Source: Halovenus sp. (GTDB lineage Archaea; Halobacteriota; Halobacteria; Halobacteriales; Haloarculaceae). From it: a stretch of 64,000 bases of DNA. The translations under genes and the position numbers were made by a program. The notes below the pieces were generated by a model. The model saw only the letters and a program-made list of their open reading frames with translations, searched no databases and had not been told where the DNA came from. The stretch's first letter is position 1; every line of letters starts with the position of its first letter. The stretch lies in assembly GCA_003551945.1 (NCBI GenBank), contig PUNZ01000173.1, positions 1 to 64,000 on the forward strand, in the 5' to 3' direction. Below, in pieces: positions 1 to 64,000 of the stretch.

Positions 1-236
1 ACAAGCGAACACAGTCAGAGTGGGTCGATGCTGTAGGACACGCTAAGCGGCAAGCGACTGAAGAAGGCGTCGACGACTGGAAGCAATTCTGTGAGCACTC
101 GCCACAGCCACTTGATGAGGCAGTCATTACGGCTGCCCGAGATCTCTATTGTGCGGGAACGAACCAATACATTGAGCGAGAGGTGTTCGATGCACCCAGC
201 CTATCTGATGCAGTGACCGCCATAGAACAACTTTAA
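1..236 (+). CDS. C-terminal end of an unidentified protein (5' truncated by the window)
   Basis: An open frame enters the window in the frame starting at base 3 and ends with TAA at 234-236, giving 77 residues (begins KRTQSEWVD, ends AVTAIEQL). It lacks a start codon in the window, so the ORF track misses it. The fragment is hydrophilic and probably helical, with two Cys (QFCEH and LYCAG). I do not recognise the family. It runs in the same direction as the following histidine kinase, but about 160 nt separate them, so they are not obviously one operon. Confidence 0.6.
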   Translation, partial: KRTQSEWVDAVGHAKRQATEEGVDDWKQFCEHSPQPLDEAVITAARDLYCAGTNQYIEREVFDAPSLSDAVTAIEQL

Positions 237-398
237 TCCGGTCTTTTTTCCCAGAGCGCCACAGATTGAGCAAAAGTTAAGGGAGCAGTCTGAGATGGCT
301 TACCCATCGAAGGGGTGCATATGGGAGCATCCGAAGGTCAGGGCTAGCTGGAACCACAATACAAAACAGAGGCAGCTAGTTCATTGCAGGGGCATGAG

Positions 399-2069
399 AT
401 GGTGACAGAGCAACTCGTACTGGGCGGCGCACTGTATCTCAGTCTCATCTTTGCAGCGATGTTTTTCGCTTACTGTCTGCAACGAATAGCGACTCGAGGC
501 GCTCGGTCGTTGATGGTGATGTTTCTCGGCGTCCTTATCTGGGTAGCGGCCGATATCGTCCAGTATCACACCGCTGGTGAGCTGGCACCCACTATCGGTG
601 TTTCGCTTCGATTGCTCGGCCCCGACATTTTGGTCATTGGTGCGTTTTTGTTCGCGCTTGAGTATACCGGTCGGGAGAAATATGTGACACCGGCCGTAGG
701 CATCGCTCTCGCAATAAAGCCGCTTCTTTCGCAGGCGCTCTTTTTCTCCCCGTATAGGACGGAGTTCATCCAACTGCTGGGTCAGGAGATATTTGTCGGC
801 TATGATTTTGCGATGACGCCCCTCTTTACCGCCTATACGCTCTATAATTGGTCGTTCATTGTCCTCAGCCTGCTCTTGCTCGGACACATGATGGCCCGGT
901 CACACTATCCGCGCCAGCGACAGATTATCGTCTTGTTGATTGCGTTTCTTATCCCGTTGGCACTCAATGTTGTTGCCCGTGGCGGGGTCGTTGTCTCGGA
1001 TGTCACGTCGATGAGTTTTGTCTTGACCTCAGGATTGTTCATGTATGCGACCTTCCGATTGCGCCTCATGGAAGCACTCCCAGTGGCGCGACAGCGGGTC
1101 TTAGAAGAAATTGATGACCTCGTCTTAATTCTCGACGAGAATGGGACGGTTGTGACTGTCAACGAGGCTGCAAAGCAAACCCTGAACAACGGGAACAGTC
1201 TCGAAGGAACCACTGTCGCTACTATCTTTGACGTGGATGATACCAAATCACTCCGAGACCGCCAGTCCGAGCCAATCGCACTCTCCGTCGATGACGAGCA
1301 GTTATATCTCGATTTGAATCGGTCAGTGCTTGAGGATTTTCGCGGGAATTTCGTCGCAGAGGTATTGGTATGCCGAGATATTACGGATGCACGGGAGCAA
1401 GCGCTCAAATTGCGGGACCGTGAAGAAGACCTCAACCTATTGAAAGACTTACAGAGTCGGTTTCTGAGACATAACCTGCGCAACGAATTGAACGTCGTGC
1501 AGGCACACGCACAGATGCTCCTCGATGAAGACGACCCAAAACAGCGCCAACTACAGGAGATTATTACAGAGCGGACTGAGAAAATCCTTGACTGGAGTGT
1601 GAAAGCCAGAGCTATCGAACAGCTTATCGAAGCCGAAGATACCATCGAATATGACCTATACCGGTTGATTACCACGGTCGTTAGCGATGTTGCACAAACG
1701 TACGACGACGTAACCTTCATGACCGCCGTTGAAACGACGTCACGGATTACCGCAGTCCCGCAGTTAGAACGAGCACTCGAAAATTTGCTCGAAAACGGAG
1801 CAGAGTACAACGATTCTGAAAGTCCGAGAGTGACGGTGACCGCAGAAGAAGTTGGCGACCACGTTGAAATACGTGTCCAAGATAACGGACCTGGAATCAA
1901 CGCAGCGGAGCTAGAGGCGATTCGAGATCGCGAAGAGGCACCGCTTAAGCATGGCAGTGGCTTCGGTCTCTGGTTAGTCTACTGGGTGATGCACAAATCT
2001 GCGGGAGAAATGGAATTTGAGACCTGCAGTGAGGGGACAACCGTTACGTTGAAATTCGAAACAGCGTGA
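399..2069 (+). CDS. 7TM-PAS sensor histidine kinase
   Basis: Membrane sensor histidine kinase of 556 aa. Residues about 1-225 form seven hydrophobic segments, the N-terminal 7TM sensor module common in haloarchaea. A PAS-like domain follows (about 230-340, LVLILDENGTVVTVN). The dimerisation H-box is FLRHNLRNELN with phospho-accepting His about 358. The HATPase_c domain shows the N-box ENLLENGAEYND, the G1 box QDNGPGI and the G2 box HGSGFGLWLV. The ORF track starts at a TTG (384); I prefer ATG 399, which places the first membrane helix at once. No response regulator lies next to it, so its output partner is probably encoded elsewhere. It converges with nurA, 25 nt apart. The signal is unknown. 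Confidence 0.88.
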   Translation: MVTEQLVLGGALYLSLIFAAMFFAYCLQRIATRGARSLMVMFLGVLIWVAADIVQYHTAGELAPTIGVSLRLLGPDILVIGAFLFALEYTGREKYVTPAVGIALAIKPLLSQALFFSPYRTEFIQLLGQEIFVGYDFAMTPLFTAYTLYNWSFIVLSLLLLGHMMARSHYPRQRQIIVLLIAFLIPLALNVVARGGVVVSDVTSMSFVLTSGLFMYATFRLRLMEALPVARQRVLEEIDDLVLILDENGTVVTVNEAAKQTLNNGNSLEGTTVATIFDVDDTKSLRDRQSEPIALSVDDEQLYLDLNRSVLEDFRGNFVAEVLVCRDITDAREQALKLRDREEDLNLLKDLQSRFLRHNLRNELNVVQAHAQMLLDEDDPKQRQLQEIITERTEKILDWSVKARAIEQLIEAEDTIEYDLYRLITTVVSDVAQTYDDVTFMTAVETTSRITAVPQLERALENLLENGAEYNDSESPRVTVTAEEVGDHVEIRVQDNGPGINAAELEAIRDREEAPLKHGSGFGLWLVYWVMHKSAGEMEFETCSEGTTVTLKFETA

Positions 2070-2094
2070 GCCAGAGTTGCCGAAATATCGACAG

Positions 2095-3348
2095 CTAGAA
2101 CTCCATATCCGCAACCGGACCCCACCGTTTGTCGTTGTAACTTCGCTGTTGTTCCGTATTAAATTCGTGTTCGATACGTTGCCTGAGCGTCTGTTTCCCC
2201 TGTCGGTCGATGCTCGCCAGCTCGTCGGCTTTTGCAACCGCAAGCGGTGGGCCACGCTCGCGTGCAATCTCTGCGAGTAGTTGTGTTGTAAGTTGGTTAC
2301 GTAACTCACTCTCTTGGGTAAACGCATAGGGCGCTTCGATGCGGTAGACGAGGTCATCACGTGGGTCGTAGACGATACAAAAGCTGACCTCGTAGGCCTC
2401 ATCGTCAAACTGACGGTCATAGGAGATTGCGAGTTCATCGCTGGACAGGACCCCATCTGTCCCAACTCGGGAGCGAAACCACCCGGTAAACGTGAGACAG
2501 TCGGTCAACCGCTCGCCTCGGTCATCCCGGCGGGTAAGAACTCGCCTGAACAGGCCTTCATCGTTAACCCAGGGTGTACTGAGGACGTTCCGGAGTTCAC
2601 GAGTAATGGCTTTTGAGGCACTGTTTTTGACGAATCCAACAAGTGGGATGTTCCGCTCGATGAACGTCTCGACGAGTTCGAGATAGTTCTGAATAACCCC
2701 CGTGAACTCGGTTTCTTCGATAATGAGGCGTTTCAGCTGAGGGTCTCGTTCAACCCATTTCAACAGCCCTGTCGGATACAGTGGGCCATCAAGGATGAGT
2801 AAGTCGTCAACGATAGCAGCATTGTCGAGTGCGTGTTCGCTTTCTGCTCGGTAGAGTGCTAGCGCGTGGACGACAGTCTGCTCATAGCGGTCAACTCGGG
2901 GCGCATGCAGAATACGTCGGCGTCCGTAACCGCGGTCGATACCAAGCCAATCTTCGGAGAGATTGAGCGTAGTATCGTTTGAGTGGACGGTCATCACGAT
3001 CGTCCGACCGCGATGAAGTTCGATGCTTGTCGGGACAGCGGCCATCGCAGCCTGTGAGACGTCGATAACCAGCCCGTTGTTGAACGTCGTCGGATTGATT
3101 GTCCCAGCGTCAAGGCCGTGTTGGGTCGGAAATGGTGATTCCGTGAGTGCAATATCTGCAATCGGTACTTTCCGTCGTCGGTGCTCACCTATCGGTTCAA
3201 GCACAACACGACCATCTCGGTAGAGGGGGTCGAGAAACTCTTCAAAAGCACGGTCGGCGAGTGCCGACTGGTCCGTTTCATCAACCTGCTTCGTCACGCG
3301 GCCGGCAAGGTCCGCGATTCCGTCCACGTGGACGGGGTCGAGTGTCAT
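2095..3348 (-). CDS. nurA: DNA double-strand break repair nuclease NurA-like
   Basis: 417 aa, NurA-domain protein. NurA is a Mn-dependent 5'-3' nuclease that works with the HerA translocase in archaeal end resection. Visible family marks are the strand GLVIDVSQAAMAA with an acidic residue about 96, the second acidic strand LLILDGPLY (Asp about 187) and the downstream LVGFVKNSASKAI block. The length fits the haloarchaeal form. HerA is not adjacent, as in many haloarchaea. The gene is divergent from the SIMPL lipoprotein, sharing about 119 nt of promoter region, and converges on the histidine kinase. The family call is fairly secure; activity is inferred. Confidence 0.8.
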   Translation of the reverse strand: MTLDPVHVDGIADLAGRVTKQVDETDQSALADRAFEEFLDPLYRDGRVVLEPIGEHRRRKVPIADIALTESPFPTQHGLDAGTINPTTFNNGLVIDVSQAAMAAVPTSIELHRGRTIVMTVHSNDTTLNLSEDWLGIDRGYGRRRILHAPRVDRYEQTVVHALALYRAESEHALDNAAIVDDLLILDGPLYPTGLLKWVERDPQLKRLIIEETEFTGVIQNYLELVETFIERNIPLVGFVKNSASKAITRELRNVLSTPWVNDEGLFRRVLTRRDDRGERLTDCLTFTGWFRSRVGTDGVLSSDELAISYDRQFDDEAYEVSFCIVYDPRDDLVYRIEAPYAFTQESELRNQLTTQLLAEIARERGPPLAVAKADELASIDRQGKQTLRQRIEHEFNTEQQRSYNDKRWGPVADMEF

Positions 3349-3436
3349 ACTCTTCGTACTGGAGGGCCAATCATAAAGCTGGCCGAGACCAGTCTCAGTG
3401 TTCAGATAACTAAAACCGCTCTTTCAGCGTACCTCG

Positions 3437-3444
3437 TTTTAATA
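3437..3444 (+). promoter_or_regulatory. TATA-like element of the SIMPL lipoprotein gene
   Basis: TTTTAATA is centred about 27 nt before the ATG at 3468. That spacing fits an archaeal TATA box driving a leaderless transcript, and favours ATG 3468 over the TTG at 3462. Confidence 0.5.
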
Positions 3445-3467
3445 CGGGGATGCGTTGAACGTTGGAT

Positions 3468-4274
3468 ATGAACCGACGAACGCTTCTCGTAGGAACGGGA
3501 ACGCTCGCAACTGCCGCATTGGCTGGCTGTGTCGGCGATAATGGAAACGACGACGAAGACCAAACAGCAGGGAACGGCAATAGTACGAGTTCAGAAAACA
3601 GCAACAGTCGGACTATTACCGTCAGCAACGGCGGCGAAGCGGAAGCCGAACCAGACATGGCAACCTTCGAAACAAGCGTCCAAGAGCGCGGTGACTCGAC
3701 GCAAGCGGTTCGAAATACGCTCTCGGAACGGTCAGACCAACTGTACGATGCCCTGATTGCATACGGACTTGACGAAGATGCCGTAACCACGGGCGAATTT
3801 AATGTGAGACACCGGGTTGATTATCGCCGCTTCGAAGAGGAACACGGGAGACCACCGGAAAGCGATTCTGAGCTGGAGGAATACACCTACTACGAGGGAA
3901 CACATTCGTTCACCGTTGAAATTGAGGTAGTTGACGACGTTGGGGACGTAATCGACACAGCCATCGATGCTGGAGCGGACGATATCAGCCGAATTAATTA
4001 CACGCTCTCTGATGAAAGACGGGATGAACTCAGAGAGGAAGCGCTTGAGGAGGCACTGTCGTCAGCGGAGACCGAAGCCGAGTTCATCGCGAGCGAAGTC
4101 GATGCCGCAGTCGTCGACGTGAAACAAATCGATAGTTCCGGCGGAACCGTCTCTCCGGTCAGAGAAAGCTATGAGATGGACGATGATGTTGTAGAAGATG
4201 ACGCTTCGACTGAGCTTCATCCCGACGATGTTTCCGTATCGGCTAGCGTCGAGGTCGTCTACCTGATTGAGTGA
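3468..4274 (+). CDS. SIMPL (DUF541) domain lipoprotein, Tat-type signal
   Basis: 268 aa. The N-terminus MNRRTLLVGTGT carries an Arg pair and a hydrophobic stretch ending in the lipobox LAGC, so export by Tat and lipid anchoring at Cys about 20 are likely. A low-complexity Asn/Asp/Ser/Thr linker follows. The rest (about 48-268) resembles SIMPL/DUF541 proteins: TITVSNGGEAEAEPDMATFE near the start, then alternating helices and strands such as SFTVEIEVVDDVGDVIDTA. Family members are envelope proteins of poorly defined role; the N-terminal strand is shared with bacterial periplasmic stress proteins. It stands alone, divergent from nurA. Confidence 0.82.
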   Translation: MNRRTLLVGTGTLATAALAGCVGDNGNDDEDQTAGNGNSTSSENSNSRTITVSNGGEAEAEPDMATFETSVQERGDSTQAVRNTLSERSDQLYDALIAYGLDEDAVTTGEFNVRHRVDYRRFEEEHGRPPESDSELEEYTYYEGTHSFTVEIEVVDDVGDVIDTAIDAGADDISRINYTLSDERRDELREEALEEALSSAETEAEFIASEVDAAVVDVKQIDSSGGTVSPVRESYEMDDDVVEDDASTELHPDDVSVSASVEVVYLIE

Positions 4275-4297
4275 CTGGCAAAGCAGACTCAGATTGG

Positions 4298-5308
4298 TTA
4301 CTCGAGGAGCGAGTCAAGGATAGCGGCTGCATTGTGACGAACTGGGTCAGTAACCGGAACACCCAGTTCGGCTTCATACTCGGAAAGAGCCGAATCTGCC
4401 TCATCGGGGGAGAGGTCATAGGTGTTCAAGACGCCAGCATCAACGGTTGCCGGTGAAACTGGCGCAGCAACTCGTTCGTATAACTCTGCGTACGTCTTTG
4501 GGTCTGGCAGTGCAAACGATTCGTAGCTGCCAACCGTCTCACGCCCCGCTTCATGACAGAGAACGAGCGAGTCAGGTTGTGCTCCATGCAATATGGCAGT
4601 TGTCACGCCCGAATACGCCGGGTGGGTGAGTGCTCCCTGTCCCTCCACGATAATAACATCTTCTGCATCCGCTTCCTTTACCAGTCGTTCGGTAGCACCA
4701 GCAGCAAAATCAGCGATAGTTCGGTCGATTGCTATCCCCCACCCAGCGACCATAATTCCGGTCTGACCGGTCGGCGCAACTGCAGCATCAAGCCCCCGCT
4801 CTCGTGCAGCATCCCGCAGTTCAAACGAGGTTGTCATCTTTCCGGTTGAACAATCCGTCCCAACAGTAAGCACGACCTGTGCGTCTACGTCACTTGCTGT
4901 TCCTTCTGCAACTGTCAGGTCCTCCGGCGGCTCTCGGACGTCACGGAGGGAAACACCGTGCTCTGCAGCAAGGTCGCGTAACTCATCGTCTGTTGAGAGG
5001 AGATAATGTAAGCCGGCGATGACATCGCAGCCACGTTCAATTGCTGCACGGACATCAGGTCGCCAGGAGTCGTCGAATCCGCCGCCGATGGGTGCAATGC
5101 CAATAATAAGAGCATCACATTCCGGCACATCCTCCATCTGGGAGACGATTGGTGCATCCTGGACATCCGGCAAGTAATCACTCACAGCAGCTCCTGTGCT
5201 GTCTCTGTCAAGAACAGCGACGATATCGTGGTCACTGTAGCGAAGAACCCCCACCGCAGTTTTCGCACGGTCGGGAAACTGTTCATGGGCAAGTAACGCA
5301 ACGCGCAT
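4298..5308 (-). CDS. DUF1611 family protein (DgcN-like)
   Basis: 336 aa. The ORF track extends to 5533, but that extension overlaps the divergent gene at 5407. The start MRVALLAHEQF at 5308 gives a clean Rossmann-like N-terminus. The C-terminal half has a P-loop-like motif VGTDCSTGKMTT (about 170-180) and IVEGQGALTHP, both typical of DUF1611. One characterised group, DgcN, is a D-glutamate N-acetyltransferase; haloarchaeal members are otherwise often beside an enolase-superfamily dipeptide epimerase. No epimerase is present here, so substrate assignment is open. It is divergent from the methylthiotransferase gene with about 98 nt between starts. Confidence 0.8.
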   Translation of the reverse strand: MRVALLAHEQFPDRAKTAVGVLRYSDHDIVAVLDRDSTGAAVSDYLPDVQDAPIVSQMEDVPECDALIIGIAPIGGGFDDSWRPDVRAAIERGCDVIAGLHYLLSTDDELRDLAAEHGVSLRDVREPPEDLTVAEGTASDVDAQVVLTVGTDCSTGKMTTSFELRDAARERGLDAAVAPTGQTGIMVAGWGIAIDRTIADFAAGATERLVKEADAEDVIIVEGQGALTHPAYSGVTTAILHGAQPDSLVLCHEAGRETVGSYESFALPDPKTYAELYERVAAPVSPATVDAGVLNTYDLSPDEADSALSEYEAELGVPVTDPVRHNAAAILDSLLE

Positions 5309-5406
5309 ACACCTACCGCGGAGGCACGGATAGTTAATCGTACCGGAGCAAATCGAGCACCGCAAAGCGTCGGGCTTTAGTCGACAGACACCGGAAAGAG
5401 GGACAG

Positions 5407-6687
5407 ATGGCCCGCTACCATATCGAGACCTACGGGTGTACGGCAAATCGTGGGGAAAGCCGCCAGATTGAGCGGTCGCTCCGCGAGGGAGGTCACCACC
5501 GCGTGGACTCTCCCGAGGAAGCCGACGTTGCAATCCTCAACACCTGCACGGTCGTGGAAAAAACGGAGCATAATATGCTTCGGCGGGCAAAAACCCTTGA
5601 TGAGGAAACGCCAGCAGACCTCGTAATTACGGGCTGTATGGCGCTTGCACAGGGAGCGGAGTTTGAACAGGCAGATATCAACGCAGACATTCTCCACTGG
5701 GACGAGGTTCCAGAACACGTTAGAAACGGCGAGTGTCCGACCCCAACACCGGATACCGACCCGATTGTCGATGGCGTCGTGGGAATTCTCCCGATTGCTC
5801 GCGGCTGTATGAGCGACTGTTCGTACTGTATTACGAAACACGCCACCGGAAAAATTGATTCGCCACCTGTGGAGAAAAATGTCCAGAAGGCACGCGCGCT
5901 GGTCCATGCTGGAGCCAAAGAACTCCGAATCACCGGGCAAGATACCGGCGTCTACGGCTGGGATACTGGTGAGCGAACGCTCCATACATTGCTTGAGCGA
6001 ATCTGTACGGAAATCGAAGGCGAGTTCCGTGTCCGCGTTGGGATGGCAAACCCAAAGGGCGTCCATGGCATCCGTGACGAACTGGCAGCCGTGTTTGCCG
6101 AACACGACAAGCTGTATAACTTCCTCCATATCCCCGTACAATCGGGGAGCAACAGCGTGTTGGGAGATATGCGACGCCAGCACCAAGTCTCGGAATTTAT
6201 CGACGTTGTCGACACGTTTGATTCGTATCTCGATGAGTGGACGCTCTCAACGGATTTTATCGTTGGCTTCCCGACCGAGACCGAGGAAGACCACCAGCAA
6301 TCGCTTGACTTACTCAAAACGGTCAAACCGGAGAAAATCAACATCACACGGTTCTCAAAGCGGCCTGGAACGGACGCAGCAACGATGAAAGGGCTGGGTG
6401 GACAGGTCAAAAAGGACCGCTCTCGGGAGATGACCGAATTAAAAATGGAGGTCGTCGGTGAGGCACATGAGGCGATGGTTGGAACCATCAGGGAAGTCCT
6501 GTGTGTCGAAGATGGGACTGATGACTCGCTCGTTGGCTACGACCAATCCTATCGGCAGGTGGCGATTCCCGGTGCCCAATCACAGGGCGTTTCGCTCGGT
6601 GACACGGTTTCCTGTGAAATTACCGGGCATAACACCGTCTACGCGCTGGGTGAACTCGTAGAGACAAAAACGACCCAAACCGCTTAG
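5407..6687 (+). CDS. tRNA-t6A37 methylthiotransferase (archaeal MtaB/CDKAL1 type)
   Basis: 426 aa radical-SAM enzyme that would convert t6A37 to ms2t6A37 in ANN-decoding tRNAs. The N-terminal UPF0004 domain has three cluster Cys (C11 in YGCTANRGE, C47 in NTCTVV, C77 in TGCMAL). The radical-SAM motif is CMSDCSYC (C134, C138, C141). HIPVQSGSN and STDFIVGFPTET are typical further on, and a C-terminal TRAM-like domain ends with SCEITGHNTVYALGEL. The length is normal for the archaeal group. It converges on hisS, and the two stop codons overlap by 4 nt. Confidence 0.93.
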   Translation: MARYHIETYGCTANRGESRQIERSLREGGHHRVDSPEEADVAILNTCTVVEKTEHNMLRRAKTLDEETPADLVITGCMALAQGAEFEQADINADILHWDEVPEHVRNGECPTPTPDTDPIVDGVVGILPIARGCMSDCSYCITKHATGKIDSPPVEKNVQKARALVHAGAKELRITGQDTGVYGWDTGERTLHTLLERICTEIEGEFRVRVGMANPKGVHGIRDELAAVFAEHDKLYNFLHIPVQSGSNSVLGDMRRQHQVSEFIDVVDTFDSYLDEWTLSTDFIVGFPTETEEDHQQSLDLLKTVKPEKINITRFSKRPGTDAATMKGLGGQVKKDRSREMTELKMEVVGEAHEAMVGTIREVLCVEDGTDDSLVGYDQSYRQVAIPGAQSQGVSLGDTVSCEITGHNTVYALGELVETKTTQTA

Positions 6688-7982
6688 AACTCCGCAAACG
6701 TCGGGCTCTTAGACTCACCGGGGAAAGCATCAACAGGAACGGATTTCTGGTCACCAGAGGTCATATCCTTGAGCGTTACCTCTCCGTTTTCGAGGTCTCG
6801 CTCACCGACGATGACAACAAGGTCTGCGTTAATGCTATCTGCATAATCCAACTGGGCACCGAAACTTCGGCCAGCAATATCCGCCTCCACGATGTTGCCC
6901 CCAGCGCGGAGGTCTCGGGCAATACGGGCCGCAGTTGGCCGAGTGTCACCAACCTGCAGGACGTAATAATCCGTCGTAACGCTCTCCTCCGGCCAGACAC
7001 CGGCGCGCTGACAGAGCAACGAAAGCGTTGCGTGACCAGGTGCAAACCCAACGGCAGGTGTCGGCTGTCCCCCAAAGCCTTCGATGAGTGTATCGTACCG
7101 ACCGCCACCGAAAACTGCGCGTGAGACTTCGCCCGTGGAGTCGAAACATTCGAACACAACGCCAGTATAGTAATCAAGCCCACGGGCGGTCGTCAGCGAG
7201 ACCGTACAGTGCTTTCGAACCCCGAAATCCTCCGTTGCCGCAAGCACGTTCTCTAGGTTTTCGACAGCCTGTTCGACCCGGTCTGTCCCGGCAAAGTCGA
7301 CCAGTTCGTCAAGTGAATCCGCTGGCGTGGTGAGAAGCTCATCAAATTCGCGGGCTTGTGAGTCGCTCAATCCAGCATCGGTAAGGAGTTCGAAATACTG
7401 CCCTTCATCAATCTTTGCCCGTTTGTCGACAGCCCTGATTGCGGCAGTTGTATTGACATCTCCAAACGTTTCGAGCAATCCACCGAGAATATCACGGTGA
7501 GATACCTTGAAGTCGAAATCTTCGCTACTCAGTCCAAGTTCGGTCAACCCATCTGCTGCGACCGCGAGAATTTCCGCATCCGCGGCAGGGTCAGCAGAGC
7601 CAAAAATATCGACGTTGGTCTGGTAAAACTCACGGAAGCGGCCCTGTTGTGGCTCTTCATAGCGCCAGAATGGACGCGTGGACATCCATTTAATCGGCTT
7701 CGACAGTTCCTGTTGCTTTGCGACAACCATCCGGGCAACTGTTGGGGTGAGCTCTGGCGTCAACGCAAGTTTGCGGCCACCTTTATCCTCGAAGGCGTAG
7801 AGCTCTTCAAGAATCTCGTCGCCGCTTTTATCGGCATACATTTCAGCCCGTTCAAGCGCTGGTGTTCCAATTTCCCGAAAGCCGTACTGGCGGGCAACCG
7901 TCTCGATGGTATCCGTAACCTGCCGCCGCGCCTGCATCTCTTCGGGATAGAAATCTCGAAATCCCTTGATTCGGTCGTACAT
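6684..7982 (-). CDS. hisS: Histidyl-tRNA synthetase
   Basis: 432 aa class II aminoacyl-tRNA synthetase charging tRNA-His in the cytoplasm. The N-terminus (IKGFRDFYPEE) and motif 1 region match HisRS. Motif 2 region FREFYQTNVDIFG, the HisA motif RGLDYYTGVVFE and the motif 3 region VFGGGRYDTLI are all present. The C-terminal anticodon-binding domain runs from about 330 (YYVLQVGDTRPTAARIARDLR). The length is normal. Its 3' end overlaps the convergent methylthiotransferase gene by 4 nt, and its 5' end faces the divergent lipoprotein gene. Confidence 0.96.
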   Translation of the reverse strand: MYDRIKGFRDFYPEEMQARRQVTDTIETVARQYGFREIGTPALERAEMYADKSGDEILEELYAFEDKGGRKLALTPELTPTVARMVVAKQQELSKPIKWMSTRPFWRYEEPQQGRFREFYQTNVDIFGSADPAADAEILAVAADGLTELGLSSEDFDFKVSHRDILGGLLETFGDVNTTAAIRAVDKRAKIDEGQYFELLTDAGLSDSQAREFDELLTTPADSLDELVDFAGTDRVEQAVENLENVLAATEDFGVRKHCTVSLTTARGLDYYTGVVFECFDSTGEVSRAVFGGGRYDTLIEGFGGQPTPAVGFAPGHATLSLLCQRAGVWPEESVTTDYYVLQVGDTRPTAARIARDLRAGGNIVEADIAGRSFGAQLDYADSINADLVVIVGERDLENGEVTLKDMTSGDQKSVPVDAFPGESKSPTFAEF

Positions 7983-8063
7983 ACCCGGCGTTTGACGAGC
8001 ACGCGCTTGAAAGCTTCTCTCTCAGGTTGAACGCTGGGCACGAACGCAGCAGCATAGACGATA

Positions 8064-8073
8064 CATTAAATAT
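8064..8073 (+). promoter_or_regulatory. TATA-like element of the Big2-like lipoprotein gene
   Basis: CATTAAATAT is centred about 27 nt before ATG 8096, the expected spacing for a leaderless haloarchaeal promoter. It supports the internal start over the ORF-track start at 8027. Confidence 0.5.
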
Positions 8074-8095
8074 GATGGTTTTTGATGATGTGTGT

Positions 8096-9085
8096 ATGCG
8101 ACGGCGACGATTGTTGACAGTTGCAGGGGGAACAGTAACAATTGCACTTGCAGGGTGTCTCGACGAGGACGATGAGGAGATGCTAGAAGATGACGAAGAC
8201 GTGGATGATGACGAAGACATAGCTGATGATGGGGACGATGCTGACAATGGGGATGACGACAGCGAGGAAGTCGAACCGGATTTGGAAGGCATTACGATAG
8301 ATGTTGACGAACCAGTCATCGAAGTCGAAGACGAGGCAGTGGCCACAGTAATCGCACAGTATGACGATGGGTCAGAGGAGACAGTCACCGACGAGGCGAT
8401 TATTACAAGCGACGATGAGAGCATCGCTTCGGTCGCTGATGGAGCAGTGACTGGAGAGGCCGAAGGAACGATAACGCTGCTTGCGGAGTATGAGGGCTTC
8501 GAGGATACGGTGGAGGTCGAAACAGAGGATGATGACGAAGAAGATGCAGAGCCGTTCGAACTGGGCGACAGTTTTGAAGCGGAGGGGGTTGGCGGCTATA
8601 TTTCATTCGCCGAAGATACCGAAGCGGAAGCTGAAGAAGAAGGGCTTGCGTTCCCAACTGCGGACGAAGACGGTGAAGCAATCGTCGTCGAAGCGACGGT
8701 CGACGGAGAACGTTGGGAATCCACATCGGTGGAGTTCCCGGATGTTGATACTGGTACTGCTGAGGCAGCCATCGCGGCAGTGGATGGCCTCTCGGGCGAG
8801 ATAGACCTCGACAGCGGAACCATGACTGCAGAGGGCACGCTCGAAGTAACCGTGGAGGGTGATGATTCGTTCGAATTTGCAATTGCTGCGACCACCGATA
8901 ACAGCGGTGAACTGAGCGGTGAGGTCGATGCTGAATTCACACCAGCGGCCGTGACAGTCGTCGATAACGAGTTTATTGTCGAAGATGAAACAGGGAATGT
9001 GATTGTCGATAACGTTCTTGACCTCCCTGCTGACGAACCCGGTGAGAACTGGCTTACGCTCACTTTCGAACTAACCTCCGAGTGA
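8096..9085 (+). CDS. Acidic lipoprotein with Big2-like domain
   Basis: 329 aa. The start MRRRRLLTVAGG at 8096 opens a twin-Arg signal ending in lipobox LAGC; the longer ORF start at 8027 would put about 23 residues before it. A run of about 40 residues is almost all Asp/Glu, a typical surface linker in halophiles. Residues about 70-140 read as a bacterial Ig-like group 2 (Big2) repeat: LEGITIDVDEPVIEVEDEA, a strand pattern, then IASVADGAVTGEAEGTITL. The C-terminal 170 residues are beta-rich and unassigned. Probably an anchored cell-surface protein. It is divergent from hisS and converges with the PP-loop gene, 27 nt apart. Confidence 0.8.
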   Translation: MRRRRLLTVAGGTVTIALAGCLDEDDEEMLEDDEDVDDDEDIADDGDDADNGDDDSEEVEPDLEGITIDVDEPVIEVEDEAVATVIAQYDDGSEETVTDEAIITSDDESIASVADGAVTGEAEGTITLLAEYEGFEDTVEVETEDDDEEDAEPFELGDSFEAEGVGGYISFAEDTEAEAEEEGLAFPTADEDGEAIVVEATVDGERWESTSVEFPDVDTGTAEAAIAAVDGLSGEIDLDSGTMTAEGTLEVTVEGDDSFEFAIAATTDNSGELSGEVDAEFTPAAVTVVDNEFIVEDETGNVIVDNVLDLPADEPGENWLTLTFELTSE

Positions 9086-9112
9086 ACAGGTACTGTTGGG
9101 CGTAGCGTTCGT

Positions 9113-9706
9113 CTATTTGCGGCTCAAAACGTGCGATTGCGTGTGTTTCGGAAAGAGCTCTTCGACGAGATCCGGCGAGTGTGTTTCGGCGATAAGTGCC
9201 CGGATTTCTGTCTCGTAATCACCTTTCGGAATCAGTTCCGAGGGGCCGGATTCGACGACCAGTCGTTCTTCGACGAGTGCGTCGATAGCCTCCCGGCCAT
9301 AGCCAGCGAGCGGTGAAAGATATGACACCCCGAATCGGTCTTCCACACTCTGTGCCAGCGACCGGTCGATAGTCGGAACGCGGTCATCGCGGCGCGTGCC
9401 GTCTGCAATAACGCTGTAATTCGTTTGTCGAGCAACTGCTTCGAGTGCTTGCTCGTGGATAAACTGGATGCCGTTACGTGGGAAGCCGTCCGCAATGATT
9501 TTCTCCGCGGCAGTTTCGGCAATCTCGCGGTCAAGTTCGACCAGCTGCGCTGAGAGTCCGACGCCTCTCGCAGCCTCCATTGCGTGGGTGTAATCATCGG
9601 TAATCCCGCAGCTACAGCAGAGAGCGGTGACGTCGTAAAACGGGTCGAGAAGCACGGCAGCGAGCGTCGAGTCTTTTCCACCACTGTACAGGAGACCGAC
9701 CTCCAT
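9113..9706 (-). CDS. PP-loop ATPase (archaeal alpha-hydrolase family, COG2117-like)
   Basis: 197 aa. The PP-loop signature LLYSGGKDST sits at residues 6-14, where ATP pyrophosphate binds. Downstream blocks VIADGTRRDDRVPTIDRS and VSYLSPLAGYGREAID match archaeal proteins annotated as predicted tRNA-thiolation-like ATPases. Two Cys (CCSCG, about 30-33) could hold a metal or take part in sulfur chemistry. Its ATG directly follows the TAG of the PDCD5-like gene (TAGATG), so the two are co-transcribed and probably translationally coupled. The substrate is unknown; a tRNA-modification role is inference from family. Confidence 0.8.
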   Translation of the reverse strand: MEVGLLYSGGKDSTLAAVLLDPFYDVTALCCSCGITDDYTHAMEAARGVGLSAQLVELDREIAETAAEKIIADGFPRNGIQFIHEQALEAVARQTNYSVIADGTRRDDRVPTIDRSLAQSVEDRFGVSYLSPLAGYGREAIDALVEERLVVESGPSELIPKGDYETEIRALIAETHSPDLVEELFPKHTQSHVLSRK

Positions 9707-10060
9707 CTATCGACGCTTGATGTTGAAGCTTTTCGAGTCAGGCGTGATTTCTCTGAGGATTTGTTTCATCTGGTCCTCGTCGATTTTCCCCTGTACTCGG
9801 CCACTCTGTGCCAGTGCAACAACCTGCTGTTCAACCTGTTCACCGACTTGTGGTTTTGACATCTTGACCGTGTTCAGCCGTTTCCGTGCACCATCAGTGA
9901 GATGCTGTCGGAGGACTGCCTTTTTCTGTGCCTCCATCTGCTGGCGCTGGGCTTCTGCAGCCTCGTTTGCGCCCTCCTCCGACTGGGCCTGGTCCTGCAG
10001 TTCTTGAAGTTTCTGTTCACGAAGCCGTTCCAGTTCTTCCTCGTTCGGCTCGCCACTCAT
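9707..10060 (-). CDS. PDCD5/TFAR19-like DNA-binding protein
   Basis: 117 aa from the start [13 protein letters not shown] (10060); the ORF track adds nine residues upstream. A long charged N-terminal helix rich in Glu/Gln/Arg is followed by the compact core [18 protein letters not shown], then [27 protein letters not shown], ending in the basic tail FNIKRR. This is the archaeal homologue of eukaryotic PDCD5, a small helical protein that binds DNA and, in eukaryotes, chaperonin. It is first in a two-gene unit with the PP-loop ATPase, with no intergenic base. Confidence 0.92.
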
Positions 10061-10179
10061 AGTACGTGTTTGTCTATTCTCGGGCAAAACGGTTTCGGAG
10101 ACTCATGACAAATTCCATCGTCGCTAAAGTGGAGAAACACAGCCAAAGACCAATACCCGTTGAACCCATAGAATAGCCA

Positions 10180-10689
10180 ATGAGCGAGCGGGAAAAAGAA
10201 CTTGAACGTGACCTCCAAACCGACACAGAGTTCGATTTTTCGACTGAGTTCGGGAGCGTTCAGAACGAAACAGAGACCACGACACAGGCGACCGAAGCCG
10301 AGAGCGGTCGCGTTCGGAGTCGCCTGGGGTCAGTCGTTAACACGAAAGCCATTGTTGCCGCAGCACTCCTCTCTCTCCTCGGTGTGTTTCTCGTTGGACT
10401 TGTTCCGCTTGTTCCCGCAGTTGTAACGTCGATACTCGGAATATTTGTGGGCGTTTTTCTTTACGGAACAGTTGCACGAGATAGCCGGTACGTCGAAAGC
10501 GGCCTCGCGGGTGTCTTGGTCGGTGCAGGCTCTGCGCTCTGGAGCTATTTCCCACTGTCCGTGCTCGGCGCGAGTACAACGCTGCTCGGTATTGGCGTCG
10601 TTGGCGGTCTTGTTGCTGGGATTGCAGGCCATTATTTCGGTCGTGACTTACGAGATGGAATGACGCGGGATATCGAGCCAAAACAGTGA
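10180..10689 (+). CDS. Haloarchaeal membrane protein, unknown function
   Basis: 169 aa. The first 55 residues are hydrophilic and acidic (cytoplasmic). About four membrane segments follow (about 55-150), rich in Gly/Val/Leu (VAAALLSLLGVFLVGLVPLVP, VTSILGIFVGVFLYG, SGLAGVLVGAGSALW, LGIGVVGGLVAGIAGHYFG). The tail is short and charged. The Gly-rich helices resemble small DUF456-type or conserved haloarchaeal integral proteins, but I cannot assign a family firmly. It is divergent from the PDCD5 gene and converges with the alpha/beta hydrolase. Confidence 0.7.
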   Translation: MSEREKELERDLQTDTEFDFSTEFGSVQNETETTTQATEAESGRVRSRLGSVVNTKAIVAAALLSLLGVFLVGLVPLVPAVVTSILGIFVGVFLYGTVARDSRYVESGLAGVLVGAGSALWSYFPLSVLGASTTLLGIGVVGGLVAGIAGHYFGRDLRDGMTRDIEPKQ

Positions 10690-10714
10690 CCAAAAAGCAG
10701 ATGTTCGTTTTCAG

Positions 10715-11497
10715 CTATTGGATTTGGTGCTCATCAAAAAATCCGAGCAGTCGGTCGTTGACTGCACGTGAGTGTTCGATATAGCAGAGGCGCTTGCCTT
10801 CGACTGGCTCAAAAGTCCCTCGGGGAAGGTTTCCACCGAGTTCGCGACCAGCCTCCATCGAAACGAGCGGGTCAGAAACACCATGACAGATAAGCGCTGG
10901 ACGGGTCAGTTCATACGGGTTGGTTAGTTCGAACGCTTCCATCGACTGGTGGAGCCGTTGTACCGTCTCTTGCGTTGCATCTTCTTCGACCCGCCAATCG
11001 GATATCTGATCGATAATTTCCGATTGTGCGTCACGAAAGGAGGAAGTGAACGCACCGGAAAGGGCGTCTGCAAATGCATCTTTGGTTCGCGTAGGGGGAT
11101 ACAAAGCGTTGAACTCCCCTGTATCAATACCCGAGGGGTCGCTGGCTGTGCCAAATACCGTCAGTGTGTGGGCGCGATTGAACCGGCGAGCATACTGAAG
11201 TGCAACCATCCCGCCAAGGCCAGCACCCACCAAATGAGCACGAGTGGTTTCGGTCGCTTTGAGAACTGCTTCGAGGTCCCCAACCAGTGTCTCGATATTG
11301 TATCCCTCCCGTGGGGTATCCGACCGTCCCACACCGCGCATGTCCCACACGAGCGTCTCATAGGGTCCTGCAACTGCGGGGGCTTGCCACCCCCACTGCC
11401 ATGCACCGAACCCACAGTCACCGATGAATGCGACTGTCTCACCGCTTCCATCCAATTCGTAATAGAGGTCAACTCCGTCGTTGGTTGCGTACGGCAC
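10715..11497 (-). CDS. Alpha/beta-hydrolase fold protein lacking Ser and His of the triad
   Basis: 260 aa with a full alpha/beta-hydrolase fold: YYELDGSGETVAFIGDCG, YETLVWDMRGVGRSD, then the nucleophile elbow. The elbow reads HLVGAGLGGM instead of the usual HLVGHSLGGM, so the nucleophile Ser position (about 93) is Gly. The acid is kept (CHGVSDPLVS, Asp about 209). The region that normally carries the catalytic His (GxGH) reads VEGKRLCYIEH, with Lys/Arg there. The start is GTG at 11497, 2 nt after the stop of the 88-aa gene, so the two form an operon. It is probably a non-catalytic or re-purposed member. Confidence 0.82.
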   Translation of the reverse strand: MPYATNDGVDLYYELDGSGETVAFIGDCGFGAWQWGWQAPAVAGPYETLVWDMRGVGRSDTPREGYNIETLVGDLEAVLKATETTRAHLVGAGLGGMVALQYARRFNRAHTLTVFGTASDPSGIDTGEFNALYPPTRTKDAFADALSGAFTSSFRDAQSEIIDQISDWRVEEDATQETVQRLHQSMEAFELTNPYELTRPALICHGVSDPLVSMEAGRELGGNLPRGTFEPVEGKRLCYIEHSRAVNDRLLGFFDEHQIQ

Positions 11498-11499
11498 AA

Positions 11500-11766
11500 T
11501 TATTCGTCAAAAACGCGGCTTTCAGTTTTCATGGCTTCGATTTGCTCAGCAGCTTTTTCTGCTTGTTCAGGGAACAGCGCGATTTCAACGGTATTTCCGC
11601 TTTCATCTTCACACGCAATTTTGACGCGTTCATCGCCAAACTCACGGATTTCGAGAGACGTTACGTCATAGAGCTTTGTCGTTGCGGTATTATTTGAGGT
11701 GCCAACGTGTTTCAACGAGCCGTCTTTCAGTTCGAACATAAAGTTGTCGAGGTCGATTGTTATCAT
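11500..11766 (-). CDS. Conserved small haloarchaeal protein, unknown function
   Basis: 88 aa, acidic. It looks like a small beta sandwich or PH-like strand meander (ITIDLDNFMFELKDGSLKH, LYDVTSLEIREFGDERVKI, NTVEIALF) capped by a C-terminal helix (PEQAEKAAEQIEAMKTES). No Cys cluster or membrane segment. It overlaps by near-contact (2 nt) with the downstream catalytically odd alpha/beta hydrolase, so the pair is probably co-translated. I do not recognise a characterised family. Confidence 0.72.
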   Translation of the reverse strand: MITIDLDNFMFELKDGSLKHVGTSNNTATTKLYDVTSLEIREFGDERVKIACEDESGNTVEIALFPEQAEKAAEQIEAMKTESRVFDE

Positions 11767-11829
11767 AGCAACTCCTCAGAGGGGAGCAAAGTTAGGGTTT
11801 CGGACAGGGCCGCTATGTAGAGACGCGAG

Positions 11830-12411
11830 CTAGTCGTCTGCGCCTTTGTTCTGAGCGCTGCGGAATGAAGGTGGGTCAGGTTCTATGTGAGCATATTCGA
11901 CGACTCGCTGACCCAGCGTTTCGACACGCTCTGCGAGGTCTTCATCACGAAATTCGCCGTCTTCAATCTCAGTGCGTGCTTGTGGAATGGCAACTTGATG
12001 TGGGACCACCCAGGCGTTTACCGACCGACAGACAGCACGGAGATGTTCAAGCGCCGGGGTTGGAAAACCGCCGCCAGCGACGGTCAACAGGCCAACAGTC
12101 GTGTCGGTAAACTCATCGAAGCCACAGTAATCGAGCGCATTCTTCAAGGCTGATGAGTATGAGCCATGGTACAGTGGCGTACCGAGAATGAGAGAATCAG
12201 CAGCTGTAAAGTCTGCTTTGAGCTGGGCGGCATCGCCAACCTCTCTGTTATCTGCATCAAAAACAGGTAAGTCATACTCTCGAAGGTCAACAAGCTGTGT
12301 CGTCGCGCCGTATTCACGGGATTCAGCAAGCGCATGCTTGACTGCAATTCGTGTGTAACTTTCGTCGCGTAGGCTACCGACCACGCCGACAATATGCGGG
12401 GGGGAAGACAT
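11830..12411 (-). CDS. NADPH-dependent FMN reductase family protein
   Basis: 193 aa flavodoxin-like fold. The N-terminal phosphate-binding loop GVVGSLRDESYTR (about 9-21) and the flavin-contact block LILGTPLYHGSYSSALKNALDY (about 74-95) are typical of NAD(P)H:FMN/quinone reductases (SsuE/ChrR-like). Another marker is LLTVAGGGF. It is a cytosolic electron-transfer enzyme of undetermined acceptor. It lies 63 nt upstream of the 88-aa gene on the same strand, so it may head that unit. It is divergent from the DUF5787 gene. Confidence 0.9.
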   Translation of the reverse strand: MSSPPHIVGVVGSLRDESYTRIAVKHALAESREYGATTQLVDLREYDLPVFDADNREVGDAAQLKADFTAADSLILGTPLYHGSYSSALKNALDYCGFDEFTDTTVGLLTVAGGGFPTPALEHLRAVCRSVNAWVVPHQVAIPQARTEIEDGEFRDEDLAERVETLGQRVVEYAHIEPDPPSFRSAQNKGADD

Positions 12412-12515
12412 TGTTCATTCTCAGATGTCAGTTACTAAAGTCCCGGTGATTTCCCACAATTCCTGTCAGCGAGCCGTTCGATATACTCAACAATCTCCCA
12501 TTCCTGAGAGAGACT

Positions 12516-13556
12516 GTGGACTCGGAGTTTCAGTTCGAATTGGGTGTTTGTCAGTGGGCCGAGCAGTTCTGGCCGCCTGAGAGACGACGAACCAAGCCAG
12601 TCATCGTTGCCCGTCAACTCGGCACGAAGCGTCGGCGGTGGGATACGCTCGTTATCGAATGTAACGCCGAGGGACTCAGACAACGAGCCAACTTTGGAAC
12701 AAAGCGATTGGATTCAAATCTGCTACACGTTGTCCGGAATGCCCCCGCCTCGTACGAATGGTATCGGGATGCTCTGCCTGAACCATCCTACCCGTGGCGG
12801 TACGTCAGAGACGCAGTCCACCAGGCAGCGGACCGCGGTCTGATTAAGCGCAGGCGTGGGCATGGTGGCCGAATCGAACTTAAGCGAAAGTGGACCTATC
12901 CTGAATGGGTTGAACGAATCGTTGCTATCGAAAATAAGCCTGATCTTGATGCGAGTGCCGCCCGTGACCTGGCCACCCAACTGGAACGAGATATTGCACT
13001 CTCACTTGCCGATGAAGTCTGGGTCGCAACAGCGACGACGGACGACTCAGTTGAGCCAGTGTTACTCACAGAGCGACCACAAGAGGCTGGGATTATGACA
13101 ATTGACTCCGGAATCCGCGGTAAAGACAGCGCGGCAGTTGTCTGGCATCCGAGTACGCTCGATGTCTCCGCGCCGGGAACCCGAATTCTCGAACAACCAA
13201 CAGGTGGCAAATATGATGCGTCTGCCTGTCGATTTGAGTACGTTTCGCCAGCGTGGAAAGCAACCAAGCGTCTAGAGATAGCCGAACGAGCATACGAGCG
13301 CGGCTGGCGGTCGTATCTCTCATCGATGCGTCCGGACTGTCGGTATTTTGAACTGCGACCCGAACCTGATGTGCCCAGACCCTACTGCAGCGCGAAAGCC
13401 TGTTACCAGACTGCCCGTGAGTGTGCTGGCTCGTGCGCGGCGTTCGAACCGGAACCACCGATGTGGCGACAGCACGGCTGGCCCATCACCGGCGGACCAG
13501 GTAATGGAATCAAACGGCTCTTGAGCGAACAGCGAGAACGACAGCGACCAAAGTAA
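12516..13556 (+). CDS. DUF5787-like protein with possible PD-(D/E)XK nuclease core and Cys cluster
   Basis: 346 aa from a GTG start. The N-terminus SEFQFELGVCQWAEQFWPP followed by VARQLGTKRRRWDTLVIEC recalls haloarchaeal DUF5787 proteins. Acidic residues in RWDTLVIEC (Asp43, Glu48) and VAIENKPD (Glu139, Lys141) could form a PD-(D/E)XK nuclease site, with a winged-helix-like basic insert between them (RDAVHQAADRGLIKRRRGHGG). The C-terminal third holds Cys275, 291, 296, 303 and 307 (DCRYF, PYCSAKACYQ, RECAGSC), a pattern suited to an Fe-S cluster or zinc. Function is unproven. It is a single gene, divergent from the FMN reductase. Confidence 0.75.
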   Translation: MDSEFQFELGVCQWAEQFWPPERRRTKPVIVARQLGTKRRRWDTLVIECNAEGLRQRANFGTKRLDSNLLHVVRNAPASYEWYRDALPEPSYPWRYVRDAVHQAADRGLIKRRRGHGGRIELKRKWTYPEWVERIVAIENKPDLDASAARDLATQLERDIALSLADEVWVATATTDDSVEPVLLTERPQEAGIMTIDSGIRGKDSAAVVWHPSTLDVSAPGTRILEQPTGGKYDASACRFEYVSPAWKATKRLEIAERAYERGWRSYLSSMRPDCRYFELRPEPDVPRPYCSAKACYQTARECAGSCAAFEPEPPMWRQHGWPITGGPGNGIKRLLSEQRERQRPK

Positions 13557-13624
13557 TTCCTTTGTGGGCAACCACATATTACCTACGAACGTAATTACCA
13601 CTAAAAGTTGACTGAACTTAGTGC

Positions 13625-16600
13625 TCAGTCAGCACCACTTCGTGCGGCGGTTACCGGTTCGCCGGCCTCCAGTGTTGCGGAGTCTGGAAGTTCGGTTCGA
13701 ACATCTGCCTCAGGATGTTCTTGGATGATTTCTGCGTACGCATCTGGAAGTACTCTGGTAAACTGCTCAACTGCATCGTCCCAATTATCGAGTAGTTCCG
13801 TCGCCCGTTCAGAGCCAGTGTAGGCAGCGTGGTTCTCAACGAGACGAGCGAGCATCTCGCGGTCGCTTTGGTCCAGCTCGTCCGATAGAGAGACCATCCC
13901 GGTGTTTGCGCGGTCTTCCAACGTCCCATCAGGGTTGTAAACATACGCAACACCACCGGACATTCCGGCTGCGAAGTTCTTGCCAGTTTCCCCGAGAACG
14001 GCGATTGCTCCTCCAGTCATATACTCACAGCCGTGGTCACCGACCGATTCAACAACTCCTTTGACACCAGAGTTACGGACGGCAAACCGTTCCCCTGCGG
14101 CACCGTTGATATAACATTCACCCTGCGTTGCACCGTAGAGGGCAACGTTGCCGGTAATGATGTTCTCGCTTGCCTTGTAGGAGGCTGACTCCGGGGTTCG
14201 AACGATTAATTTTCCGCCAGAGAGCCCTTTGCCAACGTAATCGTTTGCCGTTCCAACAAGGTCCATTGTCACACCATCTTGGACGAAGGCACCGAAGCTC
14301 TGTCCTGCCGTTCCATCGAAGCGGATCGTCGCAGTATCATTCGGAAGGCCAGCCGTTCCGTTCGCCTGTGAGATACGGTTTGACAGCGTTGCACCCACCG
14401 TGCGGTCGACGTTCGTAATCTCCGTATCGATGGTTACTGGTTCGCCATGTTCGATGGCCGGTTCAAGCTCAGCAAGCAGTTCCCAGTCGAGTTGCGAGTC
14501 GATGTCGTGGTTCTGCTCTTGGGTCTTATAGCGGTCGACGCCTTCCGGCCGGTCAGGTTCGACAAGCATGGATGATAGGTCAACTTTTTTCGCTTTCTCC
14601 TGGGTGACATCATCGCGCTGTCGAAGCACGTCAACCCGACCAATCATCTCATCGACCGACCGGAAGCCGAGTTCCGCCATAATTTCCCGGAGTTCCTGTG
14701 CCATGAACGTCATGTAGTTGATGACATGCTGTGGCTCTCCAGGGAATCGCTCGCGGAGCTTTTCGTTTTGTGTTGCGACACCGACTGGACAAGTGTTTTC
14801 GTGACACTGTCGCGCCATCACACAGCCGGACGTGACTAGAGATGCAGTTCCGAAGCCGTAGCCTTCCGCACCAAGCAACGCCGCAATGGCGACATCGCGT
14901 CCTGTTTTGAGTCCGCCGTCAGTCGTGACGCGAATCCGGTCGCGTAGACCAGTCGTACAGAGCAGTTGGTTCGCCTCTGCGACGCCAAGTTCCCACGGAA
15001 TGCCTGCGTTCTTAATCGATGTTTTTGGCGAGGCACCTGTTCCGCCGTCATACCCCGAGATGTGCACAACATCTGCGTTTGCCTTGGCGACACCCGCAGC
15101 GATGATTCCAACGCCAGCTTCTGCAACCAGTTTCACGTTGATATCCGCCTCCGGATTGGCTGCCTTTAGGTCGCGAATAAGCTGTTTGAGGTCCTCAATT
15201 GAGTAAATGTCGTGAAGTGGCGGCGGTGAAATGAGTCCGACACCCGGCGTTGCATACCGGACGTGAGCAATCATCTCGTTCACTTTCTTGCCGGGGAGGT
15301 GCCCACCTTCGCCAGGTTTTGACCCCTGTGCCATCTTAATCTGCAGTTCGTCAGCGGCTGCCAGATAAGTCGACGTCACCCCAAACCGGCCCGACGCAAC
15401 CTGCTTCGTCGAGCAGTCCTTTTCGGTATCAAAACGCTCGGGTGGTTCACCACCTTCACCAGTGTTCGCTGTCGCACCAAGACGGTTCATGGCGATTGCA
15501 TTGTTTTCATGCATCTCCGGCGAGAGCGACCCGAGCGACATGGCGGAGGTTTCGAATCGTTTTACAATTTCTTCGATTGGCTCGACCTCGTCAATCGGAA
15601 CGGAGTCTCTGTGTTCTGTCTCGAAATCAAGCAACCCACGAAGCGCGGCGAGCTGTTCAGTCTGGTCATTGATGAGTTCGGCAAATTCGGAGTAGGTTTC
15701 ATAATCTCCCGTTCGGACAGCTCGCTGGAGCGTGCTCACTGTTTGTGGGTTCCACTGGTGATAAATACCGCCCGTCCGGTTCTCATACTCACCCACGCGC
15801 TCGAGGTTTGCCTCATCATCGCTCCAGGCAACCGCGTGACGGTCCAAGAGGTCGCTTTCGATTTCCTCAATGCCGATTCCCTGCGTTCGGTTTTCGGTTC
15901 CCTCGAAGTATTCGGCGATGAACTCAGCTGAGAGGCCAACCGCCTCAAAAATCTGTGCCCCTTGGTAGCTTTCGACCGTCGAAATGCCCATCTTCGCCAT
16001 CGTCTTCAATAGACCATCCTCGATAGCGTTGATGTAGGCGTCGATAGCCATACTCACATCTGCTCCGTCTGGCCCGGCAACGAGGTCTGCAATAGTTTCG
16101 TATGCAAGATATGGATTTATTGCACCCGCACCGTAGCCAATAAGCGTCGCAAAATGGTGGACTGCACGTGGGTCGCCTGATTCAAGAACGAGACCTACAT
16201 GGTTGCGTTTGCCGTTTCGGACGAGATGGTGGTGCACGCCGCTGACAGCGAGCAGCGATGAGATTGGTGCCCGGTCCGGCCCGGCGTTACGGTCTGAGAG
16301 AACGAGAATGTCGTGTTCATCTGCAAGGTCTGCAGCCTCTGTACGAACCCGTTCGATTGCTTCTTCGAGCGACTGCTCATCTGCATCAAACGTAATGTCA
16401 ACAACTCCGCTCGACATCCCGTTCGCATCGAGGGCTTTGATTGCTTCAGTTGTCTGGTCGGTGAGAATCGGAGAGTCGAGCACTAGCTGACGAGCGTGTT
16501 CCGGAGTCTCTTCAAGCAGATTTCGCTGATGTCCAAGCCGTGTTTCAAGGCTCGTGACCAACTCTTCGCGGATGTAATCAAGCGGCGGGTTTGAAACCTG

Positions 16601-18181
16601 TGCGAACAACTGTTTGAAGTAGGTAAACAGCGGTCGGTTGTGCTGTGAGAGGACTGAAAGCGGGGTATCATCTCCCATCGAGCCGACGGGGTCTTTCCCC
16701 TTTTCTGCCATCGGTTCGAGCAGATGGTCGACCTCGTCATAGGTATAGCCGTGCATCGCCTGATACGCTCTGAGCTGTCCGACGCTATCCTGTGGTGTGT
16801 TATCGTCATTTTCCGTGATATCCTCGACGACAACTTGCTCCTGGTCAACCCATTCACCGTATTTTTCATCGGAAAGCCCTTCAAACACCTCCGAATCTGG
16901 GATGATTCGTCCTTCATCAGGGTCAGCAAGGAAACACTGTCCAGGTTGCAGGCGACCTCGCTCAACGATTTCACTCTCATCGTAATCGAGTGCACCAACC
17001 TCTGATGCCATGACGAGCGTATTGTCTTCAAGGACGTCGTAACGACACGGACGAAGGCCGTTTCGGTCGAGGACAGCACCAACACGTTCTCCATCAGTTG
17101 CCGCAACAAGGGCAGGGCCGTCCCACGGTTCGACAAGCGAGGCGTGATAGTCGTAGAAATCGCGGCAGTGCTCAGGAACGGCGTTTTCTTCGCCGCGCCA
17201 GGCCTCAGGAATTAGCGTTCTGAGCGCGTGGGGGAGTGAACGGCCACCCATCATGAGCAGTTCAAGAGCGTTATCAACGCTTGCAGTATCCGACTGGTTT
17301 GGGTCGTCGATGATTGGCTTGATATGGTCGATATCCTCACCAAATTCATCGTGTTGAATGTCCGTCTCACGCGCCCGCATCCAGTTTATATTCCCCTGAA
17401 TCGTGTTGAACTCCCCGTTGTGGATGATGGTGCGGTATGGATGAGCGAGATGCCACGCACCGAGCGTGTTTGTCGAAAACCGGGCATGAACCATCGCAAA
17501 CGTTGATTTCATCCGGTCATCGTGCAGTTCAGGATAGTACTCCGCGACTTGCTCGGCCGTAAGCAATCCCTTATACACGAGCGTTTTGCGGTCGAGCGAG
17601 ACGATATAAAATTGCTCGGAGCCAGCGAGGTCCTGATTCTCGACCTCGTTTTCGGCGATTCGTCGGCCAACGTACAGCCGTCGGTCAAACTCCTCGGAGG
17701 AAAAGTCGGCACCGTCGACTGGGGCCACAACCACCTGAAAAACAGCAGGCTCGGAATCAAGTGCAGTCTGTCCAAGGCCAGTATTATCCGTCGGAACCTC
17801 ACGCCACGCGAGGACCTCAAGTTCTTGCGTTGCAAGTTGCGCTGCGATGAGCGATTTGAGAGCGTCGTGAGTGGTTTCGTCTTTCGGAAAGAACAGCGAA
17901 CCAACCGCATACTCTCCTGGGTCAGGAAGCGAGATAGCAAGTTCATCCGCAAAAAAGTCGTGTGGAATCTGGAGCATAATTCCCGCGCCGTCCCCGGTAT
18001 TTTCCTCGGCGCCGGTCGTTCCGCGATGTTCCATGCACTCCACGAGTTCTAATCCGTCACGTACTACCCGTGCACTTTTCCGGCCGTCGAGGTCCATGAC
18101 AACCCCGACACCACAATTTGAACGAGCGTCGGCCGGGTCTGCAAGGCCGGCGACCTCGTCCGCCATGAGTCTCTTTGTCAT
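13625..18181 (-). CDS. gltB: Glutamate synthase large subunit (ferredoxin-type)
   Basis: 1518 aa from ATG 18181; the ORF track begins 45 codons earlier in AT-rich non-coding sequence. It makes two glutamates from glutamine and 2-oxoglutarate. The glutaminase domain starts with SNCGVGVVMD; Cys about 23 is the amidotransferase nucleophile and the preceding 22 residues would be a removed propeptide. The central and FMN/2-oxoglutarate domains follow (SGYDGGTGASPKTSIKNAG, GLKTGRDVAIAALLGA). The 3Fe-4S Cys pattern CVMARQCHENTCPVG lies at about 1120-1131. The GXGXG domain ends the protein. No gltD is adjacent, so ferredoxin is the likely donor. It is monocistronic, with a palindrome in the promoter. 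Confidence 0.96.
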   Translation of the reverse strand: MTKRLMADEVAGLADPADARSNCGVGVVMDLDGRKSARVVRDGLELVECMEHRGTTGAEENTGDGAGIMLQIPHDFFADELAISLPDPGEYAVGSLFFPKDETTHDALKSLIAAQLATQELEVLAWREVPTDNTGLGQTALDSEPAVFQVVVAPVDGADFSSEEFDRRLYVGRRIAENEVENQDLAGSEQFYIVSLDRKTLVYKGLLTAEQVAEYYPELHDDRMKSTFAMVHARFSTNTLGAWHLAHPYRTIIHNGEFNTIQGNINWMRARETDIQHDEFGEDIDHIKPIIDDPNQSDTASVDNALELLMMGGRSLPHALRTLIPEAWRGEENAVPEHCRDFYDYHASLVEPWDGPALVAATDGERVGAVLDRNGLRPCRYDVLEDNTLVMASEVGALDYDESEIVERGRLQPGQCFLADPDEGRIIPDSEVFEGLSDEKYGEWVDQEQVVVEDITENDDNTPQDSVGQLRAYQAMHGYTYDEVDHLLEPMAEKGKDPVGSMGDDTPLSVLSQHNRPLFTYFKQLFAQVSNPPLDYIREELVTSLETRLGHQRNLLEETPEHARQLVLDSPILTDQTTEAIKALDANGMSSGVVDITFDADEQSLEEAIERVRTEAADLADEHDILVLSDRNAGPDRAPISSLLAVSGVHHHLVRNGKRNHVGLVLESGDPRAVHHFATLIGYGAGAINPYLAYETIADLVAGPDGADVSMAIDAYINAIEDGLLKTMAKMGISTVESYQGAQIFEAVGLSAEFIAEYFEGTENRTQGIGIEEIESDLLDRHAVAWSDDEANLERVGEYENRTGGIYHQWNPQTVSTLQRAVRTGDYETYSEFAELINDQTEQLAALRGLLDFETEHRDSVPIDEVEPIEEIVKRFETSAMSLGSLSPEMHENNAIAMNRLGATANTGEGGEPPERFDTEKDCSTKQVASGRFGVTSTYLAAADELQIKMAQGSKPGEGGHLPGKKVNEMIAHVRYATPGVGLISPPPLHDIYSIEDLKQLIRDLKAANPEADINVKLVAEAGVGIIAAGVAKANADVVHISGYDGGTGASPKTSIKNAGIPWELGVAEANQLLCTTGLRDRIRVTTDGGLKTGRDVAIAALLGAEGYGFGTASLVTSGCVMARQCHENTCPVGVATQNEKLRERFPGEPQHVINYMTFMAQELREIMAELGFRSVDEMIGRVDVLRQRDDVTQEKAKKVDLSSMLVEPDRPEGVDRYKTQEQNHDIDSQLDWELLAELEPAIEHGEPVTIDTEITNVDRTVGATLSNRISQANGTAGLPNDTATIRFDGTAGQSFGAFVQDGVTMDLVGTANDYVGKGLSGGKLIVRTPESASYKASENIITGNVALYGATQGECYINGAAGERFAVRNSGVKGVVESVGDHGCEYMTGGAIAVLGETGKNFAAGMSGGVAYVYNPDGTLEDRANTGMVSLSDELDQSDREMLARLVENHAAYTGSERATELLDNWDDAVEQFTRVLPDAYAEIIQEHPEADVRTELPDSATLEAGEPVTAARSGAD

Positions 18182-18210
18182 ATCAACAAAGGCAAGATGC
18201 TCAACACATA

Positions 18211-18225
18211 TCAGGGTAACCCTGA
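18211..18225 (-). promoter_or_regulatory. 15-nt palindrome in the gltB promoter (candidate operator)
   Basis: TCAGGGTAACCCTGA has 7-bp perfect arms around a single central base. It lies 30-44 nt upstream of the gltB ATG, at or just above the expected TATA/BRE position of a leaderless promoter. An Lrp/AsnC-type or other nitrogen-responsive repressor could bind here; that is inference. Confidence 0.5.
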
Positions 18226-18571
18226 AATGGCAATAGTATGTTAATGCCACATAAGGATATTTTAATTTATTAATATAATTCAAATTGGTACGTCGTATAT
18301 TTTGACGAACAGCCAATTAAAGCCCGTAAATAGATGTGTTTGTTCATTCGTAAGACCCCAATATAAACATACCGATGCTAGTGAACCACACTTGTGAACG
18401 GTGCAGGAAAACCCATATGAAAACATTCATAATGGATGTTAGTTTATATTCTTCCATTGTACTTTTTGAAAAGATAATTTGTCGATGGCGACTGGGTTAC
18501 TGAGCGCATTCTTGCGCGGCCATAGCAAGAAATGACCGATAGACACTTTCTCTCTTCGCCCATTCCACTGA
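18226..18571. other. AT-rich intergenic region between gltB and hydrolase
   Basis: About 350 nt without a convincing gene, in the divergent space between gltB and the hydrolase. It is clearly AT-richer than its surroundings (for example TATTTTAATTTATTAATATA near 18257). A near-perfect 19-nt inverted repeat (AACATTCAT-A-ATGGATGTT, one G-T mismatch) lies at 18422-18440, next to a TATA-like TTTATATT (18443-18450). The latter is over 120 nt from the hydrolase ATG, so a long leader or a short unannotated transcript is possible. A 16-codon ATG frame at 18485 is too weak to call. Confidence 0.45.
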
Positions 18572-19297
18572 ATGATGCAACATCGAACAGAGCTTTCAGT
18601 CGACGGAGATAAACTCGTGGCAATCCATCATGAAGCAGCCAGCGACCGGTGGATACTCTTTTCGCATGGCTTCCTGAGCGACAAGGAAGGAAGTTACGAG
18701 TATCGAGCACAACGTGCAGTTGAGCAAGGATTTAACGCTGTTCGATTTGACCACCGCGGCTGTGGGGAATCCGACCTCCCCTTTTCCGAGCAAACGCTGA
18801 GTACCAGATTAGCGGATATGCAGGCTGTGATGGATGCCTTTTCAGTCGATTCGTGTCTCCTGTTTGGCTCCAGCTTTGGCGGGAAAGTTGCACTACATAC
18901 CGCTGCTGTCGATGACCGTGTACAGGGCGTTGCTGCCCGAGCGCCAGTCACATACAATCGACTCTTTGAGAGGTATCATCCTGAAAGCAAGAGTCCTCAA
19001 CAGACCAGCGACCATGATGTGTCTCTTCCAGTAGACTTTTTTGAGGATTTTTCAAGGTATCCATTTGAACAGGTCCTCGATAACTGTACAGTGCCACTCT
19101 GTCTGTTTCACGGAACAGCGGATGAGACGGTCCCAGTTACCACGACCCTCGAAGCGATTGGGGCGCTTGAAGCAGATGTCACCTTTCACCAGTTTGCCGG
19201 GGAAGGCCATCGATTTTCGAGGGCGGCCGAAGGCCGCTTACAAAATCAGTTATTCGACTGGATCCACCGCGAGGTACGCGAAGTACAGACCAAATAA
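18572..19297 (+). CDS. Alpha/beta hydrolase (serine hydrolase family)
   Basis: 241 aa with a complete triad pattern: nucleophile elbow FGSSFGGKVAL (Ser about 94), acid in HGTADETVP (Asp about 193) and His in GEGHRF (about 218). The oxyanion region FSHGFLSDKEG and FDHRGCGESD match cytosolic esterase/acyl-peptidase-like hydrolases of about 240 residues. Substrate unknown. Two ATG codons sit in tandem at 18572/18575. It stands alone and converges with the alkyltransferase-like gene (18 nt). Confidence 0.9.
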   Translation: MMQHRTELSVDGDKLVAIHHEAASDRWILFSHGFLSDKEGSYEYRAQRAVEQGFNAVRFDHRGCGESDLPFSEQTLSTRLADMQAVMDAFSVDSCLLFGSSFGGKVALHTAAVDDRVQGVAARAPVTYNRLFERYHPESKSPQQTSDHDVSLPVDFFEDFSRYPFEQVLDNCTVPLCLFHGTADETVPVTTTLEAIGALEADVTFHQFAGEGHRFSRAAEGRLQNQLFDWIHREVREVQTK

Positions 19298-19315
19298 CGA
19301 CAACGTGAACTCAGG

Positions 19316-19774
19316 TCAGATCCCTTCGACCGACCGGACTGCCGTTTCAACCCCTGGCGGTAACGCTGATGGGCCATCGGAAACACGATGTGTTGGAATC
19401 AGAACTGGGAGCGGGTTCCCGACCAACGCGTTTTGAACCGTTGGTAGGTGTTCGTCCGGGTCATGATCACCAGGCGTCATGCGGAGCAGTTGTGCCATCG
19501 AAACGGTCTCACCATAGGGCACAGTCCGCAACGTCTCCAGAATCTCTCGCTGTGGGGTCGGAACGGTAAGCGCCACGACCACATCCGAAAAGTCATCTTG
19601 TTCACCTGAAAAGAAAGCGACAATTCTTTCGAGTAACTCGTGGTCTGTCTGTGCATCCGCATCGAGTTGTGTCGGAAAACTCAGCGATAGAACCCGACCC
19701 TGTGCAATACCGAGTTGCACCGTTCGGTCAAGACCAGGGAGTTCACAGCCGTAAATACCAGTGGCGTCGGTCAT
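19316..19774 (-). CDS. MGMT-fold alkyltransferase-like protein without catalytic Cys
   Basis: 152 aa. The C-terminal DNA-binding domain is that of O6-methylguanine-DNA methyltransferase: [26 protein letters not shown], then [17 protein letters not shown]. The active-site motif PCHRV reads PTHRV, so the alkyl-accepting Cys (position about 128) is Thr. The usual RAVGNA block, which carries the Arg finger, reads PTVQNA. It therefore cannot act as a suicide methyltransferase. By analogy with ATL proteins it may flag alkylated bases for other repair. The coding strand was checked: the codon is ACA. It is divergent from pelota. Confidence 0.82.
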
Positions 19775-19868
19775 ACCATCATCACCGTGTGCTAGCCGGT
19801 TGAAGTTGTTGGACAGGACTACGGAGAGATATCAGCACGCACTTACCGGAGAACGACCAACTCGGAGT

Positions 19869-20936
19869 ATGCGAATCGCCGACCGGAGACAGGTCGAAGG
19901 TGGACAGGAACGGCTCACACTCGTTCCTGAGAGTCTTGATGACCTGTGGCATCTCTCACATATCATCATGCCCGGTGACAACGTCGCCGGCGATACCACT
20001 CGCCGGATACAGCGTGCTGAAGAGACACTCCGCGATACCGGTGGCGAACGGGAACACATCTGGGTAGAGATAGGTGTCGATGATGTCGAATTCGCCCAAT
20101 TTGCTAACCGTTTGCGTGTCAGCGGGGTCATCGAAGATTGTTCGCGCGAAGACCAACTTGGCCAACATCACACCCTGAATATCGAAGAGCACACCGAATT
20201 CGAACTCGAAAAGCGTCTCACACCGGACCAAAGCGAGCGACTGGAAAATGCTGTCGAAGCGACCGAAAATCCGGACGTTGCGGTTGCAACCGTCGAAGAA
20301 GGGCTCGCCCACGTCCATACAATTGCCCAATACGGCACGGAGGAACGCGCGACAATCAGCGGACCGACTGGAAAAGGAGAGTACGCACGACCCAGAAACG
20401 AACTGTTTGACGAGCTGGGAACCGTGCTTTCACGGCTGGATGTCGCGGCTATCATTCTCGCGGGTCCAGGATTTACAAAAAACGACGCATTGTCGTATCT
20501 CGAGGAGAAGTACCCTGACGTCGCATCACAAGTAACGACAGTCGATACGAGTAGCGTCGGCGATAGAGGAGTTCACGAAGTGCTGAAACGCGGGGCAGTA
20601 GAGGAGGTCCAAAAAGAAACCCGAATCGCCGACGAGTCAGCGCTTATTGATGAATTGATGGAGCGGTTACGGGACGGGCATACCGTCGCATATGGACCAG
20701 AACAGGTCCAAAAGGCGGCCGAGTATGGGGCCATTGAACAACTCCTTATCCTTGATGACAAGCTTCGAACCGAACGGACCAGCGAAGGCGAGTGGGATAT
20801 CGACGTCGACGATGTCGTTGAGACGACGACGCAGAAAGGCGGCGAGATTACTGTCTTTTCGAGCGAATTTGACCCGGGACAGCAACTCGCTAACGTTGGC
20901 GGGATTGCTGCGTTACTTCGGTACAGACTGGAGTGA
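19869..20936 (+). CDS. pelA: mRNA surveillance protein Pelota
   Basis: 355 aa from [18 protein letters not shown]; the ORF track adds 36 unlikely residues. Archaeal Pelota (Dom34) enters the A site of stalled ribosomes with aEF1A and ABCE1 and promotes subunit splitting. The N-terminal Sm-like domain includes [16 protein letters not shown] and PGDNV. The central eRF1-like domain 2 starts near [16 protein letters not shown] and lacks the GGQ motif, as expected. Domain 3 includes [24 protein letters not shown]. The size is normal. It is followed by a histidine kinase on the same strand, about 93 nt downstream. Confidence 0.95.
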
Positions 20937-21029
20937 ATAGTTATCAAAATGATGTTTTGAGTGGGATTTGTCGAAACGATTTTTTACGCTCGCTTCGAGC
21001 GACCCGTAGAGATAAAAACGGGCCACTAC

Positions 21030-22271
21030 ATGTCAGATGACAAATTATTACACGAGGGGGATGCACAGGAACGGACTATCAAAACGGCTGGACAAATTGT
21101 CAAATACAGCCGTGAGATTTATCACCTCGAATCCGTCGAGGAGGTCGCCAACCTCACGTTAGAAGCAACGCCACACTTCATTGACGGGCACCCAACACCA
21201 ACGCTCTTTGAGATACGCGATGGGGCGGTACGAATGCTTGCCAGTATGGCCGTTGACGCGGACAATGAAGAGGGGACTGATTCGCTCGCTAACACCGCGT
21301 ACGAAACACAATCGGTTGTTGTCTGTGCCGGCCCGGGGACGGAATTTGCGTATCAAAGCGAAGACCTGCAGTTCGTTTCACCAAGCGAGTATGAGAGAGA
21401 CACAGATGGAACCGTCACTGTTGCAGCCCCAACAGTGTACACTGATGACGCCGGGGACTCTGGTGCGGTATTACTTGTCCGATGGCGCTCGCTTCCAACC
21501 GTTGAGATGTATCACGTCAAGCCAGTTGATTACCTTGCAGAGCACGTGGCGACCGCGATCGTCAACATCCGCTCGCGTGAACGACTTGAGCGCGCCAGAA
21601 ACGACCTGGCCAGACGGAAGGAGATGCTCGAAGTGTATGATACATTGCTCCGTCACGACATCGGCAACGACCTGCAGGTAATAAACGGATTTACTGAGGT
21701 TGCTCTGGCAGAGATGGATACCGAATCCCCCGCATATGAGCACATTGAAAGAGTGTACCGTACAGGCCAAGATGCAGCAGCCCTCATCAACGCAGTTGGA
21801 GAGACAATCAAAACACTCCAAGAAGAAGATGAACCAGAGAGACAATCCCTGAGTGCAATTCTCACCGCATCCGTCGAGAATGTCCGCATGAAATTTGACT
21901 CGCTAGAAGTCAAGTACCAGCCATCGGCGTTCGCTTATGATGTGTATGCCGGCGACCTTGCTGAATCTGTCTTTACCAATATTCTCTCGAATGCGGCAGT
22001 TCACAACGACGATGAAGTGACCGTCTGGCTCTCCGCTGAAGACAGTAAATACGGCCACGTCACGGTAACCATCGAAGATGACGGATGTGGGGTTAATGAC
22101 GGACTAGATGAGACACTCTTTCAGATGGGAAAAAAAGGACCGCACAGCGACGGAACAGGGCTTGGTCTTGGGTTAGCACGGACCCTTATTACCGCCTATG
22201 GCGGGTCGATTGAACTCACAGACAGTCAGTATGGTGGCGCTGCGTTCGAAATTACCCTCAAGACAGCGTGA
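21030..22271 (+). CDS. Soluble GAF-like sensor histidine kinase
   Basis: 413 aa from MSDDKLLHEGD; upstream in-frame codons to 20961 look non-coding. No membrane segment. Residues about 20-185 look like a GAF sensor domain (YHLESVEEVANLTLEATPHF to PVDYLAEHVATAIVNI). A short coiled coil (RERLERARNDLARRKEMLE) leads to the H-box LLRHDIGNDLQVINGF with His about 209. The HATPase domain has NILSNAAVHND, EDDGCGV and DGTGLGLGLARTL. It is a cytoplasmic kinase whose ligand is unknown; no receiver protein is nearby. Confidence 0.88.
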   Translation: MSDDKLLHEGDAQERTIKTAGQIVKYSREIYHLESVEEVANLTLEATPHFIDGHPTPTLFEIRDGAVRMLASMAVDADNEEGTDSLANTAYETQSVVVCAGPGTEFAYQSEDLQFVSPSEYERDTDGTVTVAAPTVYTDDAGDSGAVLLVRWRSLPTVEMYHVKPVDYLAEHVATAIVNIRSRERLERARNDLARRKEMLEVYDTLLRHDIGNDLQVINGFTEVALAEMDTESPAYEHIERVYRTGQDAAALINAVGETIKTLQEEDEPERQSLSAILTASVENVRMKFDSLEVKYQPSAFAYDVYAGDLAESVFTNILSNAAVHNDDEVTVWLSAEDSKYGHVTVTIEDDGCGVNDGLDETLFQMGKKGPHSDGTGLGLGLARTLITAYGGSIELTDSQYGGAAFEITLKTA

Positions 22272-22278
22272 AAACCGC

Positions 22279-23034
22279 TTACAGAGAGATGGTTTGTCCA
22301 TCTGCCGCAATCGAAACCTCACCGTCGTAGTGAGTGGAGAGCGAGCTAAGCATCTCCTCGTGTCTCCCCTCCGTATGTGGATAGAGATGAGTCAAGTAGA
22401 GGTCGCCGATAGTCGCATCTGTTTGTGCAAGGACCCTTCCAAGTTGGGATGGGGTCGGATGATTTGAGACATCAAGCGAATCGGGGAACGAACAGTCATG
22501 AACGAGTATGGACGCTCCATCAGCGAACGTAATGAGTTCCTCGAACGCTTCGGTATCTCCAGAGAAGACCAGAGAGTTCTCGCTCGAGGGGTGGGTAATC
22601 CGGTAGGCAAGACACGGCATCGAGTGCCGAGTAAGATGTGTCTGTATGCTAAATCCATCGAGCTCATACTCGTCCATGGGTTCAAATTCGTAAAATGTGA
22701 ACGTGATTCGGTCCTGCATGTACTCGTGGACAGCAAGTAACTCTCTGACGAGTTGCTCGGTTCCGTCAGGGCCAGCAATAGTCAACTCAGTTTCTCCAGC
22801 GAGCCATCGAGCTTTGAGGAGGACTAGTAGGTCAGAAACATGGTCAAGATGATGATGTGTCAAAAGGAGCGTGTCAACTCCCTCGTAGCCACTGTCGGTT
22901 CTGGCAAGCCCATGAAGCACACCGCTTCCGCAATCGATAAGAAGCGTCTCTTCTCCTGCTTCGAGCAAGAGACCAGTTTGAAATCGGGTTCCCGTTGGCA
23001 TTGCACTTCCCGTCCCAATAAACGTGAGTTCCAT
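22279..23034 (-). CDS. Metallo-beta-lactamase fold hydrolase (RNase Z-like)
   Basis: 251 aa. The HxHxDH-type metal motif appears as LTHHHLDHVSD (about 58-68); other ligands are likely in LTRHSMPC, VFSGDTEAF and THLYPHTEG. The start MELTFIGTGSAMPTG is shared by RNase Z and related phosphodiesterases. There is no long exosite arm of tRNase Z, so tRNA 3' processing is only one option; a cyclic-nucleotide or other phosphodiesterase is equally possible. It converges on the histidine kinase (7 nt) and is divergent from the antiporter. Confidence 0.85.
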   Translation of the reverse strand: MELTFIGTGSAMPTGTRFQTGLLLEAGEETLLIDCGSGVLHGLARTDSGYEGVDTLLLTHHHLDHVSDLLVLLKARWLAGETELTIAGPDGTEQLVRELLAVHEYMQDRITFTFYEFEPMDEYELDGFSIQTHLTRHSMPCLAYRITHPSSENSLVFSGDTEAFEELITFADGASILVHDCSFPDSLDVSNHPTPSQLGRVLAQTDATIGDLYLTHLYPHTEGRHEEMLSSLSTHYDGEVSIAADGQTISL

Positions 23035-23166
23035 GCCTACTTACAAACAGGCAGGAAAGTTAGGTGTTAACCCCAACCACCAGAACTGGTGCTGCTCACC
23101 TTCGGTAGTTTTAATTATCTGAGCGTCGGCAATCTGAGTACACATATCGTGCTTTTACAGACAGTT

Positions 23167-25272
23167 ATGTCCGATTTAATATCTAATTTTGGTGTCGGAT
23201 TCGAGTTGGAGCCGTTGAACTTCCTGTATGAATCACCAGGCTGGCCGGTTGAGGAGCCCGTGCTCATTTTCACCCTTGCACTGTTGGCATTCCTCGTTGG
23301 GCCGTTGGTAATAGAGCGATTGGGCCAGCCGGGGATTGTGGGGATTGTTCTTCTCGGTGCAGCGCTGGGCCCCGGTGGATTAAACCTTCTTGAGGAGTCG
23401 GAGACAATCGTCCTCCTTGGAAACGTCGGCCTGGTCTATCTCCTCTTTACTGTCGGATTGGAGATGGATTTGCGTGGGTTCAAACAAGACCCGGACAGCG
23501 CCGCAATATTCGGGTTGACAAGTTTTTTCGTTCCGTTTACTCTCGGGACTGGCGCTGGTGTTGTCCTGTTGGACCTTGATATCTGGGCAGCGCTGTTGTT
23601 GGCTGCAGTGTTTGCCTCGCACACGCTGCTTGCATATCCGATTGCGAACAAATATGGTGTGACGAAAAACCGGGCGGTGACGGCAGTGTTTGGCGGGATT
23701 CTCTTTACCGATACACTTGCGTTAATTATTCTCGCGCTGGTTGTCGGTGGCCATGATGGGGGGCTGACGCCGATACTGTTGCTGGATATTGCCCTGTCGT
23801 TGGTCATTCTTTTCGGTGCAACCTGGTTCGTTGTTGGCAGAACAGCACGGTGGTTTTTCCAAAACTTTAGCGAGGAGAGTTACTTTGAGTTCCTTTTCGT
23901 CGCGGTGGTTTTCTTCGCCGCTGCGTCCCTTGCAGAGTTACTTGATATCGCAGCCATTCTCGGGGCGTTCGTTGCGGGGATCGCGCTCAATCGGTTGATT
24001 CCACCGGGTGGAACGCTGATGACCCGTATCGAGTTTGTCGGAAATGCCCTCTTCATCCCGTTTTTCCTCCTCTGGGTCGGAATCTTGGTCGACCCAGCAG
24101 TGATTCTGGACGGTCCACGGACGCTCCAAGTGGCCGGTGTCATCATCGTCGTCATGTTCATCGGTAAATGGCTCGCCGCACAGGCAGTTGGAACCGTTAA
24201 AGGATACGATGGAAATGAGCGCAGCGTGATATTTGGCCTCTCAACTGGACAGGCCGCTGCTGCACTTGCAGTGACGATTATCGGCGTCGAGGAAGGGCTC
24301 TTTTCCGAAGCGGTCCTCAACGCTGTCGTCCTCCTGTTGTTAGTAACGGCAATCATCAGTCCATGGCTGACCCGTCGTGCAAGCAACAAGTTGGCACTGG
24401 CTCGGGAAGCGACGGAAGATGATGGTGAGGTAACAGACCCCAGAATTCTGTTGCCACTCTCTCATCACGCAGAACAACAGCGACGGTTGCTTGAGTTCTC
24501 TTTTGTGCTCAAATCGGAGACGAAAGAACAACCGGTGAATGTACTAACCGTTATCAGCCCATCAGGTGGCGAAGAGGAGACCGAACAACGTGTTGCAGAG
24601 ACGCGTGAATCGATGGGTGACCTTGTCGAGATTGGTAACGAAGCGGATGTACAGCTTGAAACGGAGACCCGCGTGAACCATAATCCGGCATCAGGAATCG
24701 TCCGTGGCTCGGTGGAGGTCCAAGCTGACATGATTCTGATGGGCTGGGACGCCAAACAGTCGCTGACCCACCGAATGTTCGGGAGCGTTATCGACAGAGT
24801 GCTCGAACGCACGCGGGTGCCGGTGTTGATCGCCCGGCTTGGCCACCCGATTAATACGACCGAACGGATGTTTGTGGTTGTCCCTCACGGGGTCGATACG
24901 CAGGAAGGCTTTTTCGAGGGAGTTCATTTCGTAAAAAAGATTGCAGACCGAGTGAACGCTGAGCTGGAGGTGTTGCTCATTGGCAGTAGCGAAGACCAGT
25001 ATAACCGGCTGTTTGAACTCGTTGAGCCCGAACTTGAGGCGACGTTCACAGAACTTGAGTCATGGAACAAACTACTCCCATACCTCGAAGACACATCCAA
25101 CGAGAATGACCTAGTCACCGTCCTCTCACCACGACAGGGACGTGTTGGGTGGCACGAACGGCTTCGGACCCTTCCGGTTGATTTGGAAGGTTTGCCACCA
25201 GCATCGTTTGTCGTCGTGACGCTCCGCGAAGACGATCCAGAGTACGACCGGAAGTTCCTCCAATACGGCTAA
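23167..25272 (+). CDS. Cation:proton antiporter (CPA2) with C-terminal UspA-like domains
   Basis: 701 aa from MSDLISNFGVGFELEP; the ORF track adds 26 residues. Residues about 20-410 form about 12 membrane segments of the Kef/NapA-type monovalent cation:H+ exchanger: IERLGQPGIVGIVLLGAALG, LLFTVGLEMDL and ELLDIAAILGAFVAGIALNR. From about 425 the protein is soluble with two universal-stress-protein-like modules; the first contains ADMILMGWDAKQ, FGSVIDRVLERTRVPVLIARL. Fusion to Usp domains suggests nucleotide or stress gating of Na+ or K+ efflux, important in hypersaline cells. A TATA-like TTTTAATTAT lies near 23110. Confidence 0.9.
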   Translation: MSDLISNFGVGFELEPLNFLYESPGWPVEEPVLIFTLALLAFLVGPLVIERLGQPGIVGIVLLGAALGPGGLNLLEESETIVLLGNVGLVYLLFTVGLEMDLRGFKQDPDSAAIFGLTSFFVPFTLGTGAGVVLLDLDIWAALLLAAVFASHTLLAYPIANKYGVTKNRAVTAVFGGILFTDTLALIILALVVGGHDGGLTPILLLDIALSLVILFGATWFVVGRTARWFFQNFSEESYFEFLFVAVVFFAAASLAELLDIAAILGAFVAGIALNRLIPPGGTLMTRIEFVGNALFIPFFLLWVGILVDPAVILDGPRTLQVAGVIIVVMFIGKWLAAQAVGTVKGYDGNERSVIFGLSTGQAAAALAVTIIGVEEGLFSEAVLNAVVLLLLVTAIISPWLTRRASNKLALAREATEDDGEVTDPRILLPLSHHAEQQRRLLEFSFVLKSETKEQPVNVLTVISPSGGEEETEQRVAETRESMGDLVEIGNEADVQLETETRVNHNPASGIVRGSVEVQADMILMGWDAKQSLTHRMFGSVIDRVLERTRVPVLIARLGHPINTTERMFVVVPHGVDTQEGFFEGVHFVKKIADRVNAELEVLLIGSSEDQYNRLFELVEPELEATFTELESWNKLLPYLEDTSNENDLVTVLSPRQGRVGWHERLRTLPVDLEGLPPASFVVVTLREDDPEYDRKFLQYG

Positions 25273-25320
25273 CGGAAATTCTTCTAATACGGCTTATAGC
25301 TACGATCGGCGGCGCAAGCA

Positions 25321-27000
25321 TCACGTGTCTGCTTCCCACTGATTGCGGAGTTCTTTTCGCTGTATTTTACCGGTTGAAGTCTGTGGCAGCGACTCCACGA
25401 CATGGATTGCGGCTGGATACTCATATTGCGCCAGACGCTCTCGCACGCGCTCTTGAATTTCTCTTCGGAGCGTATCATGGTCGGTTGTTTCCTCCTTAGT
25501 CAAAACGACATACGCGTGGATTTCCTCGCCAACGGTTTCATCAGGAACACCGATAACGCCAGCCTGTTCGACCTGTGGGTGAGAGAGAATCGTCTGTTCA
25601 ATCTCCGTTGGCCCGACCCGGTACCCTTTTGAGAGGATGATATCGTCTTTCCGGGAGACGAACCAGAGAGAGCCGTCCTCGTCCTGTTTCGCCAGGTCAC
25701 CGGTGAGATACCATCCGTCTGCGGTCTGTTTCTCCGCCGTCGCCCCTGGGTTGTTCCAGTATTCGGTAAAAAAGACGCGCTCATCAGCCGGCTTGACTGC
25801 AATCTCACCGATAGTGTCTGTCTGCAGCGGTTCGTGCGTCTCGGGGTCTACAACCGCCACCTCGTATCCTGGAAGGGGTTTTCCCATGCTCCCTGCTTGT
25901 GCCTCAAACCACCGAGCACAGTTACCAACACAGAGATTCAACTCTGTCTGGCCGTAAAATTCGTTGAGCGAGACGTTTTCGAACGCCTCATCCACCCAGT
26001 CCATAATTTCTGGCGTCAGCGGCTCTCCAGCGGCAGCGAGCGTCTGTAACGACAGGTCGTAGATTTCTTCGGGCTCAGAAATACTCATCAACAGTCGAAG
26101 GGCAGTTGGGGGCATGAATGCGTGTGTAACCGCCTGCTCTGAAAGATGGGAAAAAACCTGCGTCGGGTCGAACGCATCCCGAGGCCACCCAACGACCGTC
26201 GCACCATAATGCCAACCAGCAAACAGCGTCCCACCAAGTGCTGCGCCCCATGCCCAATCTGCAGGCGTCCACAGCGTTCCCGCTGTGAGGGACTGGTCAA
26301 AGTAATTGAAAGCCGCCGCTGCCCGCCCCAGCCACAGGGCATGACTGTGTAAAACTCCTTTCGGCGGGCCGGTGCTCCCGCTCGTGTACATAATCGCAGA
26401 TGGCGTCTCTGGTGTGGAATCGTATACTTCTGTGTGCGAGGATTGGTCTGCAAGGAGGGTCTCAAATCCGATGATTTCTTCGCTTGATTTGTCACCGACC
26501 TCGATGACATGTTCTAAGCGCTCGCAGTGTCCTCGAATTTCCTGAATGGTCTCGCTCACAGCTGGGTCAACGACGACTGCCCGCGCACCGCTATCGGCAA
26601 GGCGATACTGTAACGCATCCGAACCAAACAGCACTGTCAGCGGAACTGAGACCGCCCCAAGTTTCCAGTTGGCGAGATGCGTGAGTGGATTCGCCGGTTT
26701 TTGTGGGACGACGACACCGACACGGTCACCGGCTTCAATACCCAGTTCACGGAACCCATTAGCAAGTTTGCTGGAAAGAGTATCCAACTCCCGGAACGTG
26801 TAGCTTCGCTCGACTGATGGTGCGCTTGAAGATTTTGTGTTTGTTTCTGTAGACGTGCAGTATCTCAGCGCCTCACGGTCTGGGTCCGAGTGCTTTTGCA
26901 CAAAATCCACAGCAGGGTTGTAACTATCTGGGAGGGTCCAAGAAAATGAGTTTTGGGCGGTTTCGTAGGTGTCGTACGGTTCCATCACTCGCCATGACAT
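25321..27000 (-). CDS. Acyl-CoA synthetase (AMP-forming, medium-chain type)
   Basis: 559 aa member of the ANL superfamily that would activate a carboxylic acid to acyl-AMP and then acyl-CoA. The P-loop motif MYTSGSTGPPKGV is near residue 205. EFYGQTELN is the adenine-binding A5 block, WYLTGDLA the A7 block and DDIILSKGYRVGPTEIE the hinge. The C-terminal lysine motif is TSTGKIQRKELR. The length and pattern resemble medium-chain acyl-CoA or acetyl-CoA-like ligases of haloarchaea. The substrate cannot be read from sequence. The start at 27000 (MSWRV) or the Met at 26985 are both possible. It converges with the antiporter. Confidence 0.92.
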   Translation of the reverse strand: MSWRVMEPYDTYETAQNSFSWTLPDSYNPAVDFVQKHSDPDREALRYCTSTETNTKSSSAPSVERSYTFRELDTLSSKLANGFRELGIEAGDRVGVVVPQKPANPLTHLANWKLGAVSVPLTVLFGSDALQYRLADSGARAVVVDPAVSETIQEIRGHCERLEHVIEVGDKSSEEIIGFETLLADQSSHTEVYDSTPETPSAIMYTSGSTGPPKGVLHSHALWLGRAAAAFNYFDQSLTAGTLWTPADWAWGAALGGTLFAGWHYGATVVGWPRDAFDPTQVFSHLSEQAVTHAFMPPTALRLLMSISEPEEIYDLSLQTLAAAGEPLTPEIMDWVDEAFENVSLNEFYGQTELNLCVGNCARWFEAQAGSMGKPLPGYEVAVVDPETHEPLQTDTIGEIAVKPADERVFFTEYWNNPGATAEKQTADGWYLTGDLAKQDEDGSLWFVSRKDDIILSKGYRVGPTEIEQTILSHPQVEQAGVIGVPDETVGEEIHAYVVLTKEETTDHDTLRREIQERVRERLAQYEYPAAIHVVESLPQTSTGKIQRKELRNQWEADT

Positions 27001-27059
27001 ACCGTTGTTTCGGAGAACGGTGATTTATCGCCATTGGTTATGATGGGCAAAAGAGCAGT

Positions 27060-27203
27060 TCAGTTGTATAACTCTACAGTATAATCCGACTGGAGCCATG
27101 CATCGGGTTGCTCTCTATCATACAGAAGCACATCCTCGCTTCCAAGGGTTATCGTTGCATACCGTGATTCTGAATCGTCTAGTGTCTCCATCTGTTCGCT
27201 CAT
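27060..27203 (-). CDS. Small conserved-looking haloarchaeal protein (47 aa), missed by the ORF track
   Basis: Reverse-strand frame of 47 codons plus TGA. The N-terminus is MSEQMETLDDSES; the core reads YATITLGSEDVLLYDREQPD and the end AWLQSDYTVELYN. The YDRE-xx-AWLQSD block is one I associate with a widespread family of tiny haloarchaeal proteins (DUF7331-like; the number is from memory). It is acidic and has no membrane segment or Cys. It lies alone between the acyl-CoA ligase and the CadD-like gene, in a gap that would otherwise be over 300 nt of empty sequence. A TATA-like GTTATACAC lies about 40 nt upstream of its start. Confidence 0.68.
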   Translation of the reverse strand: MSEQMETLDDSESRYATITLGSEDVLLYDREQPDAWLQSDYTVELYN

Positions 27204-27328
27204 GGTTTCGGTTTCGCGTATGGGTGAGTATGACATGCAAGTGTATAACGATTCCCCTCAAACCAGCTGACGGGACACCGGCTAGGCAAATCAAATGAAT
27301 TTTCACTGTTGCACTAAACTGTTCAGTT

Positions 27329-27907
27329 GTGCTCTCGGTACTCACGGTTGCCGCAGGAATTTTTTTGCTGACACATCTTGACACGGTGCTCGTATTACTT
27401 GCATTTGGCACAGCACCGGGGTATGAACCACCGGAAATCATCATTGGACACTTTCTCAGTACTGGGTTTGGTCTCGGTGTCTCAATTACCGGTGCCGTGC
27501 TTGCGACGGAGCTGCTCCACGATTATGCGTTTTTGCTTGGATTACTACCCCTCGTGCTCGGGATACGTGGGCTGTACAACCGGCGTGAGGCAAGCCAGCC
27601 GCTCAAAATCGCCGAACACATGTCACGCCGTCACCGGATTGGGAACGTGACCTTTGCCGGGGTTGGACTTAACGGAGAGAATATCGCGGTTTTTGTCCCC
27701 TTCTTTGCCGGACTGACACTTCTTGAGCTCACTGCAGTGTCTGTTCTATACATTATTGGTGCTGGCCTCGTGGTCGCTGTGGCATTGCTTATTTCACTTC
27801 GAGCGGCAGCGGTTGCTATCCCGGAATGGGTTGAAACAGTCCTTGTTCCCGTTGTGCTGATTCTCGTTGGTCTCTACGTCTTTGGGGCTGGGTGGGTTGC
27901 GGCGTAG
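27329..27907 (+). CDS. CadD-like cadmium resistance transporter family membrane protein
   Basis: 192 aa from a GTG codon. Five or six hydrophobic segments are visible (LSVLTVAAGIFLLTHLDTVLVL, GLGVSITGAVLATELL, FLLGLLPLVLGIRGLY, VGLNGENIAVFVPFFAGLT, VLYIIGAGLVVAVALL, VETVLVPVVLILVGLYVFG). The repeated 'GLxxGNENIAVFVPFF' style block and the early THLDTVLVL motif resemble the Cad (CadD) family, inner-membrane proteins linked to cadmium and related cation efflux. No metalloregulator is adjacent. The VOC gene follows 38 nt downstream and may share the transcript. Confidence 0.75.
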   Translation: MLSVLTVAAGIFLLTHLDTVLVLLAFGTAPGYEPPEIIIGHFLSTGFGLGVSITGAVLATELLHDYAFLLGLLPLVLGIRGLYNRREASQPLKIAEHMSRRHRIGNVTFAGVGLNGENIAVFVPFFAGLTLLELTAVSVLYIIGAGLVVAVALLISLRAAAVAIPEWVETVLVPVVLILVGLYVFGAGWVAA

Positions 27908-27945
27908 CAACTTCTTTTGTGCTGCGAGCGGACTGTACGGATACA

Positions 27946-28275
27946 ATGGACGGCATTATCTTCTTTGCCACCGAGCAACATGACCAAATCGTCGAGTACT
28001 ACACAGACCTTGGGGCAACCGTCTGGCGGGAACAGCCCGACTGCACGATTTTGGAGATAGGAACCTGTAAGGTCGGCTTTTGTGCCAGAGAGACTGCAGA
28101 TACCGACGGAATACTCACCTTTGTTTATCCCGACAGGGAGGGAGTGGATAGCATGTATGAACGCAGCAAAGAGACAGCAGATGAACCCCCTCGGTATAAC
28201 GAGAAATACGAGATATACCAGTTTTTTGCGACTGATCCAGAAGGTCGAACTGTTGAGTTTCAGACCTTCGAGTGA
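27946..28275 (+). CDS. VOC (glyoxalase/bleomycin resistance-like) family protein
   Basis: 109 aa from MDGIIFFATEQHDQIVEYY; the ORF track adds 18 residues that overlap the end of the CadD-like gene. The pattern is one VOC domain: helix IVEYYTDLGATVWREQPD, strand ILEIGTCKVGF, then the closing block YQFFATDPEGRTVEFQTFE with the usual DPEG turn and a terminal Glu metal-ligand position. The size fits single-domain members that dimerise. The enzymatic role is unknown. It probably follows the CadD-like gene in one operon. Confidence 0.85.
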   Translation: MDGIIFFATEQHDQIVEYYTDLGATVWREQPDCTILEIGTCKVGFCARETADTDGILTFVYPDREGVDSMYERSKETADEPPRYNEKYEIYQFFATDPEGRTVEFQTFE

Positions 28276-28433
28276 GGACACGAACCATCGCAAGCGCCTG
28301 GTTCGATTAACACCCCCTAAATCCGGGCTAATTCGGCTTGAATATCGCCGTGGTTTACCTGTCTTTGGCGTCTCGGACGATATGTAATGCAGACAAATGA
28401 GCGACCAAACAAACGATTGATGAATTCCGACGG

Positions 28434-28922
28434 GTGTCGACAATGGTGATTGGCTACGTGACCGGTACATTGCGAGGGGTAATTGCATGGAGTCTCGGAT
28501 ATGTGGTTGTCACAGTGCTGTTGCTAGCCGGCTTTCTTGACGAGACCGGATTCCTTGGGACAGCTGCGGATAGCTATCTTGCTGCGCACGTCCTTCCCGG
28601 TATTACCGGGTCGTTTGAATGGCTCGTGTTGCTGCCGGTTGCTATCATCGGTCTGGTCGGATTCCGCCTCGGGAACACAGTTGGCCGCGGCATACTTGGC
28701 AGGGCAAAGGCTTTGATTATGGGTGGAAGCGATTCCCGTTCGTACCGATTCAAAAAGGCCGGGAAGCAGGTGGCAATCTTCGGGGTTGGCTACCTGCTTA
28801 CCACACTCATCGCAGCAACAGTTGTCGGCGTTGGTACCCAGGATGTACTCATTGATACAGCAGGACTACTGGTTGTCGTGGGAATACCGGCAACTGGGAT
28901 AGGCGTTGTCCTTTCCGACTGA
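28434..28922 (+). CDS. Haloarchaeal integral membrane protein, unknown function
   Basis: 162 aa from GTG 28434 (ATG 28443 is an alternative that drops three residues). Four hydrophobic segments are visible: GVIAWSLGYVVVTVLLLAGF, a helix around FEWLVLLPVAIIGLVGFRLG, then after a basic loop (SYRFKKAGKQ) VAIFGVGYLLTTLIAATVVGV and DTAGLLVVVGIPATGIGVVL. No catalytic motif is visible and the family is not recognised. The preceding 160 nt after the VOC gene hold nothing I can assign. Confidence 0.68.
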   Translation: MSTMVIGYVTGTLRGVIAWSLGYVVVTVLLLAGFLDETGFLGTAADSYLAAHVLPGITGSFEWLVLLPVAIIGLVGFRLGNTVGRGILGRAKALIMGGSDSRSYRFKKAGKQVAIFGVGYLLTTLIAATVVGVGTQDVLIDTAGLLVVVGIPATGIGVVLSD

Positions 28923-29057
28923 GAGGGACGGTGAAGGTTTCTGGGCTGGAATTGTTGCGGTGACTGTGAAAGTTGTTCGCTGAGTGATTGCGTGGCAAGT
29001 AGACCACATATAGAGAACGCTTTGCAGGTATGACACGTATTTTGGACGATAGCGCAG

Positions 29058-29228
29058 CTACGACCGGAATGTCAATCCGACGCCGAACACTGCCAAGGCA
29101 ACAGCGAAGAATGCATATGGTCCACCGGTAGAACCGACAGCGATGATGAGAAGTATCGAAAAGAGAATGACGGCGATTCCCCGGAGCGGCCACACCAGAT
29201 TGGCCGCAGTGTCTATCTCATTGGCCAT
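29058..29228 (-). CDS. Small two-helix membrane protein (56 aa), missed by the ORF track
   Basis: Reverse-strand frame of 56 codons plus TAG. It begins MANEIDTAANLVWPLRGIAV and continues with two hydrophobic helices, ILFSILLIIAV and FFAVALAVFGVGL, joined by the tight turn GSTGGPY and ending FRS. The hydrophobic periodicity, the polar N-terminal cap and the absence of rare codons make it a credible small membrane protein. It is too short for the 60-aa cutoff of the track. It sits alone between a membrane-protein gene and ubaA. Confidence 0.62.
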   Translation of the reverse strand: MANEIDTAANLVWPLRGIAVILFSILLIIAVGSTGGPYAFFAVALAVFGVGLTFRS

Positions 29229-29351
29229 TTGAACCACGCAATCGTATTTGAGACCCTCTCAGGGATACTTGCTTCATCAACCGGATGAATTCGGCGTTTC
29301 GATGCATAACTATGTTTGATTCGTTGCCACTAAATGAGTTCGGGGAGCGTC

Positions 29352-30164
29352 TCAATCCGACAATGCACAACTCCCCTGATACGTTCCCTCCGAAACCGAG
29401 GAAATACGCGGTTCGTCCCCACAGACAGGACACTCCGGGTTGGCATTGATGGGAACTGTTTCGAACGAGAGGTCACGGGCATTGTAGACGAGTAACCGGC
29501 CGGCAAGCGTCGTTCCCTCACATAGAATGAGTTTGAGGACTTCGGTTGCCTGAATCATCCCAACGGTTCCGGGAAGAACGCCGAGTACCCCAGCAGTCGA
29601 GCAATCAGGGACGGCACCCTCGGGCGGTGCTTCGGGAAAGAGGCACCGATAGCATGGCTGACCGCCGGTCATCGTTGTTGCCTGTCCTTCGAACTGATAG
29701 ACTGCACCGTGAGAGAGTGGGGTGTCAGTCAACACGCAGGCGTCATTAAGCAAAAACCGGGTAGGGAAGTTGTCGGTTGCATCGACAACGATGTCATAGT
29801 CGGAAAGCAAGTCCATCACCGTCTCGACAGTGACTCGAACAGGATGGCGGTTGACGGTAATATCTGGGTTTAATTCGGAGATAAATTCCGCAGCGCTGTC
29901 GACTTTCTTCCGTCCAACGTCCTCGTTCCGGTGAATAACCTGTCGTTGGAGATTACTCAACTCGACGGTGTCGTCATCTGCGATGCCAAGCGTCCCAACT
30001 CCCGCGGCCGCGAGATATTCGAGAACCGGAGAACCGAGTCCCCCAGCGCCGACGACCAACACAGAGGCATCAAGGAGTGCTGCCTGCCCATCAGGGCCAA
30101 CATCCTCCATGATGACGTGTCGCGAATACCGTTGTAATTGGGTCGCATCGAGTTCCAGCGTCAT
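29352..30164 (-). CDS. ubaA: Ubiquitin-like activating E1 enzyme UbaA
   Basis: 270 aa MoeB/ThiF/E1 family protein. It adenylates the C-terminal Gly of SAMP ubiquitin-like proteins, both for protein conjugation and as sulfur carriers in tRNA thiolation and molybdopterin synthesis. The nucleotide loop is VVGAGGLGSPVLEYLAAAG (about 38-56). IADDDTVELSNLQRQVIHR and DATDNFPTRFLLND are hallmark blocks. Cys188 in VPDCSTAGVLG matches the catalytic Cys position of the characterised Haloferax enzyme. Two zinc pairs are visible: CYRC (171/174) and CPVC (245/248). The gene follows dtdA on the same strand, 57 nt downstream. Confidence 0.94.
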   Translation of the reverse strand: MTLELDATQLQRYSRHVIMEDVGPDGQAALLDASVLVVGAGGLGSPVLEYLAAAGVGTLGIADDDTVELSNLQRQVIHRNEDVGRKKVDSAAEFISELNPDITVNRHPVRVTVETVMDLLSDYDIVVDATDNFPTRFLLNDACVLTDTPLSHGAVYQFEGQATTMTGGQPCYRCLFPEAPPEGAVPDCSTAGVLGVLPGTVGMIQATEVLKLILCEGTTLAGRLLVYNARDLSFETVPINANPECPVCGDEPRISSVSEGTYQGSCALSD

Positions 30165-30221
30165 TGCTTACCGTATCGCTTCAAGCGCATTGAGCGTACC
30201 GACTAGAATGACCCTCCGTTC

Positions 30222-31604
30222 TCAGTCAGACGTTTCGGGCTCCAGAGAGAACGTCTTTTTCTCGACACTCTGGACCGCTGCTGGTGGAATAGTTTCGCCC
30301 CGAACCTCAACAGGCTGACCCGAGGCGAGTTTGCCGAAGGCCGGTCCCTCTGACACACCCAGCGTGCTAGCCTTGTCTGGGTCGAACCTTTCCGAACGGA
30401 CTGTCACTGTGTTTTCCGCTCGCGTAACCGTATCATACATTGATTCAAGCACACCGACCAGTGTCTCGATAATTCGGTCATATGACTCCATCGCAGACAA
30501 TACGACGGTTCCGGTTGGTCTGGTTCCCCCTTCGGCAGTCATGAAGGCGATTGATTCAGCGTTGATGGCGGCTCTCACTCTGTCACGGTCTCCGCCAACA
30601 GTTTCGGTAAGGAGCTCCTCTGGCAGGCGAACAGTGGTCCACTCGCTTGGCTCGATTTCTGACGCGCTCTGTGCCTGTTCCCCAATACGGAGTCCGTCAG
30701 AAATAGTGGCAATCTCCGCTTCGAGCTGGTTAATAAGAGAAAGCGAAACGCCATCGCTCTCGCGGACCCAGGTTTCGCTGACGACCCGATAGCCCCGTTC
30801 TTTCAGTTGAGGACGGAGCTCTCCGTTGGCTCCATCGAGGACGGCATACTCTGCATTGCTCATCTCGAATGCATGCGTCAGAACGTCTCGGTCAGTCTCA
30901 ACCTCCGACATTGCATCGAGTCCCCAATCAGCAGCGATATGCCCAACAGCCCAGTCCGTCTCACGGACAATCCGTTCGAAGCGCTGTGCATAGTGCCCGC
31001 CGCCAAATCCGACAAGATGCCGACACCGTGTCCCACCCCTGCCTTCTTCGCAGTTATCCGGCTCCACACCACGGAGCGAAAGAATTGCCTTCGCAACCCC
31101 TTTCGCCGCATCGGTGTCTTCCCATTGCTGTTCATCGCTCCCAATCTCAACAAACATTGAGGGTGCACCGACATCGGTCGGTCCGTGATGCGTACACTCC
31201 ATCCCAACGTCGTATCCGTCCGGAGCGAACGTCGCCAGCGACTCGATAACCACAGAGTGAGCGTGTGGACAGGCTCTTGAAAGGGCATTTGGTTGTCCGC
31301 CAAACTCAGCCGGGCCAAAGTTCCCGGTGTGGTGTGCGGTCAACAGCGGGCCAGTATCGCCCGAGTGACGTGAGGCAAAAATCAGCAATGAGGCATCCTC
31401 GAAGGCGTCTGCTGGTCGTTCGAGTTCAAGATGCCAGCCAGCAAACTCACGCATCTCTATCCCATCGACTCGATAGACTGTCCCGCCCCCATCCGCGTCG
31501 GGTCTGGACGTATCACTCGCTTCGTGCCACTCGGCTGCAGACAGCAGTGCATCTCTAATCCTCAAAGAGGCAGTATCCGCACGGGAGATAACGATACCCA
31601 ACAT
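30222..31604 (-). CDS. dtdA: D-aminoacyl-tRNA deacylase (archaeal DtdA type)
   Basis: 460 aa, longer than the usual archaeal core because of the halophile C-terminal extension. DtdA hydrolyses D-amino acids mischarged on tRNA. Core blocks are LIFASRHSGDTGPLLTAHHTGN, YDVGMECTHHGPTDVGAPSMFVEIGS, and the metal-like motif LVGFGGGHYAQRFERIV. A C-terminal region of about 150 residues follows. It lies 57 nt upstream of ubaA, which fits a tRNA-quality and sulfur-carrier neighbourhood, though that link is only proximity. The gene upstream on the same strand is DUF63, 74 nt away. Confidence 0.93.
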   Translation of the reverse strand: MLGIVISRADTASLRIRDALLSAAEWHEASDTSRPDADGGGTVYRVDGIEMREFAGWHLELERPADAFEDASLLIFASRHSGDTGPLLTAHHTGNFGPAEFGGQPNALSRACPHAHSVVIESLATFAPDGYDVGMECTHHGPTDVGAPSMFVEIGSDEQQWEDTDAAKGVAKAILSLRGVEPDNCEEGRGGTRCRHLVGFGGGHYAQRFERIVRETDWAVGHIAADWGLDAMSEVETDRDVLTHAFEMSNAEYAVLDGANGELRPQLKERGYRVVSETWVRESDGVSLSLINQLEAEIATISDGLRIGEQAQSASEIEPSEWTTVRLPEELLTETVGGDRDRVRAAINAESIAFMTAEGGTRPTGTVVLSAMESYDRIIETLVGVLESMYDTVTRAENTVTVRSERFDPDKASTLGVSEGPAFGKLASGQPVEVRGETIPPAAVQSVEKKTFSLEPETSD

Positions 31605-31678
31605 GTAATTGTCCGAAATAGCTGGCGCATCAAGTTCAGCGTGACGAATGGGTCGTGACCTAATGTGGAGGTCGGTGT

Positions 31679-32842
31679 TCAGATTCCGAAGGCAAATCGG
31701 AGCATGTCACGGGTCCCTGGTCCGAGACCAACGGCAATAATCGCACCCAACAGGACGATGGCAAATTTCGGACTCTCTTCCATAAACTGGCGGTCAAAGA
31801 CAGCGACGATAGCCAGTGGAACGATGATTTTGATGATTGCAAAGGGCCACGCTTCTCCGACATACACACCGAGGATTTCATCGCCGCCCTGAATTGCTTC
31901 TGTTGCAGTCATCACAAAGTCATTAAATGGATGTTTCGGGTCATAGCCAAGGCCAACATCCCAGACGTGAGTCCAATCGTTTGCAAGCACGTTGGCAAAG
32001 CCATCCACCGCATGTCCCCAGACAACAACAAAGCCGATAAGCCCAGTTCCAGCGTTAATTTCGGGCTTCCACCGTTTCGAGCCATAATGGGTTGCAAGAG
32101 CGGCCAGCGTTGCCAGGGTGAGAACGAGGAGAATAATACTCGGGTAGAACGACGTATACTCCGTCGTTACGCTAAGATACAAAAGATATCCGAATGCTGC
32201 AAGCAACCAGAACATACCAATCCCAGCAAGCGGATATGTCCACGTCTTGGTGATATCTCGGTGGTCAAGCCATTTACTAATGACCAACGCAGCTAACCCG
32301 ATGATAAAGACAGTGAAGTAAATGAATGGGCTAATCAACGCAGCGCTCGCGGGAAATTCAAGTGCTGGCGCTACATCGGCCCGAGTAGCTGCGACGAATG
32401 CATCTTCGACTGTTCTGAGCGCACCCCCAAAGAGCATGAGCGGAACCAGCGCAAAGAGGAAATGCGAGTACGGCGTGAGGTCAAAGTTTTCAAGCAACAG
32501 ATAGACCCCGGCAAGCACGAACATCAAAATCAGGATATATCCGAACGTAGAGATGAGGGTATATCCTGGTTCGGCAACAAATGCAGCATCATACGCATCG
32601 CGAGCGCACCCATGTTCTGCTTCGGTTCCAGGAACAGTACGACCCTCATCTGGGAATCGAACATAGCAACTCACACCATCCGCATCAGCGTGAACCGGGC
32701 CCCAGAAATACTGCCAGATGAAGCCGTGATATACCCGCTCGGTAAACGCAAGAGAAGCAACAACAAGTCCCACAACGGCAGTGATGGCCGTTCCAATCCA
32801 TGCCTTCTCGGGGCTAATATCGTAGCGGTCCAGGACGTCCAT
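31679..32842 (-). CDS. DUF63 family membrane protein
   Basis: 387 aa from MDVLDRYDISPEKAW; the ORF track adds two residues. About eight to nine membrane segments cover nearly the whole protein. Blocks such as GYTLISTFGYILILMFVLAGV, FALVPLMLFGGALRTVEDA and FVVVWGHAVDGFANVLANDW with a conserved His and acidic residues near the membrane mark the archaeal DUF63 family. Conserved polar residues inside helices suggest a transport or enzymatic role, but none is established. It is divergent from the HD-domain gene, with about 120 nt between. Confidence 0.88.
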   Translation of the reverse strand: MDVLDRYDISPEKAWIGTAITAVVGLVVASLAFTERVYHGFIWQYFWGPVHADADGVSCYVRFPDEGRTVPGTEAEHGCARDAYDAAFVAEPGYTLISTFGYILILMFVLAGVYLLLENFDLTPYSHFLFALVPLMLFGGALRTVEDAFVAATRADVAPALEFPASAALISPFIYFTVFIIGLAALVISKWLDHRDITKTWTYPLAGIGMFWLLAAFGYLLYLSVTTEYTSFYPSIILLVLTLATLAALATHYGSKRWKPEINAGTGLIGFVVVWGHAVDGFANVLANDWTHVWDVGLGYDPKHPFNDFVMTATEAIQGGDEILGVYVGEAWPFAIIKIIVPLAIVAVFDRQFMEESPKFAIVLLGAIIAVGLGPGTRDMLRFAFGI

Positions 32843-32961
32843 ACACACAGTGCGGGTCGGGGATTAATTGAGGATTCCGGTCTCGGATGCTCGCGGAGAG
32901 GCCGGAAACCACGCTGAGTAAGCAGATGACTTTTTGCGCTGGCGGTGTGAACGAGGCGAGT

Positions 32962-33783
32962 ATGAGCGAAGAAACAGGCGTCTCTGATGAAACGGAACTC
33001 CGAGTCTATGACCCTGCGGCAGACCATTCATTTCCGGACGAGCGACTCAACGAAGTCCTCGCCGCAATTGAAAGCGATGAAGAGATTCAAGCCTATCTCG
33101 AAGCACAGAATGTCAACCCTGTGATGCGGATGCAGTATAATGACCACGGAGCCAAACACGTTGAAATTGTCCGTAACAAAGCGTTGTGTCTCTATGAGCT
33201 GTTAAAACGTGGTGGCGTTTCGTTCAATGGGGCAACACAGGAAGGACTCGATGTTGCCGATGAACCGGTCATCGTTGCACTCGCGGCGACCTTACACGAC
33301 ATCGGACACGTGGTCCACCGCGACGAGCACCCGTATTACTCTATTCCGTTAGCTGCCGACATTCTCGACCGATTTCTCCCTGCGTTTTACGATACGACTG
33401 AAGCTGTCAAAATGAAAGGCGAGGTTCTTCACGCAATCCTCTGTCATCACACGTCCGAGAATCCACTGACGCTCGAAGCAGGTGTCGTCAGAGTTGCCGA
33501 TGGACTGGATATGGAGCGTGGTCGCTCACGCGTTCCGTATGAACAGGGTGGACGCGGTATCAACACTGTCTCCAGCCAAGCAATTGAACGGGTCAAACTG
33601 CTCGAAGGAGAAGATGTTCCGGTGATGATTGAAATCGAGATGACCAACGCAGCAGGTGTCTTTCAGGTTGATAACCTGTTGGCATCCAAAATGAACCATT
33701 CGAATGTCAAACAGCATATGCGTATTGTAGCCGTCAATATCCGTGAAGAAAGCGAACAGATTGTCGAGCGGCTTGAGTTGTAA
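32962..33783 (+). CDS. HD-domain phosphohydrolase
   Basis: 273 aa from MSEETGVSDETELRVYD; upstream in-frame residues look non-coding. Metal-binding HD-superfamily signature: HGAKHVEIV (first His), then LAATLHDIGHVVHRDEHPYYS (HD pair about 112-113) and LHAILCHHTSENPLTLEAGVVRVADGLD (distal His and Asp). The pattern suggests a nucleotide phosphohydrolase or phosphodiesterase. The C-terminal about 80 residues are beta-rich and unassigned. It converges with the FAD oxidoreductase gene (16 nt). Confidence 0.88.
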   Translation: MSEETGVSDETELRVYDPAADHSFPDERLNEVLAAIESDEEIQAYLEAQNVNPVMRMQYNDHGAKHVEIVRNKALCLYELLKRGGVSFNGATQEGLDVADEPVIVALAATLHDIGHVVHRDEHPYYSIPLAADILDRFLPAFYDTTEAVKMKGEVLHAILCHHTSENPLTLEAGVVRVADGLDMERGRSRVPYEQGGRGINTVSSQAIERVKLLEGEDVPVMIEIEMTNAAGVFQVDNLLASKMNHSNVKQHMRIVAVNIREESEQIVERLEL

Positions 33784-33799
33784 GCAGAGGTGAATGGTA

Positions 33800-35062
33800 C
33801 TACGGGAAAGCGGTCTCAATATGCCTTGCTGCTCGTCGCCCGCTTTCCATCGCCCCCTGAATTGAGGACCATTCTGTATAATCTCCCGCAAGATAGACCC
33901 CGCCCTGCGGGGAGTCGGTTGCAGGCCGTGCATCCCTGAATCCGGGCCGTTGTGTGACCTGCGCAAACGGAATTCGGTCGGTTCGGAGCAGCGTTAGCTC
34001 CGCGAAGTTATGCTCCGGATACCATGATTCGAGCGCTTCTCGAACGCTCTCTGCCAACTCCTGGTCAGTCTCGGCAGGGTCACCGAGGAACGTTGCGCTT
34101 AGTAAGTGCATTCGGTCGGGTGCGTACGATGGGGCAACAGCCGAGAGCGGTGCAATCTGATTCGGATAGCCGCTTTCCATATTCAACAGCAAACGACCAT
34201 CAGTTCGGAGCTGTTGTGTGTCGGGAAGCGAAAAATACTGCGTTACACAGCCCCGATAGCTTCCTTCATAGTTGAATTCCGGAAGCAGTTTCTCAGCACT
34301 GGCCGGGTCAGTTGCAACAACAACCGCATCGGCAGCGACCGTTTCACCGCGAGTCTGAACAGCCGGGTTGTCACCAGTGGTGATGGCTGAAACGGGTGAC
34401 TCAGTGTTGATTGTGACACCTACATCACGAGCTTGTGTTGCTAACTGTGCAGGTATTTCACCCATCCCTGCAGCGGGAACTGCTGTACTCCCACTGAGCA
34501 GCATTTTGAACGTATACTCGAAGACAAAGGCTGAAGTGGATAAGGACCGGTCAAGCGTAATACCTCCATAAAATGGAGTTGCAAAGTTACTGATAAACCG
34601 CGATGAAAAGCCAAATGCCCGCAGGTAGTCCTCGATAGTCTGGTCGTCAGTAGCAAGGATATCTGCGAGCGGCTTCCGTGCGAGTGTTCGCCGGAGTTTG
34701 AGGACTAACAGCTTATCGCGTAGCGAGACATTTTGATTAAATAGCGTCGCTGTCAGTGCTTTCGGGTCGCGTAAGGGGTCAGCAAGAATCGAACGTTCGC
34801 CTGAACTGACCAGCGTTGCACCGGGGCGGAATCGCTTGAGAGCGAGTGCATCCAAATCTAACTCTTCTTTGACCGCAGGGTACGCGGTAAACAGAACCTG
34901 AAAACCTCGGTCGAAGGTGTACCCATCCTCAGTTACCGAGCGAACGCGACCTCCAACTGTCTCGCCTTGTTCGTACAGCGTGACGGTGTGCCCGGTACGC
35001 CCAAGCCGTTTGGCTGCTACTAACCCGGACAGTCCGCCACCGACGACAACGATTTCTGCCAT
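33800..35062 (-). CDS. FAD-dependent amine oxidase/phytoene desaturase-like protein
   Basis: 420 aa from MAEIVVVGGGLSGLVAAKRL, with the GxGxxG dinucleotide motif and the following VTLYEQGETVGGRVRS block typical of the amine oxidase/desaturase superfamily. The C-terminal FAD block is QGGVYLAGDYTEWSSIQGAMESGRRAA. The middle region FSSRFISNFATPFYGGITLD is found in NAD(P)/FAD oxidoreductases of haloarchaea and plants related to protoporphyrinogen oxidase. The substrate is unknown; a carotenoid role is possible but no carotenoid genes are nearby. The size is normal. Confidence 0.88.
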   Translation of the reverse strand: MAEIVVVGGGLSGLVAAKRLGRTGHTVTLYEQGETVGGRVRSVTEDGYTFDRGFQVLFTAYPAVKEELDLDALALKRFRPGATLVSSGERSILADPLRDPKALTATLFNQNVSLRDKLLVLKLRRTLARKPLADILATDDQTIEDYLRAFGFSSRFISNFATPFYGGITLDRSLSTSAFVFEYTFKMLLSGSTAVPAAGMGEIPAQLATQARDVGVTINTESPVSAITTGDNPAVQTRGETVAADAVVVATDPASAEKLLPEFNYEGSYRGCVTQYFSLPDTQQLRTDGRLLLNMESGYPNQIAPLSAVAPSYAPDRMHLLSATFLGDPAETDQELAESVREALESWYPEHNFAELTLLRTDRIPFAQVTQRPGFRDARPATDSPQGGVYLAGDYTEWSSIQGAMESGRRAARHIETAFP

Positions 35063-35147
35063 TACGCAGTGTTTGTACGCAATAACCAAAATGCCTCCGT
35101 GCGCCAGTTGTCAAAGGCAGGGAGTTTCTCAGCACGGAACGTTTGTC

Positions 35148-38100
35148 TCACTCACACTGTGTTTCCTCCCCGTTCACAGGCCCAGTGTGTGGATACAGAG
35201 CGGAACATTCTGGATTCGCAGTATCTCTGTCACCGACACCAATGCCACCTGGCGGAACGATGACGACAAGTGCTGTCCGCTCAGCAACTGAAATTGGGTC
35301 AACCTCCCCAACGTGTTCGTCCGCACCACCAACGGGAAGACTGACCGTAGCGTCCTCTCGAACATAAGTCAAAGGCGTCGTAGTCGCAGTTGTCATTAGA
35401 TTCGCGCTTACTTCGAATCGACTATATTCACCCTGTACCTGAACATCCCAGGTATTGACCGTTGCATACCACATTCCCGGTACAGGGAGAAGCGGCATCC
35501 CCGCAGGAACTCGTACGGGTGTATCGACGCCATCGACCCAGTCATCGTACTGGTCAATGTCAAACTGGTCTTCAACCGTCGAAGAAATTCTATCTTCGAT
35601 GATATCAGAAGAAACGTCAGTTAGCCCCTCACGAATGTACTCATCCAATTGTTCGAGTTCGTCAACCGCCGCTATCGTGACAGTCTGTTCTTTTGCTGAC
35701 GTCGTGAAAGCGGGATAGACACTCGATTCAACTGTTCCCTCCCACGCAGCCGAGCTGTTGAGATGGGACGGTTGGTACGTGTCTGCCCCAAGGTCAGCGC
35801 TCAATTGCTCCGTCAGTGGGCCAACGAGTTCGCCGTTTCCAATGGCTATGGCGCGTTCACCGACGGTATCGTACGCTTCGAGTTGGTCAGCAAGGGCTGC
35901 TTCAATCTGCTGTTCAGCATCAGCGACAGTCGAATCACTGGAAATGTGACACCGGTACTCGGATTGCTGGCACGTTTCAGGAACCGCAGCAAGTTCGATA
36001 TTCACTGTGTTATCAGCCTCATCAACGACACGTACCTCATCTGGGTAGAGTGCGTACAGAAGCGAATGGGTAAAGTCGTCTGCAAACTCCTCAATGCCCG
36101 CTTCAGTCTCCTTGCGGACCGTCTCAGTCTGGGTGGCAAGTGACTCCTGAGAACCATACTCCCCAGTCTCAGCGCCAACAATTGCAAGCTCGCCCGCCCT
36201 GAGTGCTTCTCCAGCGGTCTGAAGCGGCAGTTCGGCAGCTGGGTCACCAAACCCGATGACCGAACTTAGCCGGTCAAAGAAGCCAGCAGCAAGCGTTTCA
36301 TAGGGCATCTGCAGATGGTTATGATTGGTGAGCGAAAGCGGGGCAAATTCCTTGTCGTCTCCAACCTGTGGTATCTCTTCATCAGTAACCGTCTCGGTTG
36401 TTAAGTACGTCGGAGAGCCTCGAATTTCATAGCTGATATCCTCGCCTGTTTCGATTGGCACTGGTTCAGGCTCTTGCGGGTGGATACCCTGTTGGAGTGC
36501 AGTTACCCCTTGTTCGAGACCACCGTCAATATCTTCGAGTGTTTCATCGAGTCCCGAGAGGGCCTCGCTATGCCCATCATCAATGGCTTCGAGGTCCTGT
36601 ACAAGGAGGGTAAAATAGCTGTCTGTGAGTTCACGCTTAATAAGCCCCGCAACTGTCTGCGTGGTTTGGTCCTCGACGATTTCTGCTTGCGTCTTTTTTA
36701 CCTGAGTAATGAGACCGCCGACGGGAGTTGGCTCATCAACCCCGCCATCGGAGATGAGTTCGCTTCGTTCGAACGTGTGATTTACCGCTTCAACCGCTGA
36801 TTGTACGCTGTTGAGGTCGCTAAGGAGCGCTGCCCGAAATTCGTCACTCACCTGGTCTGCCAGCGAAATGTGTTCCGTTGTAGACCCTGAAAACTCCCCC
36901 GTCTCTGCAGAGGGTTCAACCGCTGATTCAAGCCACTCGGCCATAGCCTCGTCACTCGAATCACCAGCAATCCCCGTGAGGATCGCCTCGGGTACGCTAT
37001 CGGCTGTCTCGAACAATGAGTGCCCTGCAAGCATTGTCGATTCGTGTGCGCTAGTCCAATCAGCCACTGTTTCACCCGCGATGGGCCCCGAAGCGTGTGA
37101 GTCTGGGCCGATTTCGTCCACAGCAATAGCAAGCGAGAGTGTACTGTCAGCAGTCTCAGTTTCGGTAGTCGTGGCTGATTTGGTTGTTCCGTTGGAACGG
37201 TTCAAGTGCCACGTTTTCTCCTCTCGGACCGTAACCGTGGCCGTAATATCCGACAGTGAAAGGTCTCCGTTCTGAGAACTCTCCGCGGACACCTCACTCA
37301 GAGCTGACCCAACCGAAGCGCTTTCAATTGCTGTGCGGACATGTTCGCGTTCCGATTCGGTCACCGTTGCTGAGTCGGTTGGTTTGTCGTGGGAAAACGT
37401 TACTTCAGAGGTTTCTACGGTCGAATCAATCGTGGCTTCAACCGTTACTGCACGGTCGATAGCAGATTCCAGTGAATGCGTTCCCTCGCCTGCCACAAGC
37501 GTCCGAAACGGGAGGTATGCCGTTTCGTTGACGCCGATGGTATGTTCAGCATCCATCCCTGGCGCAGCACCGAGCAGGTCAGTCGTCTCCGGTGGGTCCG
37601 GGAGTTTACCAGTTTGTGCGTCGCCAAGGAGCCATTCGCTACGTGAACAGATGTCGGCAGAGACGTCCGGTTCAGTGTTACTGTATTCTTCATAGAGGCC
37701 CTCTGCATCCTGTGATGCCATACAGAACCACCCCTGTCGAACGGCGTTACCGAGGGTCGGGTCTGCCTCTCCGAACACATCCTGTTGGGTGCGGTAAAGC
37801 GCGTGGTTTGTGATTGGTTCTAGATGACGGTTTGCGATAACTTCGGTAATTGGAGCACCACCGTACTGTGCATACCCGCGAGCCCACCCGAGGGCATATA
37901 GTTGTGCGTTGAATCGCTGTGAAAAGCCAGATTCGTACACCCCTGCATCAAGTCGCTCCTGAAACGCTTCAGTCCGCTCGTGCATCTCAAATAGCGGCGA
38001 CTGGAGCGTCACGGACACTGAAGTTGTTTCCGATGAAATTGAGTCCCCGTGTATCTGTGACTGTAATTCGACCTCGGACAGTTCGATAGTCACCAATCCA

Positions 38101-38582
38101 TCAGTATCTTCGGTAATTGTGACTCGTTCGAGCGCATCGCGAAACGAACTTCTGTCCTCGATAGCAGGTGTTGAGACGGTTGTTTCCACGTCTCCAACCT
38201 GTTGACCGGCGGACGGAAGCGTCGACGTGGCTTCCGTTGCAATTAGTGCTTTGACGTAGTATCGGAACAGTGCTGTGTCGTCTGAAGCAAAGCGCTCTAG
38301 CTCGGTGCCGTATGTCGTGTTTTTCGTGGTTGTCAAAGGCCGTTCAGCAGCCTGTGTCATTGCTTGTATGACCGCCTCTTCTAGTGCCGATTGCGTGCTC
38401 ACCTCGGTTCGCTCCATTGCAGCAGCAGCGTCCCTATCAACGTCGGGTGAGGACTGGACATGGACTGAACCGACAAGCGCAACGGCTGAGAGCAACACAA
38501 GCGCCCCAATTACGGCGAGTGGCACCATTCCCCGTCTAGCAACAGTCGCAGCAGCCGGTCGGGAACAGTCACCCGATCTCAT
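35148..38582 (-). CDS. Large single-TM exported protein, last gene of a pseudopilin-like operon
   Basis: 1144 aa. The start MRSGDCSRPAAATVARRGM at 38582 overlaps the previous stop as ATGA. A basic N-terminus precedes a single helix (MVPLAVIGALVLLSAVALVG), after which the entire chain is hydrophilic, Ser/Thr/Glu rich and presumably outside the cell. It includes a Cys-rich patch (TCQQSEYRCHIS) and a conserved-looking WARGYAQYGGAPITEVIANRHLEP. The order of partners matches a haloarchaeal group I recall as DUF7284-7285-7286; the numbers are unverified. The ATGA overlaps show translational coupling with the two preceding genes. Function is unknown; the topology recalls minor pilins or TadG-like proteins. 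Confidence 0.78.
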   Translation of the reverse strand: MRSGDCSRPAAATVARRGMVPLAVIGALVLLSAVALVGSVHVQSSPDVDRDAAAAMERTEVSTQSALEEAVIQAMTQAAERPLTTTKNTTYGTELERFASDDTALFRYYVKALIATEATSTLPSAGQQVGDVETTVSTPAIEDRSSFRDALERVTITEDTDGLVTIELSEVELQSQIHGDSISSETTSVSVTLQSPLFEMHERTEAFQERLDAGVYESGFSQRFNAQLYALGWARGYAQYGGAPITEVIANRHLEPITNHALYRTQQDVFGEADPTLGNAVRQGWFCMASQDAEGLYEEYSNTEPDVSADICSRSEWLLGDAQTGKLPDPPETTDLLGAAPGMDAEHTIGVNETAYLPFRTLVAGEGTHSLESAIDRAVTVEATIDSTVETSEVTFSHDKPTDSATVTESEREHVRTAIESASVGSALSEVSAESSQNGDLSLSDITATVTVREEKTWHLNRSNGTTKSATTTETETADSTLSLAIAVDEIGPDSHASGPIAGETVADWTSAHESTMLAGHSLFETADSVPEAILTGIAGDSSDEAMAEWLESAVEPSAETGEFSGSTTEHISLADQVSDEFRAALLSDLNSVQSAVEAVNHTFERSELISDGGVDEPTPVGGLITQVKKTQAEIVEDQTTQTVAGLIKRELTDSYFTLLVQDLEAIDDGHSEALSGLDETLEDIDGGLEQGVTALQQGIHPQEPEPVPIETGEDISYEIRGSPTYLTTETVTDEEIPQVGDDKEFAPLSLTNHNHLQMPYETLAAGFFDRLSSVIGFGDPAAELPLQTAGEALRAGELAIVGAETGEYGSQESLATQTETVRKETEAGIEEFADDFTHSLLYALYPDEVRVVDEADNTVNIELAAVPETCQQSEYRCHISSDSTVADAEQQIEAALADQLEAYDTVGERAIAIGNGELVGPLTEQLSADLGADTYQPSHLNSSAAWEGTVESSVYPAFTTSAKEQTVTIAAVDELEQLDEYIREGLTDVSSDIIEDRISSTVEDQFDIDQYDDWVDGVDTPVRVPAGMPLLPVPGMWYATVNTWDVQVQGEYSRFEVSANLMTTATTTPLTYVREDATVSLPVGGADEHVGEVDPISVAERTALVVIVPPGGIGVGDRDTANPECSALYPHTGPVNGEETQCE

Positions 38583-39562
38583 CGGTTCCACTCCGTGACA
38601 GCAATGGTAACTTCATCGAGAGCAATTGCTTGCTGTGCATCGACCGGCGTCGAAAACTCCTCTCGGAACTCCCAATAAAACTGTGTAGAGAGTTTTTCGA
38701 TGAACTGCTCTCTCAATGACTGTTCAACACTGCTATCGGATTCCCTTTGCATAACCGATTGCGCAGAGAGATGTTCCTCTATCTCGCTGTCGGAAATGTT
38801 CGAATCCTCAATGAGATGCATTAGATTGTGAATGCGGACAAGTGCCCGTTCACGGTCGTTCTCAGTCGAAGTCAGTTGTCGCTGGGTCTGTTGTGGTTTG
38901 AGCAAGCCATCGACAACAACGGTTGCGAGCGTCCGAGAGAGTCGCTCAAACGAATCAGACTGATTTGTCGAATTGTCAGTACCCTCTTTCAATTGTGCGT
39001 CACCGTTTCGAAATCCACTTGGAACGGTTTGCTGTGAGACCGTCGTCTCAACATCGGCCGGCGGTGGCTGCCCGAAAGAGATTTTCCCGTAACTGTTGCT
39101 CCCCTCAAACAGTTCCCATATCGCGTGTACCTGCCACTCTGCTGAATCGAGTAGTTTGACATTCGTTATCTCGGTTTCTAGCCGCTCTCTAAACGACTGG
39201 TCAGATACATTTTGCTGAGACCCCACTTGGTCTTTCTCTCCGGCAGTGGCGTTCGCGACTGCTGCAACAGCAAGTCCACGAGCAAGCGAGCCCGCAAAGG
39301 CCTGGGCTGTCGCCTCTTTGTCGTCTGCTGAATTGCCAGTAGCGGTAGTACTCACGGCCGCCAGTTCAGCGCCAGTTGAGTACGTGAAATTAACCGTTGT
39401 CGCCGAAAGCGTCTCAACCGCATATGAGTGCTCAGGGCCTGAATCAGGCTGGTCGTGAGGAACAATTGCAACAAGGGCAATAGCACCTGAGATGAGGACA
39501 AGCGCAAGCGCGACATCAACGACGGTGCTGATTGCACGATGTTGGCTGCTGCTCTGAGTCAT
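38579..39562 (-). CDS. Single-TM exported protein, third gene of the pseudopilin-like operon
   Basis: 327 aa from MTQSSSQHRAISTVVDVAL at 39562, whose ATG overlaps the stop of the preceding gene (ATGA). The ORF-track start at 39694 reads through that gene in another frame. The N-terminus HRAISTVVDVALALVLISGAIALVAIV is one membrane anchor. The rest is extracellular-type, polar, with an Asn/Gln/Ser/Thr-rich middle and a C-terminus rich in charged helices (FIEKLSTQFYWEFREEF). I recall related haloarchaeal proteins as DUF7284. It overlaps the downstream 1144-aa gene in the same ATGA manner. Confidence 0.78.
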   Translation of the reverse strand: MTQSSSQHRAISTVVDVALALVLISGAIALVAIVPHDQPDSGPEHSYAVETLSATTVNFTYSTGAELAAVSTTATGNSADDKEATAQAFAGSLARGLAVAAVANATAGEKDQVGSQQNVSDQSFRERLETEITNVKLLDSAEWQVHAIWELFEGSNSYGKISFGQPPPADVETTVSQQTVPSGFRNGDAQLKEGTDNSTNQSDSFERLSRTLATVVVDGLLKPQQTQRQLTSTENDRERALVRIHNLMHLIEDSNISDSEIEEHLSAQSVMQRESDSSVEQSLREQFIEKLSTQFYWEFREEFSTPVDAQQAIALDEVTIAVTEWNR

Positions 39563-40047
39563 GGCAGTACCTCGATGTGCAACAGTCCTGGTCTGATTTC
39601 CCCGGGGGCCATCTGAACCGGGACAGTGCGAGAGACTCCATCGAGTGAATGTGGCTGTATGTGAGTGTCGAGGGCAGTAGTGGACAAACGACACTCTGGA
39701 TGCTCTATGGCATCTCTCGTTTCCCCACCGTCTGTGACGATGAGTTGCTCACTAACGCTTTGATTGCCGTTGTGATTGATAACAAGAAGGGTAATACAGA
39801 TTGATTCTGTGAACGGTTCCCCAGCAAGCGCATTTGAAGCTGACTGTCTGTCTGTCCGAATGACTCCATCTTCACTGAGTGATTGCCACACCGCCTCTAA
39901 ATCGGCTTCCTCATTGGTTTCCTCCGAGCCGAGTTCCGCAACGAACTCTTCGCTTGTCACAGCATACAAAGACAAGCCCACAGCAAGCGCTGCAACAGCA
40001 ATGACTGCAGCCAGCGGTTCGGTTTGACCACGATATCCATCCTGCAT
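39559..40047 (-). CDS. Pseudopilin-like exported protein with RGQTEP N-terminus
   Basis: 162 aa. The N-terminus MQDGYRGQTEPLAAVIAVAA reads as a short positively charged leader, a G-Q junction, a nearby Glu, and a long hydrophobic stretch (AAVIAVAALAVGLSLYAVT). That resembles archaeal class III (prepilin-type) signal peptides, although the fit to the strict PibD consensus is loose. The remaining 130 residues are polar with two Cys (SICITLL and HPECRL) that could form a disulfide outside the cell. I recall similar proteins as DUF7285. It is followed by the next gene through an ATGA overlap and preceded by the 172-aa gene with 60 nt between. Confidence 0.78.
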   Translation of the reverse strand: MQDGYRGQTEPLAAVIAVAALAVGLSLYAVTSEEFVAELGSEETNEEADLEAVWQSLSEDGVIRTDRQSASNALAGEPFTESICITLLVINHNGNQSVSEQLIVTDGGETRDAIEHPECRLSTTALDTHIQPHSLDGVSRTVPVQMAPGEIRPGLLHIEVLP

Positions 40048-40107
40048 ACGCTGTAGCTGACTGGCCGAGGGTTCGTATATAAAATCACGGAGGCGTCCTG
40101 AGTGTCG

Positions 40108-40626
40108 CTATAGCCGAGTCACAAGTACAACGCGTTCCCCCTCATGTTCGATGAGTGTTAATAACAGTTTGACATCGCCACGCATATCGCTCAAGTCAAG
40201 CCTTTCATCCGATTCAATCAGGACCGGTACGGACAGCTGCTGCGTTTGTATGTGCCCAGCAGCAATCTTGTATTCAACCTGTCCCGTTGTCTCAGGATAT
40301 CCAGGTGCTATCCTGAACGTATCGAGACCTGTTGAGCCAACTCCCTCAGATGGTAATGAAAGAGTGGCGACTCGTTGTGCTGGTTCCTGTCCGCGTTTCG
40401 CAAGCGGTTCGGATTCATAGAGGTCCAGTGCTGTCGAGTCAAGCTGGTGGATAGCTGTCTCGACCTCAGAGTGGGCACGCTCGGTTTCAATATACTCTAC
40501 TGCGAACAGTGATACCGAGAGTATCGTCGCTGCGACAGTCACTGCGAGGACATACCGAATCACAGCCTTGGCTATCCTCGCCTTCCGATATAAGCGGTGG
40601 GAGGCCAGGGACCCCAACGATACCAA
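40108..40626 (-). CDS. Single-TM exported protein, first gene of the pseudopilin-like operon
   Basis: 172 aa. A basic N-terminal segment (HRLYRKARIAKAVIR) leads into one helix (YVLAVTVAATILSVSLFAVEY); residues after about 48 are hydrophilic and probably outside. Conserved-looking elements are IHQLDSTALDLYE and GQVEYKIAAGHIQTQQLSVP. It lacks the RGQTEP motif of its neighbour. It is the first gene of the four on this strand and 48 nt downstream of the OsmC gene's stop. No ATPase (TadA/PilB-like) or TadC-like gene is adjacent. Confidence 0.72.
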   Translation of the reverse strand: MVSLGSLASHRLYRKARIAKAVIRYVLAVTVAATILSVSLFAVEYIETERAHSEVETAIHQLDSTALDLYESEPLAKRGQEPAQRVATLSLPSEGVGSTGLDTFRIAPGYPETTGQVEYKIAAGHIQTQQLSVPVLIESDERLDLSDMRGDVKLLLTLIEHEGERVVLVTRL

Positions 40627-40674
40627 GGAACAACCAGCTATATCATATCCGCAGTTACTAAGCAGTCGCTGCAG

Positions 40675-41103
40675 TTAGCACTCCAAGGACGCATCGAGTG
40701 TGATAGTTGGTCCGGCGAGGGCCTTTGAGACTGGGCAGTTCTCTTTCGCGCGCTGGGCGAGTTCGTCGAATATTTCTGGCTCGATATCGGGGACGTTGGC
40801 GGAGACCGTTAGGTCGATTCGAGGAATCTCGAAGCCACCACCCTCGGCTCGCTCAAGGTGTACATCCGCCGTCGTGTCGATTCGGTCAGCTGTGTATCCG
40901 TCCTGTTCAAGGAACGCGGTGAACTGCATCGAGAAACATCCCGAGTGGGCAGCACCAATGAGTTCTTCCGGGTCCGTTCCCGGTTCATCCTCAAACCGTG
41001 TCGGAAATCGAAAAGTCCCCGTTACTGCTCCGCTCTCAGTTTCAAAGTCACCGCTTCCGTCTGTCCCTCCGTGCCACGACGTTTCGGCTTTTCTTGTGGG
41101 CAT
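40675..41103 (-). CDS. OsmC family peroxiredoxin
   Basis: 142 aa from MPTRKAETSWHGGTDGSG; the ORF track has 15 further residues upstream. The two redox-active Cys of OsmC/Ohr proteins are present: AAHSGCFSMQF and KENCPVSKALAG. It would reduce organic hydroperoxides. The strand ESGAVTGTFRFPTRFED and a long central helix match OsmC more than Ohr. The length is normal. It is probably its own unit, although the exported-protein operon follows on the same strand. Confidence 0.93.
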   Translation of the reverse strand: MPTRKAETSWHGGTDGSGDFETESGAVTGTFRFPTRFEDEPGTDPEELIGAAHSGCFSMQFTAFLEQDGYTADRIDTTADVHLERAEGGGFEIPRIDLTVSANVPDIEPEIFDELAQRAKENCPVSKALAGPTITLDASLEC

Positions 41104-41179
41104 CCTATTTTGTGGTGCGCTTGCATATGACATGACCTTTTGCATCAATGAGTTGTTATTTTAAGAGGTGGCAGACGAG

Positions 41180-41350
41180 TTAGCAGTAATAAACCCAGAA
41201 CGAGTGTCCACCCGAACATTCGATCTTCGTGGGGTCTTCAAATGGAGCAGCATATCCCTTAATTTTCAGCTCTACACCAGCGTCGGGGACTGGTACGCCA
41301 TTGACCGCACCACATGTTGGGCACCGGACCTCTTGTGTTTCTATTTGCAT
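41180..41350 (-). CDS. Zinc-ribbon miniprotein (56 aa)
   Basis: 56 aa from MQIETQEVRCPTCGAVNGV (41350); the ORF track adds six residues. The zinc site is CPTCG near the N-terminus with IECSGGHSFWVYYC at the C-terminus, giving a Cys-x2-Cys and Cys/His/Cys ligand set. The last residue is Cys. Small proteins of this kind are common in haloarchaea and mostly uncharacterised; binding of RNA, DNA or protein partners are all possible. An AT-rich palindromic TTATTAATAA about 30-40 nt upstream (near 41380) is the likely TATA region. Confidence 0.72.
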   Translation of the reverse strand: MQIETQEVRCPTCGAVNGVPVPDAGVELKIKGYAAPFEDPTKIECSGGHSFWVYYC

Positions 41351-41550
41351 TGTTGCCGACCCATTCAAGATACATCATTATTAATAATTAACGTATTGGC
41401 CAGTTACTTCCTCGATTCATCTTAGATCGCCCAGTATGGATATCTGACCCTGACAGGGCTCTAAACACTGTTCCTATTGTGGCCGTTACAGCGGATATCT
41501 GTGACGCACCGGGGACGAAGTTGTTTCTACGTTTGGCCTGAAACACGAAC

Positions 41551-44388
41551 CTACCAGAACGACCGCGTCCGAGCATATTCGCGTTCTCGGGAGAGAATAT
41601 CGCGGTAAAACTCATCCTCATTCTCACGGAGTTTGTTGATAATCCGTGCGGCATTTCGTGGGCCTACACCGCGGGCGGCAAGCGCAATCACGGCCTGCTT
41701 TCCATGACTTTGCACCAGACTTGCTGACTGATAGGCACGCTTAGTTTGTTTTCGTTGCTCCTCGTCTTTTTCAGGGGTTCTCACGGCTGCGATTGTCTCC
41801 TCATCCCACGGGTTGAGGGCAGCAATCCGTGTTGACTCACAGTGTGGACACCGTGGGGTATCAGATACCCGCTTGACCTGTGTCGTCCGCTTCCAGTCAG
41901 TACAGTGGAGGCAAAAGAGAATGACGCGGTCGTTCTGGATCCGTTCTTTGACCGTCTGAATAACGCTTGCATCAGCATTTTCAGGAGTGAGCAGTTCCTG
42001 ACCAGCGCTCCGCCCGCCGGTGCCAATAGCGGTGTGTTCAGCAATCAGTTCAATCTCGATAGCTCCTGACTGGATTGCGGTAAGTACCTCGCTTGCGGCA
42101 TCGACGGCGAGTTCCTCATGCATGAGTTCGCGCATCGCCTCATCATAAACAGGTGTCCCTTCGAGGGCTTGGAGTAACCGACTCCTCCCAAATCGGTTGG
42201 GTGACCCCCGCCAACGCTTAAGTGCGCCAAATGTTGAGGCCACATGGGCGATGGTGAACTTGAGTGCGTCGGCGTTTTTTAAACTTAATTCGATAATGGC
42301 TTGCACGTGGTCCGGGTCGGTCTCTTCCAAAATAGCCACGACCTCAGTGAGACTGACACCGGCGGGAACGTCGAGTTCAATCCTGTACGGGTCGACCTCT
42401 AGACCGATACTTGACCCGGTTTGCTGGCCAAGCAGCGCGGAAAGCAACCTCCCTAACGTCTCGTTCGTCTGGTGACCAAAGCAGGCATTAATGACCACAG
42501 ACCCAGCCTTCCCTTCGACCACGATGCGCTCATCTGTCGCAACCGGTTGTCCCGCTTCAACCGTCGAGGCAATCTGTTCCATACCAGTGACAACCGTCTC
42601 GTATCCGACATCATAGTGGTGGGCAATATCTCGCGCAATTTGTTCCGTCTCGCCACCGGCCTCGAACTGTTCGACAATGACACCTCTGAGTTGACCCACA
42701 GCCGCTGCGACAGGGCGAGCAACAGGAATTTCCTGCCCGGTCCATGACGGGACCTCCCCAGTCGGATCAGGAATTGGCGAAACGGTCACAACTTCATCCT
42801 CTTCATCAATCTCGGTTATTCGCCACATCTCCCCTCGTTGAACGAACGTCTCACCAGGGCTTGCAAAGTTGACGACGAACCGCTCATCGAGCGTCCCTAC
42901 GCGTGAGCCGCTGGCAACATCCTCAACATCATAGGTTGTCTCATCAGGAATCATCGAGAGATTTCGATAGAAATACTGCCACGTCTCCCGGCGTTTTTCC
43001 AGTGTGTCTTTCTCCTCATCAACCCAGATGATTCGGTTGTCTTGCAGTTCCCTGACGACAGATTTGAACGCTTCAGTCGATAGATTGTGGAAGGGATACG
43101 CGCGAGTGACGATTTCGTAGGCTCGCATCGCTCTAATCTCTCCAAAATCCATGATGAGGCCTGCAATCTGATTCGCAACCGTGTCGAGGCTTCCGTGGTG
43201 CATCTCTGCAGGTTCGACGGCACCCTGACGAGACCGTTGTGCGATGGTGAGCGATTCGATAATGTCGTCGGGGTGGCTGGTGACAATGGTCCCAGAGGAG
43301 TATTCACCCTCACGGTGGCCAGCCCTCCCGATTCGTTGGAGCAAGCGGGCAACCTGTCGTGGACTGTTATACTGAACGACGTGGTCAACGTGACCGACGT
43401 CGATTCCCAGTTCCATCGAGGACGTACAGAGGAGGGCATCGAGTTCCCCAGTTTTGAACGCTGTTTCGACCTCGACGCGAGAGTCCTTTGCAAGCGACCC
43501 ATGGTGAATTCCAACGTCCGTTCCATAGGCTCGGAGCCGCGAACCCAGCGCCTCAGCTGTTTGGCGCGTATTGACAAAAATGAGTGTCGCCTGGTGAGCC
43601 GAAACGAGTTCATCAATCGCCCGAACATGGCTTGCTATTTCGGGGTCCGTCACCAATTCGCTCGCCAGCGTTTCATCTTCCTCTGTGATTGCAGGGCACC
43701 GAACGTCGATATCGACATTGCGCCCAACGGAAACCTCCACGACGTCGAAGGGCCGCCCTCCGGTGAGGAGATTCCCAATCTGGTCCGGATCATCGACGGT
43801 TGCAGAGAGTCCGATTCGCTGGAACGAACCTGCCAGCTCTTCAAGTCGTTCCAATCCAATCGACAGTTGTGCACCCCGCTTTGATACTGCGAGTTCGTGA
43901 ATTTCATCAATGACAACGTGGTCGACGTACTCAAGTGCCTGTCTAAGTTTTTTGCCAGTGAGCATCGCCTGCAGGGTTTCAGGTGTGGTAACCAGCAAGT
44001 CTGGTGGGTCGTTCGCTTGCTTTTGTCGCTGATAATCCGTTGTATCTCCATGGCGAACATCAACATCGATATCCAGTGTTTCACCCCACCAGTCAAGCCG
44101 TTCGCGCATATCTCGGTTAAGCGCCCGGAGTGGCGTGATATACAGCGCCCCGATGCCGAATCGGTCTTCACCGGCGAGCGAATCAAAAATGGGAAGCGTT
44201 GCTGTCTCGGTCTTGCCACTCCCCGTTGGCGCAATCACGACGACGTTGTCGCCGCGCGTCAATCGCCCCAGTGCCTTCCGTTGGGGTTCAGTTGGAGACT
44301 CAAAGCCACGGGCAGAGAGGGCGCTTCGAACCTCATCACCAAGCGCAGTAAACGCGTTCGGCCCCTGCACAACCTCGCGGTTTGCCAT
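41551..44388 (-). CDS. lhr: Large helicase-related protein Lhr (DEAD/DEAH superfamily 2)
   Basis: 945 aa from MANREVVQGPNAFTALG; the ORF track adds 45 residues that overlap the divergent NUDIX gene. RecA domain 1 has APTGSGKTETATLP (Walker A) and VVIDEIHELA (Walker B, DEIH). Domain 2 has IFVNTRQTAEAL, HHGSLAKDSR and LLQRIGRAGHREGEYSSG. The Lhr core follows with winged-helix and beta-barrel-like regions. A C-terminal zinc-like pair, FCLHCTDWKRTTQ and PRCPHCES, sits at about 835-865. A helix-hairpin-helix-like VIALAARGVGPRNAARIINK ends the protein. A role in DNA repair or RNA remodelling is likely from family knowledge. Confidence 0.92.
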   Translation of the reverse strand: MANREVVQGPNAFTALGDEVRSALSARGFESPTEPQRKALGRLTRGDNVVVIAPTGSGKTETATLPIFDSLAGEDRFGIGALYITPLRALNRDMRERLDWWGETLDIDVDVRHGDTTDYQRQKQANDPPDLLVTTPETLQAMLTGKKLRQALEYVDHVVIDEIHELAVSKRGAQLSIGLERLEELAGSFQRIGLSATVDDPDQIGNLLTGGRPFDVVEVSVGRNVDIDVRCPAITEEDETLASELVTDPEIASHVRAIDELVSAHQATLIFVNTRQTAEALGSRLRAYGTDVGIHHGSLAKDSRVEVETAFKTGELDALLCTSSMELGIDVGHVDHVVQYNSPRQVARLLQRIGRAGHREGEYSSGTIVTSHPDDIIESLTIAQRSRQGAVEPAEMHHGSLDTVANQIAGLIMDFGEIRAMRAYEIVTRAYPFHNLSTEAFKSVVRELQDNRIIWVDEEKDTLEKRRETWQYFYRNLSMIPDETTYDVEDVASGSRVGTLDERFVVNFASPGETFVQRGEMWRITEIDEEDEVVTVSPIPDPTGEVPSWTGQEIPVARPVAAAVGQLRGVIVEQFEAGGETEQIARDIAHHYDVGYETVVTGMEQIASTVEAGQPVATDERIVVEGKAGSVVINACFGHQTNETLGRLLSALLGQQTGSSIGLEVDPYRIELDVPAGVSLTEVVAILEETDPDHVQAIIELSLKNADALKFTIAHVASTFGALKRWRGSPNRFGRSRLLQALEGTPVYDEAMRELMHEELAVDAASEVLTAIQSGAIEIELIAEHTAIGTGGRSAGQELLTPENADASVIQTVKERIQNDRVILFCLHCTDWKRTTQVKRVSDTPRCPHCESTRIAALNPWDEETIAAVRTPEKDEEQRKQTKRAYQSASLVQSHGKQAVIALAARGVGPRNAARIINKLRENEDEFYRDILSREREYARTRSFW

Positions 44389-44505
44389 TGTGGATTGATT
44401 AGGGATTGAACTGATTAAGGCCGTCGGAGCATCAAGCGGACTACTGGGAAGTCCTGTCGGGCGAGATGCGACATGCAAAAGATGTGGCATTCCTTCAGAA
44501 CAGGT

Positions 44506-44985
44506 ATGGAAACAACTCGGCATTTCGTTGCGACAGTCTATGTCGTCAACGACGGGGAAACAGCGTTACATCACCACGAAAAACTCGATATGTGGCTTCC
44601 GCCGGGGGGACACATCGATAGAGACGAACTCCCACACGAAGCGGCGAAACGAGAGGTCAGAGAGGAGATTGGACTCGATATCGACTTGCTTGCTCCCCAG
44701 GGAAATCTTGAATCAGAGACAGTCCGGTCCATTCCACAGCCACAGCATTTCTTGCTTGAAGATATCAACGTCCACGACGAGGGTGTTGGTCACCAGCACA
44801 TCGACTTTATTTACTATGGCCACGCTGAAAGCCAAGCTATCGACCCTGCTCCGGGTGAGACACCAGCAACCCAGTGGGAATGGTTTACTCCCGAGGAGTT
44901 ACAGACCAACCATGACCGATTCGAGCCTGATGTCATCGAAATCGGGCAACGAGCAATCGAAGCAGTCAACGACTATACGTCGTGA
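44506..44985 (+). CDS. NUDIX hydrolase
   Basis: 159 aa from METTRHFVATVYVVND; the longer ORF-track start at 44473 is less likely. The NUDIX box GGHIDRDELPHEAAKREVREEIG (about 38-60) keeps Gly, Glu, Arg-Glu and the Glu-Glu pair needed to bind the metal and diphosphate. The N-terminal strand ATVYVVNDGETALHHHEKLDMWLPPGG contributes to substrate binding. The specific nucleotide substrate is not evident. It is divergent from lhr, whose start lies about 118 nt away, and is followed by aroK 57 nt downstream. Confidence 0.92.
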   Translation: METTRHFVATVYVVNDGETALHHHEKLDMWLPPGGHIDRDELPHEAAKREVREEIGLDIDLLAPQGNLESETVRSIPQPQHFLLEDINVHDEGVGHQHIDFIYYGHAESQAIDPAPGETPATQWEWFTPEELQTNHDRFEPDVIEIGQRAIEAVNDYTS

Positions 44986-45042
44986 CGACAGCACAAACCG
45001 AGAATCAGCACTGGTAAATACCGGCGTCGGAGAGTCGAAGGC

Positions 45043-45897
45043 ATGGAAGGAACCGCACGCGCACCGGCGGCGGGGACGGTGCTCAACGCACTTGCAACCG
45101 GGACAGGGTCGGCATTTGCTATTTCAGAATACACCACAGCGAGCGTCGATCTTGATAACCAAAAGGGCGTAACCGGCGAAATCGTCGGCGCACCCGAGGC
45201 CGATACGCGGCTTGTCGAGCGCTGTGTCGAACTCGTAACCGCGGAGTACGGCACAGGGGAAGGCGGAACGGTGACGACAGAAAGCGAGGTTCCGATGGCC
45301 TCGGGCTTGAAATCATCAAGCGCCGCAGCGAACGCCACCGTCCTGGCGACGCTCTCTGCACTCGGAAAAGCAGATGTTGTCTCGCGAGAAGCGGCCGCCA
45401 GAATCGGTGTCGCTGCTGCCCGAGATGTCGGCGTCACAATCACTGGAGCGTTCGATGACGCCAGTGCGAGTATGCTCGGCGGCGTCACCGTCACGGACAA
45501 CGAGACCGATACCCTGCTTCACCGAGAAGAACGGGACTGGAGTGTTCTCGTCTGGACGCCACCGGAGCAATCCTTCAGCGCAGATGCTGATGTCGAGGCC
45601 TGTACACAAATAGCTCCGATGGCGGAGTTCGTCGCTGAGTTGGCACTCGAAGGGAAATTTGAGCGAGCGATGACAGTAAACGGGTTGGCATTCTGTGCAG
45701 CGCTTGGCTTCGATAGCCAACCAATGGTCGAAGTGATGGCAACGGTCGATGGCGTCTCGTTGTCCGGGACAGGGCCGAGTTTCACGGCTGTTGGCGACGA
45801 ATCAACGCTCGAAGCAATTCGGTCACGTTGGGACGACCGTCCTGGGATGACGAGACTGACAACGACTCAAACGGCCGGGGCAACCATTCTCGGCTGA
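45043..45897 (+). CDS. aroK: Shikimate kinase, archaeal GHMP type
   Basis: 284 aa GHMP-superfamily kinase phosphorylating shikimate in aromatic amino acid synthesis. The ATP-binding motif is VPMASGLKSSSAAANA (about 84-99), the archaeal shikimate kinase version of PxxxGLGSSAA. The third motif near the C-terminus reads SLSGTGPSFTAVGD. The N-terminus MEGTARAPAAGTVLNALATG is standard. Chorismate mutase follows 87 nt downstream, so this is a two-gene aromatic pathway unit. Upstream is the NUDIX gene on the same strand. Confidence 0.95.
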   Translation: MEGTARAPAAGTVLNALATGTGSAFAISEYTTASVDLDNQKGVTGEIVGAPEADTRLVERCVELVTAEYGTGEGGTVTTESEVPMASGLKSSSAAANATVLATLSALGKADVVSREAAARIGVAAARDVGVTITGAFDDASASMLGGVTVTDNETDTLLHREERDWSVLVWTPPEQSFSADADVEACTQIAPMAEFVAELALEGKFERAMTVNGLAFCAALGFDSQPMVEVMATVDGVSLSGTGPSFTAVGDESTLEAIRSRWDDRPGMTRLTTTQTAGATILG

Positions 45898-45984
45898 TAA
45901 TTCCGATGAGCAAGACCGAAGCGATAAAACGCATCCCCGCAAGAGACTACGATATATGACCACACACGTTGGAGGCGACTGGCG

Positions 45985-46284
45985 ATGAGTAGCGAATCAA
46001 CAATCAACCCCGAGGAGATGTCGCTCGATGAGTTGCGGACCGAGATTCGGGATATCGACCGGGATATCGTCGAGTTGATTGCCCGGAGAACGTACGTTGC
46101 CGATACGATTGCGCAGGTCAAAGCAAGCAAAGACCTCCCGACAACCGATGAAAAACAAGAGGAGGTAGTGATGGACCGTGCCGGCGAAAATGCGGAACGA
46201 TTTGATGTTGATGCAAATCTTGTCAAAGCAATCTTCCGATTACTTATCGAACTGAACAAGGTTGAACAACGCGAGAATCGGTGA
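45985..46284 (+). CDS. Chorismate mutase, AroQ-fold
   Basis: 99 aa. The all-alpha AroQ pattern is visible: MSLDELRTEIRDIDRDIVELIARRT (helix 1 with catalytic Arg/Asp/Glu context), YVADTIAQVKASKDLP (Lys/Arg active-site side) and the terminal helix AIFRLLIELNKVEQRENR. It converts chorismate to prephenate. It forms a pair with the upstream shikimate kinase. The last ten codons plus stop recur, with three synonymous changes, at 47966-47998, and the GNAT-TnpB frame begins inside the 3' end in another frame. The gene itself is intact. Confidence 0.94.
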   Translation: MSSESTINPEEMSLDELRTEIRDIDRDIVELIARRTYVADTIAQVKASKDLPTTDEKQEEVVMDRAGENAERFDVDANLVKAIFRLLIELNKVEQRENR

Positions 46285-46315
46285 AACCGGCATTCCGTGG
46301 CGATTCAAACATAAG

Positions 46316-47086
46316 GTGAGCGAACCGCTCTTGGAAGGCACTTCAGAAGAGCTGTTCTCCGTCGTTTCTCCTCCAGTGGGCGGGCCCGATGTTTTCGTAC
46401 CGCTCGGCGAGTCGCAACTCCGAGAACATCTCGAAGCCACGAACGACCCAGAACCAAGACGGCTGGCATTCAAAGCCGTCGATTCGACGGAACAGATGAT
46501 CGGGTACGTAGAACTGAACACGATTGACCGACGAAATCTCTCAGCGAGCGTCTCACGGGTCATCGTGAGCCCAGACGAACGCGACCGCTTGGAACGGGAG
46601 CAACGGAACCTCTCGCGCAAAGAACACAGGTCGAACAACTGGGAGAAACAACGCCAGACCGTAGCCGAGCGCTACCAGAAAATAAAGCGCAAGCGGCGTG
46701 ATTTCCTGCACAAACTCTCGGCATACTATGCTCGGGAGTATGACCTTGTGGCTGTTGAAGACCTCAACGTGAAGGGGATGCTGGAATCACCGCGTAACAG
46801 CCGCAACAGGGCGTCTGCGGCGTGGGGAACGTTCCTCCGAATGCTGGAATACAAGAGCGAACGGGAAGGGACGCACTTCGTTGCGGTTGACCCAAGAGGA
46901 ACGACCAAAGAGTGTGCAGGGTGTGGTGTGGAGACGGACAAACCACTGTGGGTACGTGAGCATTCGTGTCCATCATGTGGGTTTGAAGCGGATAGAGATT
47001 TGAATGCAGCGTGGAATGTTCTTTCTCGCGGTCTTTCAGAACTAGGAGTGGTTCACTCCGAAGGAACGTCCTCAGAATCGCCATGA
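46316..47086 (+). pseudogene. tnpB: Chimeric frame: GNAT fragment fused in frame to C-terminal half of TnpB
   Basis: One open frame (ORF track 46262-47086; GTG 46316 is a likelier former start) joins two families. Residues up to about the motif ASVSRVIVSPDER resemble the acetyl-CoA side of a GNAT N-acetyltransferase but stop before the rest of the fold. From EREQRNLSRKEHRSNNWEKQ on, it is an IS1341/IS605-type TnpB: LAVEDLNVKG-like VAVEDLNVKGML (second RuvC acid), zinc finger ECAGCG and SCPSCGFE, and DRDLNAAWN (third RuvC acid). The N-terminal half of TnpB, including the first RuvC Asp and the guide-binding lobes, is missing. It is therefore not expected to cut DNA; the frame remains open without stops. 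Confidence 0.8.
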
Positions 47087-47254
47087 GATTCTGATGGGCT
47101 GCGAAAATCGCACAGCGATTTTCGAACGCCTGTGGAGACTGCGCTCCCTACGGGAACTGCGGTTGTTCCTGCAAAGCACGTCGTGGAAACAGGAAGCCCC
47201 ACCCTCAACGAGCAAACGGGAGACGCCGTGAGCGAGTAGGGTGGGGTAGTTCAC
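47087..47254 (+). ncRNA. TnpB-type right end / likely omega-RNA 3' scaffold remnant
   Basis: Just after the TnpB stop lies a hairpin CGAAAATCG-N4-CGATTTTCG (47102-47110 with 47115-47123). Further on, the GTGGAAACAGGAAGCCCC block and the terminal stem CCCCACCC (47197-47204) with GGGTGGGG (47239-47246) are followed by TAGTTCAC. This block recurs at the right ends of haloarchaeal IS1341-type elements and corresponds to the 3' end of their guide (omega) RNA. Here the loop is unusually long (34 nt). With TnpB truncated, it is probably a relic; sequence after 47254 would be the guide. Confidence 0.6.
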
Positions 47255-47284
47255 TACGCTCTCATATTGATTACAGCAGATACG

Positions 47285-47638
47285 TCAGTCCAGTCCGAGA
47301 CTCAGTTTCAATGCCTCGTCCACCGTCTCCATCGTCTCTGTGTCGAGGCTTCCAAGCACCGAGTGAATCCGCTTTTCGATGGAGACGACACGTATCTGGT
47401 CGAGGCGAATTGAGGAATCGTTCTCAAACGGTGACTCCGCCGCTTCGACGAGGACCTCGAACGGATAGCCTCGATACGTTCCCGTGGCAGGCGCAACGAT
47501 AGTCGTACTAGCATTGTTATTCCCAACATCGTTCTGGACGACTACTGCAGGACGAGTTTTCTTCATTTCGTGCCCTTCGGCAGGATCAAGTCGAACGATA
47601 ACAACGTCGCCGCGACGAATTTCCACGTCCTCGCTCAT
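47285..47638 (-). CDS. MazF/PemK-family toxin
   Basis: 117 aa. Features of the MazF/PemK/CcdB-like fold are VEIRRGDVVIVRLDPAEGHE (N-terminal strand and the RGDVV hallmark), TRPAVVVQND, STTIVAPATGTYRGYPFEV and a C-terminal helix ETVDEALKLSLGL. Such toxins are usually sequence-specific mRNA endoribonucleases. The start overlaps the antitoxin stop by 4 nt (ATGA), the normal antitoxin-first arrangement. The pair sits between the TnpB right end and the duplicated chorismate mutase tail. Activity is inferred. Confidence 0.9.
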   Translation of the reverse strand: MSEDVEIRRGDVVIVRLDPAEGHEMKKTRPAVVVQNDVGNNNASTTIVAPATGTYRGYPFEVLVEAAESPFENDSSIRLDQIRVVSIEKRIHSVLGSLDTETMETVDEALKLSLGLD

Positions 47639-47874
47639 TTATCCAGCCCGCTCCACGCCTCGTCCGATGCTTCGTCCCACTCTTCTGCAAGCTCTTCCGC
47701 ACTCTGAGATGCCTCGCGGTACGCAGCAGCCAGTTCATCTTCATTGGGTTGGTCAGATTCTACCTCGACGACGGCGACGGTCACACGTTTGTTGGCGTAC
47801 TCCGTTCCAAGATAGATTCGGCCTCGATCGTCGGTCTCGTTCGTTCGGAGGTCCCGAGCATCTACTTTCGTCAT
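47635..47874 (-). CDS. Antitoxin partner of the MazF-like toxin (AbrB-like N-terminus)
   Basis: 79 aa, highly acidic. The N-terminal half DDRGRIYLGTEYANKRVTVAVVE looks like a SpoVT/AbrB-type DNA-binding strand pattern, which would bind and autoregulate the promoter. The C-terminal half is an acidic helix (NEDELAAAYREASQSAEELAEEW) suited to wrap and inhibit the toxin. It is encoded first with a 4-nt overlap with the toxin. The promoter should lie between 47875 and about 47960, adjoining the duplicated chorismate mutase tail. Confidence 0.82.
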   Translation of the reverse strand: MTKVDARDLRTNETDDRGRIYLGTEYANKRVTVAVVEVESDQPNEDELAAAYREASQSAEELAEEWDEASDEAWSGLDK

Positions 47875-47965
47875 GTTACCAACTTGGACCTACTGCTGAA
47901 TAAACATTGCCCACTATTACCCACGAAAGATATTTTCTGTAACTCGTGCCATGGATTTCATCTAC

Positions 47966-47998
47966 CTGAACAAGGTTGAGCAACGGGAAAATCGGTGA
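47966..47998 (+). repeat. Duplicated 3' end of the chorismate mutase gene
   Basis: These 33 nt translate as LNKVEQRENR-stop, identical in protein to the chorismate mutase C-terminus at 46252-46284. Thirty of 33 bases match; the three differences are third-position, synonymous (GAA/GAG, CGC/CGG, GAG/GAA). Upstream codons (FIYLNK against LIELNK) show weak further similarity. It has no start codon of its own and marks the far boundary of the inserted segment. Nine-base inverted repeats AACTCGTGC (47941-47949) and GCACGAGTT (48038-48046) flank it. Confidence 0.8.
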
Positions 47999-48045
47999 TT
48001 CATAAGACAGTGTGAATCGGTCTACAAAGAGACGATAGCACGAGT

Positions 48046-48828
48046 TCAGGAAAGATATGCGCTTGCTATCGTTTGCAACTGCTCGCTCTCTTCAAGCGTA
48101 TGTGTCGTTGAGAGGGGCGAGACGCTAATATGATTATTTAGAATGGTTCGTCGGTCCGTTCCCTCTTCATCGGGGATGTCACCATCCGCCATTTTCTCCC
48201 AGAGTTCGTCCTCAATGTCGATTGTCTTGCCGTTGCGCTTGGCGGTTAGTTCAGAGACAGGGGACGGATAGGTGAGTTTTATCTGGTCGGTGCTCCGTTC
48301 GACCGTTGGGGCATTGACGTTCAGATAATCAATCCGGTCAAATAGCTCGTTTTCCACAGCCTGCTCGGTAAGATACGCTGTCGCCTTGACGGCCGATTCG
48401 TATGCTTCCGACGTGCGGTTGAAACTCCGTGGGTCAAACTCATCACCCGGGATGTACATCGATGAGGCAACCGCAGGAACTCCAAAAAACGCCGCTTCGA
48501 CGGCAGCGCTCACAGTTCCGGACCTGCCAAGGGTCACAGCACCGAGATTTGCACCACGGTTACAGCCCGAGACAACGACATCTGTCTCCGGACACAGTTC
48601 CGAGAGTCCTGCAATCACACAGTCAGATGGTGTCCCGTGGACAAGGTAGCCCAGTTCGTGCTCACCGTATTCGACAGAGTACGAAAGTGTCCGACCCACC
48701 GCGCTTTGGTCGTCTGCAGGAGCCACGACAGTCACATTGCCAATATCGGAAAGACCAGCAGCGAGCGCACGTATGCCCGGCGCCTCAATGCCGTCGTCAT
48801 TTGTCACGAGAATTTCGAGGTCGCTCAT
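48046..48828 (-). CDS. surE: 5'/3'-nucleotidase SurE
   Basis: 260 aa from MSDLEILVTNDDGIEAPG; the ORF track adds 19 residues. SurE is a metal-dependent survival phosphatase acting on nucleoside monophosphates. The metal site is TNDDG (Asp about 10-11), with VAPADDQSAVGR and SGCNRGANLG (metal ligand Asn) following. The C-terminal portion (RTILNNHISVSPLSTTHT) is also standard. The size is normal. The stop lies at the right-hand 9-bp inverted repeat described for the chorismate mutase tail copy. Confidence 0.95.
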   Translation of the reverse strand: MSDLEILVTNDDGIEAPGIRALAAGLSDIGNVTVVAPADDQSAVGRTLSYSVEYGEHELGYLVHGTPSDCVIAGLSELCPETDVVVSGCNRGANLGAVTLGRSGTVSAAVEAAFFGVPAVASSMYIPGDEFDPRSFNRTSEAYESAVKATAYLTEQAVENELFDRIDYLNVNAPTVERSTDQIKLTYPSPVSELTAKRNGKTIDIEDELWEKMADGDIPDEEGTDRRTILNNHISVSPLSTTHTLEESEQLQTIASAYLS

Positions 48829-48956
48829 ACCGGGACCTTGGGGGCTGGTGGTATCAAGGTGGCGTTTGGGTATCCAGCGACCCACACAAAGAGCGTGATT
48901 TTGCTACCAGCAATGGCAGGGAACTGCACCGCAGATAGCTCAGTGGGCCAAGGCAG

Positions 48957-50315
48957 TTAGCTGGATTTATGCAGTCGCGTTCTATCGTAAAAGAGATCCA
49001 CGTGGTCCTCGTGCGGTTTGAAAAATGCCCGCTTTCGGACACCATTATCTGTTGGAATTTCAAACTCATAATCAAGGTTTGTGGGGTCTGCTGGAATGAG
49101 CAGTGTCGTCGTGTTATCGAGGTCGTGTTTGGTTGTCAGTTGGAGGACGCTGCCTTGTTGCTCGACCGTTGCCTGTGTAATCCCCCGATACGATTCGTAC
49201 TCGCCAGTGAGTTCCTCGAATATTGCTTTCCGGCGGTAGTACGGAACGACGGTTTCGGGTTCTTTGCCATCAAGTATTGCAAGAATCCCTTCTGCAACCG
49301 TCGGTGGTGTGGTTGCTGGCGTGGTGTTTGCCCCGATTGCAATCGTATACTCACCATCAGGGGTAAATCCGATATACGAAGAGGAGACGCCCAATGACCC
49401 GCCGTGCCCAATCATGGTTCGGTCACCGACCTGAACTCGCTCCCAACCATAGCCGTACTCGTTTCCGGCACGCGGGACATGCCCGTCGTGTGCGGTGGCC
49501 AGTCGCTCTGACGGAATGAGTTCAGCCCCGTCGAAAGTCCCACCATTCTGATTCATCACGAGATAGTTCGTCAACTCGGTGACGGGGGCCAACAATCCCC
49601 CAGCAGCATAGCTTAGTTCGCGGTGGGGAAATGGGGTCGCTTCCGGCCCGCCATCCCGAAGGATATACGGCGTCATCATATCCTCATCTGTGTTGTCCGG
49701 GGCAAACGTCGAACGTTCCATACCAAGCGGTGAGAGGACTTCCGACTCGATAACCGATGCAAACGGCCTGCCAGTTACTTCCTCAATGAGCATACCCAGC
49801 AGGATATAGCCCGAGTTATTGTACATCACAAACTCCTCGTCCGTGAGCTCCGTGTCTGCGCCGTTGACGTGGCGGTAGAAATCTTCTCTGTCGCCGAGTG
49901 GGACGGTGAACTCTTCAATACCGGTCAACCGTGAGAGAAGGACTTCACTCGTTTTAAGAGATGGGATGCCTGAGGAGTGCGTTAAGAGTTCATGAATCGT
50001 AATCGGTTGCTCCCCGTCACCAAGTGTGAACGCTGGAAGGTAGGAACTGACGGCGTCCGTAACCGAGAGCGCACCCCGCTCTTCCAACAAGAGAATACCG
50101 AGGGCCGCAAACGATTTACTCACTGAAGCGACGCCATACAACGTGTCCGCTGTTGCTGGCTCGTTCGTTTCGAGGTCTCGTGACCCAAATCCACTTGCAT
50201 AGACAAGTTCCCCGTCGCGTGACAGCGCAACGCTCGCGCCGGGAACGGATGCTTCGGTAAGCCACTCGCCAACAAACTGTTCAATCTCCCTGCATGTGTG
50301 GTCCGATAGCGACAT
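48957..50315 (-). CDS. Beta-lactamase-related serine hydrolase (class C-like)
   Basis: 452 aa from MSLSDHTCREIEQFVG. The SxxK nucleophile motif is ASVSKSF (Ser64, Lys67); the YxN motif is MYNNSGY (about 169); the HxG triad-like motif is MIGHGGSLG. The N-terminal about 330 residues form the penicillin-binding-like fold; the last about 110 residues add a beta-rich C-terminal domain. No signal peptide is visible, so it is cytoplasmic. Family members are esterases, peptidases or D-aminopeptidases; antibiotic resistance is not implied. The gene stands between surE and the suf operon, same strand. Confidence 0.9.
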   Translation of the reverse strand: MSLSDHTCREIEQFVGEWLTEASVPGASVALSRDGELVYASGFGSRDLETNEPATADTLYGVASVSKSFAALGILLLEERGALSVTDAVSSYLPAFTLGDGEQPITIHELLTHSSGIPSLKTSEVLLSRLTGIEEFTVPLGDREDFYRHVNGADTELTDEEFVMYNNSGYILLGMLIEEVTGRPFASVIESEVLSPLGMERSTFAPDNTDEDMMTPYILRDGGPEATPFPHRELSYAAGGLLAPVTELTNYLVMNQNGGTFDGAELIPSERLATAHDGHVPRAGNEYGYGWERVQVGDRTMIGHGGSLGVSSSYIGFTPDGEYTIAIGANTTPATTPPTVAEGILAILDGKEPETVVPYYRRKAIFEELTGEYESYRGITQATVEQQGSVLQLTTKHDLDNTTTLLIPADPTNLDYEFEIPTDNGVRKRAFFKPHEDHVDLFYDRTRLHKSS

Positions 50316-50384
50316 GCTTGAGAGTATGCAGGAGGCGTTATGAAATTCCCGCAAAAAGTGAGTGGTTATGAAGCTCCGTTCCAG

Positions 50385-51593
50385 CTATCGAAGACGCGCT
50401 TTGATGAGCGCATCAAGGTCCTCACGAAGTTCGTCGACTTCAACTTCCTGCAGGACTGGGACGAAAAATCCTTCTACGAGCATATCCTTTGCAAGCCGTT
50501 CATTGAGTCCGCGCGAGGTCATGTACAACAGTTCTTCAGCGTCGACCTGTCCGACCGTCGCGGAGTGACTCGCTTCTGTGTCGTGATTGTTGATGATGAG
50601 CTTGGGTGAGGCGTCGGCTTCGCTCTCATCGGAGAGCATCAGCGTATTCTCACGCTGGTAGGAACTGGTATCCCAGGCATCCCGGCCAACGTCCTGCACT
50701 CCCTCGTAGACCGACCGCGCAGTATCATCAAGGACACCACGGGTGACGAGGTCAGCCGTCGTGTGTTCGCCCTCGTGCCAGACTCGGCTGGCAATATCGA
50801 TGTGTTGGTCCTCGTATCCGAAGAACGCACCAACAATTTTCGACTCGCTGCTATCACCGATAAGGCGAGTCTCAACTTCGCTTTTAGTGAAGCGAGAACC
50901 GATGTTCCCTTCAATCCAGTTTACCTGACTGTAGGTTCCGGCGTTGCCGCGTTTAACCTGATAGTTGTAGGTATCATCCGACAGGTTCTGAAGCGTACCG
51001 TACTGGACGTGTGCGTTTTCGCCGGTCGCGACTTCGACGACACCGCTGTAGTATCGGTCACCATCTATGTCTTTGCCAGTTGACTGCCGTTCAAGGATTG
51101 TCAGTTCGGCAGAATCCTCGGCAACAACCAGCGTATAGTTAAACAGCGACTGGGAGTTCATCTCAGTGCGAATTTTCACATCCTCTGCAGCAACACCTTC
51201 TGGAACAACGACAAGTGTGCCGGCGCTGAACAGAGCTGTTGAAAGCGCAGTCAGATAATCTCGCTGTGTATCGATGACTGACCCCATCTTCTCGCGGATG
51301 AGGTCTTCGTACTCCGTAACAGCCTCATCCCAGGCCAACACATCGACGCCATCGGCGCTTTCTCGCTCTTTTTCCTGTTCCCAGTCAAGCGGGTCGACCA
51401 ACGTCTCGAAATCCAGTTTCGTGAGGTTTGACCAATCACGACCTGGGGTCCGAATGACTTTCGGCATATCGAGGTCATCGAGTGCTGCGAGTGCCTCAAG
51501 ACGTGTTTCGAGCAGCCATTCGGGTTCGCCGAGCGACTCGCTAATCTCCGTTACCTGTGCTTCCGTCAAATTTGCATGTACCTGCGTACTCAT
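50385..51593 (-). CDS. sufD: Fe-S cluster assembly protein SufD
   Basis: 402 aa scaffold component of the SufBCD complex. The short helical N-terminus (LTEAQVTEISESLGEPEWLLETRLEAL) leads into the beta-helix core, e.g. ENAHVQYGTLQNLSDDTYNYQ and EGNIGSRFTKSEVETRLIG, ending with SHSATVGQVDAEELLYMTSRGLNERLAKDMLVEGF. The conserved His in EASHSATVG corresponds to a cluster-binding residue in SufD. It is the last gene of sufC-sufB-sufD, 14 nt after sufB. Confidence 0.95.
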   Translation of the reverse strand: MSTQVHANLTEAQVTEISESLGEPEWLLETRLEALAALDDLDMPKVIRTPGRDWSNLTKLDFETLVDPLDWEQEKERESADGVDVLAWDEAVTEYEDLIREKMGSVIDTQRDYLTALSTALFSAGTLVVVPEGVAAEDVKIRTEMNSQSLFNYTLVVAEDSAELTILERQSTGKDIDGDRYYSGVVEVATGENAHVQYGTLQNLSDDTYNYQVKRGNAGTYSQVNWIEGNIGSRFTKSEVETRLIGDSSESKIVGAFFGYEDQHIDIASRVWHEGEHTTADLVTRGVLDDTARSVYEGVQDVGRDAWDTSSYQRENTLMLSDESEADASPKLIINNHDTEASHSATVGQVDAEELLYMTSRGLNERLAKDMLVEGFFVPVLQEVEVDELREDLDALIKARLR

Positions 51594-51607
51594 TGTATCA
51601 CTCGGTG

Positions 51608-53035
51608 TTATCCGAGACTACCCTCCATCTCCAGTTCGATGAGACGGTTTAGCTCGACCGCATACTCAATCGGCAGTTCTTCCGTGATTGGCTCGATAAA
51701 TCCAGCGACAATCATCTGCTTGGCGTCGTCATCATCCAACCCGCGGTTCTGCAGGTAGAAGACGTCCTCGTCACCAATTTTCCCGACTGTTGCCTCGTGA
51801 GCAACATCCACTTTGTTCTCCTGAATTTCCATGTATGGCATGGTGTCGGAGGTGGACTCGTTATCGAACATCAGCGCGTCACATTCGACCGCTGTCGAGG
51901 AGTTCTCAGCACCGTTTGCGATGTGGACGAGACCACGGTAGTTCGTCCGGCCACCATCTTTCGCAACGGATTTGGATTCAATCGTCGAGTGCGTGTTTGG
52001 CGCGTTGTGGTAAACCTTTGCACCGGTATCGATATCTTGTCCTTCGCCCGCGAACGCGATTGTGATGTGGGTGTCCGTTGCACCGGGGCCTTTCAGCACC
52101 GTACATGGATAGAGCATGGTAGCTTTCGACCCCATACTCCCTGAAACCCACTCCATCGTGGCATCCTTCTCACAGATGGCACGCTTCGTGTTCAGGTTGT
52201 AGGTGTTGCGCGACCAGTTCTGGACCGTGGAGTACTGGACGTGTGCGCCTTCTTTGACGAAGACTTCGACACCGCCGGAGTGCAGATTAAACGCTGAGTA
52301 TTTTGGTGCGGAACAGCCCTCGATGTAGTGCACTTCGGAGTTTGGCTCAGCAATGATGAGCGTGTGCTCAAACTGACCCATTCCCTCGGAGTTCATCCGG
52401 AAGTACGCCTGCACCGGCATTTCAACGGTGGTGTCCTCAGGGACATAGACGAACGACCCGCCGGACCAGATTGCGCCGTGAAGCGCGGCGAACTTGTTGT
52501 CGCTTGGTGGGACACAGGATGTCATGAAGTGTTCACGGACAATGTCCGGGTGTTCCTGGACTGCTTGGTCCAGGTTCATGAAGATGACACCTTTGTCCTC
52601 CCACTGGTCTTTCATGTTCTGGTAAACAATCTCGGATTCGTACTGCGCGCCGACGCCCGAAAGGGCGTTTTTCTCTGCCTCTGGAATCCCGAGTTTGTCG
52701 AACGTATCTTTGATTTCTTCTGGCAGTTCCTCCCAGTCATCGACACCGGCACGAACGTCAACGTCCGGTCGAATGTACGGAACGATTTCGTCAATGTCAA
52801 CCTCGGAAAGGTCCGGCTGGCCTGGCCAGTCTTCTGGCATCGGCATTTCCTGCCAGAGTTTGAGTGCACGAAGGCGTCGTTCGAGCATCCACTCCGGTTC
52901 GTCTTTGTCCTCGGAGATGAGGCGAATCGTCTCCTCGGTCAGCCCTTTGTCGGTCTTGAATGCAGCACTCTGTTCTTTCTTGAATTCGAACCGTGCTTCA
53001 GTGTCGGTTTCTTTGAGATGTTCTTCTGAGCTCAT
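51608..53035 (-). CDS. sufB: Fe-S cluster assembly protein SufB
   Basis: 475 aa. SufB with SufC and SufD forms the ATP-driven scaffold that builds Fe-S clusters. Marker blocks are KDEPEWMLERRLRALKLW at the N-terminus, FMTSCVPPSDNKFAALHGAIWSGGSF, EGCSAPKYSAFNLHSGGVEVFVKEG and SSTAVECDALMFDNESTSDTMPYMEI, including a conserved Cys. The C-terminus HEATVGKIGDEDVFYLQNRGLDDDDAKQMIVAGF is typical. It lies 26 nt downstream of sufC and 14 nt upstream of sufD. Confidence 0.97.
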   Translation of the reverse strand: MSSEEHLKETDTEARFEFKKEQSAAFKTDKGLTEETIRLISEDKDEPEWMLERRLRALKLWQEMPMPEDWPGQPDLSEVDIDEIVPYIRPDVDVRAGVDDWEELPEEIKDTFDKLGIPEAEKNALSGVGAQYESEIVYQNMKDQWEDKGVIFMNLDQAVQEHPDIVREHFMTSCVPPSDNKFAALHGAIWSGGSFVYVPEDTTVEMPVQAYFRMNSEGMGQFEHTLIIAEPNSEVHYIEGCSAPKYSAFNLHSGGVEVFVKEGAHVQYSTVQNWSRNTYNLNTKRAICEKDATMEWVSGSMGSKATMLYPCTVLKGPGATDTHITIAFAGEGQDIDTGAKVYHNAPNTHSTIESKSVAKDGGRTNYRGLVHIANGAENSSTAVECDALMFDNESTSDTMPYMEIQENKVDVAHEATVGKIGDEDVFYLQNRGLDDDDAKQMIVAGFIEPITEELPIEYAVELNRLIELEMEGSLG

Positions 53036-53061
53036 GGTTGTAATGGATTGTGTTGCTGTTG

Positions 53062-53970
53062 TTATGCAGTCTGGTAAACTTCTTCGCGGACCCAGTCGTA
53101 TCCCTCGTCTTCGAGTTCTTCTGCGAGTTCTGGGCCACCGCTTTTCGCAATTTTACCGTCCAGCATGACGTGGACGTAGTCGGGTTTGACGTAATCGAGA
53201 ATGCGCTGGTAGTGCGTGATTTGGAGAATGCCTGCGCCCTGCTCGTCTCGCAGCGCGTTGATACCGTTTGAGACATCTTGCAGTCGGTCAATGTCGAGAC
53301 CGGAGTCAATCTCATCGAGAACTGCGATCTCCGGCTCAAGGATAGCTGCCTGCAGCACTTCGTTTTGCTTTTTCTCCCCACCGGAGAACCCAGCGTTGAG
53401 ATATCGACTGGCGAACTTCTCGTCCATGTCCAGTTGCTCCATTTTCTCCTGGAGAATCTGCTGGAACTCCGCAACGCCGATTTCTCCTTCGTCTACTGGT
53501 CCTTCCATTGGGGAGGTTTCATAGCCTGCATCCTCCGCTTCCTCTTCATCAGCTTCATCGTCGTCCTCAAAGAGCTCCTCACGCTCTTCGAGTTTTGCGT
53601 TCAGTGCGGTCCGGAGGAAATTAACCATCGTGACGCCCTCAATCTCGGCGGGATACTGAAAGCCAAGGAAAATGCCGAGTGCAGCGCGTTCGTTTGGTTC
53701 GAGGTCAAGAAGATTCCATTCTCGCATATCCGCTGGAATTTCTTCGTCATACTCGTCGCCTTCGAGAACGAGCGTGACGCTCCCGCCTGTGACTTCATAG
53801 GCTGGGTGACCGGCGATAATCTTCGCAAGCGTGGATTTTCCGCTTCCGTTTGGACCCATCATTGCGTGAATCTCACCGCTGTCGACTTCGAGGTCCACAC
53901 CGCGAAGAATTTGCTCACCGCCTTCCTCTGCTACTTTCGCCTGTAGATTTTCGATCTTGAGTTGTGCCAT
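53062..53970 (-). CDS. sufC: Fe-S cluster assembly ATPase SufC
   Basis: 302 aa ABC-type ATPase. Walker A is MMGPNGSGKSTLAK (about 39-50); the signature is LNAGFSGGEKKQNEVLQ; Walker B is IAVLDEIDSGLDID. A halophile-specific acidic insert (EERELFEDDDEADEEEAEDAG) sits before the signature, making the protein longer than bacterial SufC. It heads the suf operon. Just upstream a TATA-like core is flanked by 6-bp inverted repeats, suggesting operator control of Fe-S assembly. Confidence 0.97.
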   Translation of the reverse strand: MAQLKIENLQAKVAEEGGEQILRGVDLEVDSGEIHAMMGPNGSGKSTLAKIIAGHPAYEVTGGSVTLVLEGDEYDEEIPADMREWNLLDLEPNERAALGIFLGFQYPAEIEGVTMVNFLRTALNAKLEEREELFEDDDEADEEEAEDAGYETSPMEGPVDEGEIGVAEFQQILQEKMEQLDMDEKFASRYLNAGFSGGEKKQNEVLQAAILEPEIAVLDEIDSGLDIDRLQDVSNGINALRDEQGAGILQITHYQRILDYVKPDYVHVMLDGKIAKSGGPELAEELEDEGYDWVREEVYQTA

Positions 53971-53984
53971 GGTTGTGTCTTAGG

Positions 53985-54004
53985 TCAACCGAAAACTAGG
54001 TTGA
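53985..54004 (-). promoter_or_regulatory. Inverted repeat around the sufC TATA-like core (candidate operator)
   Basis: TCAACC-N8-GGTTGA, perfect 6-bp arms. Read on the coding strand the spacer is TAGTTTTC, a plausible TATA-like core centred about 25 nt upstream of the sufC ATG. A dimeric repressor bound here would block TBP. An iron- or redox-responsive regulator is a natural guess but unproven. Confidence 0.5.
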
Positions 54005-54143
54005 GAGAGACATAATACTTTCGGGTTTCTCCCGTCTCGTTTCTAATTTAAGAAAGAGATTTTCTATTATGAAAAATTAATCGAGTGTGATATGGCATAT
54101 TGCTTTTTCTAATCCGAGCAGAATATCGGGTATTAGTGAATCT

Positions 54144-56180
54144 TTAATCGGCTAGCAGCTGGCCGATATAAAGCGTATCAAGCGTTTTCTCAGCAAACAA
54201 GAGAAATAGTTGCGCATCTTGGTCGATGTCTTCAACGGTTATTCGTTTGCCAGGTTCGAGTTTCTCAACATCCTCTACTGGCTCTCGCTCTTGTTGTTCA
54301 CCCTCAATGAATCCCTCAATTGTGAACAGCTCTAGGTCGATTGCCTGCTCCGCAGTCTGTTCGATGGAGAGTGTGTTTGCATCCGCATCGTATTCATACG
54401 TGAAAGAGACTGACGGGGCCGCAACAGTCGAAGTGATGTTGTGGTATCCACCATCCCCAATCCAGTCAACGGCTAGATCATCTCCAGGTGTTACGCCCTT
54501 AATAGTGACCTCATCACCTGGTTCAACGTACTCATTCTCATCGCTAAATTGGGTTGCTGCTGGCTCGCCACGGTGTCGGATTTCGTAATTTGTAGCTACT
54601 ACTGGCTCTGTTTCCTCTGGCTCAACTTGCCTCTGTGAGTCATCAGCCCCTGGTTCCTGGAAAATAACGCGAGCAGACTCTTGCTCGGGCTCAAATGAAA
54701 CCTCGAAGTCGCCGGGTGGCATCACCGACCCGCCACCGATGTTGACGCTCTCGCCATCCGCACGCTCGTAGATGATTCTAATGACGTTCTCGAATTCAAC
54801 ATCGTCAACGACTACACTCTCACCAGCACCGAGCGTCTCCGGGAGTTCGACTATCCGTGGCTCTTCTTGCTCTGCTTGTCTATCATCATACACCGCAATG
54901 GAAACCTGTTCCTGAGGAAGTGGTGGCCCATCAAGATACTCAACCGTTGCCTCGTTCTCAGCAGGGTTCGACTGAATCGCCACCGGGAAGAACGAAAGGA
55001 TGTTCGACCCAACGGAACTCGTCCCACCCATGTCGGGGTCTTCAAACGTGACAGTCATGGTATCGCCTGGCTCGACCGCGTCCCACGGAATCCCAACAAC
55101 GGTACCCTCATCGACGGTCTCAATTCCACTGGTCCACTCATCCGCAATTGGGTCGTCGTCAATCTCAATTGTTACGTACTCAACGGCGACCGGGTCACCC
55201 TCTCCAAACTTGAATAGGACCTCATCCGTCTCCACATCATACCCCACATATTCCGGAAGCCCTGGTGGGTCAGGACGCTCTTCTGGTGGGACATACTCTT
55301 CGGTTTTCTCGAGTGAAACAAGCGACTCCTCGGTCGACACTGTCGCATCATCGGTATCCAAGGCATAGACGGATTCAACGATTGCTGTGAAGTCGTCATC
55401 GTATCCATCAGCACCGTCATCGTACCAGCCAGCAAAGAGCCACGTCATTTCTCCACCGTCCTCAGGCTGTTCGTTGCTGAAACCAAATGCGGTCGGGAAC
55501 TGGACATCCGATAAGCCGTAGTCTTCCCGTGCGTCTGAATCAAACTCGGCTTCGAGGAGTTCAGACTCGAACACCATGCCACCATCTTGACTGACGACTG
55601 AATTCACAACGGATACGATATCCTCCCGTGACGAAAGATATGGGGCTTCATCATCGTCTGCGTTCTCAAGAACTGATTCGACTCGTGGTTCTCCACCTGT
55701 TATCCCAATGGTTCCGTCTGTCGCAAACACGACTTCGTCGTTCGAGTCGTCATCAATATCAACTAGGATAAAATCACCATGCTCGGTTCCTTCTTCAGTG
55801 AGTTCAAACGACCCAGTCCAGATTGTGAAGGGGATGACCTCCGACTCATTCGCAACCTCAAGGTTGAGCACCCAGTCAACCTCTGACGATTCTGCAAGCG
55901 TCTCTTGCAGATAGTCCTTGTCAGGCCCAAGGTCTGAAACGGGAATTGAATACGGATGGAAATAGAGGGAGAATGGGTCATCAGGGGCAAAGAGATAGGA
56001 GAACGCCGGAGCCAGTCCGGAAGGGACATCCAACTGTTCTTCGAGCGTATCTGCGTGCTCGCTAGTCCCGTCATCGCCCACATCGTCGTCATTCCCGCTA
56101 TCTTCAATACAGCCTGCAATACTCACTATCAGTGCAACTCCTGAACCAGTCAGAAGCGTTCGTCTGGAGAGCCGTGTCAT
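54144..56180 (-). CDS. Large Tat-type lipoprotein, unknown function
   Basis: 678 aa. The N-terminus MTRLSRRTLLTGSGVALIVSIAGC has the Arg-Arg motif and lipobox (Cys about 24), so it is exported and lipid-anchored. An Asp-rich linker follows. The central part contains VDIDDDSNDEVVFATDG and FAGWYDDGADGYDDDFTAIVESVYALD, which look like calcium- or ligand-binding surface loops, but no family is recognised. The C-terminal half repeats beta-sandwich-like segments such as EPGDTMTVTFEDPDMGG and PGDEVTIKGVTPGDDL (Ig-like). It is the gene next to sufC on the same strand, 173 nt upstream; a separate promoter precedes it. Confidence 0.78.
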   Translation of the reverse strand: MTRLSRRTLLTGSGVALIVSIAGCIEDSGNDDDVGDDGTSEHADTLEEQLDVPSGLAPAFSYLFAPDDPFSLYFHPYSIPVSDLGPDKDYLQETLAESSEVDWVLNLEVANESEVIPFTIWTGSFELTEEGTEHGDFILVDIDDDSNDEVVFATDGTIGITGGEPRVESVLENADDDEAPYLSSREDIVSVVNSVVSQDGGMVFESELLEAEFDSDAREDYGLSDVQFPTAFGFSNEQPEDGGEMTWLFAGWYDDGADGYDDDFTAIVESVYALDTDDATVSTEESLVSLEKTEEYVPPEERPDPPGLPEYVGYDVETDEVLFKFGEGDPVAVEYVTIEIDDDPIADEWTSGIETVDEGTVVGIPWDAVEPGDTMTVTFEDPDMGGTSSVGSNILSFFPVAIQSNPAENEATVEYLDGPPLPQEQVSIAVYDDRQAEQEEPRIVELPETLGAGESVVVDDVEFENVIRIIYERADGESVNIGGGSVMPPGDFEVSFEPEQESARVIFQEPGADDSQRQVEPEETEPVVATNYEIRHRGEPAATQFSDENEYVEPGDEVTIKGVTPGDDLAVDWIGDGGYHNITSTVAAPSVSFTYEYDADANTLSIEQTAEQAIDLELFTIEGFIEGEQQEREPVEDVEKLEPGKRITVEDIDQDAQLFLLFAEKTLDTLYIGQLLAD

Positions 56181-56200
56181 GTTGTCTGTTTGTCAACCAA

Positions 56201-56211
56201 TTTATTTAAAA
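56201..56211 (-). promoter_or_regulatory. TATA-like element of the large lipoprotein gene
   Basis: On the coding strand TTTTAAATAAA lies about 21-31 nt before the ATG at 56180, matching a leaderless archaeal promoter. Confidence 0.5.
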
Positions 56212-56287
56212 GGTCGATATCCGTTTCTCGGAGCAAAAACCGAATGTGGTACCGTCAGAAAGAGAGCAAACTCAGTACCTTGTCGGT

Positions 56288-59200
56288 TTACATAAACTCG
56301 CCAAGTCCTTTCTGTTCCTGTCCGGATTTGACCTCTTGCCACGAAATATCGAGTGCTTCGAGAATTCGCTCAATTGGCCCCTGGAGGGTCTTTTCGAGCA
56401 TCTTGTCCCAGTCAATCTCAAATTCCTCGGGGAGTTGATCAGCATACTCGATACAGATTACATCCGGGTTTCGCTTGAACTCACCATACAGCGGGTCAGT
56501 CGATGGGTCAAGGCCAAGCTCGCTTTCAACTCGCTCGAAGAAGTCCGAGTGGACGCGCTTGAGATAGAGCCGTTTGGGTTTTGAGCCACGCTGGAAGTTC
56601 GTCCCGAGCAAGAGATTTGCGTATTTTGCCCCGCGGACCTGTGCCGTATCGGTATCGTAGTTGTCCAGTCGTTTCCCAATGCCACCAGGAATACCAATCC
56701 GTTCCGGATCGGCTTTCCCCTCTTTGAACTCCTCGATGACCTCCGTTACATACGTCTTGATATCCTCGAAATCATCGCCGGTCACGATCATCTCGATGAC
56801 GTTTTTTTGCACCTCTTTGGTGATGGCGGCGATATCAGAGCGCTGGTATTCAAAGCCAGTAATATCGATATCATCGACCTCTTTCCCTTCTTTCCAGACG
56901 ATATGTCCAGCATAGCGCTTCTTTTTACCAGCCTGGAAGAATCGCTTGTAGAGTTTTTCAAACTCAATCTGGAACCGATGTTCTGTAGCGTTTAACACCT
57001 CCAATGCAAACTCATCATAAGATTTGTTAATCCGCTCCTCAATTTCGAGCGAGCGCTCGATTGCTTCGTCCTGTGAGACCTCATTACCAACGCTTACCAT
57101 GACGCTGTCGGTGTCCCCGTAGATCACTTCTTTGTCAATTTCGTTGGTGACTTCCTCCGTGAACTCGATGACCTCACGACCCGTTGCTGTGACAGCAGCA
57201 CCCATTTCGCGGTCGTACAGCCGGAATCGGGTCCACCCCAAAACGCCATAGAGAGACTGACCAACGTGCTGGAACGTTCCGTTTCGGCCGGCCATGAGGG
57301 TGTGGTTATCCTCGACAGTAACGCAGTATACACCCTTATCAGCGGTACTACGAGAGCCACTCCTATGCATTCGGAAGGAATTCTTTCCGCCCTCGGTACA
57401 GTAGAGTCGCCACGACCCGCTGTCATGGTTGTACGTTACCGTTTTGCCAAGCTGCGCACACAGTCGGATAACATCGTCCCGAAGTGTTTGACTGGCTGTG
57501 GAAAATCGCCAGGAGTTGGGTTGGCGGTCTCCATCCCCGTCGATGAGCGTCTCAAGGAACAGTTGCTTTTGCTCCCTGCTGGCTTGGAATATACATTCGG
57601 GAATCCGCTTCTCAAAGCTTCCGTCACCACAGGAGTCTTTGAGGAAGTTCCCAAGGAGTTCCGATGTAAAGCTAAATGAGCGGTCATCAGTGTAACAATC
57701 GAATCCCATACTATCAAGCAGTTTTCCGATTCGTGAGTGGTGGTTGTCGCCACCATCCGGAAGAACATCCAGTGATTGCGTAGCAGTAGTACCCTCTTTG
57801 TCAGTAGAGTCAGCGCTTTGTGCGATTTTGACCGTTGTGGAGCATCCCCGGTAGTTATCCCCGAATTGCTTTTCAGTGGTTGTGTAGACGTTTCCTTCAG
57901 TGATATACCACGCGAGGAACTCGATGAACTCATCGCCATCGTAGACTCTTGGAATCCACTTGCGATTCGGTTCAGCATGGATGTAGCTGCGCTCGCAAAC
58001 AGATTCGATATACTCTCGGTGTTGTTCAAACTCCGCGGCGGTGAAGACATATCCAACCTGACCGATATCGTTTTTCTGAACTCTGGGTGGTGTCCAACCC
58101 AACTCCGTTGTAAACGTATGTCCGTGAACTGACGGTCGAACCCAAACCTCGTACTCCGCATCGATGTATTCGGTCAGGTCGACTGTCTCAATACGACAAC
58201 CGTGTTCGAAATCCCAGTCATGGGGGAGTTCGTAATGACTTGATTCGTTGAGGTCGCCGGCTTCAATGAAGTCCCAGCTATCCTGTGTAATTCCGTTTGT
58301 GTCGTTCTGGCGGACAAGCATCCGGTGGTTTGGCGTTACGCGGAAATCGATTTTGCTGGTCTGAATGTCGACGAGTTCCCCGCGATAGTCCGGGTATGCG
58401 TGGGTATCAGTGACCTCCTTCACCTGTAAGTTCATCGTTCCGGGGTCGAGCGAATAAACCTCATCACCAATTTCGAGGTCGGTGATTAGCCGGACGCCAT
58501 CAGGTGTCAGCACCTCGGTATCCGGCGTGAAACAGTTCATGATTACCTTGACAGCTTGTTGTTGGCGGTCATACTGCTCGTATTCAGCAGATTTGGGGTC
58601 GTGCTGATTTCGGAGTTCCTTCTTTTGTTCTCGCTCGGTCAACAGCTCATCGACCATCCCACGGATTGCGCCGTCTGGTTCCTGCTGGAAATGTGTCCCA
58701 TTGGGCGCACGGTAAGTCTCATCACCGTAGGAGTCGGGGTTGACTTTGGTCTCTGGCGATGCGTTAATTGTTACCATGCACATCGGGTAGAGGCTCTTCA
58801 GGTCGAGCACGCTCACATTCTCTCGAACGCCAGTAATTGGGTCGAACACAGCCCCACCCTCGTACTCTTCGCTCTCTTGTTGTCCTTTCGAGGGGAGGGC
58901 GAATTTGTCGTGCAATTTATGCAGGACATACATGTCCACTGCATCGCCGGGAGTGGTGGCGTCTTCAAGTTTACAGCCGACAAACTGGCGCACTTCGTTC
59001 CAGAACGCAACGATGTCTTGTTCTCGGTCAAGCTCGACACAGAGTTCAACATCCCGAAGGTTGTATTCGAGCAACCGTTCGGGGTTTTCTTCCCACATAT
59101 CCCCGATATCGCCCGTATAGCGTTCCTTTCCGATACCGAGTTCGCGCTGGCCGACCGCTTCGAGGCGATAGGATTCGAGTTCGGTAAACTGTGTTCGCTG

Positions 59201-60316
59201 ATAGGCATACAGCAAGTCAAACACCACACGACCTTTGATATCAGGTCCGCCCCAGCCACTGTCCCAGACCTCGTTGACCCGGGAAAGGCGATTTGAATCA
59301 AGGTCCTGTTTTGACGAGCTATTGAGTACGTCGAGACGGTCCACGAGATACGGGGCATCGAAGTCGTCAAAGTTCCAGCCAGTCAGGACGTCCGGGTCCG
59401 TCTCATCGAGATACTCGATGAACTGGGCGAGCATCTCTGCTTCACTCTCGTAAATACGAATGTCGTAATCTAGCTCGACCACTTCATCCGACGCCCTGCG
59501 TGAGTCGGTTTGAATGGGTTCGTACTCAGGGAGTTCTGACGGTGGGGTGACGCCTTTCTGTGCATCAACAAGCCAGAGAATATACTGGTCGTCGTAGGAA
59601 TCGTGACTGGCAATACAAATGATAGGCTCTTCTCCCTCCTCAGGGAAACCATGGCGGTCCTCAACTTCAATATCGAAGGTGTTGACACGCGGGGTTACAT
59701 CAACGTCTACGGGTTCAACTTCTTTGTGGTGGACCCGAACGGTCATTCGGTCCGAGTCATCTGCCCCGCTGATTTCTCGGCGCGGGATTCTGATACCACT
59801 CGTGATGTCCTTATCGATAAGGAACCGATTTGGAAAGAGAATATCCGCTTCGTAATGGTCAAATTCGTCTCGAACTTGTCCAACGTCTCGGGGCGTCTGC
59901 CCGTATATCTTTAGGAGTTCTGTCCCACGGATGGACTGGAAAGGGTTCCCGTTTGTATCGGTTTCATCCCACCCGGTAATTCGGTCATATTCCTGTAATC
60001 GTCCCTCGGTAACCGAATCAGCTGGTGTGTAAAAATAGGGCTTGAACTCTCGAACGCGCGCGTGGACGAGTTCGCCGTCAGTTGTCCGACCAAACACGTG
60101 AATGACGGGATACTCGCCATCACCGTTCCCTTCTATCGTATAATCGACCTGCATGACCGCAATATCGACCGTCTCGTCGGTCTCTTCGTAAAGCACGTCA
60201 GCTTTATCAAGATGCGTCGTACTCGCTGTGTTACCGGCGACGGCTTTCGCTTCCTCGGACGCGGGACGGGCATCCTCGTCATCCGTAGAATAATCCCCAA
60301 GTGAAGACTGACCCAT
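56288..60316 (-). CDS. polB: Family-B DNA polymerase (PolB) with an intein
   Basis: 1342 aa precursor from MGQSSLGDYSTDD; the ORF track adds 21 residues. Removing the 426-aa intein leaves 916 residues. 3'-5' exonuclease motifs are NTFDIEVED (Exo I), WNFDDFDAP (Exo II) and YNLRDVEL (Exo III). Polymerase motifs are LDLKSLYPM (A), KVIMN/SLYG (B, split by the intein) and VIYGDTDSVMV (C, not interrupted). All catalytic acids are kept. The replicative or repair polymerase should bind PCNA: QSSLGDY near the N-terminus and QKGLGEF at the C-terminus resemble PIP boxes. Divergent from dinB. An inverted repeat sits in its promoter. Confidence 0.97.
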   Translation of the reverse strand: MGQSSLGDYSTDDEDARPASEEAKAVAGNTASTTHLDKADVLYEETDETVDIAVMQVDYTIEGNGDGEYPVIHVFGRTTDGELVHARVREFKPYFYTPADSVTEGRLQEYDRITGWDETDTNGNPFQSIRGTELLKIYGQTPRDVGQVRDEFDHYEADILFPNRFLIDKDITSGIRIPRREISGADDSDRMTVRVHHKEVEPVDVDVTPRVNTFDIEVEDRHGFPEEGEEPIICIASHDSYDDQYILWLVDAQKGVTPPSELPEYEPIQTDSRRASDEVVELDYDIRIYESEAEMLAQFIEYLDETDPDVLTGWNFDDFDAPYLVDRLDVLNSSSKQDLDSNRLSRVNEVWDSGWGGPDIKGRVVFDLLYAYQRTQFTELESYRLEAVGQRELGIGKERYTGDIGDMWEENPERLLEYNLRDVELCVELDREQDIVAFWNEVRQFVGCKLEDATTPGDAVDMYVLHKLHDKFALPSKGQQESEEYEGGAVFDPITGVRENVSVLDLKSLYPMCMVTINASPETKVNPDSYGDETYRAPNGTHFQQEPDGAIRGMVDELLTEREQKKELRNQHDPKSAEYEQYDRQQQAVKVIMNCFTPDTEVLTPDGVRLITDLEIGDEVYSLDPGTMNLQVKEVTDTHAYPDYRGELVDIQTSKIDFRVTPNHRMLVRQNDTNGITQDSWDFIEAGDLNESSHYELPHDWDFEHGCRIETVDLTEYIDAEYEVWVRPSVHGHTFTTELGWTPPRVQKNDIGQVGYVFTAAEFEQHREYIESVCERSYIHAEPNRKWIPRVYDGDEFIEFLAWYITEGNVYTTTEKQFGDNYRGCSTTVKIAQSADSTDKEGTTATQSLDVLPDGGDNHHSRIGKLLDSMGFDCYTDDRSFSFTSELLGNFLKDSCGDGSFEKRIPECIFQASREQKQLFLETLIDGDGDRQPNSWRFSTASQTLRDDVIRLCAQLGKTVTYNHDSGSWRLYCTEGGKNSFRMHRSGSRSTADKGVYCVTVEDNHTLMAGRNGTFQHVGQSLYGVLGWTRFRLYDREMGAAVTATGREVIEFTEEVTNEIDKEVIYGDTDSVMVSVGNEVSQDEAIERSLEIEERINKSYDEFALEVLNATEHRFQIEFEKLYKRFFQAGKKKRYAGHIVWKEGKEVDDIDITGFEYQRSDIAAITKEVQKNVIEMIVTGDDFEDIKTYVTEVIEEFKEGKADPERIGIPGGIGKRLDNYDTDTAQVRGAKYANLLLGTNFQRGSKPKRLYLKRVHSDFFERVESELGLDPSTDPLYGEFKRNPDVICIEYADQLPEEFEIDWDKMLEKTLQGPIERILEALDISWQEVKSGQEQKGLGEFM
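57257..58534 (-). mobile_element. Intein with LAGLIDADG homing endonuclease inside polB motif B
   Basis: 426 aa, from Cys (CFTPDTEVLTPDGVR) to Gln just before SLYG. Splicing block A is CFTPDTEVLT, block B DIQTSKIDFRVTPNHRMLV (with the TxxH-like TPNH). Two LAGLIDADG-type motifs are present: IEFLAWYITEG and FLETLIDGDGD, so the homing endonuclease looks intact. Block F is VYCVTVEDNHTLMAGRNG. The last residues are FQHVGQ then extein Ser: the C-terminal residue is Gln, not Asn, and the penultimate residue is Gly, not His. Insertion is between Asn and Ser of KVIMN/SLYG, the known polB 'a' site region. Confidence 0.92.
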
Positions 60317-60335
60317 GATAGTCCGTGTTTGCTCC

Positions 60336-60355
60336 CACCGGTAAAAACTCCGGTG
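60336..60355 (-). promoter_or_regulatory. Inverted repeat around the polB TATA-like core (candidate operator)
   Basis: CACCGG-N8-CCGGTG, perfect 6-bp arms, 20-39 nt before the polB ATG. On the coding strand the spacer is AGTTTTTA, TATA-like and about 29 nt from the start codon. The 6-8-6 layout equals that before sufC, with different arm sequence. Confidence 0.48.
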
Positions 60356-60379
60356 AAAGATAGCGGTTGCATCAGCCAC

Positions 60380-60624
60380 GAACGTATTGGTCAGATTGGG
60401 AAAACGATTAAGTATGATAGATTATAACTTACATACGAAGCCTCAGTGCGTGGGGCTTCCGACGGGAACCACCGTCGAACGCTATGTAATTGGTACCGAC
60501 CGTCAGGCAGCGCGCCGGGAGGATGACCGGCCGGCATCCTTCAGGCATTTTACACAGGCAACCCAACGAGGAACACCACCCTGTCGACGGTGAGGCTTAA
60601 CCGCTTGCGGATAGTACCAGTGGT
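60380..60624. other. Divergent polB/dinB intergenic region with clustered hairpins
   Basis: About 245 nt between polB and dinB (plus 63 nt of polB leader) without a convincing gene. Two adjacent hairpins abut at 60437-60459 (GAAGCCTCA with TGGGGCTTC, one G-T pair) and 60460-60477 (CGACGG-N6-CCGTCG). A 21-nt near-palindrome AGGATG-A-CCGGCCGG-CATCCT lies at 60520-60540. The ORF track frame at 60387-60593 is low-quality. The reverse strand reads GGAAGCCCCACGC, similar to TnpB right ends, so a decayed element is one possible origin; a structured small RNA is another. Confidence 0.45.
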
Positions 60625-61899
60625 ATGGCCCGGAAGGCCACATTGCCGGGCACATCCGAGACAGACCAGATAGTGTGCCATGTCGATATGGATTGTTTTT
60701 ATGCGGCTTGCGAGCGCCTGCGTGAACCACCGTTGCGTAATGAGCCGCTTGTGGTTGGGATGGGGTATGAACCCGGCGAGAGTCATGGCGCGGTGGCGAC
60801 CGCAAGTTACGAAGCCCGTGAATTTGGTGTCGAAAGTGCAATGCCCATCTCTGAGGCACTGACGTTACTTCCGAGAAAAATTGAGGTGGCAAAATCGGGT
60901 GAGCGACCGGTCTCGGAGGCTGGCTTTTATCGGTCTGTCGACCTTGAGTGGTACGAATCGGTGGCACAAGACGTGAAAGCAGTGCTCCGAGAGTATGCTG
61001 AAACGATACGGGAGGTCAGTATTGACGAAGCGTATCTCGACATTACCGACCAGACAACGTGGGATGATGTACGGGCATTTGTCTCGGAACTAAAAGCAGC
61101 GATTCTGAACGAAGTCGGTGTTCCCGCTAGTGTGGGCGTCGCCCCAACGATGAGTGCGGCAAAGGTCGCAAGCGATCACGACAAGCCAGATGGGCTGGTA
61201 GTCGTTCGTCCTGGGGAAGTCGCCGCGTTTTTCGAACCGCTTGATGTGGAGGCCGTACACGGCGTCGGGCCTGTGACAGCCAGTGAACTCAAAAAAAGGG
61301 GTATCGAAACGGCGGGTGACCTCGCCGCTGCGGACGAACACGAATTGGAAAAGCGGTTTGGGGAGCGGGGTCGTCGCGTCTGTCAATTTGCGCGAGGAGC
61401 AGATACACGGTCTGTTGAACCACGAGGGAAACCCAAGAGTTTCTCCCGGGAATCCGCGTTTACTGACGCAACCGCAGACGTAGAATTGGTCACGGAGCGA
61501 ATGGAAGCACTCGCGACCGCAGTTGCGAAGCGGGCGTCACAACGGGATGTCCTGTATCAGACTATCGGCATCAAAGTTGTCGAGCCACCGTTTGAGGTAA
61601 ACACTCGAGCGCGGTCATTGCCCGGGCCGGTTTCGGATTCCTCGCTTGTGGTCCGGGTTGGACGCTCACTCTTTGAGGAGTTCGAGGGAACAACTGTCAG
61701 GAAAGTGGGTGTTCGGCTGTCAAACCTCTCGTTTGAATCGGCTGAGCAACCAACGCTTGCAGACTGGGACAGTGAAACGCATTCACTGGCAGAAAGCCAC
61801 CGCCAAAGTGACGACCAGCCAGATGCCGGTGATACGTCGAAAAGACCGGGAAACAGGAATGGACAGCGGTCACTCACCGAGTATACCAAACATGACTAG
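60625..61899 (+). CDS. dinB: DNA polymerase IV, Y-family (DinB)
   Basis: 424 aa translesion polymerase. Catalytic motifs are HVDMDCFYAACE (first Asp) and VSIDEAYLDIT (Asp-Glu pair). The Y-family steric filter region is visible in VVGMGYEPGESHGAVATASYEAR. Helix-hairpin-helix motifs VHGVGPVTASELKKRG are in the thumb, and the little-finger domain ends near VRKVGVRLSNLSF. A polar linker leads to the C-terminal QRSLTEYTKHD, a PIP-box-like PCNA-binding motif. It is divergent from polB and separated by the hairpin-rich gap. The start MARKATLPGTSE fits. Confidence 0.95.
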   Translation: MARKATLPGTSETDQIVCHVDMDCFYAACERLREPPLRNEPLVVGMGYEPGESHGAVATASYEAREFGVESAMPISEALTLLPRKIEVAKSGERPVSEAGFYRSVDLEWYESVAQDVKAVLREYAETIREVSIDEAYLDITDQTTWDDVRAFVSELKAAILNEVGVPASVGVAPTMSAAKVASDHDKPDGLVVVRPGEVAAFFEPLDVEAVHGVGPVTASELKKRGIETAGDLAAADEHELEKRFGERGRRVCQFARGADTRSVEPRGKPKSFSRESAFTDATADVELVTERMEALATAVAKRASQRDVLYQTIGIKVVEPPFEVNTRARSLPGPVSDSSLVVRVGRSLFEEFEGTTVRKVGVRLSNLSFESAEQPTLADWDSETHSLAESHRQSDDQPDAGDTSKRPGNRNGQRSLTEYTKHD

Positions 61900-62045
61900 T
61901 GGACCCCTTCATACATTCCAGAAAGTGTAGCAACAGTACCAGTATACTGTAATAGTATTTCGTGTTTTTAGCGCTCAAAAGCCCATAAATCTGCATTTTC
62001 ATTTTTATAAGACACAATTATATCACTTGAAGTAATATACTATGC

Positions 62046-63719
62046 ATGACCTGGCAGGCGACGATACTTGTCACACCGACGCTATTTGCGGTAGTGCTCG
62101 CGGCGTTACTGTCAGGATACGGACTGTACCAGTTACACGCAGGTAACCGCAGCCCTGTTGTACTCCTGTTTTTTTGGATTACCCTCGCCACGCTTGTCTG
62201 GACTGGATTCTCAGCGCTCAAGTTGCTCCACACGGACCCTGAGACGAAACTATTGTTCTATCAGATACTCCATATCGGTGCTGCCGCCTTGCCACCGCTT
62301 TTGTTCTGTTTCATCCTTGCCTACACCGACCGGACAGAGTGGTTGCACCCGGCATTACTCGGTGGTATTTTTGCCGTTCCTGCTCTCTTTGTGGCACTGC
62401 TGTTTCTCAACCCCGCGAACATTGTGATACAAGACGTTCACGTCATGACGAACGAACTTGTGTTACTGCGCGTTGAGAGCGGCCCAGGATTTCTCGTCTT
62501 TTTGTTATTTAGTACGGTATTTGTCAGTGCCGGCGTTGGGATAATGCTACTTGAATTACGACAGGTCGGTGCCACATACTATCCGCAGGCAGCGCTCATC
62601 ACCCTCGCCGTCCTTGTTCCGCTGGTATTTGGTGGATTAAATGCACTGTCTGTGCCACCGTTTATCCAAGATGGACCGAACCTAGTGCCGACATCTGCTG
62701 CAGTGTCAACGGCCGCACTGGCTCTGCTCTTGAGCCGATATCGGCTGTTTAGCCGTCCGCCATTGGCATATGCCACCGCGATGAAGTATTCGCCCGATGC
62801 ACTGTTTGTGCTTGACCAAAAGGAACAGATTGTGCATGCAAATGAGAGAGGTACTGCGATTCTAAACGAAATGGGAGGTCAACTGGGTGAGACGCTGACG
62901 AAGCATCTCTCGGGCTTCAATCCAGAGGCGGATTCCGGACAGCTCAGAGAGGTCTCAGGACGGTCAGGGGAGACAACGTACCAAAGAATAGTCGTAACTC
63001 CACTGGAGCGCGGGGGAAGGTTCATCGGTTGGGTCGTCTTGTTGCGAGATGAGACGACGCAATACGAACAAACCCGGTTGTTAGAGGAAAAGAACGACAA
63101 GTTAGAACAGTTCAGCAGCGTCGTCTCACATGACCTTAGAAACCCGCTCGGGGTTGCACAACTCAGGCTCGAACTGCTGCAAGAGGAGGTGAGCAGTGAC
63201 CATATTCCGCCAATTGAGCGGGCGTTGACGCGTATGGAACTCCTCATTGACGACCTATTGGCACTGGCTCGTGAGGGAAAGAAGGTGCGGGAGTTTGAGA
63301 CAGTTCCTCTCAACGTCCTTATCCAACGGTGCTGGGAGAATGTCGAGACAGGTGGTGCACAGCTTGAGCTCAACAGTGATGGATTCATACGGGCGGATGA
63401 AAGCCGGATTGAGCAACTGATTGAAAACCTCTTTCGAAACGCAATCGAGCGCGGCGGTGAGGGGGTGAACGTGACAGTTGGTGAGTTGCCAGGCGGCTTT
63501 TACATCGAAGATGATGGACTGGGCATTGCACCCGCAGACGTTGAGGCAGTGTTTGAAAGCGGCTATTCGACGACACCAGACGGGACTGGTCTGGGACTCT
63601 ATATTGTTCAAGAGATTGTCAAAGCTCACGGCTGGGAGATAGCGCTTACAGAGAGTTCAACAGGTGGTGCGCGCTTTGAGATTACGGGGGTCGAGTACGT
63701 GGCATGGCCCAAGAACTGA
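62046..63719 (+). CDS. 7TM-PAS sensor histidine kinase
   Basis: 557 aa. Seven membrane helices occupy about 5-235 (VTPTLFAVVLAALLSGYGLY to STAALALLLSRYRLF). A PAS-like domain follows (about 245-335, DALFVLDQKEQIVHANERG). The H-box is FSSVVSHDLRNPLGVAQ with His about 362. HATPase motifs are ENLFRNAIERGG, IEDDGLGI and DGTGLGLYIVQEI. Same module order as the kinase at 399-2069, but only moderate sequence resemblance in the sensor part. The upstream 146 nt are AT-rich, with a TATA-like TTTTTATAA near 62002. No regulator gene is adjacent. Confidence 0.9.
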   Translation: MTWQATILVTPTLFAVVLAALLSGYGLYQLHAGNRSPVVLLFFWITLATLVWTGFSALKLLHTDPETKLLFYQILHIGAAALPPLLFCFILAYTDRTEWLHPALLGGIFAVPALFVALLFLNPANIVIQDVHVMTNELVLLRVESGPGFLVFLLFSTVFVSAGVGIMLLELRQVGATYYPQAALITLAVLVPLVFGGLNALSVPPFIQDGPNLVPTSAAVSTAALALLLSRYRLFSRPPLAYATAMKYSPDALFVLDQKEQIVHANERGTAILNEMGGQLGETLTKHLSGFNPEADSGQLREVSGRSGETTYQRIVVTPLERGGRFIGWVVLLRDETTQYEQTRLLEEKNDKLEQFSSVVSHDLRNPLGVAQLRLELLQEEVSSDHIPPIERALTRMELLIDDLLALAREGKKVREFETVPLNVLIQRCWENVETGGAQLELNSDGFIRADESRIEQLIENLFRNAIERGGEGVNVTVGELPGGFYIEDDGLGIAPADVEAVFESGYSTTPDGTGLGLYIVQEIVKAHGWEIALTESSTGGARFEITGVEYVAWPKN

Positions 63720-63767
63720 AAGCAGGCTACCCCAAAGGAGTATGATTCTGCAGGACGAACAACACGT

Positions 63768-64000
63768 ATGGTTGATGTCGGCGGCGAGTGGAATCAAACA
63801 CAACTTGAGACGTTCCTTGCTGAGGCAGTCGTTCCGGTTCGGATTGGCTGTCACCACCCAGATGGCGGCCTCTGGATGCTCTCGCTCTGGTATCAGTTCG
63901 CAGACGGGACGATTCAGTGTGCGACCGGTGAGTCATCCGCGATTGTCTCTTTTCTCCGAAAAAACCAAGAGGTCTCCTTCGAGATATCGACGAACCATCC
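63768..64000 (+). CDS. Pyridoxamine 5'-phosphate oxidase-like protein, N-terminal part (truncated by window end)
   Basis: The first 77 residues are present: MVDVGGEWNQTQLETFLAE, VVPVRIGCHHPDGGLWMLSLWYQFADGTIQCATGES and IVSFLRKNQEVSFEIS. This is the N-terminal half of a split-barrel FMN-binding domain as in PPOX-like proteins: two beta strands around LWMLSLWYQ followed by IQCAT and the helix SAIVSFLRKNQ. Role unknown; many such small flavoproteins exist in haloarchaea. It begins 49 nt after the histidine kinase on the same strand. The 3' end is outside the window. Confidence 0.72.
   Translation, partial: MVDVGGEWNQTQLETFLAEAVVPVRIGCHHPDGGLWMLSLWYQFADGTIQCATGESSAIVSFLRKNQEVSFEISTNH

Follow-up and report, generated by a model that had tools for sequence, protein, structure and literature searches.

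The four genes described here probably encode the exported subunits, one half of a type IV pilus-like machine of haloarchaea, PilB2-PilC2 (subclade 4F), as judged from sequence comparison; the individual role proposed below for each protein within that machine is put forward with much less confidence. The genes lie in a window of 64,000 nucleotides (the whole stretch of DNA that was analysed) and are a new arrangement of a known, experimentally uncharacterised system that is widespread in haloarchaea and also occurs in methanogens. A first-pass annotation, made from the letters of the window, had proposed a surface machine that was so far undescribed. This last point was borne out in part only, since by neighbourhood and domain traits the genes match the PilB2-C2 regulon/subclade 4F, which has already been described bioinformatically (PMC4858521; PMC9856176). 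In the main texts of the published accounts of the system (part of this may stand in supplementary tables), we found neither the split arrangement reported here, nor the near-perfect co-occurrence that includes unlinked methanogen genes, nor an explicit pairing of the five exported families with this motor.

Four exported proteins in the window

All four minus-strand open reading frames have Pfam matches far over the cut-off, each to a family of unknown function (Table 1), and a search of NCBIfam returned a matching model for none of the four proteins. The first-pass annotation had described them as an operon of four genes on one strand, the last three coupled by ATGA overlaps and the last encoding 1144 residues; the strand, both overlaps and the length, counted from the ATG of the last gene, were borne out. 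Because ATGA overlaps are found at both junctions, DUF7285, DUF7284 and DUF7286 are coupled. DUF7311 is set apart by 60 bp, and this gap contains TTTTATATA, so a single transcript for all four genes is uncertain: TTTTATATA is a possible promoter of DUF7285-DUF7284-DUF7286, and DUF7311 may be transcribed separately from the other three. By orthologous gene order, the gap is the position that pilB-pilC-DUF7283 occupy in most haloarchaea.

Each protein had further been credited with a basic N-terminus, one helix and an exported domain. The single-TM, exported character was upheld: DUF7286 has a TM helix after an RG motif and then a ~1100-aa exported multidomain region, DUF7284 has a TM at its N-terminus and an exported domain, and DUF7311 has one N-terminal TM anchor without a cleavage motif. 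The basic N-terminus of DUF7311 proved to be an artefact of an over-long reading frame; its orthologues begin at the TM (MIRVVLAV...), and the equivalent start in the window is the GTG at 40563. The start of DUF7284 was refined as well, to 39562, which shortens the protein from 371 to 327 aa. In the window, no motor gene adjoins the four-gene block and no CetZ/FtsZ-like gene was seen. The block is flanked on one side by genes for an OsmC protein and a large helicase (its sequence reads to us as Lhr-like); on the opposite side lie those for an amine oxidase and a protein with an HD domain.

Table 1. Genes, junctions and intergenic gap of the exported block, in positions of the window
Feature	Coordinates	Strand	Details
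DUF7286 protein	35148..38582	-	1144 aa; Pfam PF23957, E=6.8e-188; alignments; AF2 model
DUF7284 protein	38579..39562	-	327 aa from ATG; Pfam PF23955, E=1.2e-40
DUF7285 protein	39559..40047	-	162 aa; Pfam PF23956, E=2.1e-16
DUF7311 protein	40108..40563	-	151 aa; Pfam PF23993, E=6.6e-29; longest ORF reaches 40626
ATGA stop/start overlap DUF7285/DUF7284	39559..39562	-	junction reads CCATGACTC
ATGA stop/start overlap DUF7284/DUF7286	38579..38582	-	junction reads CGATGAGA
60-bp gap DUF7311/DUF7285	40048..40107	-	contains TTTTATATA, ~40076-40084

Gene order in haloarchaea and the split in the window's genus

Gene order was obtained by neighbour clustering at 23 DUF7286 loci and, for 80 named loci of haloarchaea, by tblastn. 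Both yield the consensus DUF7310-DUF7311-PilB-PilC-DUF7283-DUF7285-DUF7284-DUF7286-DUF5791-epimerase-DHH, with PilC present in 76 of the 80 loci, PilB in 73 and the coiled-coil protein DUF7310 (PF23991) in 70. A CetZ/FtsZ-like gene is found in at least 38 of the 80, at least 37 of these within ~2 kb of PilB; CetZ lies upstream of PilB, at a distance of ~1 kb, in at least 37 of the 80 orthologous loci. This constant order with PilB and PilC indicates that the exported block belongs to a pilus-type operon. As the first-pass annotation had anticipated, TadA/TadC-type genes (PilB/PilC) lie next to the orthologous operons in almost every other haloarchaeon that was examined.

Its proposal that the motor of the window's genes is encoded elsewhere was also supported. 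The cognate PilB of the source genome lies on contig C218; with the profile of the operon PilB it scores 853 bits, as compared to 131 for the genome's next own paralogue. The order on C218 is PilB, PilC and then DUF5791, epimerase (SDR) and DHH; DUF7310 was not found at this locus, and DUF7283 lies on C57, a contig distinct from C218 and from that of the window. All eight congeneric motor loci have DUF7310-PilB-PilC; in six of them DUF5791-epimerase-DHH comes next, and the exported block is absent from its place between PilC and DUF5791. On long contigs of two relatives, a distance of ~425 kb (G002) or ~780 kb (G015) separates the motor half from the exported half. G011, a genome assigned to the window's genus, still has the motor adjacent, and a genome of a different genus (G020) has another break point, with PilB-PilC-DUF7283-DUF7285 together and DUF7284-DUF7286 ~759 kb off. 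Judged by coordinates, 6 of the 105 genomes that carry both motor and DUF7286 have at least one copy in which the two are on separate contigs or over 20 kb from each other. By comparison of gene neighbourhoods, the operon is shown to be split in the window's genus, where the motor has kept its old neighbours, the exported block has moved, and DUF7283 in turn lies apart from both. The split shows that a genome can carry exported block and motor at separate places without losing either.

Joint presence with one motor, and which motor it is

We compared the presence of DUF7286 and of this PilB type in a sample of 156 genomes from the haloarchaeal order. Both were found in 105 genomes, DUF7286 only in nine, the motor only in none, and neither in 42 (Fisher p ~1e-29, with counts uncorrected for phylogeny); in a smaller set of 40 relatives the corresponding numbers were 27, 1, 0 and 12. 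Genomes negative for DUF7286 still carry other PilB paralogues. Seven of the nine genomes with DUF7286 only have partial matches, as if the gene had decayed following loss of the motor, and two genomes (G105 and G066) have two copies each of the motor and of DUF7286. Co-loss, co-duplication and split operons show which exported proteins belong with one specific motor, and with that pairing knock-outs in Haloferax volcanii become directly interpretable.

The same association extends beyond the haloarchaea. In a sample of the phylum outside this group, 22 genomes have both DUF7286 and the motor, one has DUF7286 only and one the motor only, and in all ten non-haloarchaeal genomes compared the two are not adjacent. 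In three genomes, which we take to be Methanocella-like, homologues of DUF7311, DUF7285, DUF7284 and DUF7286 follow one another as they do in haloarchaea, with a gene where DUF7283 would be expected and no motor in between. The hhalign probabilities of these homologues are 96.6 for DUF7311, 96.7 for DUF7285 and 98.1 for DUF7284; the gene in the DUF7283 position reaches a probability of 15 only. These data bear on the reading that the exported proteins are unrelated passengers of the operon and that in the window's genus they are now part of a motor-free surface structure. Such a history would fit the three genomes that have full-length DUF7286 and no detected motor of this type (G102, G173 and the 79%-complete G017), as well as the three loci (L077, L088 and L103) at which the motor is not adjacent to DUF7286. 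We nevertheless consider it very unlikely, given that motor and DUF7286 are jointly present, lost and duplicated across haloarchaea and methanogens, even where they are unlinked.

PilB3-C3 was the first candidate for the DUF7286-linked motor, and was rejected because Haloferax PilB3 is a separate paralogue with other neighbours. We take HVO_1034 and HVO_1033 to be PilB3 and PilC3. The Haloferax locus of PilB3 type has a 566-aa PilB beside Trm9 and TrxB1, whereas the DUF7286-linked PilB is a paralogue of 690 aa. HVO_1034/1033 are Haloferax pilus genes (PMC6985049); HVO_1032 is Trm9 (PMC5372719) and HVO_1031 is TrxB1 (PMC10294847), which contradicts a PilB3-C3 identity of the DUF7286-linked motor. 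The PilB3-PilC3 adhesion pilus of Haloferax resembles the present system in its PilB/PilC architecture and in having its pilins in trans, but differs in PilB paralogue and in neighbourhood. That the exported block serves PilB3-PilC3, the best studied haloarchaeal pilus motor, could draw on the report that the PilB3 locus is without pilin genes (PMC4858521; PMC6491452); set against the difference in paralogue and neighbours, we give this possibility hardly any credence.

From its neighbourhood and domain traits, the system of the four genes instead appears to match the PilB2-PilC2 regulon and subclade 4F. The latter was described bioinformatically among archaeal type IV pili (Makarova et al., 2016; PMC4858521), and the CetZ2-associated PilB2-C2 regulon of Halobacteria (arCOG01818) was likewise described bioinformatically, its role being stated as unknown (PMC9856176). 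The regulon shares with our loci PilB-PilC together with exported proteins, an epimerase, a DHH-family gene and a nearby CetZ; in the window's genus, by contrast, it lies in two or three pieces, and the exported-gene locus of the source genome is without CetZ. Subclade 4F is similar in that it has an ATPase with N-terminal cysteines and a cytosolic coiled-coil protein (here DUF7310) and occurs in Halobacteria and methanogens; the large protein of the present system may be its S-layer-like one. It differs in that the motor here is unlinked from the exported block. In the DUF7286-linked PilB, the N-terminal cysteines C34, C36, C52 and C62 are invariant (alignment A2); the C218 PilB of the source genome has C46, C48, C64 and C76, and the pattern is absent from the other ATPases of this genome that were checked.

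Prepilin-like N-termini and a proposed machine

An RGQTEP-type start, noticed by the first-pass annotation in one protein, is present in DUF7285 of the window, the N-terminus of which, RGQTEPLAAVIAV (MQDGY-RGQTEP...), is prepilin-like. A basic residue and Gly or Ala (RG/RA) directly before the TM is found in ~95% of 98 DUF7285 sequences and in 99 of 101 DUF7286 sequences, as compared to only a handful of ~84 unrelated single-TM reading frames used as a control. Most of the motif-bearing control frames look like genuine prepilins themselves. DUF7286 mostly has Arg in the position that follows the motif, an uncommon residue at a cleavage site; in the methanogen proteins of this family, the Arg ahead of Gly/Ala is not conserved and has often been lost. 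Orthologue N-termini show no cleavage motif in DUF7284 of Halorubrum, Haloferax and Halobellus, and no conserved one in DUF7311 or DUF7283. Among the exported families, pilin-like N-termini are thus general in DUF7285 and partly so in DUF7286 only. A prepilin peptidase was not found in the source genome, which is 82% complete, and was found in all seven relatives checked.

The AF2 model of DUF7285 (pLDDT 77) has a long N-terminal helix followed by four longer strands; that of DUF7286 has a mean pLDDT of 72. A Foldseek search of both models against the PDB gave no significant match, pilins included, and searching PDB sequences with profiles was likewise without a significant hit. Comparison of DUF7283, DUF7284, DUF7285 and DUF7311 with one another by hhalign revealed no convincing homology. 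From the distribution of the motif and the layout of the models, which are without a structural match, DUF7285 is a plausible minor pilin and DUF7286 a possible pilin, while DUF7284, DUF7311 and DUF7283 look like membrane anchors.

In the machine that we propose, PilB and PilC would assemble prepilins into a filament or pseudopilus and lengthen it. The ATGA-coupled trio DUF7285-DUF7284-DUF7286 would be produced in matched amounts and could form a minor-pilin-like initiation or tip complex, in which the ~1100-aa DUF7286 would be a large, surface-exposed piece that crosses the S-layer, probably a surface or tip protein. The bitopic proteins DUF7311 and DUF7283 may serve as a scaffold in the membrane. 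For the major pilin, a gene in trans is probable; one candidate is a PilA-like gene divergent from the C218 motor, with a Pilin_N score of 21.2 bits, slightly below the cut-off.

The same machine might instead be a secretion device or an envelope-anchored pseudopilus that makes no long filament, with DUF7286 as a surface conduit or S-layer-crossing scaffold. This alternative can point to the great size of DUF7286, an exported protein with one TM that matches nothing adhesin-like or pilin-like, to the conserved operon, in which no PilA-family pilin gene was recognised across the 80 loci, and to earlier authors, who called one component of the system an S-layer-like or surface protein (PMC4858521; PMC9856176). 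Against it stand the PilA-like gene that adjoins the source genome's own motor and the stand-alone PilA-family pilins tied to subclade 4F by Makarova et al. (PMC4858521), and on balance we find it doubtful. Equally tentative is a broader reading, in which DUF7311-7283-7285-7284-7286 would be an ancient, conserved envelope apparatus common to methanogens (Methanocella- and Methanosarcina-like) and haloarchaea and served by a single, specific PilB-PilC pair. It would be a new type of pseudopilus-like device, for secretion or for crossing the S-layer, with DUF7286 as its giant component, the fold of which is without a known match. We favor the pilus-like machine outlined above.

The source genome has a further set of this general kind on its own contig C54, in which haloarchaeal DUF7263/DUF7266 prepilins accompany TadA/TadC. 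It resembles the present system in its small RGQ-type single-TM exported proteins beside a motor, but belongs to other families and has another motor; it is probably the sort of set that the first-pass annotation had in view.

Motor loci and DUF7286

On contig C218 of the Halovenus genome, a PilA-like prepilin gene (locus L058) is divergent from the relocated motor. In genome G013 the DUF7286 locus has a homologue of this gene (L054, neighbour cluster c50) on its upstream side, hinting at a common history of the motor locus and the DUF7286 locus. In two near-complete haloarchaeal genomes (G173 and G102) no motor of the DUF7286-linked type was detected, yet DUF7286 is full-length. Separate from the C218 motor, a TadA/TadC locus on contig C54 (L059) encodes five small exported single-TM proteins, DUF7263 and DUF7266 among them.

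Methanogen loci

Methanogen loci L175-L182 encode, after DUF7286, a protein of 177-203 aa that seems to carry a signal peptide and may be a chaperone or a further subunit; in haloarchaea DUF7286 is not followed by it. In the Methanocella-like genome G188, the DUF7311-7286 block is separated by a few kb from a large cluster of prepilin-like genes (locus L205), with no motor seen beside the cluster.

Other genes in the window

The PemK/MazF-like toxin gene (PF02452) overlaps a small upstream ORF, which could be its antitoxin. The family B DNA polymerase (1363 aa) bears an intein, with Hint domains near residues 613-714.

Coordinates of the features described
Feature	Sequence	Position	Strand
PilA-like prepilin gene	L058 (C218)	6689-7213	-
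TadA/TadC locus	L059 (C54)	12330-19427	-
Prepilin-like cluster	L205 (G188)	10939-19171	
Toxin gene	window	47285-47874	-
DNA polymerase	window	56288-60379	-
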